Source: Bacteroidota bacterium
Lineage (GTDB): Bacteria > Bacteroidota > Bacteroidia > Chitinophagales > LD1
NCBI GenBank assembly: GCA_947475165.1
Contig: CANJLD010000026.1
Location: forward strand, 1 to 54,549
Direction of reading: 5' to 3'
Length of the DNA: 54,549 bases
Shown: positions 1 through 54,549 of the stretch, in pieces
How positions within the stretch are numbered: position 1 is the first letter of the stretch
Layout: every line of letters begins with the position of its first letter
The notes under the pieces: generated by a model
The model's database searches: none
Told to the model about the DNA's origin: nothing
Seen by the model: only the letters and a program-made list of their open reading frames with translations
Program-made: the position numbers and the translations under genes

Positions 1-2327
1 TTGGTAACCGTTACGGTAGCACCGGTAGAGGCTGATAGTCCACCGGGTGGAGCCCATGCATAAGTGGTGCCGCCTGTTCCAGTAGCGTTGAGTGATACAG
101 GAACTCCGTAACAAGTAGTTGGAGAGTTAACGTTCACGGTGGGCAGCGGACTAACAAAGATTCTAACGGTATCACAGTCTGTGCATCCATTTACAGCTGT
201 GTAGCAGTATATGAGATTGAAAACACCGGATTGTGAAGTTGAGAAACTACCCGAAGTAGTTACTTGGCTACTACCACTCCATGTTCCACCTGATGGAGTT
301 CCATTCAACTGAATAGAAGAAGGTTGATTCAGACATACGGTGTCATCTATACCTGCATTTGCAGTGGGAAGAGGAAGGATATTAAAAGAAGTTGAAGTAC
401 TGGTTGTTCCACATTCGTTAGTTACAGAAACGGAAATTGTGTTTGATGTGGCTGTGAAAATATATTGTGATGAACAGAGTGCTCCTGAATTACTTCCTGA
501 CCCACTACTGCTCCAAGTATAAGTCATAGGATTGGTTCCGCAATTGGTAGCTGTTGCACACAGTGAAAGTGTATCAGGTCCGCAATGATTTGGAATAGAA
601 GCTAAGGATGCGATTGGTTTCTTCTTTACTACAACGGAATGAGTTACACTACTTGTTCCACAAATATTGGTAACTGTAAGCGTAACGTTGTATGTTCCTG
701 CTGAATCAAAAACAAAAATAGGATTGATAGATGTGATATTTGTGCCTCCTGCAAAGTGCCAAACAGAGGTTGTTGCGCAGGGTGGATTTGCCGTATAGGT
801 GACAGCCCAATCGTAAGTAGAAGCTAGACAAGAACTAAGAGTATTGGAAGCATTAACTACAGTGTCGGTAAATGGAGCACAACTCGGGGATGGCAAAGTG
901 AACGCAGCGACAGGCAAGGGCAGGATACAGATGGAGTGAATGATTGTATCGGAACCACACGAACCTGAAGCAATCAATGTTATATTGTATGTCCCTTGAG
1001 AATTGTATGTATGACTTGGATTCGGCTGGGTAGAGGTATTCAATGCTCCTGAAATAGGGTCACCAAAGTCCCACGAATAGCTTGTGTTTGTGTTGCAAAT
1101 CGGACCATTCAAAGCAGGTGTGCTTGTATTAGTAAAAGGGATTGGCTGAGCAACACAACCGGGTGTTGTATATGTGAAGTTAGCCACTGGTTTCTTAAAT
1201 ATTTTTGTATTGTTAAGAGTAGCTTGTGTTGTATCGCAGGCGTTAATTGCAGTAACTGATACGGTAAACTGATTCCCAGCCAAACCACAGGATGATGTAG
1301 TGAAGATGTGGAATATGGAATCAACAAGTATGGGCATATTCCATGTAATTGTTGAAGTTCCATCACCAAAATCCCAAATGTAAGAGGTGCCGGGCGTGTT
1401 TGCCTGGTATTGTTTTAAGTAATACCAAAAACCTTGAGGGGCACAACCTTGGGTGCTGCCTTGTGGAGGTCCAGAAATACCACATGCTGGGTTTGTCTGG
1501 TTAATGACAGTGTAGGTTGTTGTATCCCTGCAACCTGTAGAATTAATATCTATAATACTAATTGTAAAAACACCATAAGAAGTATACGTATGTGACAGGG
1601 GGAAACTACTATTAGTTAGGTTGATGTTTGCTCCATCGCCCCAATTAAATATATAACTACTAACAGATGCCTGATTTAAGGTGGTATTATTAACGGTGAT
1701 ATTATAAGTAGGGCTTCCCGAAGTATTACCACAATTATTGAAAGGCGAAAAACTGGGGTCTTGTATTTCAGGAACAGGAGGTAATGAATTCAAAGTAACG
1801 ATTCTTGATGCTGTAGCGGAACAACCCAAAGTAGTGACAGTTACGGTATATGTTCCCGCTGCATTAATTGTAACAATTGCATTCGTCCCAAGTGAATTAC
1901 TCCACACGTATGTTCCGCCTCCAGTTGCAGAAAGATTAGTTGACGAGCCGGGGCATATTGCTGCCGTTGCGGGAGAAATTGAAGGAGTAGGAATAGGATT
2001 TACTGTAACTGAAATACTTAAACTATCATAACAAAGAGATACAGTATTGTAAATAATTACGGAATAAGAAGTATTGCCTAGAGGAGGTGTTACAGAGTAA
2101 GTTGAATTTGTAGCACCACCGATTATAGTCCCGTTAGTTCTCCATTTGTAAGTATAATTAGCTCCTGTAGGTGTAGCGGTGAAAGTCAACGAACTGCCAA
2201 CGCATATAGTAGTGGAACCAGATGCTGTTAAAGATGACCCTGGGCATGGTGCTGATATTAAATTGCCAACTCCGATAAAGGTAAAACTCAACGAAAATAT
2301 TAAGAGGAGAAGTTTCGAGCGGGCCAT
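1..2327 (-). CDS. Giant secreted PKD/Ig-like repeat protein, 5' part (3' end off the window)
   Basis: An open frame of 775 codons runs from an ATG at 2327 off the left edge. Residues 1-25 form a signal peptide (MARSKLLLLIFSLSFTF...). The rest is a chain of Ig/PKD-like modules rich in Thr, Ser, Asn, Gly and Cys, with repeated 'WGDG', 'WDFGDG' and 'YTVTVT' motifs typical of PKD folds and short Cys-containing Ig-like modules beginning 'ICPGSS'/'ICVGSS'. Such Bacteroidota proteins are exported by the T9SS and usually end in a type B gliding-type C-terminal domain, which would lie outside the window. It is divergent from the WG-repeat gene. Likely a surface adhesin; the substrate cannot be inferred. 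Small open frames on the plus strand here are shadows. Confidence 0.85.
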   Translation of the reverse strand, partial: MARSKLLLLIFSLSFTFIGVGNLISAPCPGSSLTASGSTTICVGSSLTFTATPTGANYTYKWRTNGTIIGGATNSTYSVTPPLGNTSYSVIIYNTVSLCYDSLSISVTVNPIPTPSISPATAAICPGSSTNLSATGGGTYVWSNSLGTNAIVTINAAGTYTVTVTTLGCSATASRIVTLNSLPPVPEIQDPSFSPFNNCGNTSGSPTYNITVNNTTLNQASVSSYIFNWGDGANINLTNSSFPLSHTYTSYGVFTISIIDINSTGCRDTTTYTVINQTNPACGISGPPQGSTQGCAPQGFWYYLKQYQANTPGTSYIWDFGDGTSTITWNMPILVDSIFHIFTTSSCGLAGNQFTVSVTAINACDTTQATLNNTKIFKKPVANFTYTTPGCVAQPIPFTNTSTPALNGPICNTNTSYSWDFGDPISGALNTSTQPNPSHTYNSQGTYNITLIASGSCGSDTIIHSICILPLPVAAFTLPSPSCAPFTDTVVNASNTLSSCLASTYDWAVTYTANPPCATTSVWHFAGGTNITSINPIFVFDSAGTYNVTLTVTNICGTSSVTHSVVVKKKPIASLASIPNHCGPDTLSLCATATNCGTNPMTYTWSSSGSGSNSGALCSSQYIFTATSNTISVSVTNECGTTSTSTSFNILPLPTANAGIDDTVCLNQPSSIQLNGTPSGGTWSGSSQVTTSGSFSTSQSGVFNLIYCYTAVNGCTDCDTVRIFVSPLPTVNVNSPTTCYGVPVSLNATGTGGTTYAWAPPGGLSASTGATVTVT

Positions 2328-2557
2328 TGTTTTTCGATAGTGTGAATTTCGAGGTGCGAATATACGTTCAAATCAGATGCAACAACTTTTATTCTGAACC
2401 AGGTTATTCCTAATTTACAATTTGTTGCTTATCCGGATGCTGGTATTAAAGGTTTGTTGAAATTAAAAATGATTTTGGGTTCTGTCCCTGTTTTCGAAAA
2501 TGAATTTCTAAGTTAATATTTAAATTCTAAATTTAACCTCGAACAAAACCCACTATC

Positions 2558-4183
2558 ATGTATAGATTTTTATTTCTCCTCTTGTTTCTTGGAATGTATT
2601 CCTGCAACATCCTCAATAATCAGAAAGAGACAAAACTTTTTCCTGTAAAAATTGGTGAAGAATACGGTTATGTAGACCGAGCCGGAAAAATTGTAATCAA
2701 TCCACAGTTTGCAGAGGCAGGTTTATTCCGGGATGGAATTGCGATTGTGAAAAGTTCCGGTAAAAAAGGTTTGTATGGTTATATTGAAGAGACCGGTAAG
2801 TATACTATTCAACCTCAATACATAAGTGCAACCGCATTTTCCGATGATTTGGCGTGGACTGTTCTTGAAAATGGCGCACCGGTTGCTATTGATGCAAAAG
2901 GGCAGGTAAAGTTTTCACTTGCTACTGCGGAGAAGGTTAATATGTTCAATGAAGGGTTAGCTCCATTTTCTGTAAATGAAGACAGCAAAGAAAAATGGGG
3001 GTTTGTAAACGCTAAAGGTGAAACATCTATAAACCCGCAATTCTCTAAAGTGAGTCGGTTTTCCAATGGACTATGCGCAGTTGCCGATGAAAATGATAAA
3101 TGGGGATATATAGACAAGACTGGTAAAATTGTAATAAACTATCAATTCACTGATGCATATCCTTTTACCGGAAATTATGCAATTGTTAAAGGCGGAGAGA
3201 AGTATGGCACTATCGATAAGAACGGAAAGTATACGGTAAATCCGCAGTTTGATTTTATATTCTCTGACGATAATAAATTGATGGTAATGCAAGATGATAA
3301 ATGGGGTTGGGCTGACTTGGATGGCAAAATTCTAATCAATCCGCAATTTGCAGAAGCTTACCCTTTTTATTCGAGCAAATTGGCTGCGGTTCAATCGGGC
3401 GATAAATGGGGATACATTGACAAGGATGGAAAAATAATTATCAACCCTCAATTTGAAAAGGCTTTTTCCTTCGATGGAAAAATTGCGATGGTAGATAATG
3501 GCGGTCAATATGGACTTGTTGACGAGGATGGTAAATACGTTGTTAATCCTCAATTTAAAGAGGTGTCAGGAGATTATTTTACAAATCTTATTCGTAATAA
3601 CAGCAGTTACCGCCAGGTTAATTCTGATTATTTTGATGTAGGTAAAATAGTAAACAACGTAAAAAACAGACTTGGAACAAATAAGATAAATGATATAACT
3701 ATAAACTCCACTGTAGGAGAAGTTTTAAGCAGTAACAATAAAACCAAAAATGATATCGGGAAGTATTCTAAAGCTTTTGATATTTTAAAAGATGAAGAAA
3801 TTTCTCCTGACGCAAGTTTGACGTTAGAAGTTAATTTCAGTAATTCTCCTTGGAAAGAATCGTATAGTTATTGGAGTAGCGAATGGACATTTAACGAACA
3901 AGAGAAGTGTGTGTTTTTTGATTTGACAGTTACCTTAAAAGGCAAGGGTGATGGCAAAGAGAAAACACTACAAGACGCTTTCGTTAAATCACTAAAAGGG
4001 TTTACAGATTATGACTATACGCAGAACCAGAAAATACAAAATTTGGGTTTGTCCTCGTTGGATAAGGCACACCTAAAAATTCTAGTTGGAGATGAATATA
4101 CACTGTGGGTGGCTGTAGAAAATAATGATTTGAAGATACTCGTCTTCCCTAAAGAACTTTGGGCGAAGGCATACTTGAGTTAG
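2558..4183 (+). CDS. WG-repeat (KWG) lipoprotein
   Basis: 541 aa. A short lipoprotein-type signal peptide ends at Cys16 (FLGMYSC). Residues about 25-360 hold roughly nine WG repeats with the pattern 'kWGYIDKdGKIvINPQF...' (for example KWGYIDKTGKIVINYQF and KWGYIDKDGKIIINPQF). After a linker, residues about 365-541 form an unrecognised globular domain with no WG repeats. WG repeats are thought to form beta-rich solenoids or propellers for protein or ligand binding; no enzyme motif is visible. It is the first gene of a three-gene operon, with 19 bp to the next gene, so it probably acts in the periplasm or at the outer membrane together with the glycosidase-protease fusion. The 230-bp region upstream is shared with the divergent PKD gene. 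Confidence 0.85.
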   Translation: MYRFLFLLLFLGMYSCNILNNQKETKLFPVKIGEEYGYVDRAGKIVINPQFAEAGLFRDGIAIVKSSGKKGLYGYIEETGKYTIQPQYISATAFSDDLAWTVLENGAPVAIDAKGQVKFSLATAEKVNMFNEGLAPFSVNEDSKEKWGFVNAKGETSINPQFSKVSRFSNGLCAVADENDKWGYIDKTGKIVINYQFTDAYPFTGNYAIVKGGEKYGTIDKNGKYTVNPQFDFIFSDDNKLMVMQDDKWGWADLDGKILINPQFAEAYPFYSSKLAAVQSGDKWGYIDKDGKIIINPQFEKAFSFDGKIAMVDNGGQYGLVDEDGKYVVNPQFKEVSGDYFTNLIRNNSSYRQVNSDYFDVGKIVNNVKNRLGTNKINDITINSTVGEVLSSNNKTKNDIGKYSKAFDILKDEEISPDASLTLEVNFSNSPWKESYSYWSSEWTFNEQEKCVFFDLTVTLKGKGDGKEKTLQDAFVKSLKGFTDYDYTQNQKIQNLGLSSLDKAHLKILVGDEYTLWVAVENNDLKILVFPKELWAKAYLS

Positions 4184-4202
4184 CCGAATTAAAACATACG
4201 AA

Positions 4203-5363
4203 ATGAGGTTGTTTAACATTCTGCTTTGGTTTTCTTTTCTAATAATCTCTTTCGAAAATATTGCCGCGCAAGTTAAATGTGATGCGAAATTTCAATACGA
4301 TAATGTGTCGTATACCGTTTGCATTATGCCGATAGGCCCGGTAAGCATAAGCGGTATTTCGCTAGTTCAAAATAAAGCGGGATTAAGTCATTCTGATTTT
4401 ATTGGCGAATACATTACCAATAACGATTCCGTTATGTTTGCTACGAATGCTTGCATTGGCGATGGGAATGGTGCACCATTAGGTTTATTTATAAATGGGG
4501 GTCAAGAAATATCTGGAATAAATTTAAGTGATGGCGGTGGAAATTTTTTCCTAAAACCTAATGGTGCTTTGCTTGTTACCGATTCAAACGTTGTAATTGT
4601 TGAATCCTCAAAAGCAAAAATTACATCTTCAATAAAGGTGGGAATGCAGTCGGGTCCTATGCTTGTAATAGATGACCAAATACATTCCGGTTTTGATGTG
4701 AACTCAAAGAATAAAAATATTCGTAGTGGTGTTGGAATTTATTCTGAGAAGGGGAAACAATATTTGGCGTTTTGCAAATCAAATGAACCGGTCTCGTTTT
4801 ATCAGTTTGCAAGCCTCTTTAAAAATAAGTTTAAATGCATTAACGCACTTTGTTTGGAAAGTGCAGGGAGTGCCATGTATTCGCCTTCGCTTGGAATAAT
4901 ATCACCCATCAGTGGTAATACGGTTGGAAATTATATTACCGTAAAAGGAAGGAGTCGAAACAACTCAAGCAGCAAAAAGATTATTCAAATGACTAAAAGC
5001 CCGGGTGGGACTTATGACATACCGGTGGAAGTGAACGGAGTTTTAAAAATCAGTTTCATTTTCGATTCGGGAGCGTCTGATGTAAGTATATCTCCGGATG
5101 TTGCACTTACATTGATTAAAACAGGAACTATAAGACAAAGTGATTTTATAGGTACTCAGCAATATACCTTTGCTAATGGAAGCACTGCAACCAGCCAGGT
5201 ATTTATACTTCAGGAAATTAAAATTGGCGGTTATGTTATTAAGAAGGTGAGAACTTCTATTTCTAACTCAATTGATGCGCCAATGCTTTTAGGCCAAAGT
5301 GTTTTGCAAAGACTTGGAAGATTTACGATTGACAATAATAATCATACGCTGATTATCGATTAA
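4203..5363 (+). CDS. NAGPA/DUF2233-like (phosphodiester glycosidase fold) domain fused to a retropepsin-like aspartic protease
   Basis: 386 aa with a signal peptide (about 1-22). Residues 30-245 match the phosphodiester-glycosidase (NAGPA, YigE/DUF2233) fold: TNA at 81-83, FFLKPNGALL 115-124, QSGPML 149-154, IRSGVG 173-178, and ALCLES 215-220 where the family normally has LxLDG, so Asp is replaced by Glu219. A Ser/Lys-rich linker (250-265) leads to residues 270-386, a single-lobe retropepsin-like domain: active-site FDSGAS (Asp288), a flap-like segment near 322-340 and the hydrophobic MLLG at 361-364. One-lobe enzymes of this type must dimerise. I do not know this fusion from the literature. 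It is the second gene of the operon, 24 bp before the next. Envelope location is likely; substrates are unknown. Confidence 0.8.
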   Translation: MRLFNILLWFSFLIISFENIAAQVKCDAKFQYDNVSYTVCIMPIGPVSISGISLVQNKAGLSHSDFIGEYITNNDSVMFATNACIGDGNGAPLGLFINGGQEISGINLSDGGGNFFLKPNGALLVTDSNVVIVESSKAKITSSIKVGMQSGPMLVIDDQIHSGFDVNSKNKNIRSGVGIYSEKGKQYLAFCKSNEPVSFYQFASLFKNKFKCINALCLESAGSAMYSPSLGIISPISGNTVGNYITVKGRSRNNSSSKKIIQMTKSPGGTYDIPVEVNGVLKISFIFDSGASDVSISPDVALTLIKTGTIRQSDFIGTQQYTFANGSTATSQVFILQEIKIGGYVIKKVRTSISNSIDAPMLLGQSVLQRLGRFTIDNNNHTLIID

Positions 5364-5387
5364 TTATTTGTAATAACTGAATTTTCA

Positions 5388-6068
5388 ATGGCCCCAAGAA
5401 CCTTATTGATTATCGTATTTATTTTAGGTGCGGTGCATATAGATATGGCGCAGACATCAACCTTGGATTATTTGAAAAGTACTTCTAATCCAGGAGACCC
5501 TAGTGCAAGTGAAATTTTACAATGGGTAGAAAAAAATTTAATTTTTGGTAGTTGTATTCCTGATATTAACTCTGTCATTCGTAGAACATGCGATCCTAAT
5601 GGAGAGGATTATAGTCCAACGTTTGCATTTAAAATGGATAGCACTTCTGATGTGAATATCCCGTGTGATGTTTTGCCGCCATATTTTGTAATAAATGAAA
5701 TCGAAAACACTTTTAATTTCAAGGTCGACAATATGGGTTGCTTTGCCGGAACACATCCCATAGAACCGGGGAAGACCACTGTTTTTCTTGATAATTTCGA
5801 TCCTGATAGCATAAAAATTTCTGATGGGAATATTACAATAATGAGTTGGACTTTGAATTCATCCAAACAAGTCTTGGGTTATGTCGTTTGGAATAACTAT
5901 AATAATTGCGCGGGAACACGATTTAAAACTTTTACGAGCCTTACTTTCCCGTTACCCAAATTACTAATAAAGGATATTCAGTTCCAAAATAAATTGATTA
6001 CTGCCCTAAGATATTTGGGTAAAATTAGTTCTGCAAAAAACAACAAATGTGTAACCTTTGAACGCTAG
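5388..6068 (+). CDS. Secreted protein of unknown function
   Basis: 226 aa with a clear signal peptide (about 1-21, ending DMAQ). The mature part has several Cys residues (CIPDIN, RRTC, IPCDV, GCFAG, NCAGT, KCVTF) that could pair in the periplasm, and no motif I recognise. It is the last gene of the plus-strand operon and faces the six-gene minus-strand operon tail to tail, with 144 bp between them. Its place beside the WG-repeat and NAGPA-protease genes suggests it serves the same surface process, but that is only context. The middle section (SDVNIPCDVLPPYFV, then DNMGCFAG) could be a small beta-sandwich. Confidence 0.75.
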   Translation: MAPRTLLIIVFILGAVHIDMAQTSTLDYLKSTSNPGDPSASEILQWVEKNLIFGSCIPDINSVIRRTCDPNGEDYSPTFAFKMDSTSDVNIPCDVLPPYFVINEIENTFNFKVDNMGCFAGTHPIEPGKTTVFLDNFDPDSIKISDGNITIMSWTLNSSKQVLGYVVWNNYNNCAGTRFKTFTSLTFPLPKLLIKDIQFQNKLITALRYLGKISSAKNNKCVTFER

Positions 6069-6212
6069 GTAAATACTGCATGTAGTTGTCCCCCTTCTGT
6101 ATGAGAGGAATTGAAAAAAAATATTAATGAATACCGGTTGGAATTTCATGAGAGATGAATATTGTAATAACGGGGGAAAGAATACGTAGACAAATTTTTA
6201 GCTTGAATGCGT

Positions 6213-6950
6213 TTAGCGTGCTTTGAAATAAATGTAATTACAGATTAAAGTGTTGCTTCCTCCATCTCCTGTTTCAAAATTTGGTAAGGACATTACGCAA
6301 TTGCTGCTCTCCAGGCAAAGTGCGGCAGTACATTTAAATTTTTTTTGCATGAAGTCAGCAAAACCGAAAAATGAAACTGGATTATTGGAGATACAGAAAA
6401 CTAAAAATTTTTCGTTGTTCGGATTTGTATAAATACCGACAGCACAGCGAATATGCTTATTCGGTGAAGCTGGTTTGAATTGGGAGTTGATAATTCCATT
6501 GTTTATCAGCATAGGACCCGATTGAATTCCTACACGAACATTTGAGTAATTGGCAATTTGAGAGGATTCACAAATTATCGCTTCTGTTGAGGTAAAGAGC
6601 AATGCTCCATTTGGCTTTAGGTAAAAATTTCCGTTACCATCTTTGAGATTAACAGGATTGATTTGCTGTGAATTATTTACAAAGTATCCTACGGGATTGC
6701 AGAATGAATCTGTAACACTTGCATTAATTAAGAAGAATGAGGAATCGGTAGCAACAGAAGAAGCAAATACTTGATGAGTTATGCGAGTTTTGTTTTCAAG
6801 GATTTGAAATTTCTTCACTACATCCGCATCAATTTTTATTTTAAAAATATCGTAAGAGTCGCCATTGAAAGGCATGTCAACTACAGACTGCTGGCTCCAA
6901 ACTTGATGTTGAATAAAAAGTAACATCAAAAAAAGTATCGTTCTTGTCAT
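6213..6950 (-). CDS. NAGPA/DUF2233-like protein (short paralogue, altered active-site motif)
   Basis: 245 aa, signal peptide about 1-20 (ending WSQQ). Single NAGPA/YigE-like domain with the same landmarks as the neighbouring paralogues: LINAS 74-78, FYLKPNGALL 109-118, IQSGPML 142-148, HIRCAVGIY 166-174 (IRSGVG changed to IRCAVG) and ALCLES 210-215. The last motif replaces the usual LxLDG, so the normal Asp is Glu214, exactly as in the gene at 4203-5363; the two look like close relatives separated between two operons. It is the last gene of the six-gene operon, starting 3 bp after the previous stop. The substitutions raise the possibility of a binding rather than catalytic role. Confidence 0.78.
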   Translation of the reverse strand: MTRTILFLMLLFIQHQVWSQQSVVDMPFNGDSYDIFKIKIDADVVKKFQILENKTRITHQVFASSVATDSSFFLINASVTDSFCNPVGYFVNNSQQINPVNLKDGNGNFYLKPNGALLFTSTEAIICESSQIANYSNVRVGIQSGPMLINNGIINSQFKPASPNKHIRCAVGIYTNPNNEKFLVFCISNNPVSFFGFADFMQKKFKCTAALCLESSNCVMSLPNFETGDGGSNTLICNYIYFKAR

Positions 6951-6953
6951 AGA

Positions 6954-8180
6954 TTATTTCTTTGTAGTTATTGAAATTATGGGACCAAACTGACCGCCCA
7001 AGGAGTTTGAATCTATATCCTTTAGATACATCATTGAAATTGCACCGTCAAGAAATAGTGCGTCTTTGCAATCGAAAACGTCTTTGAATAGAAGTGCAAA
7101 ATCATAAAAGTTTGCTTCGTCTTTTGAGATTATAAAAACAGAGTTCGTAGAATTTATTTGTCCTACTCCGCTTCTAATTTTTCTGTTTGGCGAGCCAGCA
7201 GTAAATCCTTTGTGAATACTCCCATTATTCAAAAGCATGGGTCCGGATTGTGTAGCATATTTGACAGCCACTAAAGTAGTATCATGATTTTTTTGAAACT
7301 CTTCTGTTGTTTCAATATGAGATTTCCCAAGCGTGTCAACGAAAAATACACCATTTGGTTTTAGATAAAAATTAGCATCGGTTCTCGGGCTGCTAATATC
7401 TAAGGGGCGCAATTTATTTCCTTGACCATCAATAAAAAGTCCCTGCGGTTCGAAGTTAGGTGTATACATACCAGCGTTGGTAATCATCACTGGATTCTTT
7501 TTTTGCGATTGCAAATAGCTTAACACATTTCCAATACTCAGGAAATTCTTCCCATCTTTATCTTTCCTCTTCCAGTGCATTTGAATGGTATCAATATCAG
7601 TATTCGCAATAAAGGCATAATAAATAGTTCCGCGAAAATCAATCTTAACGGCACCTGTAACTTTTTTTGCTTCATTACGCAATCGTTCAATTGCGCCAAG
7701 CAATTTTGTTTCCTGTATCTTTCTTTGTTTGTCTAAAGACAGGCATATGGAGGTCTCACTTTTAAAAATTGAATCATTTTTTGAAATTGATTTATCCCAA
7801 GCAGCAGTACTTGTTTTTAGCACTTCACAAGGTTTTATAATTGCTTGTGTCGAATCCTTTGGAGTTTTAGTTGTGTCGGACTTTGCAATTTTGGTTTGTT
7901 CTTCACATTGTTTTGTCAGAGATTCTTTTTCTTGGCGAATTCGCTTGTTCTCGTTTTCTGCTGCTTTTTTTTGTTTCTCATGATTTGATATTGCAGATGA
8001 AAAAGAATCAATGGCATAGACTATGGCATTGTAGGGGGCGGTATTTATTTTGAAGAATTCGTCCTTAGTCGGAAGAGCAATTACCCTTTTGTTTTTTGAT
8101 AAATAAGTAGCAGACGAAATTGCAATGCCCGAAAGTATCAGACATAACAGTAAGAGTAATTTGGTTCCTTTAATTTTCAT
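6954..8180 (-). CDS. Membrane-anchored NAGPA/DUF2233-like phosphodiester glycosidase
   Basis: 408 aa. An N-terminal membrane segment or signal anchor (residues 8-26) is followed by a charged, probably coiled-coil region (60-175) with Cys92, Cys118 and Cys146. The C-terminal domain (178-408) is the most canonical NAGPA/DUF2233 domain of the cluster: TNAGMY 234-239, FEPQGLFIDG 243-252, FYLKPNG 271-277, TQSGPML 310-316, IRSGVG 335-340 and LFLDGAISMMY 375-385 with the expected Asp378. In animals this fold removes GlcNAc from GlcNAc-phosphomannose; bacterial members act on envelope or exopolysaccharide phosphodiesters or remain uncharacterised. It sits 5 bp after the LamG-HYR gene and 3 bp before the short paralogue, so the three are surely co-transcribed. 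Likely the active enzyme of the set. Confidence 0.82.
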   Translation of the reverse strand: MKIKGTKLLLLLCLILSGIAISSATYLSKNKRVIALPTKDEFFKINTAPYNAIVYAIDSFSSAISNHEKQKKAAENENKRIRQEKESLTKQCEEQTKIAKSDTTKTPKDSTQAIIKPCEVLKTSTAAWDKSISKNDSIFKSETSICLSLDKQRKIQETKLLGAIERLRNEAKKVTGAVKIDFRGTIYYAFIANTDIDTIQMHWKRKDKDGKNFLSIGNVLSYLQSQKKNPVMITNAGMYTPNFEPQGLFIDGQGNKLRPLDISSPRTDANFYLKPNGVFFVDTLGKSHIETTEEFQKNHDTTLVAVKYATQSGPMLLNNGSIHKGFTAGSPNRKIRSGVGQINSTNSVFIISKDEANFYDFALLFKDVFDCKDALFLDGAISMMYLKDIDSNSLGGQFGPIISITTKK

Positions 8181-8185
8181 ATTTG

Positions 8186-10363
8186 CTATAGGTTACATTT
8201 CAATTTTATAGCCCCTGCCAAGCCGGGTTTTGAATGCAGTATTTTTACTGCAAACGGTTTTTTCTTTTTCAATTGTCTTTCATCTTTCGTCAAATTTCCT
8301 TCGAAGAATTCTATCTTCAATGTATTAGGACCAACTTTTCCTGTGTTCAATGCTTTTGAAATAAGAACATTTGGTTCGTCAGGATTTAGTACCAACGCTT
8401 TTATTATTGAATGATTTGCTTTAAGCATAATCATCTGCTTATCGACAATAAGTTTATTGTTGTAATACAAAGATACCGTATCGTTATCTTCTTCCCCATC
8501 ATCATATATTACTACGGTAATAACACAGTTATTGAAAGTGAGTTCATGTTCAAAATACACACTATCGTTTTCAATATGGTTAGGTTTTTGAATTGTGATT
8601 TTTTTTACTAGCGGGGTGTTTTGCAGGGCTTTCACGGTTACATTAAAGGAGCAAACTGTATAATTACCATACAGGTCAATCGCCTTTATTGTGTTAGTTG
8701 TAGTTCCTGTCGGAAAACGATTGCCTGATGCAATGCCTGATAAGAGTAAGATAGTATCAACACCACAATTGTCAGTAGCGGTTGGCAAATCGTATTGATA
8801 ATTTGTCGCTGTTTCACCGGTATTCAAAATTATTACTGTATCGCTTGGACAAACTAAGTTTGGTTTCTCATTATCCTTGACAGTTACTTTGAACGAACAT
8901 TTATTTTCCACGCCTTCACTGCTCATTCCCTTATATGTATTTACAGTTTCGCCCACATCAAAGAAGTTACCTGACTCGTAGCCGTTTACCAAAACAACGC
9001 TTGCTTTGTCGGAACCGCTTACTGTTGGCATTTCATAAATTACAGAAGCACCACATTTTGCAGGATCGTTGGGTTTCACAATATCTTTGGGGCACTTCGT
9101 TGTAATTTTGGTTACCGGTGCAGCTGACTTAACTACTTTTACGTTGTAACTACATTCAGAAATATTTCCGCTTTTGTCGGTAGCCTGAAATTTTTGTTGC
9201 GTTGTTCCTAATGGGAAAGACGCTCCGCTATTTACGCCCGCAATTTGAACAACACTTTTTACTGAACAATTATCCTTTGCTTCCGGCACAGAAAAATCAA
9301 ACACTTTTTCGTTTTCATTTGCAATAGTTATTGTAATGGTGGTGTCGGATGGACAAGTAATCTCGGGGGCATATTTATCTATGACAGTTACGTGAAAGGT
9401 GCAAGCAGATTTGTATTTCGTAGCTCCTTGTGCAATGAAAGTAATGTAGTTGTCGCCCAAAGAAAAATCCGAACCGCTTGGTAAACCTTCAATCTGTTGC
9501 ACTAAAACTTTTCCGCAGTTTGCCTCTACAGTTGGTTTCTTGAAAGCAAATTGAGCGGAACAATTATCCTTAGCAGTGTATGCTGTTGCGTTGGGCGGAC
9601 ATTCCAACTCAAATTCGTCTTGATAGTTTGTAGTAGGGATTTCGTGAAAAATGCTGTTGAGTTGCTGCCCGTTTAAGGGGAAATTATAAATGCGCAGATC
9701 ATCTAACGAGCCACAAAAAAATTCTGTACTACCCGGAATGTCTTTAGCAATATGAAGAGGCGTGTTGTTTTGCGAGAATGTTTTTGAATACGGGAAACTC
9801 CAAACTTCGTTTCCGTTGATAAAAGTTTTTACAAAATTCCCATCGTAAACAAGCGCATAGAAACTCCATCTGCCATATTCAAAAAGATGATTTTTAAAAT
9901 CCTTATCGTTTTCGGTAAAATCTGTGTTGATTGAAATAGTGCTTTCATTTTGAAGTTGCAAAGACTGAACGCGATATTGAGGGTTGTCGGGAGTTTCAGT
10001 AGGGGAATTTCCTTTGCAAACTAGTGTCAGCCATCTTTTGCCCGGGCTTGAAGGCGAGTTTTCAATCTTAAACCAACAAGTTACGGAAAACGCATTGTAA
10101 GGAGTTTCCAAACTTGGAGAACTAGGCACTTCAATGTATCCATCTTTGCCATTAAAATAAAGTGCTCCACAGGCATTTCCAAATCTGTCTTCCGCGCTAC
10201 TTACACCTCCAATAATTGTTCCGTTGTTCCGGTTACCACTAAAGTCAATTGCATTGTTATCAAATTGGTAATGAGCAATAGGTTTTTGTCCGCTGGAATA
10301 ACTAACCGAAACAGTTAAAGCAGCGATAGATATCATACTCCGAAAAGTAAAACCATACGGCAT
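8186..10363 (-). CDS. Secreted LamG-HYR repeat protein (adhesin-like)
   Basis: 725 aa, signal peptide about 1-26. Residues 28-245 form a LamG/concanavalin-like domain (AHYQFDNNAIDFSGN at the start, a central VTCWFKIEN strand and DDLRIYNFPLN at the end), a fold that commonly binds glycans. Residues about 253-590 contain four HYR-type modules recognised by 'CPxDT', 'DNCxV' and 'CSFNVTV' strings (for example ITCPSDTTIT, NLVCPSDTVI). Residues 595-725 are an unrecognised C-terminal domain; I see no T9SS sorting motif. It is 6 bp after the divergent NAGPA-like gene and 5 bp before the membrane-anchored one, so a glycan-binding protein is made together with putative glycan-phosphodiester enzymes. 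Confidence 0.85.
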   Translation of the reverse strand: MPYGFTFRSMISIAALTVSVSYSSGQKPIAHYQFDNNAIDFSGNRNNGTIIGGVSSAEDRFGNACGALYFNGKDGYIEVPSSPSLETPYNAFSVTCWFKIENSPSSPGKRWLTLVCKGNSPTETPDNPQYRVQSLQLQNESTISINTDFTENDKDFKNHLFEYGRWSFYALVYDGNFVKTFINGNEVWSFPYSKTFSQNNTPLHIAKDIPGSTEFFCGSLDDLRIYNFPLNGQQLNSIFHEIPTTNYQDEFELECPPNATAYTAKDNCSAQFAFKKPTVEANCGKVLVQQIEGLPSGSDFSLGDNYITFIAQGATKYKSACTFHVTVIDKYAPEITCPSDTTITITIANENEKVFDFSVPEAKDNCSVKSVVQIAGVNSGASFPLGTTQQKFQATDKSGNISECSYNVKVVKSAAPVTKITTKCPKDIVKPNDPAKCGASVIYEMPTVSGSDKASVVLVNGYESGNFFDVGETVNTYKGMSSEGVENKCSFKVTVKDNEKPNLVCPSDTVIILNTGETATNYQYDLPTATDNCGVDTILLLSGIASGNRFPTGTTTNTIKAIDLYGNYTVCSFNVTVKALQNTPLVKKITIQKPNHIENDSVYFEHELTFNNCVITVVIYDDGEEDNDTVSLYYNNKLIVDKQMIMLKANHSIIKALVLNPDEPNVLISKALNTGKVGPNTLKIEFFEGNLTKDERQLKKKKPFAVKILHSKPGLAGAIKLKCNL

Positions 10364-10369
10364 GATACA

Positions 10370-11245
10370 TTATTGATAATAGTATGCCAAAAGATTTGCC
10401 GCGCTTGTTATAGGCAAAGGTCCTCTGATAGAATTATTTACCGACCCGTCTCTATTAAATAGGAAAAAAACATTCTGATCACCCGGGTCAAGGTTTATCA
10501 TGAATGTCACTTCCATGTCTTTATACTCGTTTAAAAAATCCTTCACCCTTCTGGTTCCCTCATACAGCGAAGTTGATTCAGGAGAGTTTACAATTACGTG
10601 GCATGTCTCGCCTGTATTAACGTCTTTGCCTACTGCAAGGAATCTTCTTTCTCTTGGTGTAGTGCTGGCATTAGATGCAATTTCAAGTTGGTTTTTATAA
10701 ACTAATAAGTGCGTTTGAAAAACTGTTGCTTCTTGGCTTTCTGCCCAATCAATAAAGTCTTGCCTGTCTCTATAGCTTCCACGAATGTCAAACTTTCTTC
10801 CTGCGGTAATACCACCACCTTGTAATGTTAAATCAGCATTGTCAAGATTAGTTGCAACTACCCCACCAGTAGCATAAACTATTATAAGGCCATCAAATGA
10901 TTCAAGATTACTATTTACAATTCTGCCGTTATCAATTGTCAGACCAACAGGGACAGAATATCTATCCATGTATCCTGCACTGGTAACAGCTATAACATTC
11001 ATATCCTTTCCCCACCCCATAAATCTTGAAGAAACAGAACTGCCATCCTCGCCCCGTGAGGCAAAATATTTTGCTTTTATTCTGTTTCCGCTACCGGTTC
11101 GGTTCATGTAAACAAAATTGTAAGTTATTCCCCGCTTGTCTGTGTAGCCGGAAATCTCAACAAAATTTGTATCGTATGCCGGTGGTACCGGTATAAAGGA
11201 ACAAAGCAGAAGAATAGCAAAAAGGAGAGAGTTGTTTTTTTTCAT
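10370..11245 (-). CDS. Divergent NAGPA-fold protein, secreted
   Basis: 291 aa from the ATG at 11245. An in-frame start 14 codons upstream would overlap the previous gene, while the chosen start puts the signal peptide (MKKNNSLLFAILLLCSFIP) at the N-terminus and leaves a 5-bp gap. The body resembles the NAGPA fold only weakly: VTSAGYMDRYSVPVGLTIDN (compare TNAG...QGLFIDG in the neighbour), VFQTHLLVYKN, RRFLAVG and INLDPGDQN with Asp253 (compare LFLDGAIS). The usual LKPNG motif is not obvious. If the assignment is right it is the fourth member of this fold in 7.1 kb. Third gene of the six-gene operon. Alternatively an unrelated secreted enzyme; function unknown. Confidence 0.72.
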   Translation of the reverse strand: MKKNNSLLFAILLLCSFIPVPPAYDTNFVEISGYTDKRGITYNFVYMNRTGSGNRIKAKYFASRGEDGSSVSSRFMGWGKDMNVIAVTSAGYMDRYSVPVGLTIDNGRIVNSNLESFDGLIIVYATGGVVATNLDNADLTLQGGGITAGRKFDIRGSYRDRQDFIDWAESQEATVFQTHLLVYKNQLEIASNASTTPRERRFLAVGKDVNTGETCHVIVNSPESTSLYEGTRRVKDFLNEYKDMEVTFMINLDPGDQNVFFLFNRDGSVNNSIRGPLPITSAANLLAYYYQ

Positions 11246-11250
11246 TTCAA

Positions 11251-12027
11251 TTATTTTTTGTAATGCTTTTGGAAAATACAAATACAACCATAGAAAAAGA
11301 GTAGAGAAAGAAGTATTGAAGGAATGATAGTTATGACTTTAAAAAAGGTTGATGTTCCATACCAATAACGTTCGATAAATAGATAATGCCAATTTTGTTC
11401 TGTGAAATTTATTATGACTTTTTCCACCGATGTATTCCCGAAATCGGGAGAGAAACCAAATTGTGTACAATGTGCCCGAATGTATCTGCATTTAAAAGTA
11501 TATTTGAGTTTATTGTCATGCTTAACTAAATCTGAAAGTCTGTTTGCAACAAAGCCCACCCAAACATTCGCAATAGTTTTAAAAATGAATTTTCTTTGCG
11601 GAGTTGTTTCGGCAAAGGCAAGATACTTTTCAGCAACAATGAGCAACGCGTTTAGCGAATCAAGATTATTGTTATTCCAATTTGCAGATACAAGGGAATC
11701 GGTTAGACAAAGGATTACCGCATCTTCATTTTCCTGAGCTTTGTTTGGGACTATAGAATCCAAATAACCAAGAGAGGAAACAACGGTTTCATTGCACCAC
11801 CAATTTGCTGACTTAATAAATCTATCGTATGGGAAAGTCTTTTTAACGTTACCGGTATCAACAACAGATAAAAAAGAATAGTCGCCTGACGATTTACATT
11901 TCTTAGGTAATGGGTTTGCAAGAGAATCTATGTTATCAATTTTAAGAACCTTGATAAAATAGATGCCTAACAACAAAAAAGTAATGCTGCAAATTATGAA
12001 AGCAAGCTTGTAAAAGCGATGGTTCAT
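11251..12027 (-). CDS. Uncharacterised protein with two transmembrane segments
   Basis: 258 aa. A hydrophobic segment at residues 6-26 (KLAFIICSITFLLLGIYFI) and a second one near the C-terminus (about 229-250) flank a roughly 200-residue domain, which would place that domain on one side of the inner membrane, probably the periplasm. The domain is helical in character, with conserved-looking Trp and Cys residues (SANWWCNE, FKCRYIRAHC). I do not recognise it. It is the second gene of the operon, 12 bp downstream of the beta-barrel gene and 5 bp upstream of the divergent NAGPA-fold gene. As the only inner-membrane protein with a large domain here it could link envelope and cell interior, but this is inference. 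Confidence 0.7.
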   Translation of the reverse strand: MNHRFYKLAFIICSITFLLLGIYFIKVLKIDNIDSLANPLPKKCKSSGDYSFLSVVDTGNVKKTFPYDRFIKSANWWCNETVVSSLGYLDSIVPNKAQENEDAVILCLTDSLVSANWNNNNLDSLNALLIVAEKYLAFAETTPQRKFIFKTIANVWVGFVANRLSDLVKHDNKLKYTFKCRYIRAHCTQFGFSPDFGNTSVEKVIINFTEQNWHYLFIERYWYGTSTFFKVITIIPSILLSLLFFYGCICIFQKHYKK

Positions 12028-12039
12028 AGTTGGTGGGTT

Positions 12040-14301
12040 TTAGTAAAATGAGTTGCGATTGTAAATTAGGGAAACTTGAAAAGATGATTTGTTGTAATCT
12101 GCGGTAGACGAACCGAGTCTTTCATTAAACAAAGCATTAACTTGAAGTTTCAATATACTTTGTATCCAAAGTGCCATGCCTGCACCTTGCTGCCAATTTG
12201 AGCGCGCGTTATAGTTCCAATCAAATGTTTCCCATTTCCAGGAGTAATCACGTGAAAGTGAATAAATAAAATCAAAACAAAATCCTCTTTTGTGTCTCGA
12301 ATTCTCAGTTGAGTAAGGGGCTACCCGGATACCTCCACTAAATGTTTCTTTCCGAATGTCTTTATTAAATGAATATGTATTTGTAAAACTATAGTTTGAA
12401 CCACTTGCAGAATACTGGTGCGTTTGAATACTGCTTTTATAAATAAGTAATGCCTTTACTTTTGAGTAACCGGCAGCAATTTCTCCGCCTATTTCAAAGC
12501 GGGTGTAAAAATATTTCTCTTTAGTTGTCGCGTCATCAATTGTTTTTTTACCACCTGCAAAAACGAAAGGTGTTGTTCCGACAGCTCCACTTGTTACAAT
12601 ACCAAAACTGAAATAATCGCTCATATATGGATGGAAAACAAATTCCCCTTTTGCGCCAAATCCTGTGATGTTCATTTCGTTAAGGCTATTGGTAGTGCCT
12701 CCACCAAAACCATTTGTTTTTTGTGTACGATTTACAAATGCATAAAAGGTTGTTACATCAAGCCCAAGTCCTATTCCGAGATGAAGAAATCTATTGTTGT
12801 ATTTATTGTTTTTATAATCGGTAAAGGTTGGACCGAATTTGTGAGCGATGTTAGGAGCTACATATTGAGCGACACAACTAGTTGTGTTACATATTCCTTC
12901 GCCTCGAACGTAGTAGTACGTTTGTTTTCTTGGATGTACTTTAATTGAAGTTCCTGTTCCTATCGGCTTACCTTTTCCACAATCATTCTTATACCATTTC
13001 CATTCGGCATCCTTGCCTAAATCGCCACTATAAAAGGATAACTGAACTTTTCCTGATTTTAAATTTGATGTGGAAATATAATATGGTGGTGATGAAATCT
13101 TATCGGGTGCAACGTGAATGTTGATACACTCTGTTTTATTGCATTCTCCTTCTGCTCTTACGTAATACGTTTTATCCCCCATCGCAGTAACCTGTATGCT
13201 TTTACCTGAACCAACAAGAGAACTTGAGCCACAGTAATCAGAATACCATTTCCATTGAGCATCTGATGCAAGTGAGCCGCCACTAACAGATAGTGTAATT
13301 GGCTCATTCGCACACGCAATTTTTGATGTATTTATCTGAATAGGTTTTATTGACCTTTCGTAAGAATGAACTGTTATTTGAACACATGTAGTTGTATTTG
13401 ATTTTCCAACTGCCTTTACAAAATATGTTGTGGGTTTTTCAGGTGAAACTGTGATGGAACTACCACGACCAACTTCTTCTCCATCACAAGAGTTTTTCGT
13501 CCAAACCCAACTTGCGCCAAATCCTAATTTACCACCTGTAAGATAAAGCGGTGTTGATTCGCCCTTACACATTGATTGATTGCCCTCTATAGATGCAGCC
13601 GGTTGTGAGTTTTGGTTAACTGAAACAGTTGCCTTTGCGCAGTTAGTAGTATTCTTGTTACTTTCTGCTCTTACAAAATATGTTGTAGTCTGTTTTGGGT
13701 TTACAATAATGGATGACCCCTTTCCAATTTCTGTCCCGCCACATGACTCTGTGTACCAAACCCATTTTGAGCCTATTCCCAAAACACCTCCCTTTACTGA
13801 TAAAGTTGTTTGTTCATCCATATATGTATTGAGGTTGCCTGTTATTGATTCAGGGTCCTTCGAAAACTCAAGTATCTTTTTATCAGAGCCGGTGGCTTTA
13901 GTTGTAGCAATAATTACATCATAAAAATGAGTTTCAAGCGACTTACAAGTAAACTCATAATCTTCTTCTGCAAAGGTGTGTGGGTCTTCAACTCCAATAT
14001 TTGCCTTTGAACCTCTACCAATGTTTAAAGAATTAGTTTGGTAATAAAGTTCGCCATTACAATTAATGTAGTCCATCTTCCAATTTAAATACACTTCCTT
14101 CTCGCTGAACTTTCCTGAAATTCTGTACTGGAACTTACTCATGTTATTACTCTCCTCATCTTCGCAAGGTTTGATTTTGAAAGATATTTCAACCTTAATA
14201 AAATTGTTAGAATAAAGTTCTTCCCATTTAGACCAACCACCTTGTGAATAGAGATGATTTATAGAAAAAAGAGAAATGAATAAGGCTATGTAAAATTTCA
14301 T
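12040..14301 (-). CDS. Surface protein with four Ig-like repeats and a C-terminal outer-membrane beta-barrel
   Basis: 753 aa, signal peptide about 1-19. After an N-terminal domain (20-150), residues about 155-480 contain four Ig_7-like modules of roughly 80 residues, each with a 'WxWYxxxCG' core, 'GxGxSIxVxP' and a terminal 'TTYxVRAEG' strand followed by a Cys; SKWVWYTESCGG, ASWVWTKNSCDG, AQWKWYSDYCGS and AEWKWYKNDCGK mark the four. Residues about 490-753 look like an outer-membrane barrel with alternating amphipathic strands and a final aromatic residue (IYNRNSFY). It is the first gene of the six-gene minus-strand operon, so a promoter should lie in 14302-14450. Probably presents Ig-like domains at the cell surface or anchors the other secreted products. 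Confidence 0.82.
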   Translation of the reverse strand: MKFYIALFISLFSINHLYSQGGWSKWEELYSNNFIKVEISFKIKPCEDEESNNMSKFQYRISGKFSEKEVYLNWKMDYINCNGELYYQTNSLNIGRGSKANIGVEDPHTFAEEDYEFTCKSLETHFYDVIIATTKATGSDKKILEFSKDPESITGNLNTYMDEQTTLSVKGGVLGIGSKWVWYTESCGGTEIGKGSSIIVNPKQTTTYFVRAESNKNTTNCAKATVSVNQNSQPAASIEGNQSMCKGESTPLYLTGGKLGFGASWVWTKNSCDGEEVGRGSSITVSPEKPTTYFVKAVGKSNTTTCVQITVHSYERSIKPIQINTSKIACANEPITLSVSGGSLASDAQWKWYSDYCGSSSLVGSGKSIQVTAMGDKTYYVRAEGECNKTECINIHVAPDKISSPPYYISTSNLKSGKVQLSFYSGDLGKDAEWKWYKNDCGKGKPIGTGTSIKVHPRKQTYYYVRGEGICNTTSCVAQYVAPNIAHKFGPTFTDYKNNKYNNRFLHLGIGLGLDVTTFYAFVNRTQKTNGFGGGTTNSLNEMNITGFGAKGEFVFHPYMSDYFSFGIVTSGAVGTTPFVFAGGKKTIDDATTKEKYFYTRFEIGGEIAAGYSKVKALLIYKSSIQTHQYSASGSNYSFTNTYSFNKDIRKETFSGGIRVAPYSTENSRHKRGFCFDFIYSLSRDYSWKWETFDWNYNARSNWQQGAGMALWIQSILKLQVNALFNERLGSSTADYNKSSFQVSLIYNRNSFY

Positions 14302-14480
14302 GGGATGAAAGTGGTGTCAAGGGTAATGCTACAAAAAAAACCAAAATAAATTAACAAAATAAGGAATGATCTAATGGCTAAAAAAATGCTGCGCAAAGAA
14401 AAAGCGGGCGGTAGAAGTATCAACTACGAGTTATATCAATGAACGGGTAGGTTGATTCACTAAAAGAACTACTGAAAAAG

Positions 14481-14510
14481 AATGGTATTAATTCTCTTTA
14501 AATACCATTA
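14481..14510 (-). terminator. Probable terminator of the hydrolase-GNAT gene
   Basis: A 9-bp perfect inverted repeat (AATGGTATT / AATACCATT) with an 11-nt loop begins in the stop codon of the minus-strand gene. Read on the minus strand it is followed by CTTTTTC, a weak T tract. It separates this gene from the six-gene operon promoter region. Confidence 0.45.
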
Positions 14511-15611
14511 GTTTCTACGTATTCCTTTCTGTCTGTTTAGTTGATTAGTTATGTTGACCAACTTATCCGATAATGCGGCAGTAATTAATTCGCCAGGCTT
14601 AGATCCTATAACACCACCCCAGCGTTCCTGAGTTTGAGTATCTAAAGACACCGCCATAATTATTATATTGAGATGAGTGCCCTGTTCGAAGCGTTTGATA
14701 TTATTCGCCAAAATATCGGCCTCACTAATTTGACCCAAGACGAATTTATCCATCGTAGCATCATCCACAGCCATAACATTAAAATACCCAACAACAGTTT
14801 CATTAAATGTCTCTATCATGAACGACCAAATGTTTTTTTCCATAAGCGCCCACTGCTTGGCCATATCGAGTGTAACTGGTTTGCTATTATTATAGTCATT
14901 ACCATAAGCCTCTTTATCAATCAATTCAGTATCCTTAAAATATTTAAGAATTGTTCTCATATCTAAGTCACCACCATGAACAACTTTTAACTGAACTGGT
15001 TCGTCAAATAGATGTAATAAGAATTGTTTTTCGAACCTATTTTTATCATTGAAATCAGAATGCGAAAAATCTGTAACATCTATTTCTTTAGAAAATGTTG
15101 ACTTCTGTTTAAATCCAAACCTACCACAAGGAGATCCACTTTTAGTTACAAGCCAACTGAAGCGAATAAGCCAATCCTTTTTTGAAGTTTCTGTTATAAC
15201 TTGACCAACCTGATCCTTCAATATCAATTTAAACCAGTCAAAATCACTAGGGATTATACCACCGTGTATAAATATTTTGTCAAACTTAATATCGTCATAT
15301 TTTAGAAGCGCTTTCGCTATTATCCAAGTTCCCAAACTATGGGCAACAATCGATGGTCTATAAAATGGCAAGGAAAGATCTATGTTGTTCGTGCTTTTTT
15401 TGACAATTTCAAAATACCATTTCCGAAATTTTTCAACTACATGATCAGTGTTCCATGGATGGATTTTAAATTTATAATCAAATTCTTGATAATTCAGAGA
15501 CATGTCATTCAGAGCATCTGAACATATTTTTTGCCAGCCACCATTTGACCACATACCGTGAATTGACATTACAACCCGAGGGTGATATGAACTCTTCTTC
15601 TTTATTTCCAT
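14508..15611 (-). CDS. Alpha/beta-hydrolase (esterase/lipase-like) with a GNAT-like C-terminal domain
   Basis: 367 aa, no signal peptide, so cytoplasmic. Residues 10-215 are an alpha/beta hydrolase: SIHG at 16-19 (oxyanion hole), nucleophile Ser92 in IVAHSLGTW, and a probable catalytic His184 in DFSHSDF. Residues about 250-367 are separate: the string ETVVGYFNVMAVDD and then DKFVLGQISEADI resembles the N-terminal part of GNAT acetyltransferase-like domains that replace or accompany enzymes in predicted conflict proteins. The hydrolase motifs are clear; the GNAT assignment is my inference from pattern. The gene stands alone, next to remains of a restriction-modification locus, which fits an accessory or defence role, though a housekeeping esterase is not excluded. 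Confidence 0.75.
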   Translation of the reverse strand: MEIKKKSSYHPRVVMSIHGMWSNGGWQKICSDALNDMSLNYQEFDYKFKIHPWNTDHVVEKFRKWYFEIVKKSTNNIDLSLPFYRPSIVAHSLGTWIIAKALLKYDDIKFDKIFIHGGIIPSDFDWFKLILKDQVGQVITETSKKDWLIRFSWLVTKSGSPCGRFGFKQKSTFSKEIDVTDFSHSDFNDKNRFEKQFLLHLFDEPVQLKVVHGGDLDMRTILKYFKDTELIDKEAYGNDYNNSKPVTLDMAKQWALMEKNIWSFMIETFNETVVGYFNVMAVDDATMDKFVLGQISEADILANNIKRFEQGTHLNIIIMAVSLDTQTQERWGGVIGSKPGELITAALSDKLVNITNQLNRQKGIRRN

Positions 15612-15686
15612 TTTTATTTTTACTCCTTAAAAATTTGTCTCCTTGTCTTATCCTTTACTATTCACTCTAACGTCCTCCTCCCTCCC

Positions 15687-16124
15687 TCACTCCTTCCCTT
15701 TTTTATTAAACAAATTCGGTTCTTCAAATAATTTTGGTTGACGGTAAACGGATTCCGGTTCTTCTACACCGCTAACTTCTCCTTCCTCCACGTCATACTT
15801 CTTCTTCCCTTTCTTTTTATCCCACAAACCTTTAGCTACTTCCTCTTCGTGGATTTGATAATTGAGTGCCAACAATCTTTTCAAAATTTCTTTGCGGGCA
15901 TCGGGGTGGATGGTGTAGCGGGTGCGGTCGTTTTCGGGGAGATAATCTACTTCGTAAAAATCATGTTGCAGTTGCACATCGTTCCAACCGTAGGCATCCA
16001 ATACGGTGTTATCCATTTGCACATGCAGCTCGCGGAGTTTTATAATACCAGCAATGGCTTCTTCTATTGTGCAAACTCCATTTTGCTTTTGAAAGTGGTT
16101 GTAGAGGTTCCAGCTTAGACCACA
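15687..16124 (-). pseudogene. C-terminal remnant of an Eco57I-type N6-adenine DNA methylase/restriction protein
   Basis: An open frame from just after a stop codon (TAA at 16125-16127) to the TGA at 15687 encodes about 145 residues without a convincing start; a GTG at 16022 lies inside the conserved part. It contains NLYNHFQKQ, IIKLRELHVQMD, VLDAYGWND and EILKRLLALNYQ, the pattern that ends large Eco57I/MmeI-type N6-adenine methylase-restriction proteins ('lR.LH..MD.aVl.aYGW ... R.eIL.rLLaLN'). The tail is rich in Lys and Glu. The hundreds of residues that should precede it, including the NPPY motif, are missing and the homology stops at an apparent insertion-sequence end. It is therefore a fragment left after deletion; active protein is unlikely. 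Confidence 0.7.
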
Positions 16125-16180
16125 TTAGGCCAGAATTTTAAGTCAACGAAGGCCGGACATTTTTGACCACCCCTTAAATG
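16112..16180. mobile_element. Fossil IS21-like terminal sequence (tentative)
   Basis: About 65 bp containing imperfect copies of a GACCAC/GTCAAC...AGGCC-GA motif: GACCACATTAGGCCAGA (16119-16135) and GTCAACGAAGGCCGGACA (16142-16159), then TTTTTGACCACCCC. Repeated TGGTCAA/CCGG blocks of this kind are characteristic of the ends of IS21-family elements. The methylase homology ends on one side, and on the other side the frame of the 77-aa ORF runs into it. No istA or istB gene is present, so this would be a remnant left after internal deletion. Confidence 0.35.
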
Positions 16181-16376
16181 GAGCTAACGCATTACGAATC
16201 AATATTTCAAGCACTGCTCGATAGTTTAACATTCGGTTCAACAAAGCAATTGCCCGCTCTTTCTCGAAATCAATTAACTGTTCTGGATGCTTTTCTGCGA
16301 ACTCTTTTATCGCTTCCAAGCTAACAGCATGGTAGTGGTTAAGCCTGTCTAATTCTTGGGTTGTATCTTCTCTCAT
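16143..16376 (-). CDS. Small ORF, probably truncated, in decayed defence region
   Basis: 77 aa (ATG at 16376). Helical, charged: IKEFAEKHPEQLIDFEKER and LLNRMLNYRAVLEILIRNAL. No family recognised. Its last nine residues (GWSKMSGLR) are encoded by the IS-end-like sequence, so the natural C-terminus was probably replaced. It lies 51 bp downstream of a 44-codon minus-strand ORF, compatible with an old operon that led into the methylase gene. It may be an intact small protein or an N-terminal fragment. Confidence 0.35.
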   Translation of the reverse strand: MREDTTQELDRLNHYHAVSLEAIKEFAEKHPEQLIDFEKERAIALLNRMLNYRAVLEILIRNALAPFKGWSKMSGLR

Positions 16377-16427
16377 AATTTCTCAATTGATACTCGAATG
16401 TAGGAATCCCCAAAACTCTTAATGAAC

Positions 16428-16562
16428 CTAAAGGTTTAGGGGTGGTTGTTTTCCCTGCATCCAAAGTGTATCAAAAATAAATTCTTTGTATCGCCTTTGA
16501 AAATCTTGGTCGGTCGAGAATTTCTTGAATATTTCGGTCTGCGTAAATAAATACTGTTGCAT
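16428..16562 (-). pseudogene. Short ORF, possible C-terminal fragment of a helicase or restriction subunit
   Basis: 44 codons from ATG 16562 to TAG 16428, preceded two codons upstream by an in-frame stop. The peptide contains FTQTEIFKKFSTDQDFQRRY and then KEFIFDTLW, which looks like the extreme C-terminus of a large protein rather than a free-standing small one; helicase or restriction-subunit tails next to Eco57I-type methylases are a plausible source. That reading is inference. It is co-directional with the two downstream remnants. Confidence 0.25.
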
Positions 16563-16593
16563 CAATTAATCCAATTTTTTATCGGAAGATATT

Positions 16594-16890
16594 TTGGCAT
16601 TTTGTTTATCAGGGGATGTGGTGATAGCACCCCAAAATTACTTGTTTATGCTAAGTCATCAAGGTCGGTATCAGTCTTCACCAAAACATAAAATTGGAAT
16701 TTTTCAGATTTTAATAAAAGATGAATATTATACAGGTAGATATAACATTTCTCTATCTTTCGCAGTATCTATTGATATTAAGGGGATATTGGAAGTATCA
16801 GTTACCTTTCCTAAACGTGATAGTGTAGCCGAAGTTGTAAGTCAGCGATTCGACATAGCACATTTAATAAATGGGCTTACGACAAATTAA
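16594..16890 (+). CDS. Doubtful ORF (98 aa) in decayed region
   Basis: The frame is open from 16570 and has only a TTG start at 16594. The peptide has plausible beta-strand alternation (IGIFQILIKDEYYTGRYNIS, LEVSVTFPKRD) and a tail (RFDIAHLINGL), so it may be the end of a lost gene, but no family is recognised and no start or ribosome site supports expression. About 30 bp further on, a second orphan frame (16914-17010) reads FLLTDSVANLLPDSLKALFS before a stop, also looking like a gene end. Together they suggest 3' remnants on the plus strand. Confidence 0.2.
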   Translation: MAFCLSGDVVIAPQNYLFMLSHQGRYQSSPKHKIGIFQILIKDEYYTGRYNISLSFAVSIDIKGILEVSVTFPKRDSVAEVVSQRFDIAHLINGLTTN

Positions 16891-17114
16891 CGATAGAGGC
16901 AGAAATGATTACATGAGCATTTTATAAATCGGATGTCTTTCTATTGACAGATTCTGTTGCCAATTTGTTGCCCGATTCGCTGAAAGCCTTATTCAGCAAG
17001 GGTCTTTAGTTTCTGTATCGAAGTACAAATCCAATAAATTCGTAAAAACGAATAATCACCATCAATAACTTGTTTCTATGAGCGCGGGAAACGGAGTTGC
17101 CTGTACTATATAGC

Positions 17115-17327
17115 TTAATCATAAACCTTACTTTTTGTCCTTCTTTTCTTAGGTACATTATTCTTAAAAAGAGGGTTGGTTCGAGTAATACTCTTTAGAT
17201 AAGGGGTTTTTGTGGTGTTCCTTTTACTTAACGATTTCAATATGCGTGTGATTTCATCATGATTACTATTTGCAAACTCAACCACCGCCAATAAATCCTC
17301 AAAATTCAGGTTAGATATTTGAATCAT
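17115..17327 (-). CDS. Small hypothetical protein
   Basis: 70 aa from ATG 17327. An acidic N-terminal half (NLNFEDLLAVVEFANSNHDE) and a strongly basic C-terminal half (KSLSKRNTTKT, PKKRRTKSK). It could be a small nucleic-acid-binding protein or noise; no family is recognised. The stop is followed by AT-rich sequence. No neighbour is close enough to suggest a function. Confidence 0.3.
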   Translation of the reverse strand: MIQISNLNFEDLLAVVEFANSNHDEITRILKSLSKRNTTKTPYLKSITRTNPLFKNNVPKKRRTKSKVYD

Positions 17328-17349
17328 CCCCGCAACACTCGGAAACCCT

Positions 17350-17379
17350 TGTCAGCTCTAGCTTTCAAGGGTTTTTTAT
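17350..17379 (+). terminator. Hairpin followed by T run
   Basis: AACCCTTG and CAAGGGTT form an 8-bp stem around a loop of about 14 nt and are followed by TTTT on the plus strand, the form of an intrinsic terminator. No intact plus-strand gene lies immediately upstream, so it may have belonged to the lost gene whose end is seen near 17010. Confidence 0.45.
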
Positions 17380-17609
17380 TTATAGTATTTATCTAATATA
17401 ATATCGGGGGCACAACAGTAGGTACAACATTCTAATGAATTTATTTACTCAATTACTTAAATACCACCGCATCTTTTTTTGCGAAAACTGTTGCTTGCAA
17501 CCCTTTGTGAAGGGAAAATTTCTTCAAAATAAATTGTAGATTTCAGAACATTTCTTTTACATTTATTTACATTCGCGCCTCTTTATTCTTGACACACAAT
17601 TTTTACATT

Positions 17610-20600
17610 ATGTTAAAGCACTTTACCCGCTATTGTTTAGCACTTGCTCTGGTATTAGGTATTTCTTCGCAAAGTCTGTATGCCACCCACATCAGAGGTT
17701 CCGATATTTCGTTCCGCTGTTTAGGTGGTAATAACTACGAAGTAGTAGTAGCCGTTTACCGCGATTGCAGCGGGGTTACCGTTCCTACTTCCATTAATGT
17801 AAATGTGAATTCACTTTGCGGAACATCTACTGTAACCTGCACCCAAGATGCAGCTACCAGCGGTTTAGAAGTATCGCAACTTTGCCCTACTGCAGTTTCT
17901 ACCTGTGCCGGTGGAAGTTTACCGGGTGTGGAACTTTATACTTACATAGGAAACATTACCATTCAGCCCGGTTGTGGCTTATATACGTTTAGCTATGATG
18001 ACTGCTGCCGTAATACTTCCAACAACTTAGTGGATAATGCTCCGCCAAGTTTGGGATTTTATGTAGAGGCAACCCTCAATAGCGATTTAGTTACCTGCGA
18101 TGCTGCTCCTATATTTACTTCCTTACCGGTTCCTTATTTTTGTGTTAACCAACCGGTAAACTATTCGCATGGTTCTATAGATACTGATGGCGACTCGTTG
18201 GTATATACCTTAATAACTCCTTTAGACCAAGGTGGTGCTAATCATTTTTATCAAGGAGCTTACTCCGCTACCAGCCCATTGCCAACAGCTTCTGGTTTCA
18301 ACTTTGACCCTGCCAGCGGACAAATGACTTTTACTCCAACTCAACAAGGGGTTTATGTAGTAGATGTTTTAGTTACTGAATACCGCAACGGTGTGGTAAT
18401 AGGAACCACTCAACGCGATATTCAAATTGTAATCATCAACTGCTCTAACAATGCACCTACCATTGCTAACTGTTTAAGCAATGCTAACGTAACCGGTGCA
18501 GTGGTAAATGACTGCAACTCGCTTGGTGTTTGCCCTGGAACTACCGTAACCTTTACTATACCGGGTTACGATGCCGATGGTCAGCCAATTACAGTTACTT
18601 CAAATATTGCAGCTTCTATTCCGGGGGCTACGCTTACCACTACCAATGTGGGCGGACCGGATTCAATTGTTACTGTTTTCTCGTGGACTCCTTCTCCTTT
18701 AGATACCGGCTTCCGTTATTTCACGGTTCAGTTTGAAGATAACGCTTGCCCTATCACCGGCTTGCAATTATTTACTTACGACATTACCATATTCGATGGA
18801 ACAGATGCAGGCCCTGACCGTTTCTATTGCACCGGTGGCGGTCCTGTTCAGGTAAATGTTTATGGTGGAACACACTTCAGTTGGTCAACCACTACCGGAA
18901 TGGTTAGTGCTACACCGGATAGTAACGTGGTATTCCTTGCGCCATCAGGCAACACAACCTATATAATAAGTAGCGATTTGCAGGGCGGATGTAAAGATAA
19001 AGACACCATTACTGTGTTCAATGTTCCTTCTTATACTACTAATATCACTACACCGGATGATACTATCTGTTTGCATGAAAGCACCACGCTTACTGTAACT
19101 GCTACACCGCAAAATCAAGGGCCATTCACTTATTCATGGACACCGGTGAATCAGGGAATACTTACACCAACTCAACAAACCACTCAGGTAAAACCTACTG
19201 CTACTACTATGTATCAGGTAGCGGTGGTTTCTAACAGCGGATGTATTGTTAGAGATAGCTTTGAAATTGCAATAAACGGAGTAGGGCCAAGAGTAAGTAT
19301 TCTGCCTTCCGACAATTATGTATGTCCCGGTTCTCTTGTAACTCTTACTGCATCGGTAAGTGCCGTAGATTGCGGACCGGCTCCAGATCCGCAGAATGCA
19401 TGCTTGCCAAACAGCACTTTCGATTTGCAGGATGTAGGAACAGGAACTGGTGCTGCCGGAGTTAACACTACTCCGTACACTGGTTTTTATATGGATGGAA
19501 GAGTGCAGTATTTATACCGTGCTTCTGAATTACAGGCATTAGGTCTAACAGCTGGTGCAATTACTGATATTGCATTTAACGTATCTACCAAAGCCAGTAC
19601 ACAACCTTACAATGCTTTTACAATTAAAATGACTTGTACTTCGCTCGATAACCTTCCTACTAATTATGTAGCCGGTTTATCGCAGGTGCTTAATCCGGTA
19701 TCGTATACTACCACCACCGGTTGGAATAACCACACTTTAGATATTCCTTATAACTGGGATGGTTTTTCTAACTTGATTATAGAAGTTTGCTACGATAACA
19801 GTTCTTACACTGGTTATGACCAAGTGTTTTATACGCCTACTTCATTTACCAACTCTGTACTTTGGGCAAATAACGATTTAGCTACTCAATCAGGTTGCAG
19901 TGGAATTACATTTACTACTCCGGGTGTTAACCGACCAAACACAGAGTTTGTAATGTGCAAAGCACCGCTTACCAATTACAACTTTACCTGGACAGGAAGT
20001 AATGGCACAACCTTGCCAGATACTTCTATTGTAACCGTACCGGTTAACAGTAATGTTGATTACAACTTAATAGTAACCGATGCCAACTGTCAGGGCGATA
20101 CAAGTATTAGTTTATTTGTAGATACTGCAGTTTTAATCAGTTTAGGAAACGATACAGCTGTTTGCGGAAACGATACTTTGCAATTGAATGCAGCATTATT
20201 ACACCCTGCTGTTCCTTTCTGTATTCCGGGCTATAACTTGAGTGCTATTCCTTATGCAACTATTGCACCTACCGGTACTACTACAACCGGTCCGGCTGGC
20301 GATGATGTGGTAAGTGCATCTTTAGCTATGCCATTCAATTTTAACTTCTTCTGTAACTCGGTTTCTAATTACATTATTTCAACCAACGGATTTATTTCAT
20401 TCAGCACTGGTCAGGGTGCCGGTTGTTGTGCAGGGCAATCTGTGCCGGATGTAAATACACCTAATAATTTGATTGCACTTTGTTGGGCAGATTTGAATAC
20501 TACGGCAGGAGGAAACATCGACCGCTTTGTAACCGGAACAACACCTAATCAGGTTTTAGTTGTTAGATGGAACAACGTTTCGCATTACACAGGCGGTGGA

Positions 20601-22628
20601 AACATTACAGGTGAAATGCACCTTTATGAAACTACGAATGTGATAGAATTAATGGTTGGTTCGCAAACACACCCTACACATATAAATACGCTTGGTATTG
20701 AAAATAACAACGGGACATATGGGTTAACGCCAGCCGGTTACAACTCGGCAGCGTGGACGGTAAGCTCACCGGTAGCATTCCGCTTTACTCCGCAATCAGC
20801 AGGTAATGCGGTAACGAATGTGTCATGGACTCCTACTACAGGTTTATCAAGCGATACTATTCTTAACCCTAAAGCATTCCCTGCGGTTACTACTACTTAT
20901 ATTGTGAACGCAACCTTTACTAATGGTTGCACTTCGCACGATACTATTAAAGTATCTATCGGCAACTTCCCGCACACTTTAGCTGCTGTGCCGGATAGTA
21001 TTTGTGTTGGAGATACCACACACCTTATCTTCAACGGTAACGGGGTTTCTTATTTGTGGACACCGAACGGAAGTATCTCTTCAATTACAGCACAAAGCCC
21101 TTTTGCTTGGCCGTATAATACTACCACCTATCATGTTACTGCTTTCGATTCAATTGGCTGCCGAGTAGATGATACGTTGAATGTTATTGTAAAAGACCAT
21201 TCTGCATCGCTTGGTGCAGATGCGGCTATTTGTCCTTACGATTCATTAACCTTAATCCCTACTGGTGGGCCTTATGTTTCATACTTGTGGTCAACCGGTG
21301 CTAATACACCTACTATTACTACCGGTGCTCAAACTGCATCTACACAAAGTTATTTTGTAAGAGTAAATGACGGACAGTGTACTTATAACTCCGATACGGT
21401 TATTATTTCTGAATTTGTATTGAATCCGATTGGGGTTCAGCCAAGTGGCGATACCGGTGTTTGTGTTGGTGAAACTATTGTGTTGGGAGCAGATGGCGGT
21501 TATGATGTTTACCTATGGAGCAATGGAGCAAATACACAGTTTATCACTACCGGTACTGCAGGTTTCTATTCATACATAGCTGTTGATACCAATGGTTGCA
21601 CACTTTACTCGCAGGATACTGCGCATGTAATTGTGGCACAACCGCCAGTGGCAGCGATTATTGTGAGTGACGATACTATTTGTGAGAATCAATCTACTTC
21701 GCTACTTACTGTAAATCCGGTAACCGGTATTGATTACTTCTGGAATCCGGGAGGTGTTCAGAACGATTCCTTCACTGTTTCTACAGCCGGTGATTACTAT
21801 TTAATTGCCAGCGATAACGGATGTAATAGTTACGATACGGTTACTATTGCCAGCGTTGTTCCACCGGTGGCAGATTTAGGAGCCGACCAAACAATGTGCA
21901 GTTGCGATACGGCCATTGTTCTTACTTCAAACGTAATCGGAACTTATCTGTGGTCGAATGCGGCAACTACGCCAAGCATTTCGGTAACAAGCACCGGTAT
22001 TTACACACTTACTGTAACTGACCTTAATAATTGTAGCGCGAGCGATGCTGCGGATATTACTATCCGTTGTTTAACGGTGAATGCTTTTGTAGCAGACCCG
22101 CCAAGTGCAACCGTATTTGTAGGAGGAACTGCAACGCTGAATGTTGATTCGTTTAGCTACAACAGCAATTTTACTTATATCTGGACACCTTCAACTTACT
22201 TACAGGACACAACTATTCAGCAGCCTTATGTTCAGTCGCCTCAGGTTACTACTACCTATTTGGTGCAGGTTACCGATGTGGTGAACGGATGCGTAGCTTA
22301 CGACAGTGTTCGTTTAGCAGTAGTTCCACCGGGTGTTCCGCCAATGCCAAATGCGTTCTCTCCAAATGGTGATGGGGCAAATGATGTTTACGGTCCGTAT
22401 TTCCCACCTTCTTTACAGGGTGCTTACACTATTGTAACCATGAGAATTTACAATCGTTGGGGACAATTGGTTTACAACGGCAATGGCTATTGGGACGGAA
22501 CTTTCAGCGGGTCTTTACAACCGGCCGATACTTATTTCTATTACGTAACTATTTCGGGACCTGACCAAAACAACCCGAATGTGAATATTAATTACAACTT
22601 AACCGGTGCATTCACATTGTTGCATTGA
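17610..22628 (+). CDS. Giant T9SS type B (gliding-type CTD) multi-domain surface protein
   Basis: 1672 aa from the ATG at 17610; a TTG seven codons upstream is less likely because the signal peptide (MLKHFTRYCLALALVLGISS, cleavage near YA/THIRG) starts at the ATG. Residues about 25-280 are a Cys-rich N-terminal module seen in many Bacteroidota adhesins (THIRGSDISFRCLGGNNYEV, YDDCCRN). A long series of Ig/PKD-like modules follows, with 'Y.WSxGAxT', 'ICxGxS' and 'TxTYxV' strings. The C-terminus (about 1590-1672) is a type B sorting domain: PNAFSPNGDGANDVYGP, IYNRWGQLVY, WDGTFSG, DTYFYYVTI. Such proteins are exported by the T9SS with help from a PorP/SprF partner, encoded just downstream. Probably a cell-surface adhesin related in role to SprB. 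Confidence 0.9.
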   Translation: MLKHFTRYCLALALVLGISSQSLYATHIRGSDISFRCLGGNNYEVVVAVYRDCSGVTVPTSINVNVNSLCGTSTVTCTQDAATSGLEVSQLCPTAVSTCAGGSLPGVELYTYIGNITIQPGCGLYTFSYDDCCRNTSNNLVDNAPPSLGFYVEATLNSDLVTCDAAPIFTSLPVPYFCVNQPVNYSHGSIDTDGDSLVYTLITPLDQGGANHFYQGAYSATSPLPTASGFNFDPASGQMTFTPTQQGVYVVDVLVTEYRNGVVIGTTQRDIQIVIINCSNNAPTIANCLSNANVTGAVVNDCNSLGVCPGTTVTFTIPGYDADGQPITVTSNIAASIPGATLTTTNVGGPDSIVTVFSWTPSPLDTGFRYFTVQFEDNACPITGLQLFTYDITIFDGTDAGPDRFYCTGGGPVQVNVYGGTHFSWSTTTGMVSATPDSNVVFLAPSGNTTYIISSDLQGGCKDKDTITVFNVPSYTTNITTPDDTICLHESTTLTVTATPQNQGPFTYSWTPVNQGILTPTQQTTQVKPTATTMYQVAVVSNSGCIVRDSFEIAINGVGPRVSILPSDNYVCPGSLVTLTASVSAVDCGPAPDPQNACLPNSTFDLQDVGTGTGAAGVNTTPYTGFYMDGRVQYLYRASELQALGLTAGAITDIAFNVSTKASTQPYNAFTIKMTCTSLDNLPTNYVAGLSQVLNPVSYTTTTGWNNHTLDIPYNWDGFSNLIIEVCYDNSSYTGYDQVFYTPTSFTNSVLWANNDLATQSGCSGITFTTPGVNRPNTEFVMCKAPLTNYNFTWTGSNGTTLPDTSIVTVPVNSNVDYNLIVTDANCQGDTSISLFVDTAVLISLGNDTAVCGNDTLQLNAALLHPAVPFCIPGYNLSAIPYATIAPTGTTTTGPAGDDVVSASLAMPFNFNFFCNSVSNYIISTNGFISFSTGQGAGCCAGQSVPDVNTPNNLIALCWADLNTTAGGNIDRFVTGTTPNQVLVVRWNNVSHYTGGGNITGEMHLYETTNVIELMVGSQTHPTHINTLGIENNNGTYGLTPAGYNSAAWTVSSPVAFRFTPQSAGNAVTNVSWTPTTGLSSDTILNPKAFPAVTTTYIVNATFTNGCTSHDTIKVSIGNFPHTLAAVPDSICVGDTTHLIFNGNGVSYLWTPNGSISSITAQSPFAWPYNTTTYHVTAFDSIGCRVDDTLNVIVKDHSASLGADAAICPYDSLTLIPTGGPYVSYLWSTGANTPTITTGAQTASTQSYFVRVNDGQCTYNSDTVIISEFVLNPIGVQPSGDTGVCVGETIVLGADGGYDVYLWSNGANTQFITTGTAGFYSYIAVDTNGCTLYSQDTAHVIVAQPPVAAIIVSDDTICENQSTSLLTVNPVTGIDYFWNPGGVQNDSFTVSTAGDYYLIASDNGCNSYDTVTIASVVPPVADLGADQTMCSCDTAIVLTSNVIGTYLWSNAATTPSISVTSTGIYTLTVTDLNNCSASDAADITIRCLTVNAFVADPPSATVFVGGTATLNVDSFSYNSNFTYIWTPSTYLQDTTIQQPYVQSPQVTTTYLVQVTDVVNGCVAYDSVRLAVVPPGVPPMPNAFSPNGDGANDVYGPYFPPSLQGAYTIVTMRIYNRWGQLVYNGNGYWDGTFSGSLQPADTYFYYVTISGPDQNNPNVNINYNLTGAFTLLH

Positions 22629-22673
22629 TAATTTGATAATGGAGTAAGCTAATTCAACATTGTTATAAACATA

Positions 22674-22714
22674 CCTGCATGGCACTCGGTTTTTTATCCG
22701 CAATATCATGCAGG
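22674..22714 (+). other. Inverted repeat between adhesin and sprF-like gene
   Basis: CCTGCATG at 22674-22681 and CATGCAGG at 22707-22714 form an 8-bp perfect stem with a 25-nt spacer, in the 127-bp gap between the adhesin and the PorP/SprF gene. There is no T run after it, so it may be a partial attenuator, an mRNA-stability element or chance. Confidence 0.3.
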
Positions 22715-22755
22715 TTTGGAAAAAAATATTTTCTTTGAACCCTAATAAATAAGAC

Positions 22756-23817
22756 ATGCTCATGAACTTTAGATTCTACGCAATTTTAGCTTTACTATTC
22801 GGAACCCTGACACTGAGTGCACAAGACATTCACTTCTCACAGTTCTATTCTTCTCCGCTAACCCTTAACCCTGCAATGACCGGAAACTTTAACGGTTTCT
22901 ATCGTATTACAGGAATTTACCGTAATCAATATCCTGGTTTATCGAATAATAAGCCGGTATTTTCTACGCCATCGGTAAGTGTTGACCTTTCGCTTTTGCG
23001 TGATAAGATTAAGAATGGTGCTTTGGGAGTCGGTCTTGTTTTCGTGAACGATCAGCAAAACGGAAAAACATTCAATCAAAATCAAATTCTTGCTTCGCTT
23101 GCCTACAACATGAGTTTTGGTAAAAACGGAATCTTCCAATTAGGATTGGGATTACAAGGAGGAATTGCAATGACCAAAATGGATTTCAGCAAGTTTGAAT
23201 TCAATGATGGTTTCAATTCTGATTTAACTTACAATGATAGTTATAACGGAGAAACTTTCAATAATGGAAACAAAATGAAAGGTGTTTTCAATGCCGGATT
23301 ATTTGCGAAATCTGAATTCTATAAAGGAATGCGTGTTTATGCAGGTTATGCTTTCAACAATGCAACCAACTACAAACAGGATTTTTTAGCTAACAGTGCT
23401 ACTTACCGTCTTCCTTTCCGCCACACTATTCACGGTGGATTTGAATTTGATTACAAAGACAAAGCAGTTTTCATTCCTGGAGTTTTATTTATGACTCAGG
23501 CAAAAGCTGCACAGGTTAACTTTGGTTTAACTGCCGGAGTGCATGTAGTTAAAGGCGATGCTGCTAAGCGCGCTACTTTATACTTAGGCTTATGGAATCG
23601 TTTGAACACAGGTAACTACACGTTAATTCCTAAGATTGGTTTTGAATACAAAGGTTTCAGAGCAGGTTTTGCTTACGATGTTCACTTGTCGAAACAATAT
23701 GGCGACCACAAGAGCATTGGCGGACCGCTGCCACAAGGCTTTGAAGTTACTTTAAGCTACATCGGCAACATCTTTACTCCGAAAGAAGATAATTATCTCT
23801 TCAATCCACGTTACTAA
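22756..23817 (+). CDS. PorP/SprF family T9SS outer-membrane protein
   Basis: 353 aa; either the first Met or the one two codons later could start it, and both give a signal peptide ending in LSAQD. The mature N-terminus DIHFSQFYSSPLTLNPAMTG is the diagnostic start of the PorP/SprF family, which forms outer-membrane beta-barrels needed for export or anchoring of type B T9SS substrates. Beta-strand alternation with Gly and aromatic residues continues to the C-terminus. It lies between a type B substrate and an OmpA/PorE-like gene, the common Bacteroidota trio, and most likely serves the 1672-aa adhesin upstream. Confidence 0.92.
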   Translation: MLMNFRFYAILALLFGTLTLSAQDIHFSQFYSSPLTLNPAMTGNFNGFYRITGIYRNQYPGLSNNKPVFSTPSVSVDLSLLRDKIKNGALGVGLVFVNDQQNGKTFNQNQILASLAYNMSFGKNGIFQLGLGLQGGIAMTKMDFSKFEFNDGFNSDLTYNDSYNGETFNNGNKMKGVFNAGLFAKSEFYKGMRVYAGYAFNNATNYKQDFLANSATYRLPFRHTIHGGFEFDYKDKAVFIPGVLFMTQAKAAQVNFGLTAGVHVVKGDAAKRATLYLGLWNRLNTGNYTLIPKIGFEYKGFRAGFAYDVHLSKQYGDHKSIGGPLPQGFEVTLSYIGNIFTPKEDNYLFNPRY

Positions 23818-23870
23818 AATTTAGAAGAACACAGAACTTTAATTAACCCTTAAGTAAATAAGCACACATT

Positions 23871-25961
23871 ATGAAGTATTTTCTATTAGCGTTGTTGATT
23901 CCCCTGACCGTGTTTGCCAACGCGCAAGATGGCTCGAAGCTGAAGAACGTAGAGAAGTATCCGAAGGTGAAATGGCGCAAGAAGGTGAAGATTGCGAAAT
24001 TGAAAATTTCGGAAGGCAGTTACTATAACGCAGCACAATATCTCGAAGATGCGTATAAAGTAAAGCCGGATAAAATTCAAATTCCTCATTTGCTGGGCGA
24101 TGTAAACCGTTACTTACGCGATTACGAAGCGGCTGAGAAATATTACAAGGCTGTAATTGACAAAGATGCAGAAGCTTATGTAGCTGACCAGTTTCATTTA
24201 GCGCAAATGCAGCACATGAATGGTAAGTATGAAGAAGCTAAGAAAACGTATAACGATTATATTAAGGCTCCGCTTGGTAAGAAAGATATAAGCTACAAAG
24301 CGTTAGCTAAAATTGGAATTGAAGGATGCGATACGGCTCTTGTTCTTACCAAATCTCCAACAAAAATTAAGGTAGAAAAAACTGAAGGCAATTTGAATAG
24401 CACTATTCAGGATTTTTCTCCAAAGCCAATAAAGGGAGGAGTTCTTTTCTCATCGCAGAAGACAGATACAGCAGTAAACATGACTACTTCTACTGCTAAT
24501 ACGCACACTTCTATTTTTAAAGCAGAAAAATCAGGGAAGGCTTATACTAACAAAACAGAATTGCTTTCGCCACCAAACGACCCGAAAGCAAACGTTTGTA
24601 ACGCAGTATACGCACCAGACGAAAATTCTTTAGTATTTACAAAATGTGTTCCTTCAACGGGCGACCAAAATAGATTAGATTGCAAACTTTACCGCTCTAC
24701 AAAGAATGGTGCTGAATGGAACGAAGCAGAAGAATTGAAAGGTTTGAACCATGTAGAAGGAACTACAACTGAACCGGCATTTGGTGTAGACAATGAAGGC
24801 AACGCTATCCTTTACTTTGTAAGCGACCGTAAAGGCGGCAAAGGTGGATTAGATATTTACTATGCTAAAGTAAATGCTGACGGAACTTTTGGTGCAGCTA
24901 CAAACGCAGGAGACCAGGTAAACACAGTTGGTGATGATATCACTCCGTTCTACGATAAGAAAAACAAATTGCTTTATTTCTCGTCTGATGGTCATCCTTC
25001 TTTAGGAGGGTTGGACGTGTTTAAAGTTGCCGGAACACCGGGTGACTGGACAAACGGTGCGGTAAACGCGGGCGTGCCTATCAACTCACCGGCTGATGAT
25101 TTGTATTTTGCTTTAGATGAAAAAGCAGCTAAAGGCTTTATGGTATCTAACCGTGTAGGAACAACATCTCCGCGTGGTGCTACTTGTTGCGATGATATCT
25201 GGACAGTAATTATTCAGCGCGATGTGGTTTTGCAAGGTATTTATGTGAAGAGAGGCGATGCTACGAATACACCAATACTTGGAGTAGATGCTTCGATGTA
25301 TAAAGTAGAGGGAAATAATTTTGCCTTTGTTGGTAATGCAATTACCAATCCGGTGCCGTTTGTTTTCCCTGTTAATAGAAGCACTTCTTACAAGATAAAC
25401 GGTAACAAAGAAGGCTACTGGCCTTCTATTGATAATATTACTGTTGCGGAAGAGGAAGAGCGCGATACTATTTCGCAAATCTTCTACTTAGACCCTATTA
25501 TCAAAATTCATATCAAAATACCGAATGTTTATTTTGCTTTCGATAAATCGAATGTGATTGATTTCTACAAAACTCAAATTGACTCTGTTGTTCAAGTGTT
25601 GAATGCTCACCCGGGTTACTCGGTTGAAGTACAAGGTCACACCGATAGCAAAGGAACAGATGAATACAACGAGAAGCTTTCTTTACGTAGAGCTAACGAG
25701 GTGAAAACTTTCTTGATTAAGAAGAAAGCGATTGCCGAAAGCAGAATTGTGGTGAAAACATTCGGAGAAAAAATTTCTGCTGTTCCCAATGAATTGCCAA
25801 ATGGTGAAGATGATCCTGAAGGTAGAGCAAGAAACAGAAGAGTTGAATTCAAATTGATATCTGACAAGGTTGATGATGCTCCTGAATACGAAAGCTACGG
25901 GGAAGTGGTGAAAGAAGTAAAAACCGGACCCGGCTTTACCTACCAAAAAAAGAAAAAGTAA
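23871..25961 (+). CDS. PorE-like OmpA-family protein (TPR, beta-propeller, CRD, OmpA domain)
   Basis: 696 aa, signal peptide 1-18 (VFANAQ). Order of parts: TPR-like helices (about 30-150, YYNAAQYLEDAYKVKPDK), a PD40/WD40-like propeller (about 160-445, with YFVSDRKGGKGGLDIYYAK and YFSSDGHPSLGGLDVFK), a carboxypeptidase-regulatory-type beta-sandwich (about 450-530) and an OmpA C-terminal peptidoglycan-binding domain (about 545-680, VYFAFDKSNV, GHTDSKGTDEYNEKLSLRRA, RARNRRVEF). This is the architecture of PorE, the periplasmic T9SS component that ties the machine to peptidoglycan, although many paralogues accompany SprF-type proteins. Last gene of the trio, closed by a strong hairpin. Confidence 0.88.
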   Translation: MKYFLLALLIPLTVFANAQDGSKLKNVEKYPKVKWRKKVKIAKLKISEGSYYNAAQYLEDAYKVKPDKIQIPHLLGDVNRYLRDYEAAEKYYKAVIDKDAEAYVADQFHLAQMQHMNGKYEEAKKTYNDYIKAPLGKKDISYKALAKIGIEGCDTALVLTKSPTKIKVEKTEGNLNSTIQDFSPKPIKGGVLFSSQKTDTAVNMTTSTANTHTSIFKAEKSGKAYTNKTELLSPPNDPKANVCNAVYAPDENSLVFTKCVPSTGDQNRLDCKLYRSTKNGAEWNEAEELKGLNHVEGTTTEPAFGVDNEGNAILYFVSDRKGGKGGLDIYYAKVNADGTFGAATNAGDQVNTVGDDITPFYDKKNKLLYFSSDGHPSLGGLDVFKVAGTPGDWTNGAVNAGVPINSPADDLYFALDEKAAKGFMVSNRVGTTSPRGATCCDDIWTVIIQRDVVLQGIYVKRGDATNTPILGVDASMYKVEGNNFAFVGNAITNPVPFVFPVNRSTSYKINGNKEGYWPSIDNITVAEEEERDTISQIFYLDPIIKIHIKIPNVYFAFDKSNVIDFYKTQIDSVVQVLNAHPGYSVEVQGHTDSKGTDEYNEKLSLRRANEVKTFLIKKKAIAESRIVVKTFGEKISAVPNELPNGEDDPEGRARNRRVEFKLISDKVDDAPEYESYGEVVKEVKTGPGFTYQKKKK

Positions 25962-25972
25962 AACAGCCACTT

Positions 25973-26018
25973 ATAAAAGCAAAAGCCCTTTGGTCAGCCA
26001 AAGGGCTTTTGCTTTTAT
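25973..26018 (+). terminator. Strong bidirectional intrinsic terminator
   Basis: A perfect 21-bp inverted repeat (arms 25973-25993 and 25998-26018) with the 4-nt loop TCAG; the core is AGCCCTTTGG/CCAAAGGGCT and T-rich ends lie on both sides. It ends the adhesin-sprF-porE unit and could also stop transcription from the right. Confidence 0.9.
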
Positions 26019-26078
26019 ACAAATTCCTGAAAACAAAATACTGTTCAAGAACTATTCTTTGATGTTGTAAGTGGAACG

Positions 26079-26342
26079 TCCTCGAAAGTCAATTGTAACC
26101 CCTCGAAACTCATTTTGGTGTCCTCGAAAGTCATTTGAGTGTCCTCGAAAGTCAATTGTAACCCCTCGAAACTCATTTTGGTGTCCTCGAAAGTCATTTG
26201 AGTGTCCTCGAAAGTCAATTGTAACTCCTCGAAACTCATTTTGGTGTCCTCGAAAGTCATTTGAGTGTCCTCGAAAATCAATTGTAACTCCTCGAAGGTC
26301 ATTTTGGTGTCCTCGAAACTAATTTTGATATCCTCGATGAAC
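26079..26342. repeat. Tandem array of twelve 21-bp units (63-bp higher-order repeat)
   Basis: The core TCCTCGAAA recurs every 21 bp from 26079 (12 full units plus a partial one). The units come in three types (endings CAATTGTAAC, CATTTTGGTG, CATTTGAGTG) that alternate in fixed order, giving a 63-bp higher-order period repeated four times; the last copy has diverged. Because 21 is a multiple of three, frames stay open on both strands as heptad repeats (TFEDTQM, TFEDTKM, SFEGLQL on minus; CPRKSFE, CPRKSIV on plus), but only TTG or GTG starts are available, so coding is doubtful. There are no spacers, so it is not a CRISPR array. Confidence 0.95.
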
Positions 26343-26442
26343 AAACTGTCCTTCTCTAGCTACACTTTTAGCCCAATAAATGCCACTAAACACCCCAAAT
26401 GGCCAAGGTTAGACGTATAAATTTGGTCGGTAATAGAAACAG

Positions 26443-27015
26443 CTAACTATACTTATACTTAGGCTGCCATTCGTTATCTCGCTTTGGAAATAAATTGAAG
26501 AGATGCCATGCCGCGCAGTAGTAATCACCCGGACCGAATTGGTCGTAAGATGTGCGATAGATTTTACCATCCTTTCTAATCAAGGCAGAAACACCTGGCC
26601 AATAAGAATTTGGTTTGGGTTCAAATCCTAAATCTTTGGTGAAGGTCGTTCCCTCTGTAGAAAGCATTTTGAATTTCCACCCTCGACTTTCGGCAAACTC
26701 TTTTTGCAATTCTGGTGAATCAGGCGAGGTAAGCACAAATGGCATACGGTCGTTGAGGGGAAGAACAGAGCCGTTGAAGCCGTCTGCCCAAAGGGTGCAA
26801 TACACGCAACGCTTGCCCATGTTGTGAATCACCATCAGTTCATCACGTTCATCGAACAAAGATGAGAGTAGGACTGAGTTCCCGTTCCAATCTTTGAGGT
26901 TATAATCGTTAACAGGTTCTAATTCCAGTTTACTTCGCAGTTCAAGAATTTTATTTCTGCTTTCTTCGATTTGTTTTTGAACGGCATTAATTTGCTCATA
27001 GGTAGATTCGTTCAT
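26443..27015 (-). CDS. DUF899-type thioredoxin-fold protein
   Basis: 190 aa, no signal peptide. An N-terminal helix (1-35) is followed by a thioredoxin-like fold with a redox-type CVYC motif (Cys70, Cys73) in MGKRCVYCTLW, then VLTSPDSPELQKEF, RGWKFKMLST and YDQFGPGDYYCAAWH, all typical of the DUF899 family, which is related to AhpC/TSA peroxidases. Substrate unknown; probably a cytoplasmic thiol-disulfide or peroxide-related protein. A single gene, divergent from the CAP-domain gene. Confidence 0.85.
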   Translation of the reverse strand: MNESTYEQINAVQKQIEESRNKILELRSKLELEPVNDYNLKDWNGNSVLLSSLFDERDELMVIHNMGKRCVYCTLWADGFNGSVLPLNDRMPFVLTSPDSPELQKEFAESRGWKFKMLSTEGTTFTKDLGFEPKPNSYWPGVSALIRKDGKIYRTSYDQFGPGDYYCAAWHLFNLFPKRDNEWQPKYKYS

Positions 27016-27121
27016 TGTTGATGATTTTATAGCGGTGCAATGATGGCATAACTTGCATTGCTCAGGCTTAGCTTAGTTATGCCATCATGTAATTTATAAA
27101 CCAAAGTAGCGTTAAAGTTTT

Positions 27122-27751
27122 ATGATTAAAAATTTGTTGTTGCTTGTTTTAGTGGCGGTAAGCGGAGGCGGAGAGAAGTTCCTGGAAGAAATTCCTTTGT
27201 ATAAGAAGGACTCTTACTTTAAAGAGAAGGTGTATGAGGAGCATAGCTGGAAGAGCTTTTCGGCACTGAAAGAGGTGAACCAGATTGTTGACCCTAATAA
27301 TTACGATTTGCATTTGCTGAATGCGGCTTTGTTTTTTGTTACCAATAAAGTGAGAGAGGAAAAGAAGTTTAAACCGTTGAAGTATTCGGCACAATTGAGA
27401 GATGCGGCTATTGTTCATTCGCAGCAGATGGTAGAGAAAAGATTCTTTGACCACTTTAATAGTAAAACGAAGAAGCTGCGTTCACCTGAAGACCGGATGG
27501 TGCTGTTCGGTGTTCAGGCAAGTGCAATGGGCGAAAATATTGATTACAATAACCTGGAAATGCCGAGCAAGTCAAGTTACATTCAACTGGCTGAAAAAAT
27601 AGTAGATGAATGGATGCACTCAGCACCGCACCGTAAAACTATGCTTAGTAAAACTTACACGCACCTTGGTTGCGGTGCTATGTTTGAAGCAAGCAATAAA
27701 GACGGTGTGCGCTATATAAAGGCTACCCAGGATTATTCTTTAACGCGATAA
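27122..27751 (+). CDS. CAP-domain (SCP/PR-1) secreted protein
   Basis: 209 aa with a short hydrophobic N-terminus (MIKNLLLLVLVAVSG) suggesting export. Residues 60-205 form a CAP domain: LLNAALFFVTNKVREEK, LRDAAIVHSQQMVEKRFFDH (conserved His), GENIDY and DEWMHSAPHRKTMLS followed by YTHLGCG. The HSQ...H, GEN and W..S..HR..ML motifs are the family signature. Bacterial CAP proteins are extracellular or periplasmic with poorly known function. It has its own start after a 106-bp intergenic region and is followed after 61 bp by a small membrane protein gene. Confidence 0.88.
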   Translation: MIKNLLLLVLVAVSGGGEKFLEEIPLYKKDSYFKEKVYEEHSWKSFSALKEVNQIVDPNNYDLHLLNAALFFVTNKVREEKKFKPLKYSAQLRDAAIVHSQQMVEKRFFDHFNSKTKKLRSPEDRMVLFGVQASAMGENIDYNNLEMPSKSSYIQLAEKIVDEWMHSAPHRKTMLSKTYTHLGCGAMFEASNKDGVRYIKATQDYSLTR

Positions 27752-27812
27752 GAGTATTGGAAAAACTTTGATTATTACTTTAGTTTTGAATTGAAGAACA
27801 ACAAAAAAAATT

Positions 27813-28034
27813 ATGGAATACATCAACCTAATATTCGGAACATTTGCCCTTGCCTTTGGTTTTTATACTCTTTACCTACGTCTAAACGGCAAAATACTAA
27901 GCTCAGAAAAGCTCATTAAAATGAAAGAGCTAATGGGCAACAGCACCGGCAACATTGTTCATATTGTTGCCTATACTATTGTGCCACTTACCGCAGGTGT
28001 TGCCTTGCTTTCTGCTGCATTTATGGCGAAATAA
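27813..28034 (+). CDS. Small membrane protein with two TM segments
   Basis: 73 aa. Hydrophobic helices at about 3-22 (INLIFGTFALAFGFYTLYL) and 47-70 (NIVHIVAYTIVPLTAGVALL) with a basic loop between them (SSEKLIKMKELMG). The composition strongly suggests a real inner-membrane protein. No family recognised. It is convergent with the cytochrome c gene, only 15 bp away. Confidence 0.7.
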   Translation: MEYINLIFGTFALAFGFYTLYLRLNGKILSSEKLIKMKELMGNSTGNIVHIVAYTIVPLTAGVALLSAAFMAK

Positions 28035-28049
28035 GTGCATGGTACAAAT

Positions 28050-28553
28050 TTAATTCACTACTGTCCCTGCCACCGTTCGCTGGTAAGCGGTAGCATTTTC
28101 TACGTAAAAAATAATAGCATCTATATCGCTGTCCTTTAGCGTAGCAAAAACATTCATCATTGATGGTCGTGAGTTCATCATAGCAATAGCGTAAGGATGA
28201 TGGGCATTGACAGCATCATTCCAATTCCTAATCCATGACTTCAGCCATTGTTCACCTGTTTTTCCTTTAAACTTTCCGTAAGCATTCCATCGTGCGGTTA
28301 CTCCCTGCAAAGCAGGAGCGGTTCCATCGACTTTAGGATTATGGCACGCTGCACAATTGGACTTGAATAGACTTTTTCCTGTATTCCATTTGGTGTAAAG
28401 TGTATCTCTCTTTACTACAAAAGTTTCGGTTTTAAAATCTTGTTTCTTCTCAACAGGTGTAGGATGTGAACTGAAGTTTATATTCCACAGAACGGCAATA
28501 GTAACACCGGCTACCACTAGAATTGCCGGAAGCTCGTAATACCATTTACGCAT
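28050..28553 (-). CDS. Membrane-anchored mono-haem c-type cytochrome
   Basis: 167 aa. One N-terminal TM segment (about 9-25) anchors a periplasmic cytochrome c domain: haem-binding CAACH (Cys67, Cys70, His71) in SNCAACHNPK, TAPALQGV after it, and Met candidates for the sixth ligand in AIAMMNSRPSMMNVF; the C-terminal helix ends DIDAIIFYVEN. It is likely a small electron carrier to an oxidase. A single gene; no oxidase subunit lies nearby. Confidence 0.9.
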   Translation of the reverse strand: MRKWYYELPAILVVAGVTIAVLWNINFSSHPTPVEKKQDFKTETFVVKRDTLYTKWNTGKSLFKSNCAACHNPKVDGTAPALQGVTARWNAYGKFKGKTGEQWLKSWIRNWNDAVNAHHPYAIAMMNSRPSMMNVFATLKDSDIDAIIFYVENATAYQRTVAGTVVN

Positions 28554-28647
28554 GGCTATTTATTTAAGTGCGAATGTATAATACAGTGAAGCAATAAAAG
28601 CAACAACCTTTTGACAATAAGTTTAGATTTGAGAAACAAACCCACAC

Positions 28648-29229
28648 ATGAAAAATTTTATACTCAAGTATTTCGAGAAGATTTTTGCCGGCATTTGTGT
28701 TTTCGCCTTCTGCCTGAAACTGTTGCACATACCCGGAAGCAATATTCTGTTGATTCAGTTTCTGTCGCTGTTAGTGTTTCTATATCTCCCTTTCGGCTTT
28801 TTCTTTCTGCGTGATAAAGAAACAGGTAAGCAGAACGTGCTGCTTTCGGTCTTGGGGGGTATGGTATTAGCAGTAGCTCCCATAGCTGTGTTGTTTAAAC
28901 TGATGCACTGGCACGGTGCTAATTTACTTTTGCTCACTGGCTTATTTTTTTCTGTGCCGTTGCTGGCAGTTACAGTCATTGTCCGCCAAAATGCTCTAGC
29001 AGAATTAAACAGCTATTACAAAAGCATGCTTATAAGAATATTAATTTGGATGTTGCTGATGGTGACTTTATTCTATATGAAATTACCATCAAAAAGATTC
29101 AGCACCGAAGAAGGTGCAATCCGCAAAGGAGTTTATCTGTTCGATACCACAAATATCGAAAATAAAAGGCGCTATCAGGAGTATCTCTACTCAGTGGATT
29201 CACTTGAACTATTAAAAAGGACATATTGA
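28648..29229 (+). CDS. GldL-like multi-pass membrane protein
   Basis: 193 aa from ATG 28648. About five TM helices occupy residues 1-145. Two internal copies of a motif, KLLHIPGSNILL (24-35) and KLMHWHGANLLLL (84-96), match the 'FKxxHWPGA' signature at the N-terminus of GldL, the T9SS motor protein. Real GldL has two TM helices and a long cytoplasmic tail, whereas this protein seems to be a duplication of the membrane part with a short C-terminal tail. It may be a paralogue rather than the motor. A single gene followed by a strong terminator. Confidence 0.7.
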   Translation: MKNFILKYFEKIFAGICVFAFCLKLLHIPGSNILLIQFLSLLVFLYLPFGFFFLRDKETGKQNVLLSVLGGMVLAVAPIAVLFKLMHWHGANLLLLTGLFFSVPLLAVTVIVRQNALAELNSYYKSMLIRILIWMLLMVTLFYMKLPSKRFSTEEGAIRKGVYLFDTTNIENKRRYQEYLYSVDSLELLKRTY

Positions 29230-29241
29230 GTTGATATAACA

Positions 29242-29280
29242 AGCCCTCGCAGGTTTTTTAAACTGCGAGGGCTATGTCTT
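29242..29280 (+). terminator. Intrinsic terminator between GldL-like and A2M genes
   Basis: An 11-bp perfect stem AGCCCTCGCAG/CTGCGAGGGCT (29242-29252 and 29263-29273) with a 10-nt loop, followed by ATGTCTTTTT. It is probably bidirectional, since the large minus-strand gene ends at 29297. Confidence 0.85.
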
Positions 29281-29296
29281 TTTATATCAATCTGTA

Positions 29297-32200
29297 TTAC
29301 TTCTCCGTTACTCTCACTACCCCACCGCCATTATACGAGTGATATTCTCCGTTATACATAGCGTCTGCCATTACCGGTCCCAGTACATACGTGCCTGTAG
29401 AAACTGCACGCACCGCATAGTAATATGTTTGCGGATGCGGTCCTGCCCTGACGAACATATTTACGCGGTCATCACGCACATCTAAATAATCGGGTGTGCT
29501 TTCGTTTTGTATCCAGTTCATGCCTGGTATTTCTTTTGTGCGCGGATTTTCGATTTCGAAACCTGCAGGCAGCATATCGGTCATTACCACATTGTCAATA
29601 TAGCGGCTGTAACTATTTTCTAAAGTAAGAGCAATGATGATTAAATCATTTTGCTTAAAACTATTGCCGGTTAGTGGTCTGCCGTATCTATCGTAAAAAC
29701 GCTTGCGCACTTTCAGATAACTGTCTTCTTCTTTAAAACTGCCGTCCTTGCTAATGCCTTCGCTTTGCCAGAAATAATACAGCTTACCGGTACCGGTGGT
29801 GCTTATCTCTACATTGGTTCCGCCTAATTGTTTCGAAGTAAGTTTCAGATAGCTTCCATCGTTCTTCGCAATTTCTTTTCCGTTCACTTTTACGCTGGCG
29901 TTTACATTGCTGTTGTTGGCTTGCCTTCCAATTTTTCCAAGCGCAAGGAAACCGAAAGCGCGCTCCTGTGTGCTGAGGTAGTAACGGGTTTTCAATTGCT
30001 CGCTTACATGCTTAGCCATGGTGCCCACCTGTGGGTTGTTCGGGTCAACTTCAAGAATGGCGTTAAGTGCAATTCCTTCATCGCGCAAATCGCTGTAAAA
30101 AGAGCCACCTGTTTCTTTCACCGAAACCTCACCGGTAAAACTACCTGGCAGCAACTCACGGAACTTGCTTTTGTCACCGGCAATTGCGTAAGCGGCACTC
30201 AATAGATATTTACTATCAAGCGCAAGCATGTCGGTGTTTTGCTTGTAGTAGTTCATAGTAGAAACCTGTGCTTTTCCTGCAAGTGCCAGCACATACAAAG
30301 AGTAGGCAACTTCCTTCGGAGCAATTTGCTTTTTCAAATTTCCGTTGTAGTAATAGGTAATGCTCTCTTTGTTCTTTAGCCGGGTAGTGAGGTACTGATA
30401 AATATTATCGAGCAGGCTCTTATCTACATCAAAGCCTGCTTTGTGCGCTTCTTGCAAAAAGTGCGCGGCATAAACCGTTGCCCACCAGTTCTCGCTGCCT
30501 TCGTAATCCCAAAGCGTAATAGCTCCGTTATATAGCTGACGCATTTTAATTTTGCGGATGGCTTCCTGCACATTGTAATTGGCATTTGCCTTCAGGTTTT
30601 TATCCGCTTTCATTAAATCGGCAAGGTCACCAAAATACAATTGAGGGAAAGCTGCGCTCACCGTTTGCTCGGTACAGCCGTAAGGATAATTCACCAGCTT
30701 ATACATTTGGTCGGCTAACTCTAACGCAGGATTCTTGCTGATGATAAGCTGATAATCAGCACTGGAAGGAATGAATTTATCAATCGCAAAATTCACTTTC
30801 TTCGAATTGCCCGCAATCACTGAACCGGCATCGGTAATCTTTTGAAGCGAGGCTGGCGGACGAACCGGAATCTCTGTTTCATCCAGAAACTTTTCGTTCA
30901 GCGCATTTACCTCTACCGAAATTTTTGCAGCATCAATTCTGTTATCAGCCACTAACTGGAACACCACTCTGCCTTCCGCGTTAGCTTTAATGGAAACCTG
31001 TTGCGAATTACTTCCCACAACCTTCACCGGTCCGCTTACCTTGACGGTAGCAGTTGCATTGGTTGAGTTTTTTGTAGTATTTGAAATAGTTACCGGCATG
31101 AGCACCGTATCTCTTGGGGAAAGAAAACGTGGTAATGCAGTACTGATAACAATAGGGTCAGCAACGGTCATATTCATTTCACCACTTCCGAAGGCAACAT
31201 CTTTATATGCTACAGCCATCAAACGCAACTGTCCGCTGAACTGCGGGATATCAAATTCAAAATTCGCTTCTCCGTTTCCATTGGCATCGGTAATACCGCT
31301 CCAATACGAAACTAATTTCACGCGCTTGTTTTGCAGTGGATTGGTTCGCTTACTTAAATCAAACCCATCACCACCGGTGCTGGAAAGTGTTCCCTTCAAC
31401 TCAGGAAACAGCAAAGGATACAGGTCGAATGAATTAACTTCAAGCGCGCGCTTGGCATAGAAGAACGCATAAGGGTCGGGTGTTTTGTAACCGGTAATTT
31501 GGAGAATACCTTCGTCTACTGCGGTAAGTGTTATCTTGCAGTTGGGTGTGCCTTTAACCCGCACTTTTTGATGCGAGCGCGATCGCACATTCTTTTCGGC
31601 AAATATCTGCACAGGTATTTTACGTGCTGTTTCTTCTACGGTAATTGATTTGAAACCGTGAGCCACCGTAAGCGGCATATCGCTGTCTTCATGCGGCTTA
31701 ATTAATGTAGCGGTGATGTAGGCATTCGGTAAATCTTCGCTCTTTAAATTAAACGTTACCGAGGCCGAGCGGTTCTCTACGTTCACGTATTGATGCTCCA
31801 GCACTTTGTCGTTCTCCAAAGTCACCAGCATTTTGCCATTGAACGGAGTTTTGAAAAGCACCTTCGCACTTTCACCGGTTACATAATTCTTCTTGTCGGC
31901 TTCAATATCAATATTGCCTTCATTGTTTACTTCAAAGTTTCCGCCACCCCTACCATAGTAACCGTAGCTGTAAAATCCTCTGCGCACAAAGGTATTTACA
32001 CCCGGCTTGGCAATACGTATCTCATAATCGCCCGGTGTGCGGGGAACGAAATTGAACACCGTATTTTCTCCACTCACGTTTACTTCCTGGTCAATAATGG
32101 TTTTGTCTTCGCGCTGGCTTTCGTAACGGAAATATGAGTACGATTTACTGAGCACTGTTCTGTATTCGTGCTTAATGATTTGAATATGCGCTTTAGTACT

Positions 32201-34693
32201 GACCGGTTTCTCATCTTTGTTTAAAGCAATCAAAGGGAAGTTCACCGGTTGGTTCAGCGCACAATAGTAATACCCATCAGAGCCGAGTCCATAGAAAATG
32301 TCTTGTGTAAAAATGTCAATCACGCTCTTGCGGTTTACCGGTCTGCCGGTTTCATCAAATACGGTGGTAAAGAAATCTGCCTGCATTAATCCGCGGTTGG
32401 CATAATCAGGGGGTACGGAGTAAGAGTCTATGGAATTGCCGTTTTCATCCAGTGTTCCTTCTCTGTTTATTTTATCGTAGTTGGTTTCCACCTCCGACAA
32501 CATAAAACTGTATTTGTAATACTTGTCGGGTGAAAAATATTTTTCCTTCATCTGTATTTCCAGTTCGTAGTTTCTGTTAGCAGCAGGTGGACCGAAGAAG
32601 TTCATCGCGTTAATGGAAAGCGTAGTTGACTCACTTGGTTTCAGAAATTTCTTATCAAGCGAAGTAGTTACCTTAATTCTGTCAGGCATAAACTCTTCAA
32701 TCAATATATTCTTCGATGCCAGCAAAATATCGTTGCTTGTATAAACTTCGAAAGTGTAACTACCGGTAACTGCAGCAGGAGAAAGTTCAATTTGCGTTTC
32801 GAGTGAGCCTTCATCGTTCAGTGTTTTCTTTAAGGTCTTCAATTCTTTTCCGTTTGGCAGAATGAATTTCATCTTTAAAGGAATCTCACCCGGAGTTTTC
32901 CATTTCTGGTCGCGGGCTACAATGCTGAAATTTATTTTTTCACCGGGGCGGTAAATATCCCGCTCTGAATAAACAAAAGCATCGAGACCGGTGGAGTTCT
33001 GTCTTTTGCCGCCCACATTAAAGCGCGAAGTTTCTACATGCGTTGAGTTGAAAGGAAGATAATTGAAATCGTTACCACTGCGCGCGGTAATCATCGCGCT
33101 CTTGAAGCCGCTGAAATCTTTTTTCTTTAAATCAATGGTGGCAACTCCGCTGGCATCGGTAGTGCCGGTGCCTATAGTTTGGTTGTTATTCCCGAACACG
33201 GTAATATTTACCCCACTCATAGCTTCAGCAGTGCTGATGGAATTGGCAAAAACAAAAATCTTGTCTTTTGTTTCTTTCGCAATCAAACCAATATCTGACA
33301 GCGAAATAAAGCGTGAATCGTTGCGCCAGTAATCTTCGCTGCTTTGAATTTTAATGTGATAAATTCCTTTGAAATCTTTCAGTTTATCCTCTATGTTGAA
33401 CTTAAACAGACGGCTGTTGCCATAACGCGGCAGGTTCTTCGTTTCAATTTCCTTCTCGTAAATCACATCGCCCATCACCGCATCACTACCGGAGTAAGAA
33501 CTTTCTTCATCATAATATTCTTCATCGTAATAATCGTTTTGCGAGTAACCGTAGCGTTGCGCGGCTAACAAATTGTTCTCGTAAATTTTCGAGATAGTCA
33601 CTTTCACTTTCTTAATGGAACTGATTTGCACTTCAATATTCTTTGAGCCCTTCGGGCTCAGGTAAACGCCTTTCTTGTTTACAATATTTATCTGCGGTTC
33701 TAATTTTCCAAAAGCAATGGTGGCGGTGTAATCATCTTTAAGTGTGCCGCCAATTTTTCCTTTCATGCCGGCTTTTAAAGTCATGGTGTAGCTTTTTGCC
33801 ACATCAAATTCTTCGCTGGCAATTACCATTCCTTCGTTCGTGCCTTCTGCTTTAAAATTAACCTTGGGGTCGAAGCTGATAAACGAATTCAGATTTTCCA
33901 CCACCGGTGACTGGCTCATGAAAACTTTCACCGTTCCCTGTGTGCCGTCATGGTCGCTTTCGTTGTTTTGCACGCTCATGTTGAATGGCGAAGTGATAAC
34001 GAGTGTGGTTTCAATCGGTTTATCCGTTGGCGAAGCTCCGCGCTCAGGCGCTAAACCTTTTTCAATTTTCAGCTTAGCGGTAAGGTCTTTGTCTTCCATT
34101 TTTACGCCGAGCAGCGTAACCGAAATTTTAGAATCTATTGTGGTGGTTTGAATGCTGATGTTTGCTTTCGCGCCCTCGAGTTCTATCGAGAGCAAATCTT
34201 TGAGCTTAGCGGGATTCACTTTGTAGTTAAAGAAAATATCAATCTGCGGAAAAGCGTTTGCTGTGTTGCCGTCATTTACATTCCACATCGCGTTGGCATA
34301 AAGCACTTGCAGATAAGGGGTGTGAAAATTCATGGTTTCGCATTTGCCAAGCGAATACTTTTTGTTGTATTGCAGAATCCGGTTAGTTACTTCTGCTTTA
34401 AATGACGTAGCCGGTGGCAAATCAGATTCAGGAGAGAAAACTAATTCGTTGGCATTCTCCCAACGGAAACGCCCCGGAATGGGAGGAGTGAACTCGACAA
34501 ACTGTGTGGTATCCCACTGGCTGAGCAGTGAGTCGTTGACTAAGTTTTTGTCGAACGTAAAGGTGAGGTTGCCGAGCGAAGGCACTTCATCTTTTGCGTT
34601 GGTTTCAATCAGGTTTACTTTGTTTTTGTTGCAGGCTGCAAGTAATAATATACCGATAACTATCGGGAGGAGAGAGAGTTTTGCGATACGCAT
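29297..34693 (-). CDS. Bacterial alpha-2-macroglobulin lipoprotein
   Basis: 1798 aa from ATG 34693, chosen over a start 14 codons upstream because it gives a clean lipoprotein signal (MRIAKLSLLPIVIGILLLAAC, lipid Cys21). Multiple macroglobulin beta-sandwich domains follow: VYSERDIYRPGEKINFSIVA is the MG bait-side signature, and LRLMAVAYKDVAFGSGE with its YWSG segment is the A2M core. The thioester motif PYGCTEQ (Cys1340-Gln1343) is present, followed by an alpha-alpha toroid (WWATVYAAHFL, VLALAGKAQ). It traps attacking proteases in the periplasm. Usually paired with penicillin-binding protein 1C (pbpC), which is absent from the visible neighbourhood. Length is usual for the YfaS-like class. 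Confidence 0.93.
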   Translation of the reverse strand: MRIAKLSLLPIVIGILLLAACNKNKVNLIETNAKDEVPSLGNLTFTFDKNLVNDSLLSQWDTTQFVEFTPPIPGRFRWENANELVFSPESDLPPATSFKAEVTNRILQYNKKYSLGKCETMNFHTPYLQVLYANAMWNVNDGNTANAFPQIDIFFNYKVNPAKLKDLLSIELEGAKANISIQTTTIDSKISVTLLGVKMEDKDLTAKLKIEKGLAPERGASPTDKPIETTLVITSPFNMSVQNNESDHDGTQGTVKVFMSQSPVVENLNSFISFDPKVNFKAEGTNEGMVIASEEFDVAKSYTMTLKAGMKGKIGGTLKDDYTATIAFGKLEPQINIVNKKGVYLSPKGSKNIEVQISSIKKVKVTISKIYENNLLAAQRYGYSQNDYYDEEYYDEESSYSGSDAVMGDVIYEKEIETKNLPRYGNSRLFKFNIEDKLKDFKGIYHIKIQSSEDYWRNDSRFISLSDIGLIAKETKDKIFVFANSISTAEAMSGVNITVFGNNNQTIGTGTTDASGVATIDLKKKDFSGFKSAMITARSGNDFNYLPFNSTHVETSRFNVGGKRQNSTGLDAFVYSERDIYRPGEKINFSIVARDQKWKTPGEIPLKMKFILPNGKELKTLKKTLNDEGSLETQIELSPAAVTGSYTFEVYTSNDILLASKNILIEEFMPDRIKVTTSLDKKFLKPSESTTLSINAMNFFGPPAANRNYELEIQMKEKYFSPDKYYKYSFMLSEVETNYDKINREGTLDENGNSIDSYSVPPDYANRGLMQADFFTTVFDETGRPVNRKSVIDIFTQDIFYGLGSDGYYYCALNQPVNFPLIALNKDEKPVSTKAHIQIIKHEYRTVLSKSYSYFRYESQREDKTIIDQEVNVSGENTVFNFVPRTPGDYEIRIAKPGVNTFVRRGFYSYGYYGRGGGNFEVNNEGNIDIEADKKNYVTGESAKVLFKTPFNGKMLVTLENDKVLEHQYVNVENRSASVTFNLKSEDLPNAYITATLIKPHEDSDMPLTVAHGFKSITVEETARKIPVQIFAEKNVRSRSHQKVRVKGTPNCKITLTAVDEGILQITGYKTPDPYAFFYAKRALEVNSFDLYPLLFPELKGTLSSTGGDGFDLSKRTNPLQNKRVKLVSYWSGITDANGNGEANFEFDIPQFSGQLRLMAVAYKDVAFGSGEMNMTVADPIVISTALPRFLSPRDTVLMPVTISNTTKNSTNATATVKVSGPVKVVGSNSQQVSIKANAEGRVVFQLVADNRIDAAKISVEVNALNEKFLDETEIPVRPPASLQKITDAGSVIAGNSKKVNFAIDKFIPSSADYQLIISKNPALELADQMYKLVNYPYGCTEQTVSAAFPQLYFGDLADLMKADKNLKANANYNVQEAIRKIKMRQLYNGAITLWDYEGSENWWATVYAAHFLQEAHKAGFDVDKSLLDNIYQYLTTRLKNKESITYYYNGNLKKQIAPKEVAYSLYVLALAGKAQVSTMNYYKQNTDMLALDSKYLLSAAYAIAGDKSKFRELLPGSFTGEVSVKETGGSFYSDLRDEGIALNAILEVDPNNPQVGTMAKHVSEQLKTRYYLSTQERAFGFLALGKIGRQANNSNVNASVKVNGKEIAKNDGSYLKLTSKQLGGTNVEISTTGTGKLYYFWQSEGISKDGSFKEEDSYLKVRKRFYDRYGRPLTGNSFKQNDLIIIALTLENSYSRYIDNVVMTDMLPAGFEIENPRTKEIPGMNWIQNESTPDYLDVRDDRVNMFVRAGPHPQTYYYAVRAVSTGTYVLGPVMADAMYNGEYHSYNGGGVVRVTEK

Positions 34694-34854
34694 AGTGAGG
34701 AGGGCTTGGTTGGTTTTGGTTGCACAAAAATGCAACGACTAATCTACGCTTGCTAATGGTATTTTATTGTGTATGTGCAGAACTATTTTTTTACAGGGAA
34801 GCTATATCCGTAAATCACTGGAAGAAGAAGAGAAGAGAAAATTAAGAAAAGAAA

Positions 34855-35316
34855 CTACTCAAACCATCTGGTAATGATATCTACCACATTGATATCGAAA
34901 AGAAAATAAGGAAGGAAAAGAATGGTTGCCCAGAAGAACATGGAAGCAAGCATAGAAACTAAAATTTTCTTTTTGTCGTGGGTGAGTGCCAACGCAAACA
35001 AAACACCTACCGGTATTGAAAGAACAATTGGAGTAAGCGCAGCAATACCACCTAGACCAAATTTTTGTTTGATGCGAACTAAGAACCGGTTAGATGAAGT
35101 GAATCTTCTTCCGAATCGTTTAGGAAATTTCTTTACCAAATAATCCTGCATGTAACCACCGAGGTAAGTGAAGAGAACAATGCCGATAATTCCACCAATA
35201 ATATTGGCTAGCGAACCGCCTAAACCCAGATTAGCAGCTATAGCCGCTAAAGACCCCATCGAAAATTTTACGATAGAACCAAGAAAAATAAAAAAAGAAG
35301 AAATCAATTTTTCCAT
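34855..35316 (-). CDS. Small multidrug-export-like (Sm_multidrug_ex) membrane protein
   Basis: 153 aa with four hydrophobic segments (about 5-30, 36-55, 88-112, 120-145). Between them, GLGGIAALTPIVLSIPVGVL resembles the conserved region of the putative small multidrug export/DedA-related family, and a strongly basic loop (VKKFPKRFGRRF) faces the cytoplasm. Function in this organism is unknown. A single gene between the A2M gene and the LON-domain gene. Confidence 0.65.
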   Translation of the reverse strand: MEKLISSFFIFLGSIVKFSMGSLAAIAANLGLGGSLANIIGGIIGIVLFTYLGGYMQDYLVKKFPKRFGRRFTSSNRFLVRIKQKFGLGGIAALTPIVLSIPVGVLFALALTHDKKKILVSMLASMFFWATILFLPYFLFDINVVDIITRWFE

Positions 35317-35378
35317 GAGTCGCTCCGAGTATCAATTATGCCGAATACAATATTAACGTTTTTGTTTGTGAAAATGAT

Positions 35379-36014
35379 TCAAAATTTTGGCGGTATTTCT
35401 TTTCTAAAATGTCCGTTCAACTGCACTTTGTTCTTTACTTTTTCTGTTTGCTCAACGGAAGGTATTAATTTCTGTAAATGTTCTATCATAAACCACTGCC
35501 TTGCTTTTTCCGAAGAAGCAATTAACAAGCGGTATTGATCTTAGGGCGACAGGGCGGCATATTGTATTAAATCGAATGAAAGCGGGCTTTCGAACTTGTC
35601 TTCTACCTTAAATTTTGTTCCTAATACATCGTGCAACTTGTTAACCAGGTCAATTAAAGTAGGATTTGGTTTTACGGTATCGTTTTTACTTGCACTCATT
35701 TCATAAACTACTGCGGCAGAATAAAGCTTATCAGGCACTTCACGCAGCACTTCCATAATTCGGAACACATTTATCCCCTTCGTTTTTATATCCATTTCGC
35801 CACTATCATATACTTTTGAAATTTCGAGCAGTTCTACCTCGGTACCGTATTCGTTTAGCGTATCTTTAAATACAGACGGAATGCCAAATGTTTTATTCTT
35901 CTCTTTACATTCCTTAACCAATTGTTTATAGCGCGGCTCGAAGATGTGCAGGTTGAGTAACTGACCCGGGTAAACAATAATGTTGAGAGGGAATATGGGC
36001 AGAAACTTGGTCAT
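35379..36014 (-). pseudogene. LON substrate-binding-domain protein interrupted by an in-frame stop
   Basis: The first 157 codons (36014-35544) encode a LON N-terminal-type domain: FLPIFPLNIIVYPGQLLNL, HIFEPRYKQLV, FGIPSVF, GTEVELLEISKVYDSGEMDI. A TAA at 35541-35543 interrupts the frame, yet the same frame continues open for 53 codons to a TGA at 35379-35381, reading DQYRLLIASSEKARQWFMIE and then HLQKLIPSV, which is what homologues have at this position (an E/Q-x-YxLL helix and a final helix). Read through, the protein would be 211 aa plus the stop position, the usual size for this family. So it is a single nonsense change (from GAA, CAA or AAA) or a sequencing error; the short form would lack the last two helices. 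Confidence 0.8.
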
Positions 36015-36140
36015 GGTATTAAAAACGTAAAAGTGAATGAAAAAGATTTGTCACAGTAATGTAAAATTTTGAGCTTAATGATGTTCTGTGCAGAAGTGTG
36101 AGAAATTATTCACTATTTTTAGGCTACAAAACCTAAAGTC

Positions 36141-36710
36141 ATGAAAGCTTCAGCATTTGTTTCCATGTTATTTCTGCTTTTAGTTTCTACTACTGTAAAA
36201 GCAGTTTCAACCGGTCAGATTGTAGGGCAAGTAATTGAGAGCGAAACAAAACAACCGCTGGCGTATGCCGAAATAATTTTCGAAAACCGGATGGATAAGA
36301 TTGAAGTAAAGGCAAATGAGTACGGACATTACTATGCCAGTCATCTTCCTACGGGTAAGTATCAAATGCGAGTTGTGTTCAATAACCGGACTTTTGTAAT
36401 GAATGATGTTCATGTATACGATAGCTATACATCTGAAATTAATTTTGAGGTAAGTAATAATAGTAGCCTGCCGCCAAAGGTGGCTTTAGAAACGAAGGAA
36501 AATATTTTCAGTTCTGTTACATCGAGCGATGTGAAACTCACGAACAGCACATTTAATCAGCCTACTCAATCATTAAACGATGTAATAAGCCAACAGCCGG
36601 GTTGCGATGTGCAAGGAGGGAAAATATTTATTAAGGGCAGCGACCAGGTTCGCATTTTTATTGATGGCACACCGGTTATGGGAAGCCCTACTCAAAATCG
36701 CGTATGGTGA
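36141..36710 (+). CDS. Barrel-less TonB-receptor-like protein (CarboxypepD_reg plus truncated plug)
   Basis: 189 aa, signal peptide about 1-22. Residues 25-105 are a carboxypeptidase-regulatory-like sandwich (GQIVGQVIESETKQPLAYAE, NEYGHYYASHLPTGKYQM). Residues 130-189 are the first part of a TonB-receptor plug (QSLNDVISQQPGCDVQGGKI, FIKGSDQVRIFIDGTPVMG) that stops abruptly after SPTQNRVW. The following gene has the same layout plus about 40 more residues, so this copy appears cut short, exactly where a REP-like palindromic sequence begins at 36713. It may have lost its end through insertion or slippage. Probably periplasmic; function unknown. Confidence 0.75.
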   Translation: MKASAFVSMLFLLLVSTTVKAVSTGQIVGQVIESETKQPLAYAEIIFENRMDKIEVKANEYGHYYASHLPTGKYQMRVVFNNRTFVMNDVHVYDSYTSEINFEVSNNSSLPPKVALETKENIFSSVTSSDVKLTNSTFNQPTQSLNDVISQQPGCDVQGGKIFIKGSDQVRIFIDGTPVMGSPTQNRVW

Positions 36711-36712
36711 AA

Positions 36713-36752
36713 ACTTCTTGCAGCCTTCGGCTGTGCTCAGCATGACATATAA
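36713..36752. repeat. REP-like palindromic element
   Basis: The sequence around CAGCCTTCGGCTG (a 5-bp stem with TTC loop at 36721-36733), continuing TGCTCAGCATGACAT, is of a type often scattered between genes in Bacteroidota genomes. It abuts the truncated end of the first plug-like gene and there is no T run for a terminator. Confidence 0.5.
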
Positions 36753-36789
36753 ATGACTTAATTTTTTTATAAACACTAAAACAAAAACC

Positions 36790-37479
36790 ATGAAAACACA
36801 AAACAAAATCCGCGCAGCCGGCTTGCTGCTTTTAGCGCTTGTCTTTCAATTTTCATTTGCATCTACCGGAGGTAGTATTATGGGTCAGGTAACCGACCCT
36901 GAAACCAAAGAGCCGGTGAGCGATGCCACCGTTGTTCTGGAAAGCCAAGGGGGACAAAAAATATTTTACACTAATGAACACGGATATTATTATGCAAGTA
37001 ATATTCCTGCTGGGGTATATAATATTACTGTCACTTATATGAGTAGTCACTTAATGGTGGAGAACTATAAATTAAGTAATGACGAAAACAAAACCCTTGA
37101 TTTCCAGTTGGGAGTATCTATTAACATGAAAGATGTGATAATTACTTTTGAAACAAATCCGATTATAGATCCTATAGATCCGCAAATAGATATTCTGAAA
37201 CGTGAAGATATCAGACGTATGCCAATTATAGGAACTGGAGGCCTTGCGGAGCTAAAAAGTGGAGTGGTAAAATCTAATGGTGAATATTACGTTCGTGGTG
37301 CACGCGCAGGAGGTTTGGCGTACTATATTGATGGCTGCCGGGTAATGGGAAATCCTGATATTCCTCTTTGCGGTTTAGATACTTATAGAATGTATAATGG
37401 TTTTATACCTCCTAAGTATGGGGATGCAACAGGTGGAGTGGTGGTAATGGAAACACGAAATTTTTTCGGAGAACAATAG
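36790..37479 (+). CDS. Barrel-less TonB-receptor-like protein (CarboxypepD_reg plus full plug)
   Basis: 229 aa, signal peptide about 1-24 (FSFAST). A carboxypeptidase-regulatory-like domain (about 28-110: GSIMGQVTDPETKEPVSDAT, NEHGYYYASNIPAGVYNITV) is followed by a complete plug domain (about 125-225: KREDIRRMPIIGTGGLAELK, VRGARAGGLAYYIDGCRVMG, then IPPKYGDATGGVVVMETR). It ends where a beta-barrel would start in an ordinary receptor. Same architecture as the preceding gene, 79 bp upstream, so a tandem duplication. Such plug-only proteins might modulate or dock on full receptors. A bidirectional terminator follows. Confidence 0.8.
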   Translation: MKTQNKIRAAGLLLLALVFQFSFASTGGSIMGQVTDPETKEPVSDATVVLESQGGQKIFYTNEHGYYYASNIPAGVYNITVTYMSSHLMVENYKLSNDENKTLDFQLGVSINMKDVIITFETNPIIDPIDPQIDILKREDIRRMPIIGTGGLAELKSGVVKSNGEYYVRGARAGGLAYYIDGCRVMGNPDIPLCGLDTYRMYNGFIPPKYGDATGGVVVMETRNFFGEQ

Positions 37480-37492
37480 AACAGCTTAGACA

Positions 37493-37530
37493 AAACAGAA
37501 AGGCTCCTCGTTTGAAGAGCCTTTCTGTTT
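37493..37530 (+). terminator. Bidirectional terminator
   Basis: A 14-bp inverted repeat AAACAGAAAGGCTC/GAGCCTTTCTGTTT (37493-37506 and 37517-37530) with a 10-nt loop and T-rich flank (TTTTCATTTT). It lies between convergent genes: the plug-like gene ends at 37479 and the Cys-rich lipoprotein gene ends at 37531. Confidence 0.85.
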
Positions 37531-37827
37531 TCATTTTGGGTTGCAGTAGTAGTCCTGCTTGTAATAATAGTTTACTGCATCATTAATTTTATTCGAATTA
37601 TCACAAACATTTCTGTCATCATTCAGAATTGTGCAAGTATAGCCTATAGCTATTAGTGCCAGATAGGTAGAGTCGACCTGCGCATGGTTTACATCTTTAG
37701 TGCCACATACTTTATAACGCACTCCCGTGCTTGATTCACAGTAAGCGCAATATTGTTTACATTCATAACACTTATTACAGGAAGATGCAAATAGCAAGGC
37801 ACCGAAAATGGAAAGAATATATTTCAT
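37531..37827 (-). CDS. Small Cys-rich lipoprotein
   Basis: 98 aa from ATG 37827. The frame is open 36 codons further upstream, but this ATG gives a lipoprotein signal (MKYILSIFGALLFASSC, lipid Cys17) and keeps the promoter and riboswitch region free. The mature part is very Cys-rich: NKCYECKQYCAYCESS, YKVCGTK, YTCTIL, NVCDN, YYCNP. The CxxC pairs suggest metal binding or disulfides. Family unknown. It is divergent from the B12 operon and could share its control region, although the riboswitch reads only the other way. Confidence 0.65.
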   Translation of the reverse strand: MKYILSIFGALLFASSCNKCYECKQYCAYCESSTGVRYKVCGTKDVNHAQVDSTYLALIAIGYTCTILNDDRNVCDNSNKINDAVNYYYKQDYYCNPK

Positions 37828-37859
37828 ATCTAAGCAAACGCAGAATTCAAAAAATATTT

Positions 37860-37892
37860 TTTGCGCGGTTGAAAATAAAAAGATTTTATTTG
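37860..37892 (+). promoter_or_regulatory. Bacteroidota-type promoter of the B12 operon
   Basis: TTTG at 37860-37863 and TTTATTTG at 37885-37892 are separated by 21 bp, one mismatch from the Bacteroidota consensus TTTG-(19-23)-TAnnTTTG. Transcription would start near 37900, just before the riboswitch. Confidence 0.45.
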
Positions 37893-37895
37893 CCA

Positions 37896-38066
37896 CCGCT
37901 AAAGGTGGTGAAGTCGTGTTACAACGAATAACCATAATAGGGAATCAGGTGTAAATCCTGAGTAGTACCCGCTGCTGTAAGCTCTTTAAAAGTTTCTATC
38001 TCACAAAGCCACTGGTGTAAAAACCGGGAAGGCGATAGAAACAGAGTAAACCAGAAGACCTGCCTT
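37896..38066 (+). ncRNA. Cobalamin (adenosylcobalamin) riboswitch
   Basis: The conserved blocks appear in order: a GGTGG start, AGGGAATCAGGTGTAAATCC, GTACCCGCTGCTGTAA (compare the consensus CCCGCaaCTGTAA), GCCACTG, CCGGGAAGGC and the B12 box region CCAGAAGACCTGCC at 38051-38064. The paired segments GTTTCTATC and GATAGAAAC enclose the GCCACTG-CCGGGAAGGC part. It lies 120 bp ahead of the first B12-uptake gene on the same strand and should repress the seven-gene operon when cobalamin is plentiful. The expression platform (38067-38185) is not clear to me. Confidence 0.93.
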
Positions 38067-38185
38067 CGGCAAATTAGTCAAAAGCTTTCGGGAAGAAAGG
38101 CGGAGAACGGAACAGTGTACAGTTTCATAATCCATCTATTCATTTTTCGGGGCGAATTTTTTAACCATTTTAAATCATTGTTACA

Positions 38186-39433
38186 ATGAAAAAATTCAAC
38201 CTACTGATGTGCGCCACACTTATGGCAAGTTTTCTTTTTGCTCAAACAGTTTCTACTTTCGAAAATCTCACACTTGCCACCGATACTTTTTGGAATGGAA
38301 GTGATTTAAGCGGAGGGTTCAACAGCGGCAATGCCAATTTTGTAAACGATTACAATACTTCTTTCTTTTCCTGGAGTGGTTTTACTTACTCAAATAAGAA
38401 GGATAGCGTAACTGCAGGTTATGGAAATCAATATGCTGCCATTACAGCAAGTGGTTATAATGGTTCAGACAAGTATGCTGTTGCCGATGATTATGGCAAT
38501 GCGAAAATTCGTTTAACCGGTAATGCAGCCGGTAAACTGGTGAAAGGCTTTTATGTAACAAATACAACGTATGCTTATCAAAGCATGAAACAGGGTGATG
38601 CGTTCGCTAAAAAATTCGGTGGTGTAACCGGCACCGACCCTGATTGGTTTCGTTTGCGTGCAATGGGCTGGCTGAACGGAGCTTTGAAGCAGCAATCAGC
38701 AGAGTTTTTTCTGGCCGATTTTCGTTCGGCTGACAGCACACAAGATTATTTAGTGCGCTATTGGGCGTGGTTCGATTTGCAGCCACTGGGCGATGTAGAC
38801 AGTATTATTTTCCAACTTACTTCATCCGATACTGCTTTCGGTTTCATGAATACTCCTGCATATTTTGCAATGGATAATTTTACAACCGGTGATACGGCCT
38901 ATGCGCAACCGGCTGCAACCGATGATGCAATAACTACTACTTACTTAAACGATACGCTAATTGCAGTGCTTGCGAACGATGCAGGCTTAATTGCAAGCCC
39001 AATTGTTGAATTGCTCAGTGCGCCTCTAATTGCCGGAGCAACTGCTACTGTTGTAAATAACGAAGTTAATTATACGCCTGCAATAGGAATTGTTGCGGCT
39101 GATTCATTAGTGTATCGCGTTTATGATGCCTTGGGTGCAAGTGATACAGCGGTGATTTATATAAACGTAACAGGCATTACAGGGCTTGATGCAATTGCAG
39201 ATGTTGCTGTAAAGGTTTATCCTAATCCTTTTACTAATAATGTTTCTGTTCGTTCATCTGCTGTAATCAGTCAGGTTGATTTGTTTGATGTAACCGGAAC
39301 ATTGGTGAAAACAATTTCAAGTATCGAAAGCAATACAGTTGAGTTAAATACAGAAGAACTTTCGGCAGGAATTTATTTTGTGAAAATGAATTCAGTGAAC
39401 GGAACTTTGGTAAAGAAAATTGTAAAGCAGTAG
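38186..39433 (+). CDS. DUF4465 protein with cadherin-like module and T9SS type A sorting domain
   Basis: 415 aa, signal peptide 1-19 (FLFAQT). Residues 20-235 match DUF4465: STFENLTLATDTFWNGSD, GGFNSGNANFVNDYN, FFSWSGFTYSN, AVADDYGN and YFAMDNF. Residues about 240-330 are a bacterial cadherin-like module (ATDDAITTTYLNDTLIAVLA, VNYTPAIG). Residues 340-415 are a T9SS type A sorting domain (VKVYPNPFTNNVSV, LSAGIYFVKM, VKKIVKQ at the end). First gene after the cobalamin riboswitch; genes of this family are frequent in B12 loci of Bacteroidota. It would therefore be a surface protein helping to capture corrinoids; direct binding is inference. Confidence 0.85.
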   Translation: MKKFNLLMCATLMASFLFAQTVSTFENLTLATDTFWNGSDLSGGFNSGNANFVNDYNTSFFSWSGFTYSNKKDSVTAGYGNQYAAITASGYNGSDKYAVADDYGNAKIRLTGNAAGKLVKGFYVTNTTYAYQSMKQGDAFAKKFGGVTGTDPDWFRLRAMGWLNGALKQQSAEFFLADFRSADSTQDYLVRYWAWFDLQPLGDVDSIIFQLTSSDTAFGFMNTPAYFAMDNFTTGDTAYAQPAATDDAITTTYLNDTLIAVLANDAGLIASPIVELLSAPLIAGATATVVNNEVNYTPAIGIVAADSLVYRVYDALGASDTAVIYINVTGITGLDAIADVAVKVYPNPFTNNVSVRSSAVISQVDLFDVTGTLVKTISSIESNTVELNTEELSAGIYFVKMNSVNGTLVKKIVKQ

Positions 39434-39443
39434 TCTATCAGCT

Positions 39444-40427
39444 ATGAAATTTTTTGCTTTTGTCTTATTCATATTCTTCAACTTTTTAGCACAGGCGCAA
39501 TTTGCGCCTGCTGCTAATCAGGTTGGCACTACAGCTATTTCAAATGATAGCTCCTCTTTTGTTGCATGGGCAACCGGTTGCGTAATTCAGCACGGCTATA
39601 TGGATATTGCTGTTAAAGATTCTGGTTATGCGAGTGTAGGCACTGAAAGTTCTGCCATAGGTATGGCAGGACAGAACGGAGTGGTTAGTTTAGGCGATAG
39701 CGGAGTGGCAACACTTACTTTCCAAAATCCAATTTATAACGGGCAAGGTTTCGACTTTGCTGTTTTTGAGAATGGATTTTATACGCAAAGCCCTTTGGCT
39801 TTTCTTGAGTTTGCTTTTGTAGAAGTAAGTAGCGATGGAAATAATTTTTTCCGCTTTCCGGTTACTTCAAACATTCAGGATACTACGCAAGTGCCAATGA
39901 CCGGAGTAGATTGCTCGTTAGTAAACAATCTGGCAGGTAAATATGTTTTTGGCTACGGAACTCCTTTCGATTTAGAAGAATTGAAAAATGAAATTGGCTT
40001 AGATGTAAACAGCATCACACATGTTCGCTTAGTTGATGTGGTTGGTTCTGTCAAAACTCAGTTTGCAACACACGACCAATTTGGAAGCAAAATAAATGAT
40101 CCTTATCCAACACCATTTGCTTCAAGCGGTTTCGATTTAGATGCGGTGGGAGTTATTAATCAGGTTAATACTACTGTGGTTGAAGAAATACGAAATACGA
40201 AATACGGAATACGAGTTTTTCCAAACCCATCTTCGAGTGATGATGTTACTCTTAAAGTAAATGAAGAACTGGTGGGCGAAAGATTGAAACTGATTGATGT
40301 AACAGGGAAGATTTTGAGCGAAGAACAAATTCAATCTCAATACTCAATACTCAATACTCAATACTTCCCTAAAGGAATTTATTTTCTCTCTGTGGGCGTT
40401 CGAATTGCTAAGCTTATTATTGAATGA
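39444..40427 (+). CDS. T9SS type A surface protein of the B12 operon, with two heptanucleotide repeats
   Basis: 327 aa, signal peptide 1-18 (LAQAQF). Residues 25-245 form a beta-rich domain (NGQGFDFAVFENGF, FAFVEVSSDGNNFFRFPVTS, THVRLVDVVGS, SSGFDLDAVGVIN) that I know only as an uncharacterised cell-surface domain often next to DUF4465. Residues about 257-327 are a T9SS type A sorting domain (VFPNPSSSDDVTL, FPKGIYFLSVG). GAAATAC-type units occur four times at 40185-40212, just before the sorting domain, and CTCAATA four times at 40336-40363, inside it. Slippage of 7 bp would remove sorting. The stop overlaps the btuB start by 4 bp (ATGA), so translation is coupled. Confidence 0.82.
   Translation: MKFFAFVLFIFFNFLAQAQFAPAANQVGTTAISNDSSSFVAWATGCVIQHGYMDIAVKDSGYASVGTESSAIGMAGQNGVVSLGDSGVATLTFQNPIYNGQGFDFAVFENGFYTQSPLAFLEFAFVEVSSDGNNFFRFPVTSNIQDTTQVPMTGVDCSLVNNLAGKYVFGYGTPFDLEELKNEIGLDVNSITHVRLVDVVGSVKTQFATHDQFGSKINDPYPTPFASSGFDLDAVGVINQVNTTVVEEIRNTKYGIRVFPNPSSSDDVTLKVNEELVGERLKLIDVTGKILSEEQIQSQYSILNTQYFPKGIYFLSVGVRIAKLIIE
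40185..40212 (+). repeat. Heptanucleotide repeat, four copies
   Basis: GAAATAC three times then GGAATAC, in coding sequence at the junction between the body and the T9SS sorting domain of the surface protein. Confidence 0.95.
40336..40363 (+). repeat. Heptanucleotide repeat, four exact copies
   Basis: CTCAATA repeated four times exactly, in coding sequence within the T9SS sorting domain, about 60 bp before the overlapping btuB start. Confidence 0.97.
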
Positions 40428-42295
40428 AAATGCTGCTGACATTTCTGTTTCTAGTTTGCTTGCTTACTACGCAAGCACAAAGAAAGGATACAGTTATGTT
40501 AGATGAAGTAGTGAAGATTGAAAAATTGTCTTCAAATAATTTCCGGTCTCCGTTTACTGAAATGAAGTACCAAACTGGAAAGAGATTGAGTGATGCGTTA
40601 GGGGAGTTTTCTTCGGTGTATGTAAAGAACTATGGAGTGGGACAACTTTCATCTATTGCAGTGCGTGGAACTTCTGCTTCGCAAACAGAAGTGCAGTGGA
40701 ATGGAATAAAATTGAATTCACCTTCGCTTGGTCAATGCGACCTTTCGCTTTTTACTTTGGGGATGCAACAGGATTTGCAACTCGTTCGCACTGGCTATCG
40801 CGGAACAATAGGAGGAACTTTGCAAATGAATAGTGAATTGAAAATTGATTCGGGAATTTCTGCTAATGTAAGTTTACGTGCCGGAAGTTTTAAAACTTTT
40901 GAAGGGATTGGGTCACTTCAATACGCACATAAAAATATTTCAGGGGCTACAAGTTTCAGTTATCTCAATTCCGAAAATAATTTTCAGTTTAAGAATAGTT
41001 CTAAGCCTGGGCATCCGTACTTGAAGCAAACAAATTCTTCTGTTCGCCAACTTTCTTTTCAGCAACAGTTTGGCGGCAAAATAGATTCACACAATGAATT
41101 GAATTTTTATCTGTGGCTTACAGAAACAGATAGACAAATTCCACCTATCATGAGTAAAGATATAGGAAGCGAAATCCAATATGATTATTCACTACGCTCA
41201 ATGTTAAACTGGAAAGCGAAATACAAATTGCTGAAGTTGAGTTTTACTTCCGCTTACATACAGGATAAGTTACGTTATCAAAATGCCGAAGCCAAGTTAG
41301 ACGAAACGTCCTTAATGCAAGCGTTCAGAGATGTTTTCAGTACAACTTATTCTTTCCCTTTCAATTTGGTTCTGAATGTTGAATTTAATTATGATTTGGA
41401 GCGGGCTAATGTTATAGCGTATGGCACAGCAAAATCACGAAATATTTTTGGGTTAAAATTTTACTCCGATTACTATTTAGTCAATGGCTTGAAATTTCAT
41501 CTCGGTTTTAGGCAAGATATTGTCGGCAAGAAACCTTCGGTATTTGCGCCTGAACTCGCGATTAATTTTTCAACTCGAACAAAGAATGCGACACATTCTT
41601 TCAGCACTGCAATAATTGCTTCTCGCAATTTTCGATTTCCTACTTTAAATGATTTGTATTGGGCACATAGCGGAAATCCTTATTTGAAGAATGAACGCGC
41701 ATGGAATGGTGAAATGAGTTTCAAATATACATATCAAAAATATTTTGACATTTCATTGAATGGCTTCTGCCTTTATGTAGATGATTGGATTCAATGGATT
41801 CCACAGCAGGGAAATGACTGGATGCCGGTGAATTATAAGCGCGTTTTGTCACGTGGGTTTGAGTCGAGCCTTCATGCTACGAACGATGTAGGTAATCAGA
41901 AAAAGGGTTCGATTCATTTTAATGCTTCTTACACCTTTACCAAAACAACCAATCTTGATTCTACTAGCGAATTTGACCAATCTGCCGGAAAGCAGTTAAT
42001 TTATGTGCCGCTGCATCGTGTTGTAGTTGGAGTTCAGTTGCAGTATCGCAAATTTTATTTGCGCTCGGTGAATAGTTTTGTTAGCCATGTATTTACTTCC
42101 TCAGATAATGCGGAATCTCTCAATGGCTATTTTCTTACTGATTTAGAGATAGGTAAAGATTTTACGATTAACAAATACGAAATAGGAATGTCGTTCCGTA
42201 TAAACAATTTGGCAAATACTCAATATCAGAATGTTCTACAACACGCTATGCCCGGTAGAAATTTTGAAGGAACAATTCGATTTAAACTTAGCTGA
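40424..42295 (+). CDS. btuB: TonB-dependent cobalamin receptor
   Basis: 623 aa, signal peptide 1-18 (LLTTQAQ). The plug occupies about 30-140 (LSDALGEFSSVYVKNYGVGQ, IAVRGTSASQTEVQWNGIKL, then VRTGYRGTIGGTLQMNSE). A 22-strand-type barrel follows to the end (TIRFKLS), with the late conserved string FRFPTLNDLYWAHSGNPYLK. No carboxypeptidase-regulatory domain precedes the plug, and the size is that of BtuB (about 600 aa) rather than SusC. The riboswitch, BtuG-like protein and BtuFCD genes around it fix cobalamin as the substrate. It starts inside the stop of the previous gene and ends 1 nt into the next start. Confidence 0.9.
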   Translation: MKMLLTFLFLVCLLTTQAQRKDTVMLDEVVKIEKLSSNNFRSPFTEMKYQTGKRLSDALGEFSSVYVKNYGVGQLSSIAVRGTSASQTEVQWNGIKLNSPSLGQCDLSLFTLGMQQDLQLVRTGYRGTIGGTLQMNSELKIDSGISANVSLRAGSFKTFEGIGSLQYAHKNISGATSFSYLNSENNFQFKNSSKPGHPYLKQTNSSVRQLSFQQQFGGKIDSHNELNFYLWLTETDRQIPPIMSKDIGSEIQYDYSLRSMLNWKAKYKLLKLSFTSAYIQDKLRYQNAEAKLDETSLMQAFRDVFSTTYSFPFNLVLNVEFNYDLERANVIAYGTAKSRNIFGLKFYSDYYLVNGLKFHLGFRQDIVGKKPSVFAPELAINFSTRTKNATHSFSTAIIASRNFRFPTLNDLYWAHSGNPYLKNERAWNGEMSFKYTYQKYFDISLNGFCLYVDDWIQWIPQQGNDWMPVNYKRVLSRGFESSLHATNDVGNQKKGSIHFNASYTFTKTTNLDSTSEFDQSAGKQLIYVPLHRVVVGVQLQYRKFYLRSVNSFVSHVFTSSDNAESLNGYFLTDLEIGKDFTINKYEIGMSFRINNLANTQYQNVLQHAMPGRNFEGTIRFKLS

Positions 42296-43332
42296 TGAAG
42301 AAAAATTATTTGTTCTTAATTCTTATTGCTTTCATTTCTTCTTGTCACAAAGACAAAACTCCTGATTTACCAACCGGCAAAGGCGTTTATATTATTAATG
42401 AAGGCAACTTCAATTTCGGCAACGGAGAAGTTTCCTTTTACGACCCGAATACAAATGCGTTAACGAATAATTTATTCCAATCTGCAAATGGTTATTCGCT
42501 GGGTGATGTAGCTCAAAGTATGTTTATTAAAGATTCTATCGCTTTTGTTATAGTCAACAATTCGTCTAAAATTGAAGTGGTGAAACTTCCATCGTTTCAA
42601 AAGATAAGAACCATAACTATTAATGGTTCATCGCCAAGATATGTTCTGCCTGTTAGCGATAGTATAGCTTATATGACGGAACTTTATTCCAATAAAATTT
42701 ATGTAGTCAACTATTTAACTGGTAATTTGAAAACAGAAATTTCTATACCGCAATACACCGAGCATTTGGTTCAGTCGGGCGAATACGTTTTTGTAGAAGG
42801 GAAAAAAATCTATTCGAATCCTTCTGCTAAATGTGCTTTGTATAGAATTAGAATAAACGACAATACCTATATTGATAAGAAAGAATTTGTTGGAGATGCA
42901 GAGGGAATAGCACTTGATTCCAATAAATTTATCTGGATTTTAACTAGTGCAGATAGTGCCTCGGCAACCACTGCTGCTATTAGAGTTTTCGATAAGGATT
43001 TCAATCTGCTTTTCACTTATTCATTTAATCAACTTGACGACCACCCTTCAATGTTACAGATTGATGGAGCACGCGGATATGTATGGTATGTTTTAGGTAA
43101 AGATATTTATAAAGCAGGTAACGGCTTTTTCCCTGGTTGGCCGACTATCCAAACTTCTGCTACCAATATATATTCAACAGGAGTTGATCCTGTGACAGGT
43201 GATGTTTACGTAAGCGATGCACTCGACTTTGTTCAGCAATCGCGTATTTACCGGTACGATAAGAACGGAACATTAATTCATTCTTTCACAGCCGGAATTA
43301 TTTCAGGCAACTTTGCTTTTAATCATGAATAG
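42295..43332 (+). CDS. btuG: BtuG-like surface lipoprotein (YncE/DUF5074-type beta-propeller)
   Basis: 345 aa, lipoprotein signal (MKKNYLFLILIAFISSC, lipid Cys17). The mature protein is a repeated YncE-like beta-propeller: GVYIINEGNFNFGNGEVSFY, ALTNNLFQSANGYSLGDVAQ, FVIVNNSSKIEVVKL, TGDVYVSDALDFVQQSRIYR. This matches the DUF5074/BtuG family, which in Bacteroides sits on top of BtuB and captures cobalamin with very high affinity. Position directly after btuB (stop and start overlap as TGATG) supports the role. The gene symbol is by analogy with the Bacteroides protein. Confidence 0.82.
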   Translation: MKKNYLFLILIAFISSCHKDKTPDLPTGKGVYIINEGNFNFGNGEVSFYDPNTNALTNNLFQSANGYSLGDVAQSMFIKDSIAFVIVNNSSKIEVVKLPSFQKIRTITINGSSPRYVLPVSDSIAYMTELYSNKIYVVNYLTGNLKTEISIPQYTEHLVQSGEYVFVEGKKIYSNPSAKCALYRIRINDNTYIDKKEFVGDAEGIALDSNKFIWILTSADSASATTAAIRVFDKDFNLLFTYSFNQLDDHPSMLQIDGARGYVWYVLGKDIYKAGNGFFPGWPTIQTSATNIYSTGVDPVTGDVYVSDALDFVQQSRIYRYDKNGTLIHSFTAGIISGNFAFNHE

Positions 43333-44479
43333 AGTTTGTTTATTGTTTATTGTTTATTGTTTATTGGTGTCATCCTGTCATCAGAAGGTGGTGCAAGAAC
43401 AAGGGACACAAACTCATTGCGTAAAAGAAATTTCTCTGCCTGTAAAGTATGCCAAAGGGTTTTCGGTTGATTACTACAACGGGTTTAAAGTTATAACGGT
43501 TAAAGATTGGAGAGATAGTTCAAAAGTATTTGCCCAATACATTTTGCTGCCTAAAGGGAAACCTGCACCAATTGATTTTTCGAATGCACTTTTGTTGGAT
43601 ACACCGGTGAGGAAAGTCATTTGTATTTCCACTAATCATATTGCCACACTTATCCGCTTGGGTTTGATGGATTCTATTTCGGGAGTGGCGAACGTTGATT
43701 TGATTTATGATAAGGATGTAGCAGTGAAAGTGAAGCAGAATCAAATTGCCAATGTTGGTAGCAACGAATTGAATTATGAGAAGATGGTGGAGTTGAATCC
43801 ATCGTTTGTCTTTACGTCAGGCGATTGGGATGGTGGCGATAAAATGAAGAAGAAGCTGAGGTCACTTCATATCAAGTCGGTTTTGAATCTGGATTACATG
43901 GAGCAAGAACCTTTAGCGCGTGCAGAATGGATAAAGTTTACTGCTGCATTTTATGACAGAGAAGTAGAGGCTGACTGTATTTTTAGCGAAATAGAAAAGA
44001 ACTATTTATCGTTAAAGGAGAAACTGAAAAGCGTTTCAACGAAGCCAACGGTATTCTCCAATCTTCCATTTAAAGAGATATGGTATATGCCGTGCGGGGA
44101 AAATTATATGCCAAAGCTGATTGCAGATGCCGGTGGAAATTTTCTATGGAAAGATGCAAAAGCAACTAACGGCTTGAATCTGAATTTAGATTACGAAGTA
44201 GTGTACGCTAAAGCGGCTGATGCGGATATCTGGTTGTGCAACGGCTTTGCACGTTCGCTTACCGAAATAAAATCAGCTGATAAGAAGAATACTTTTTTTA
44301 AAGCTTATAAAACCGCGAATATTTTCAATAACGATAAACGCAACACATCAAGCGGTGGATTTGATTTTTGGGAAACCGGTCCGTTGAATCCGGATATGGT
44401 GTTAGCCGATTTGATTTTTATTTTCCATCCTGAACTTTTGCCCAATTACGAATTGTATTATTACCGGAAACTAAAATGA
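43325..44479 (+). CDS. btuF: Cobalamin-type ABC transporter substrate-binding lipoprotein
   Basis: 384 aa from ATG 43325, chosen over a Met four codons upstream because it gives a lipoprotein signal (MNRVCLLFIVYCLLVSSC) and an 8-bp overlap with the previous stop. The body is a BtuF/FepB-type two-lobe binding protein: RKVICISTNHIATLIRLGL, ISGVANVDLIYD, VGSNELNYEKMVELNPSFVF, KPTVFSNLPFKEIWYMPCGE, NPDMVLADLIFIFHPEL. It would deliver cobalamin to BtuC. The signal peptide is encoded by four copies of a 7-bp repeat (43338-43365), so slippage would put the gene out of frame. The next gene begins in its stop (ATGA). Confidence 0.88.
   Translation: MNRVCLLFIVYCLLVSSCHQKVVQEQGTQTHCVKEISLPVKYAKGFSVDYYNGFKVITVKDWRDSSKVFAQYILLPKGKPAPIDFSNALLLDTPVRKVICISTNHIATLIRLGLMDSISGVANVDLIYDKDVAVKVKQNQIANVGSNELNYEKMVELNPSFVFTSGDWDGGDKMKKKLRSLHIKSVLNLDYMEQEPLARAEWIKFTAAFYDREVEADCIFSEIEKNYLSLKEKLKSVSTKPTVFSNLPFKEIWYMPCGENYMPKLIADAGGNFLWKDAKATNGLNLNLDYEVVYAKAADADIWLCNGFARSLTEIKSADKKNTFFKAYKTANIFNNDKRNTSSGGFDFWETGPLNPDMVLADLIFIFHPELLPNYELYYYRKLK
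43338..43365 (+). repeat. Heptanucleotide repeat inside the btuF signal peptide
   Basis: GTTTATT repeated four times exactly, covering codons 5-14 of btuF in the hydrophobic core of the lipoprotein signal. A change by one unit shifts the frame; a change by three units would be tolerated. Confidence 0.97.
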
Positions 44480-45492
44480 ACAGCAGAAATACTATTCTGT
44501 TTTTTTCTTTCTCTGCGCTGGTGGTAGTTGTATTTTTTTTGCAACTATTGCTTGGCTCGGTTTCTATTTCTTATTTAGAAGTAGTGAGCATTTTGACGGG
44601 AAACGCAACCGGTAATGAAGCATGGAGAAATATTGTTCTGGAATCTCGTTTGCCTGCTGCTCTTGCTGCTTTGCTTGCGGGTGGAGGTTTATCGGTGAGT
44701 GGTTTGCAGATGCAAACTATGTTTCGCAATCCGGTGGCTGGTCCTTATGTGTTGGGTATTAGTGCCGGTGCAAGTTTGGGAGTTGCTATTTTTATCCTTG
44801 CTGCTTCTGCTTTCGGTATTCACGAAATTCATTTGCTGAGCAGCTGGAGTATTATTATTGCTGCGGCAGCGGGTGCTGTTCTAATATTCTTTATCAACTT
44901 TCTTATTTCTTACCGGTTGAATGATGTGGTTGCTATTTTGATTATCGGTTTAATGATTGGCGGAGGAATAAGCGCATTGATTGAAATTATGCAATCGTTC
45001 AGTAGCAACGAAGCGTTGAAGAATTATGTGCTTTGGACTTTCGGCAGTTTCCGCTATGTTGATTTGAATCAGGTATTTTACCTCTCGATGGTAGTCTTGA
45101 TAGGAATAGTTTTTTCTTTTTTTCTTTCTAAGCCACTCAACCTTTTGTTGTTAGGCGATACTTATGCAACAAGTTCCGGCTTAAATATCCGCAATACAAA
45201 AGTGCTGATTGTTTTATGCACTAGCATTTTGGCAGGAAGTGTTACTGCTTTTTGTGGGCCGATTGGTTTTGTTGGTCTTGCAGTGCCGCATCTTGCACGT
45301 GGAGTCTTTAAAACTGCCGACCACAAAATTTTAATTCCGGCTTGCGCTATTGTTGGAGCAAGCATTTGCGGTTTGTGTAACGTAATTGCTTCTACACCCG
45401 GCTCTGATAATATTTTGCCCGTAAATGCTATTACATCGCTATTAGGCGCACCGGTGGTTATCTGGATAATTCTTCGTCAACGCAAATTTTAA
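44476..45492 (+). CDS. btuC: FecCD/BtuC-family ABC permease (cobalamin)
   Basis: 338 aa, about ten TM helices. Family motifs: ESRLPAALAALLAGGGLSVS, GLQMQTMFRNPVAGPYVLGI, SAGASLGVA and the conserved CGPIGFVGLAVPHLARGVF near residue 260, ending VNAITSLLGAPVVIWIILRQ. This is the inner-membrane channel subunit of a BtuCD-type importer. It overlaps btuF by 4 bp and abuts the ATPase gene without a gap, so the three are translationally coupled. Confidence 0.93.
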   Translation: MNSRNTILFFSFSALVVVVFFLQLLLGSVSISYLEVVSILTGNATGNEAWRNIVLESRLPAALAALLAGGGLSVSGLQMQTMFRNPVAGPYVLGISAGASLGVAIFILAASAFGIHEIHLLSSWSIIIAAAAGAVLIFFINFLISYRLNDVVAILIIGLMIGGGISALIEIMQSFSSNEALKNYVLWTFGSFRYVDLNQVFYLSMVVLIGIVFSFFLSKPLNLLLLGDTYATSSGLNIRNTKVLIVLCTSILAGSVTAFCGPIGFVGLAVPHLARGVFKTADHKILIPACAIVGASICGLCNVIASTPGSDNILPVNAITSLLGAPVVIWIILRQRKF

Positions 45493-46230
45493 ATGAAACT
45501 GATAGCAGACAAATTGAATATCGGTTACGGAAGTGATACAATCATCTTCCCTGATATTTCTTTTTGTGCAGAGGAAGGAGAGATAATTGCGCTGCTCGGG
45601 GTAAATGGAATCGGCAAGTCAACTTTGCTCAGAACTATTTCGGGCTTGCAGAAAAGTGTGAGTGGAAGTATTTCAGTAGGAGAGAAGCAGCTTGAAAGTT
45701 TAACCGTGCAGGAAAGAGCGAAGCTCATCAGCATTGTTTTGACAGAGAAAATTTTTGTCGATAATATCTCTGTAAAAGAATTTGTTGCGCTTGGACGCTC
45801 ACCTTATACAAGTTGGTTCGGGAAAATGAGTGATGAAGATTTGAAAGAACTGGAAAAAGTAATTTCTGTAATGAAACTGGAAAGACTTCAGGACAAACTC
45901 TTCAACCAAATCAGTGATGGCGAAAGGCAGAAGGTTTTAATTGCCCGTGCCCTTTGTCAACAGACACCGGTTATCATTTTAGATGAGCCTACTGCTTTTC
46001 TCGATTTCAGAAATAAGAAAGAGATTCTTGAATTGCTTTCGTCTGTTTCGCGAGAGATGAAGAAGATTGTTATTCTTTCTACGCACGATATTGAAGCCTC
46101 GCTGGAGTACAGCAGCAAATGCTGGATGATGAAAGAAGAAAAAAAGTTCGTGGAAATAAAACGAAGTGAAAATTTTAGAACGGAAGTAATGAACCTATTG
46201 TTCAGCGAAGCATCAACTCGCCATAGCTAA
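45493..46230 (+). CDS. btuD: ABC transporter ATPase (cobalamin)
   Basis: 245 aa. Walker A GVNGIGKS at 36-43, a SDGER signature at 141-145 (variant of LSGGQ: QISDGERQKV), Walker B VIILDEP with Asp164-Glu165 and the switch His198. FecE/BtuD-like length. It starts right at the end of btuC and completes the BtuFCD importer. Its last 18 bp overlap the 3' end of the opposite-strand response-regulator gene; no separate terminator is visible, so the two transcripts should overlap. Confidence 0.92.
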   Translation: MKLIADKLNIGYGSDTIIFPDISFCAEEGEIIALLGVNGIGKSTLLRTISGLQKSVSGSISVGEKQLESLTVQERAKLISIVLTEKIFVDNISVKEFVALGRSPYTSWFGKMSDEDLKELEKVISVMKLERLQDKLFNQISDGERQKVLIARALCQQTPVIILDEPTAFLDFRNKKEILELLSSVSREMKKIVILSTHDIEASLEYSSKCWMMKEEKKFVEIKRSENFRTEVMNLLFSEASTRHS

Positions 46231-46698
46231 TTCATCGTAAGTTTTTTCGATGTAGTAAATCGAAAGTTTGTTTCTTACTTCGATAGAGCGTTTTACCGAT
46301 ACAAAGAAATCAACCAGCTTCTTAAAGTCAGCAGGTTTTTGAAAGTAGCCATCGGCACGAAGGCGGTAACATTCAATCATATCTTTTTTGTAATCGCTGT
46401 TGGTTACTACAATTACCGTAGTAGTTTCTAACTCAGGGTCGGTTTTAATTTTTTCCAACACTTCTTTACCGGTTACCTTGGGCATGTTTAAATCAAGCAG
46501 TACTAAATCGTATTGCTTGCCTATTAACTTCGAAGTATCGAGTGTTTCACACGCTTCTTCGCCATCATAAGCAAACTCAAGTTCTACATCATCGCTTAGA
46601 CCGGCTTCTTTAATCGCCTCTTGCATTAAGCGAACTTCTGCTGGATTATCTTCAATTAAAAATAAACGGTAAGGCTCGGTGCGGTGAACAGTCATCAT
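46213..46698 (-). CDS. Stand-alone CheY-like response regulator (Rcp1 type)
   Basis: 161 aa consisting of one receiver domain: acidic Glu16-Asp17 (FLIEDNPAE), phospho-acceptor Asp69 in LVLLDLNMP, Thr99 (VVTNS) and Lys121 (QKPAD). The extended loop after beta-2 and the VKRSIEVR tail are typical of Rcp1-like single-domain regulators paired with phytochrome-like or PAS histidine kinases encoded elsewhere. There is no output domain, so it acts through protein partners. Start at either of the first two Met. Convergent with btuD. Confidence 0.92.
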   Translation of the reverse strand: MMTVHRTEPYRLFLIEDNPAEVRLMQEAIKEAGLSDDVELEFAYDGEEACETLDTSKLIGKQYDLVLLDLNMPKVTGKEVLEKIKTDPELETTTVIVVTNSDYKKDMIECYRLRADGYFQKPADFKKLVDFFVSVKRSIEVRNKLSIYYIEKTYDELAMAS

Positions 46699-46809
46699 GG
46701 CAGTTAGATTTTAGTAACGCTAATTTACATGCGCGTTCAAAAAAACGATGCTCACTTATAAAGTGCCTTGTGTTGATAAAGGAACTGCTGTTCAAAAAGA
46801 GGACAATTA

Positions 46810-48123
46810 CTATCCCTTTTTGCCCCAGAATTTCTTTTTGCCACCTGCATTTCCGCCACCGCCTTTGTGCGAAGAGCTGCCAGAGTGTGGTTTAGAATGA
46901 GAGTGAGAATTAGAATGTCTCTTACGATTATCCGGTGCAGGAACAAAAGGTGTATCGGCACTCATCGGGTAAGGATGGTCGGTGATTACCGGAATCTGCT
47001 TGCCGATTTCTTTGTGAATGTCCTTGAGATAAGCTCTTTCTTCTGCATCGCAAAAAGAAATTGCCACTCCGCTTAAACCCGCACGACCGGTTCTTCCTAT
47101 CCGGTGAACATAAGTTTCGGGAACGTTCGGTAATTCGTAATTGATAACGTGGCTCAAACTATCTACATCAATTCCACGCGCAGCAATATCGGTTGCTACG
47201 AGTACGCGAATTTCTCCACTCTTGAAGTTGTTCAACGCATTTTGACGGGCGTTCTGTGATTTGTTTCCGTGAATGGCGGCAGATTTAATACCGGTCTTCA
47301 CTAAGTCGCGCATTACTTTATCGGCTCCGTGTTTGGTTCTGGTAAACACCAGCACGCGCTTGATAGATTCATCTTTCAGCAAATGAATAAGCAACGCGCG
47401 CTTATCATTTTTAGTAACGTAGTAAAGCTGCTGATTGATTTTGTCTACTGTAGATGAAGGAGGAGTTACTTCCACACGCACCGGTTCGTGCAAAATGCTG
47501 TCGGCAAGTTTGGAGATGATAGGTGGCATGGTTGCCGAGAAGAAAAGCGTTTGACGTTTAGCCGGAATCTTGGCAATTACTTTCTGCACATCGTTAATGA
47601 AACCCATGTCGAGCATACGGTCTGCTTCATCGAGCACAAATATTTTTATCTGGCTCAGGTTGACAAAACGCTGATTCATTAAGTCGAGCAAACGACCCGG
47701 TGTTGCCACCAGAATATCTACACCGCGCTTTAATGATTCTACCTGCGAGTGTTGTGATACTCCACCGAAAATGACAAGATGTTTAAGGTTGCAATGTCTT
47801 CCGTAAGCGGCAAAGCTTTCGCCAATCTGCACCGCGAGTTCGCGGGTTGGAGTTAGTATAAGCGCATGAATAGGTTTCGGGTGCGTATGTCCGCGGTGTT
47901 CTCCATGAAACTTTTGTTGTGCGTCATCTGTAACGAGAAGTTGAATGATAGGAATAGCAAATGCTGCCGTTTTACCGGTTCCGGTTTGTGCGCAACCGAG
48001 CAAATCTCTACGTTTAAGAACGATAGGAATAGCTTGCTCCTGAATAGGTGTAGGTTTAGAATATCCTTCGTGCTTTAAAGCTTTAAGGATTGGCTCAATT
48101 ATATTTAGTTGTTGAAAAGGCAT
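46810..48123 (-). CDS. DEAD-box RNA helicase (RhlE-like)
   Basis: 437 aa. Q motif PTPIQ 24-28, Walker A AQTGTGKT 45-52, PTREL 92-96, TPGR 141-144, DEAD 165-168, SAT 196-198, ARGIDV 315-320 and HRIGRTGR 340-347. The C-terminal tail (about 390-437) is a low-complexity basic Ser/His/Gly/Lys stretch ending KKKFWGKKG, as in RhlE-type proteins acting in ribosome assembly, RNA decay or cold adaptation. A single gene. The 191-bp gap upstream (48124-48314) holds only AT-rich sequence and a degenerate heptamer run. Confidence 0.95.
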
Positions 48124-48278
48124 GTTGTATAAAAGTTAATGGTTAATTGTAATGAGATAATAGCGAAGAGCTGACAGACGGAATAAAATTTATTTGAATT
48201 TTGGATTTGCAAAGGGGAGAAGTTCGATGCAAATATCTTGTAGCATTCGATGCAAAGATAGCAAAGAGATTGACTTTG

Positions 48279-48315
48279 GCGGTTAGCGGTGAATGGCGAG
48301 TAGCAAGTGGTGAAT
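48279..48315. repeat. Degenerate heptanucleotide run
   Basis: Successive 7-mers GGTTAGC GGTGAAT, GGCGAGT AGCAAGT and GGTGAAT (48281-48315) keep a G-G/A-N-GAxT phase over five units. It is intergenic, just after the stop of the GreA-like gene. Confidence 0.5.
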
Positions 48316-48767
48316 TAGAACACCGCTTTAATTACATGCGAAGTGTTGTTGAATGAAAAGGTGTCACCGGTGTATTTATCTATCATTTGAATGGCGATGG
48401 GAGAGGAGGGAGAAACCGCCAAGTATTTTTTCTCTTCTACTATTAATGCACCGGCACTGATGGCGATGTAGAAATTATTTTTATCTGTTATAACCAAACT
48501 GCCGGTTTGAATTTTTTCGTGTGGTCTACCGGAGCTTATCTGTTGCAGTAATTGTTTTTGCTTAACGGCTTCGGCTATGGCGGCAGAGTGTTTTTCTATT
48601 TCCTGCTGAATCATTTCGCGGGTGGTTTCATATTTATCACCGGCACTGCTTTTTGTTTCTTCGTTGGCGGAGCCGGTTACCATGTCCAGTGCTTCTTGTG
48701 CGGTGGCAATACGCTGCTCAATGTAAGCGAGGCAGAGGGAGTGGAGTTGTTGTTTTAGGTTGAGCAA
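48315..48767 (-). CDS. GreA/GreB-like C-terminal-domain protein
   Basis: 150 aa. An N-terminal coiled coil (about 1-70, with ANEETKSSAGDKYETTREMI) is followed by a small beta-rich domain (about 85-150: TGSLVITDKNNFYIAISAG, AVSPSSPIAIQMIDKYTGD, SFNNTSHVI) that resembles the FKBP-like C-terminus of GreA/GreB transcript-cleavage factors ('SPiaxxLlGkkvGD.v.f'). Such proteins are common in Bacteroidota, possibly acting on RNA polymerase. The ATG at 48767 lies 18 bp after the aroQ stop, so the two are probably co-transcribed. Confidence 0.7.
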   Translation of the reverse strand: MLNLKQQLHSLCLAYIEQRIATAQEALDMVTGSANEETKSSAGDKYETTREMIQQEIEKHSAAIAEAVKQKQLLQQISSGRPHEKIQTGSLVITDKNNFYIAISAGALIVEEKKYLAVSPSSPIAIQMIDKYTGDTFSFNNTSHVIKAVF

Positions 48768-48785
48768 AGCGAAGGTTGTTTTGCT

Positions 48786-49205
48786 TTAGAGAAAACTATC
48801 AATAGCCAAAACATAACTTTCTAAACCAAAGCCTGCAACAATGCCTTTGCAAACTCCGCTCAATAAAGACGTATGCCGGAACTCTTCGCGCGAGTATGGA
48901 TTACTGATATGTACTTCTATCACCGGAGTTTTTACAGCGGCTACTGCATCGCGCAGGGCAACGCTTGTGTGGGTGTAGCCACCGGCATTTAGAATAATGC
49001 CATCGTATTTAAAACCTACTTCCTGAATTTTATTAATCAATTCGCCTTCTACATTTGATTGGTAAGAGGACAGGTGAACTTCGCTGCTGTAAATATCTTT
49101 TATATCATCAAAAAAATCTTCAAAACTCATATCGCCATAAATATCGGGCTCGCGTTTGCCGAGCAGGTTCAGGTTGGGTCCGTTGATGATGATTATTTTT
49201 TTCAT
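48786..49205 (-). CDS. aroQ: Type II 3-dehydroquinate dehydratase
   Basis: 139 aa, the full length for the family. Motifs: INGPNLNLLGKREPDIYG (7-24, catalytic Arg18 and Tyr23), YQSNVEGELINKI (Glu), LNAGGYTHTSVALRDA (catalytic His) and EVHISNPYSREEFRHTSLL. It removes water from 3-dehydroquinate in the shikimate pathway, in the cytoplasm as a dodecamer. Between the reductase gene upstream (36-bp gap) and the GreA-like gene downstream. Confidence 0.97.
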   Translation of the reverse strand: MKKIIIINGPNLNLLGKREPDIYGDMSFEDFFDDIKDIYSSEVHLSSYQSNVEGELINKIQEVGFKYDGIILNAGGYTHTSVALRDAVAAVKTPVIEVHISNPYSREEFRHTSLLSGVCKGIVAGFGLESYVLAIDSFL

Positions 49206-49241
49206 AAAATATTTGTTGGTCAGGCGACCAACAAAAGCTTT

Positions 49242-50330
49242 TTACATATCGTAATTTAAAACAATGCCATGGCTTTTCGGGTGGCTTTGACAAGTCAACA
49301 CATAGCCTCTTGAAATTTCTGCATCTGTCAAACTTTCACGGTCATCCATTTCTACTTTACCCGAAAGCAATTTTGCGCGGCAAGTGCAACAAGCTGCTAC
49401 CATGCAGCTATATGGCGGGTCGTAACCGGCATCGAGTGCCGCTTCCAGAATTGTTTCTTTTTCGCTTACCTCAAATTCGCGCTCGTTGCCATCGTAAATA
49501 ATTTTCACTTTGGTTTTACCTGTAAACGGAACGGCACTTTCTACGGTGGTTCCTACATCAGCAGCTTTTTTGTCTTCATCGGCCTTGGCAGTAAAGTATT
49601 CTATATGCACTTTCTCTTTTGGAATTTGAAGCACGCTTAACGCTTCTTCAACATTCTTCATCATTGGAGTTGGTCCGCAAATAAAAAACTCAGCGTGCTG
49701 AAAGTTGAGATTTGTGTTTTCGCGAAGTAGTTTTAGTGCTACTTCTTTGGCAATTGGTCCAAGATAGCTGCTCCAGGTTCCTAAAGGTGAATCAAGCACA
49801 TGCACTACCTTTAACCTGTTGGCATATTGTTCAGCAAGAACTTCTAATTTATCTTTAAAGATGATGCTCTCTTCATTTCTGTTTCCGTAAAACAAAGTGA
49901 CTTTGCTCTTAGGTTCTTTTGCCAAAACAGATTTAAGAATTGCCATTACAGGTGTAATGCCGGAGCCTCCGCCAAAAAGCAGGTAGTGCTTTTCGTTTGT
50001 TTCGGAAATTATGGAATGAAAATTTCCCATTGGTTCCATCACTTCAATTTCCACGCCCGGCTTAAAATTATCGTTAATGAAGTTGGAGCCTTTGCCTCCG
50101 GTAACACGCTTTACGGCAATGGTGAGGGGCTCGTTTGTAAAAGGCGAACTGCAAAACGAATAACTACGGTTTACATTTTCGCCTTCAATATTCAACTTAA
50201 GCGTGGTGTATTGACCCGGCAGATAATTGAAATTTTCTTTTAGCGATTGAGGAACTTCAAACGAAACAGAAACTGCATCTGCAATTTCGTTTTTTACTTC
50301 ACTTACTTTCAGTTTATGGAACTTAGACAT
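49242..50330 (-). CDS. FNR-type NAD(P)H reductase with C-terminal 2Fe-2S ferredoxin domain (PaaE-like)
   Basis: 362 aa. FAD domain 5-105 (RSYSFCS 55-61), NAD(P) domain 110-245 (GGGSGITPV 120-128, FFICGPTPMM 215-224) and a plant-type ferredoxin domain 272-362 with cluster ligands Cys309, Cys314, Cys317 and Cys347. This is the layout of PaaE and other class IA oxygenase reductases. No phenylacetate genes lie nearby, so in this organism it may serve a fatty-acid desaturase or another di-iron or haem enzyme. Cytoplasmic, alone or first in the unit leading into aroQ. Confidence 0.92.
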   Translation of the reverse strand: MSKFHKLKVSEVKNEIADAVSVSFEVPQSLKENFNYLPGQYTTLKLNIEGENVNRSYSFCSSPFTNEPLTIAVKRVTGGKGSNFINDNFKPGVEIEVMEPMGNFHSIISETNEKHYLLFGGGSGITPVMAILKSVLAKEPKSKVTLFYGNRNEESIIFKDKLEVLAEQYANRLKVVHVLDSPLGTWSSYLGPIAKEVALKLLRENTNLNFQHAEFFICGPTPMMKNVEEALSVLQIPKEKVHIEYFTAKADEDKKAADVGTTVESAVPFTGKTKVKIIYDGNEREFEVSEKETILEAALDAGYDPPYSCMVAACCTCRAKLLSGKVEMDDRESLTDAEISRGYVLTCQSHPKSHGIVLNYDM

Positions 50331-50399
50331 GTTATTCTATTTGAGCGGGCAAATATAAAAACGTGTTTGGCATTGAGAATTAGAAGCCCGCAACGGATG

Positions 50400-52073
<1,674 letters not shown>

Positions 52074-52127
52074 CTACTAGTCTTTTTTTGAGGGTGCGAA
52101 TGTAAAATTTTGAAGGGAAGATTGGAG

Positions 52128-52189
52128 AGGCCACGATTTACACGAATTTATTTTGCATTCATTCGTCTAATTCGTGTTATTCGTGGCCT
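52128..52189. repeat. Long inverted repeat ahead of the methyltransferase gene
   Basis: Two 21-nt arms (52128-52148 and 52169-52189) with two mismatches and a 20-nt spacer; the arms contain AGGCCACGA and CACGAATT and their complements. It ends 6 bp before the start codon at 52196, so an mRNA hairpin would lie over the initiation region. The sequence type (TTCGTG...TCGTGGCC) recurs in Bacteroidota intergenic DNA, so it may be a mobile or REP-like repeat. Confidence 0.8.
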
Positions 52190-52195
52190 GTATTT

Positions 52196-53416
52196 ATGCA
52201 AACTAACGACAAAGAAATATTCTTCACCCGCCTTACTGAAAGCATCCAGCAGCAGCAGTTTACTAAGTTAACGCTTAGCGACAGGCGCGATAAGGCGAAG
52301 GATTTGAAAAATGTATTTGTAAAACCCGTGATGCTGAAGCAGGGTTTGCGTTTATCGTTTGTGTACCGCTACCCCACTAAAGATATTACCAAGAATTACG
52401 ATTTGCCCGATGCGCAGATTCTTTTGGAAGCCCTGTTGGAGAAAGATTTTTTTAAGGCCGATTTGTTTACCACCCTCAGCGACCATCACTTTAGTATAGA
52501 TAAAAGCGGCAAGACTATCCTTAAACAAAAAGCGCCTACACAAAGCGAACCGGTGGCGGCAGCACACGACCACGCCAAGAAACGGTATGTAGATGCAACG
52601 CATAACATTTACCTGTACGAACTGGGCATTACCACTGCCGAAGGAAAAGTGAAAAGTGATAAGCAGGATAAGTACCGGCAGATAAATAAGTATGCCGAGA
52701 TTGTAGAAAGCATTGTGAAAGATGCCGCCCTGCCAGCTGCGTTTCAAATTACCGATATGGGTGCGGGGAAGGGCTACCTTACTTTTGCGCTATACGATTA
52801 CCTGACCAACACCATGAAACTGCAACCGCAGGTAACCGGTGTGGAAATGCGCCCCGCGCTGGTGGATATATGTAATAAAATTGCTGCCAAAGCCGGCTTT
52901 GCCAAGCTCAATTTTATTGCCGGTTCTATTGACACGGCAGAGTTGCCCGCTACCGATATGCTGATTGCCCTGCACGCCTGCGACACTGCCACCGACCAGG
53001 CCATTTACCGCGGCATTACCGGTGGGGCTAAAGTGATTATTTCTGCGCCCTGCTGCCATAAGCAAATACGCAAACAACTGCAACCGGTAAACGATTTAAA
53101 AGCCATCACCAAATTCGGAATTCTGGAGGAGCGGCAGGCGGAAATAGTAACCGATACTATCCGCGCGTTGATACTTGAAGCGTTTGGTTATAAAACCAAG
53201 GTGTTTGAATTTATTTCTACCGAGCACACGGCTAAGAACCTGCTGATTACGGCCATTAAAACCACCTCACCCCTAACCCCTCTCCAAGAGGAGAGGGGAG
53301 TAACAGCCAATACCGCTTCCGGTGCTAAGCAAGAGGCCTTAGAAAAAATAAAGAACCTGAAAACTTTGTTTGGTATTGAATACCATCAGTTGGAGAAGTT
53401 GATGGAGATTTTGTAA
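52196..53416 (+). CDS. Class I SAM-dependent methyltransferase (Methyltransf_32-like)
   Basis: 406 aa, no signal peptide. An N-terminal region (1-160) of unknown fold, with RYVDATHNIYLYELGI near residue 130, is followed by a Rossmann methyltransferase: motif I DMGAGKGYLTFALYD (187-201), acidic GVEMRPALVD (215-224), LIALHACDTATDQAI (256-270) and ISAPCCHKQIRKQL (282-295). The HACD and APCCH motifs match the Methyltransf_32 type, probably acting on RNA or protein. Residues about 357-370 (TTSPLTPLQEERGVT) are encoded by a palindromic repeat inserted in frame between the core and the C-terminal helix. Confidence 0.85.
   Translation: MQTNDKEIFFTRLTESIQQQQFTKLTLSDRRDKAKDLKNVFVKPVMLKQGLRLSFVYRYPTKDITKNYDLPDAQILLEALLEKDFFKADLFTTLSDHHFSIDKSGKTILKQKAPTQSEPVAAAHDHAKKRYVDATHNIYLYELGITTAEGKVKSDKQDKYRQINKYAEIVESIVKDAALPAAFQITDMGAGKGYLTFALYDYLTNTMKLQPQVTGVEMRPALVDICNKIAAKAGFAKLNFIAGSIDTAELPATDMLIALHACDTATDQAIYRGITGGAKVIISAPCCHKQIRKQLQPVNDLKAITKFGILEERQAEIVTDTIRALILEAFGYKTKVFEFISTEHTAKNLLITAIKTTSPLTPLQEERGVTANTASGAKQEALEKIKNLKTLFGIEYHQLEKLMEIL
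53262..53302 (+). repeat. Palindromic repeat inserted in frame in the methyltransferase gene
   Basis: CCCCTCTCC (53277-53285), loop AAGA, GGAGAGGGG (53290-53298), preceded by CCTCACCCCTAA. This sequence type (encoding SPLTPLQEERG) is a familiar scattered palindromic repeat of Bacteroidota genomes; here it lies inside a gene without breaking the frame. Confidence 0.8.
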
Positions 53417-53566
53417 GCACTTGCTTTTTTTAAATTTTCTTTTTACAATTGCCTGGCTGCCGAAGCGCTTTGGCGCAGGCAGGTAACAAACACACGAGGT
53501 TCACCATGAATTTCAAACAAACAACCACCGCATTACTTCCGCTAAACAATTCGCTATTGTACAATA

Positions 53567-53592
53567 GTGTGTGTGTGTGTGTGTGTGTGTGT
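53567..53592 (+). repeat. GT dinucleotide microsatellite (13 copies)
   Basis: Thirteen GT units run from 53567, starting in the last base of the palindrome CTATTGTACAATAG. An uninterrupted dinucleotide run of this length is unusual in bacteria and is slippage-prone. Confidence 0.97.
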
Positions 53593-53663
53593 ACGCGCGT
53601 AGTATAACACGCAGCTTTCAATTTCAAAACACTTCGCTTACTAATTTCTTAGTCAAAAAATCA

Positions 53664-53905
53664 TCTTCGGGTGTAACGCCCCAAAGTTCGAGCGTCACAT
53701 CTCAACGTTCGAATGCCACATTCCAACGTTCGGGCGTCATGCTACAATGTTCGGGCGCGGCATCCCAAAGTTCGAGCGTTACACCTCAAGGTTCGAGCGC
53801 AACATTCCAACGTTCGAACGTCATGCCCCAACATTCGGGCGTTACATTCCAAAGTTCGAGCATTACACCTCAACGTTCAAATGCCATATTCGAACGTTCG
53901 AGCGT
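53664..53905. repeat. Second tandem array of twelve 21-bp units
   Basis: The core TTCG (TTCA once) occurs at exactly 21-bp steps from 53666 to 53897, twelve times, within degenerate units such as CAACGTTCGAACGTC. The units differ far more from each other than those of the array at 26079. The translated heptads (ATFQRSN, SVTPQGS and similar) are open in three frames. It ends about 65 bp before the start of the last gene. No spacers, so not CRISPR. Confidence 0.93.
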
Positions 53906-53968
53906 AGCAGCCCAACCATGCAAATACTCTAAAAATCATTCATTAACCACTAAAAAACCATAAAAACT

Positions 53969-54549
53969 ATGGCTAATACCAAAAAAGGGATTTTTTATCC
54001 CACTACCGAAGGGCTTATTAAGCCCTATTATGACAATGCCGCTACCAGATTAATTGGAGCACTTGGCACAAAATACGGCACCGATGCGGCCACCATAGCC
54101 GCGCTTACGGACCACAAAACCAAAATTCCTCAGGTTATTCAAAAGGCGTTTGACGATGCCCAGCAGGCACAGTCAAGCACCAACGCAAAAAACACTGAAC
54201 TGGCAAACAGCAAAATAGATTTGCTGCGCGAGCTAAACCGCATTACCCGTCTGCCCATTTGGGAGGAGGAAGACGGGGAACTGCTGGGTATACGGGTAAC
54301 GCATACGGGTGGCGACCCTAATGCGGCTAAACCCACCATTAGTAAAGTAACTCAATTGCCCGACCAGATTATTCTTGACTGGGTAAAAGGCGAATGGGGT
54401 GGTGTAATTATTGAAACTATAGATGATACGGAGAGCGAACCGGCTCCACCTATACCGCCAATACCAACTCCGCCTGCACAAAACGACCCTAACTGGAAAA
54501 AACTGGATACCGACCAGAAAAGCCCTTACGAGGATACGCGCAAAAACAA
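53969..54549 (+). CDS. Uncharacterised protein, 5' part (3' end off the window)
   Basis: ATG at 53969, open for 193 codons to the right edge. No signal peptide. Residues 1-75 read like a helical domain (FYPTTEGLIKPYYDNAATRL, YGTDAATIAALTDHKTKIPQ) of a kind I associate with uncharacterised Bacteroidota proteins; residues 100-150 contain GGDPNAAKPTISKVTQLPDQ and a short beta-rich part; then a Pro-rich linker (PAPPIPPIPTPPAQNDP) leads on past the edge. Function unknown. The 21-bp array lies immediately upstream and could be in its control region. Confidence 0.75.
   Translation, partial: MANTKKGIFYPTTEGLIKPYYDNAATRLIGALGTKYGTDAATIAALTDHKTKIPQVIQKAFDDAQQAQSSTNAKNTELANSKIDLLRELNRITRLPIWEEEDGELLGIRVTHTGGDPNAAKPTISKVTQLPDQIILDWVKGEWGGVIIETIDDTESEPAPPIPPIPTPPAQNDPNWKKLDTDQKSPYEDTRKN

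Follow-up and report, generated by a model that had tools for sequence, protein, structure and literature searches.

A conserved six-gene cassette with NAGPA-fold paralogues in scattered Bacteroidota: a candidate trans-envelope assembly

Synteny, co-occurrence, and gene fusion strongly support that six neighboring minus-strand genes form one linked envelope system. These genes lie in a Bacteroidota bacterium (Chitinophagales; LD1) on contig CANJLD010000026.1 of assembly GCA_947475165.1, and the whole stretch of 54,549 nt analyzed here is referred to as the window. As the best explanation—to which we assign a probability of roughly one half—the six genes make up one operon for a trans-envelope assembly, which is accessory in Bacteroidota, has probably spread in part by horizontal transfer, and whose members would take the roles proposed below.

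An earlier note on this DNA had described nine genes in two convergent runs (Table 1). All reading frames, those of N1, N2, N3, and N4 as well as of their neighbors, open as it gave them, the runs end at 6068 and 6213, and its LamG, HYR, Ig-like, and WG-repeat domains agree with Pfam (Ig_7 for the Ig-like repeats). Its view of the nine genes as one system stands for the six minus-strand genes; the nine-gene version is rejected, as the WG-repeat protein, N1, and U226 do not accompany the core genes. The WG-repeat gene was found beside just one other cassette, where it follows that of Hymenobacter L027, and the protein bears a sub-threshold Ntox17 match (E 0.5). For U226, no BLAST homologue was detected in the loci compared. 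A full-length N1-type protein with both NAGPA and protease domains is present in one of the 30 other cassette-bearing genomes; in locus L036, a protein of this architecture and 51% identity lies beside the cassettes.

Table 1 Positions and features of the nine genes within the window
Gene	Position	Strand	Features
WG-repeat lipoprotein	2558..4183	+	PF14903, E 1.6e-68; lipobox by eye
N1	4203..5363	+	PF09992, E 2.4e-14, and PF13975, E 8e-14
U226	5388..6068	+	No Pfam family; N-terminal hydrophobic segment
N2	6213..6950	-	NAGPA paralogue; PF09992, E 4.8e-13
N3	6954..8180	-	Canonical-type NAGPA domain; PF09992, E 2.3e-16
LamG-HYR	8186..10363	-	Pfam Laminin_G_3, E 7.5e-19; HYR, E 1.3e-41
N4	10370..11245	-	Divergent NAGPA fold (predicted); N-terminal hydrophobic segment
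U258	11251..12027	-	Helical; both ends hydrophobic; no known family
IgBarrel	12040..14301	-	Pfam Ig_7, E 5e-24; DUF769, E 1.1e-5; first operon gene

The run from IgBarrel over U258, N4, LamG-HYR, and N3 to N2 (14301 to 6213) is tightly packed, with intergenic gaps of 12, 5, 6, 5, and 3 bases. This spacing recurs across 30 loci: among 116 same-strand neighboring cassette genes less than 500 bases apart, with gene starts called mechanically, the median gap is 5 bases and 104 of the gaps do not exceed 50. Promoter and terminator scans returned fewer sites than in shuffles. The loci compared are 30 nonredundant ones anchored on N4, some of them on short contigs, and partners were counted within 6 kb of N4. 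In this count, U258 directly neighbors N4 or is fused with it in 29 loci and N3 is present in 28, followed by LamG (23/30), IgBarrel (21/30, as profile matches, some of which may rest on the Ig repeats alone), and N2 (10/30). The NAGPA homologues thus do co-occur with the LamG and Ig-like genes, as the earlier note had expected. Since LamG is missing from seven and IgBarrel from nine of these loci, both may be helpers rather than core components.

The six-gene set occurs in similar order in scattered Bacteroidota; among its carriers are Dokdonia pacifica DSM 25597, Adhaeribacter aquaticus DSM 16391, Hymenobacter terricola 3F2, and Rufibacter sp. SYSU D00344. One genome (G024) holds all six genes though the set is spread over three contigs. 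Within the order, profile searches found N4 in 12 of 396 genomes, the window's own included, and U258 in 13 of the same 396. These comprise all 12 N4 genomes—7 of which contributed no row to either profile alignment—and one further genome, whose match falls in the final 300 bases of a contig. An even sample of the phylum yielded no N4 cassette in 394 other genomes. A clade of the window's family is not rejected by the N3 tree (p 0.172) but is rejected by the N4 tree (p 0.011), in which the N4 copy of the window groups apart from those of its own family. The genes flanking the cassettes vary from locus to locus. Among 79 flanking proteins, with 25 of 97 families listed, Epimerase counts two and sugar transferase one, figures that stand without a background rate. 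In locus L035, the cassette directly precedes a gene of the GDP-mannose dehydratase/epimerase type, followed by genes read by eye as glycosyltransferases.

Three of the NAGPA proteins are readily recognized. N1, N2, and N3 score 54.3, 50.1, and 60.9 bits against PF09992 (cut-off 25 bits), which bears out the NAGPA/DUF2233 identity given to them before. N4 alone reaches only 13.3 bits (E 0.095), and its orthologue in genome G027 stays under the cut-off as well (22.6 bits); of five N4 orthologues scanned, four match PF09992 at E up to 1, the best at 1.6e-4. A PDB profile search with N4 gave a single match at chance level (E 0.63). Comparison of the N4 profile with that of N1–N3 is likewise weak (probability 65%, E 6.1e-5), with a second half that misaligns the matched motifs, and the NAGPA claim for N4 therefore rests on the fold search. 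Here, the AlphaFold model (mean pLDDT 91.6) returns a best E of 3.0e-10 in Foldseek and, in VIA-align, Z-scores of 13.6 to 16.5 to eight PDB entries, the next match falling to Z 2.8. Six of these entries carry the name NAGPA or DUF2233, whereas 5h3k and 6ozd are listed just as hypothetical or putative exported protein. Judged by its predicted structure, N4 clearly matches the NAGPA fold, so the most doubtful assignment of the earlier note is upheld.

The paralogues split at the Asp of the LDG motif, which is kept in N3 and N4 and gone in N2 and N1. All 34 complete N3-type proteins carry this Asp, and 97% the Arg of IRxGVG. N3 itself is built from an N-terminal hydrophobic segment, a charged linker, and then the NAGPA domain; a single-sequence PDB search with it gave weak unrelated matches only. 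N3 is probably an active enzyme. The Arg and the Asp are common to N3 and N4: in the sequence alignment, the Asp is found in 32 of 32 N4 proteins and the Arg in 100%. N4 keeps the conserved Arg together with NLD-x-G and bears FQTHLL at the place of the N3 QSGPML; lacking the QSGPM motif, it may not be an enzyme. On the contrary, none of the 12 N2/N1-type proteins has the Asp, which is replaced by Glu in nine, Gln in two, and Gly in one. N2 carries LES at this site and is possibly a pseudo-enzyme or an altered enzyme. The NAGPA domain of N1 is of this N2 type and is fused to a C-terminal retropepsin-like aspartyl protease domain that was absent from the earlier description (PF13975, 52.4 bits with a cut-off of 28.2). 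Its D-S/T-G-A motif reads FDSGAS, and the NCBIfam model TIGR02281 scores 50.8 bits, below its cut-off of 57.95.

U258 is the closest companion of N4. Its model (pLDDT 88.2) is entirely helical and found nothing at E<=0.001 in a fold search of the PDB; no Pfam family scored above cut-off, with weak matches at E 0.18 and 0.36. It hence represents a helical envelope family without a recognized fold in the searches made. Hydrophobic ends are present in 26 and 27 of 29 homologues, respectively. In loci L065, L039, and L040, U258 and N4 are joined in a single reading frame; N3 accompanies two of these three fusions, and LamG is not nearby in any. The N4 tree places L040 and L065 as sisters, so the fusion may go back to one event. 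Two of the three fusions bear no internal hydrophobic segment, and the U258 domain—in U258 itself, its middle part—is therefore probably extracytoplasmic, while the U258–N4 pair as a whole looks inner-membrane bound from its sequence.

A signal peptide or membrane anchor had been ascribed to all NAGPA proteins. A simple hydropathy scan finds N-terminal hydrophobic segments in N1, U226, N3, N4, and U258; N2, LamG-HYR, IgBarrel, and the WG-repeat protein fall under its threshold, with signal peptides read by eye only. The ascription thus stands for N1, N3, and N4 and is by eye for N2, which is probably exported, as are probably IgBarrel and the LamG-HYR protein with its concanavalin-like lectin domain and HYR repeats. 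LamG orthologues range from 340 to 1310 aa, fragments aside, and among those scanned the one of L017 is without HYR. IgBarrel has a W-rich region at its N terminus, Ig_7 repeats, and, toward the C terminus, a part that might form an outer-membrane barrel. Its family is wider than the cassette and includes a stand-alone gene in relatives.

We infer from family membership alone that the cassette might recognize and cleave a phosphodiester-linked glycan. In the proposed assembly, N3 would be an anchored phosphodiester glycosidase that hydrolyzes a sugar-1-phosphodiester in a glycan of the envelope or outside the cell, be it the cell's own or that of another organism. N4, tethered to the inner membrane by U258, might act as an additional glycosidase with a different tuning or as a glycan-phosphate binder, and N2, as a noncanonical paralogue, would contribute to substrate binding or regulation. 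The LamG(-HYR) protein would bind the target glycan on the cell surface. Passage of the assembly through the outer membrane would be the task of the Ig/barrel protein.

Alternatively, the cassette might mature or retain a surface polysaccharide of its own cell, such as capsule, O-antigen, or exopolysaccharide. It would trim sugar-phosphate caps or release chains, and LamG would hold the product at the surface. The seemingly inner-membrane-bound U258–N4 pair and the gene order at L035 would fit this, and PMC11488536 notes that, in a group which has LamG domains as well, NAGPA is joined to cell-surface proteins. However, flanking genes change between loci and the glycan-type families listed among them are few; we consider this reading rather unlikely.

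An antagonistic or predatory role appears unlikely. Teichoic acid is joined to peptidoglycan by a GlcNAc-1-phosphate linkage, and such phosphodiester-linked wall or capsule glycans of another bacterium would be cut by the NAGPA proteins once the LamG/HYR and Ig proteins have bound that cell. An accessory trait would fit the patchy spread and the grouping of the window's N4 copy apart from those of its family, the length spread of the LamG proteins points in the same direction, and PMC12419801 suggests biological conflict for Bacillota proteins in which NAGPA is combined with TelC and a variety of binding domains. Against this role, the ten window proteins scanned bear no toxin or TelC match in Pfam or NCBIfam apart from the Ntox17 hit on the WG-repeat protein, PADLOC came out empty, and no model of the type IX secretion C-terminal signal matched at E up to 1 in Pfam or NCBIfam.

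A bolder version, which we regard as distinctly improbable, would be an undescribed mobile trans-envelope machine of Bacteroidota whose three NAGPA-fold paralogues—one canonical, one without the LDG Asp, and one bound to U258 as a new inner-membrane protein family—join a surface lectin in attacking a foreign phosphodiester-linked glycan (e.g., teichoic acid linkages), and in which the N1 protease activates the enzymes. This proteolytic step is proposed by analogy with the mammalian uncovering enzyme, where removal of an inhibitory propiece activates. That the NAGPA fold is a mere binding or scaffold domain within an adhesion apparatus devoid of enzymatic activity is very improbable: LamG, HYR, and Ig domains frequently serve adhesion, the LDG Asp is gone from all N2/N1-type proteins, and N4 is without QSGPM, yet the retention of LDG in every N3 and of Arg plus Asp in every N4 is hard to explain without catalysis.

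Further identities were rejected. A polysaccharide utilization locus of the SusC/SusD type is contradicted by the absence of PF07980 (SusD_RagB) matches from the whole genome, and a known anti-phage defense system by PADLOC, which covers described systems and matched none of ten proteins at E up to 0.01. Phage or plasmid origin was dismissed as N4 has no match in plasmids or in viral contigs (pattern-based). Phage records, searched with N1 only, contain yigE genes in two Acinetobacter phages, and of eight proteins compared with PHROGs only the LamG protein matched, to families of unknown function.

Three diverged paralogues and the fixed partner U258 in one conserved operon offer a defined gene set with a ready interaction hypothesis for bacterial NAGPA/DUF2233 proteins. 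Titles, abstract beginnings, and passages from the literature gave no description of this gene set, and a literature search found no paper on HYR together with laminin G in Bacteroidetes.

Among known systems, the NAGPA structures 6pku, 6pky, 6pkg, 6pki, and 6u11 share their fold with the N4 model (Z 14.0–15.4) at an identity of just 12 to 14% and their Pfam family with N1–N3; in a profile alignment, 6pkg shares the Arg and the Leu-Asp-Gly positions. In contrast to these, the cassette is a bacterial operon that unites three diverged paralogues, of which the N2 type is devoid of the Asp. BACOVA_00430 (DUF2233, PDB 3ohg), from a Bacteroidota species, also has the fold of the N4 model (Z 16.2), and the listings and passages found for it describe no cassette. 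The genome of the window also encodes a stand-alone YigE-like protein (G000:C13:71929-72378) with the N3 motifs (PF09992, E 1.4e-27; BLAST to N3, E 2.8e-42); the surrounding 20 kb contain none of the cassette genes. The NAGPA–TelC proteins of Bacillota (PMC12419801) resemble the cassette in linking NAGPA to varied extracellular binding domains; general Pfam models found no TelC-type lipocone or NlpC/P60 domain in the ten window proteins scanned. Theirs is one large protein, whereas the cassette divides its parts among separate genes in a Gram-negative envelope.

The genes and sequence motifs that an earlier note had described in the window are correct, and they fall into two convergent runs (see table). 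N1, N2 and N3 exceed the Pfam cut-off for NAGPA (PF09992); the second domain of N1 is an aspartyl protease of the retropepsin-like type, carrying a DSGA motif. One further NAGPA gene emerges from a whole-genome search, on contig C13, with no cassette gene within the surrounding 20 kb. The alpha/beta-hydrolase-like protein encoded just upstream of the operon shows a weak DUF676 match (E 0.0043, below cut-off) and no BLAST homologue among the other loci compared. Elsewhere, a cobalamin riboswitch (Rfam RF00174, 93.5 bits) lies upstream of a gene run that, by eye, would encode B12 uptake: an ABC transporter, a binding protein and a TonB receptor.

Features of the window, with gaps to the next gene of the same run
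Feature	Position	Strand	Gap (bases)
Minus-strand run (cassette)	14301 down to 6213	-	
IgBarrel	12040-14301	-	12
U258 (helical protein)	11251-12027	-	5
N4	10370-11245	-	6
LamG-HYR	8186-10363	-	5
N3	6954-8180	-	3
N2	6213-6950	-	
Plus-strand run		+	
WG-repeat lipoprotein	2558-4183	+	19
N1	4203-5363	+	24
U226	5388-6068	+	
Alpha/beta-hydrolase-like protein	14508-15611	-	
Cobalamin riboswitch	37886-38081	+	
Gene run behind riboswitch	38186-46230		

Judged by its modeled fold, N4 is an NAGPA protein. Alone it stays below the Pfam cut-off, as does the G027 copy (2.2e-4 in the genome search); of five N4 orthologues scanned, four hit NAGPA with E values no higher than 1 (lowest 1.6e-4). An AlphaFold model built from 26 sequences (mean pLDDT 91.6) finds its eight best PDB entries in VIA-align at Z 13.6 to 16.5, with the next row at Z 2.8, and Foldseek is concordant (best E 3.0e-10). 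Six of these entries carry the name NAGPA or DUF2233; 5h3k and 6ozd, without such a name, are taken as relatives from the match itself. The weak NAGPA likeness noted earlier for N4 is confirmed by structure prediction and fold search.

Scanning genome contigs with a five-sequence N4 alignment yields 24 loci: 23 carry Bacteroidota titles, and the remaining one is in a MAG titled Chlorobi. With loci from relatives added and near-identical ones dropped, 30 N4-anchored loci—the window included—were classified by profiles seeded from the window's genes and run against mechanical gene calls (the longest open frames). U258 lies within 6 kb of N4 in 29 loci, N3 in 28, LamG in 23, IgBarrel in 21 (some matches may depend on the Ig repeats alone) and N2 in 10. 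Many of these loci also went into building the profiles, so the counts are a description of synteny rather than a blind test. The sole locus without U258 (L032) belongs to genome G024, where all six cassette genes are present but split over three contigs (IgBarrel–U258; N4; LamG–N3–N2). The proposal of a single system holds for the most part: there is one conserved system, but it comprises the six minus-strand genes rather than nine and leaves out the plus-strand WG, N1 and U226. No description of this set was found in the literature searched. In L018 and L016, a cassette or N2-type gene has neighbors that look by eye like a resolvase and type I restriction-modification genes, possibly accessory islands. 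An IgBarrel paralogue (L094:7938-10241, contig C32 of the window's genome) has no other cassette genes around it and shares 53–55% identity with a gene that stands alone in three genomes of the same genus.

The plus-strand genes are accessories at most. A full-length N1-like match (51% identity) occurs in one of 30 other cassette-bearing genomes searched, and a WG-repeat protein at one other cassette, just after that of Hymenobacter (L027). This N1-like protein adjoins the two cassettes of L036, and a separate retropepsin gene adjoins the Flammeovirga cassette (L037:7033-7917). L036 (2-20876) is from a Chitinophaga-labeled MAG; its second cassette is cut by the locus end, its one N1-type NAGPA-protease gene is preceded by a PorP/SprF-type gene, and between the cassettes lie four genes, among them weak matches of DO-GTPase1 and tetraspanin-like type. 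A small retropepsin-like protein (L014:1708-2145, 145 aa, DTGA motif) is encoded ~3 kb from the G018 cassette.

U258 adjoins N4 in 26 loci and forms a single open frame with it in three (L065, L039, and L040). Since the N4 tree places L040 and L065 as sisters and does not include L039, the fusion may be one event. Among 29 free U258 proteins, 26 carry a hydrophobic segment close to the N-terminus and 27 one close to the C-terminus. In L039 and L040 the fusion lacks any internal hydrophobic stretch—one is retained in L065—and, hence, the middle of U258 is probably on the same membrane side as N4. A survey of the order, covering 396 genomes, is a less circular test than the locus counts: 12 genomes match the N4 profile and 13 that of U258. 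All 12 N4 genomes, the window's own included, are also U258-positive, and the thirteenth U258 match lies inside the final 300 bases of its contig. Five of the 12 contributed rows to the N4 alignment, three of those also to the U258 alignment, and seven to neither; the chance probability of such overlap is ~5e-22 if genomes were independent, which they are not. Adjacency, fusion and co-occurrence together suggest that U258 and N4 work jointly. Directly behind the L065 fusion, a second N4-like protein (7840-8919) matches the N4 profile at 5.8e-24 but has no Pfam match with an E value of 0.001 or less.

The NAGPA paralogues divide by motif (47 proteins, one truncated protein left out). LDG is retained in 34/34 complete N3-type proteins, while its Asp is lost in all 12 N2/N1-type proteins (Glu in nine, Gln in two, Gly in one), which retain the Arg and QSGP-type motifs. 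A joint alignment of N4 and N3 shares P-x-G-L, a Gly, the Arg and Leu-Asp, with Asp in 34/34 N3 and 32/32 N4 sequences; the same Arg and LDG are visible in profile alignments to 3ohg and 6pkg. This conservation suggests that the Asp is catalytic.

N4 is found in five of 60 relatives (the window's own genome included) and in none of 394 other genomes sampled evenly over the phylum. The N4 tree joins the window's copy to L017 (support 100/99) and places it outside the clade formed by the copies from its own family. Forcing it together with them is rejected for N4 (p 0.011) and not for N3 (p 0.172). Horizontal transfer is likely, though not proven.

Functionally, N3 would cleave a sugar-1-phosphodiester, N2 might serve binding or regulation and the LamG protein recognition, IgBarrel would cross the outer membrane, and N4–U258 might form an inner-membrane module. 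SusD_RagB (PF07980) has no match in the window's genome, T9SS sorting models none among the window's cassette proteins, and PADLOC gives no match among ten window proteins. To the earlier picture, the analysis adds a new partner family, U258, and a clear motif split among NAGPA paralogues. Two publications (PMC12419801, PMC11488536) describe NAGPA together with diverse extracellular domains, also in groups that bear LamG. The mammalian enzyme stays inactive until furin cleaves off a propiece (PMC12024695); by analogy, the protease domain fused to N1 could play a comparable role.
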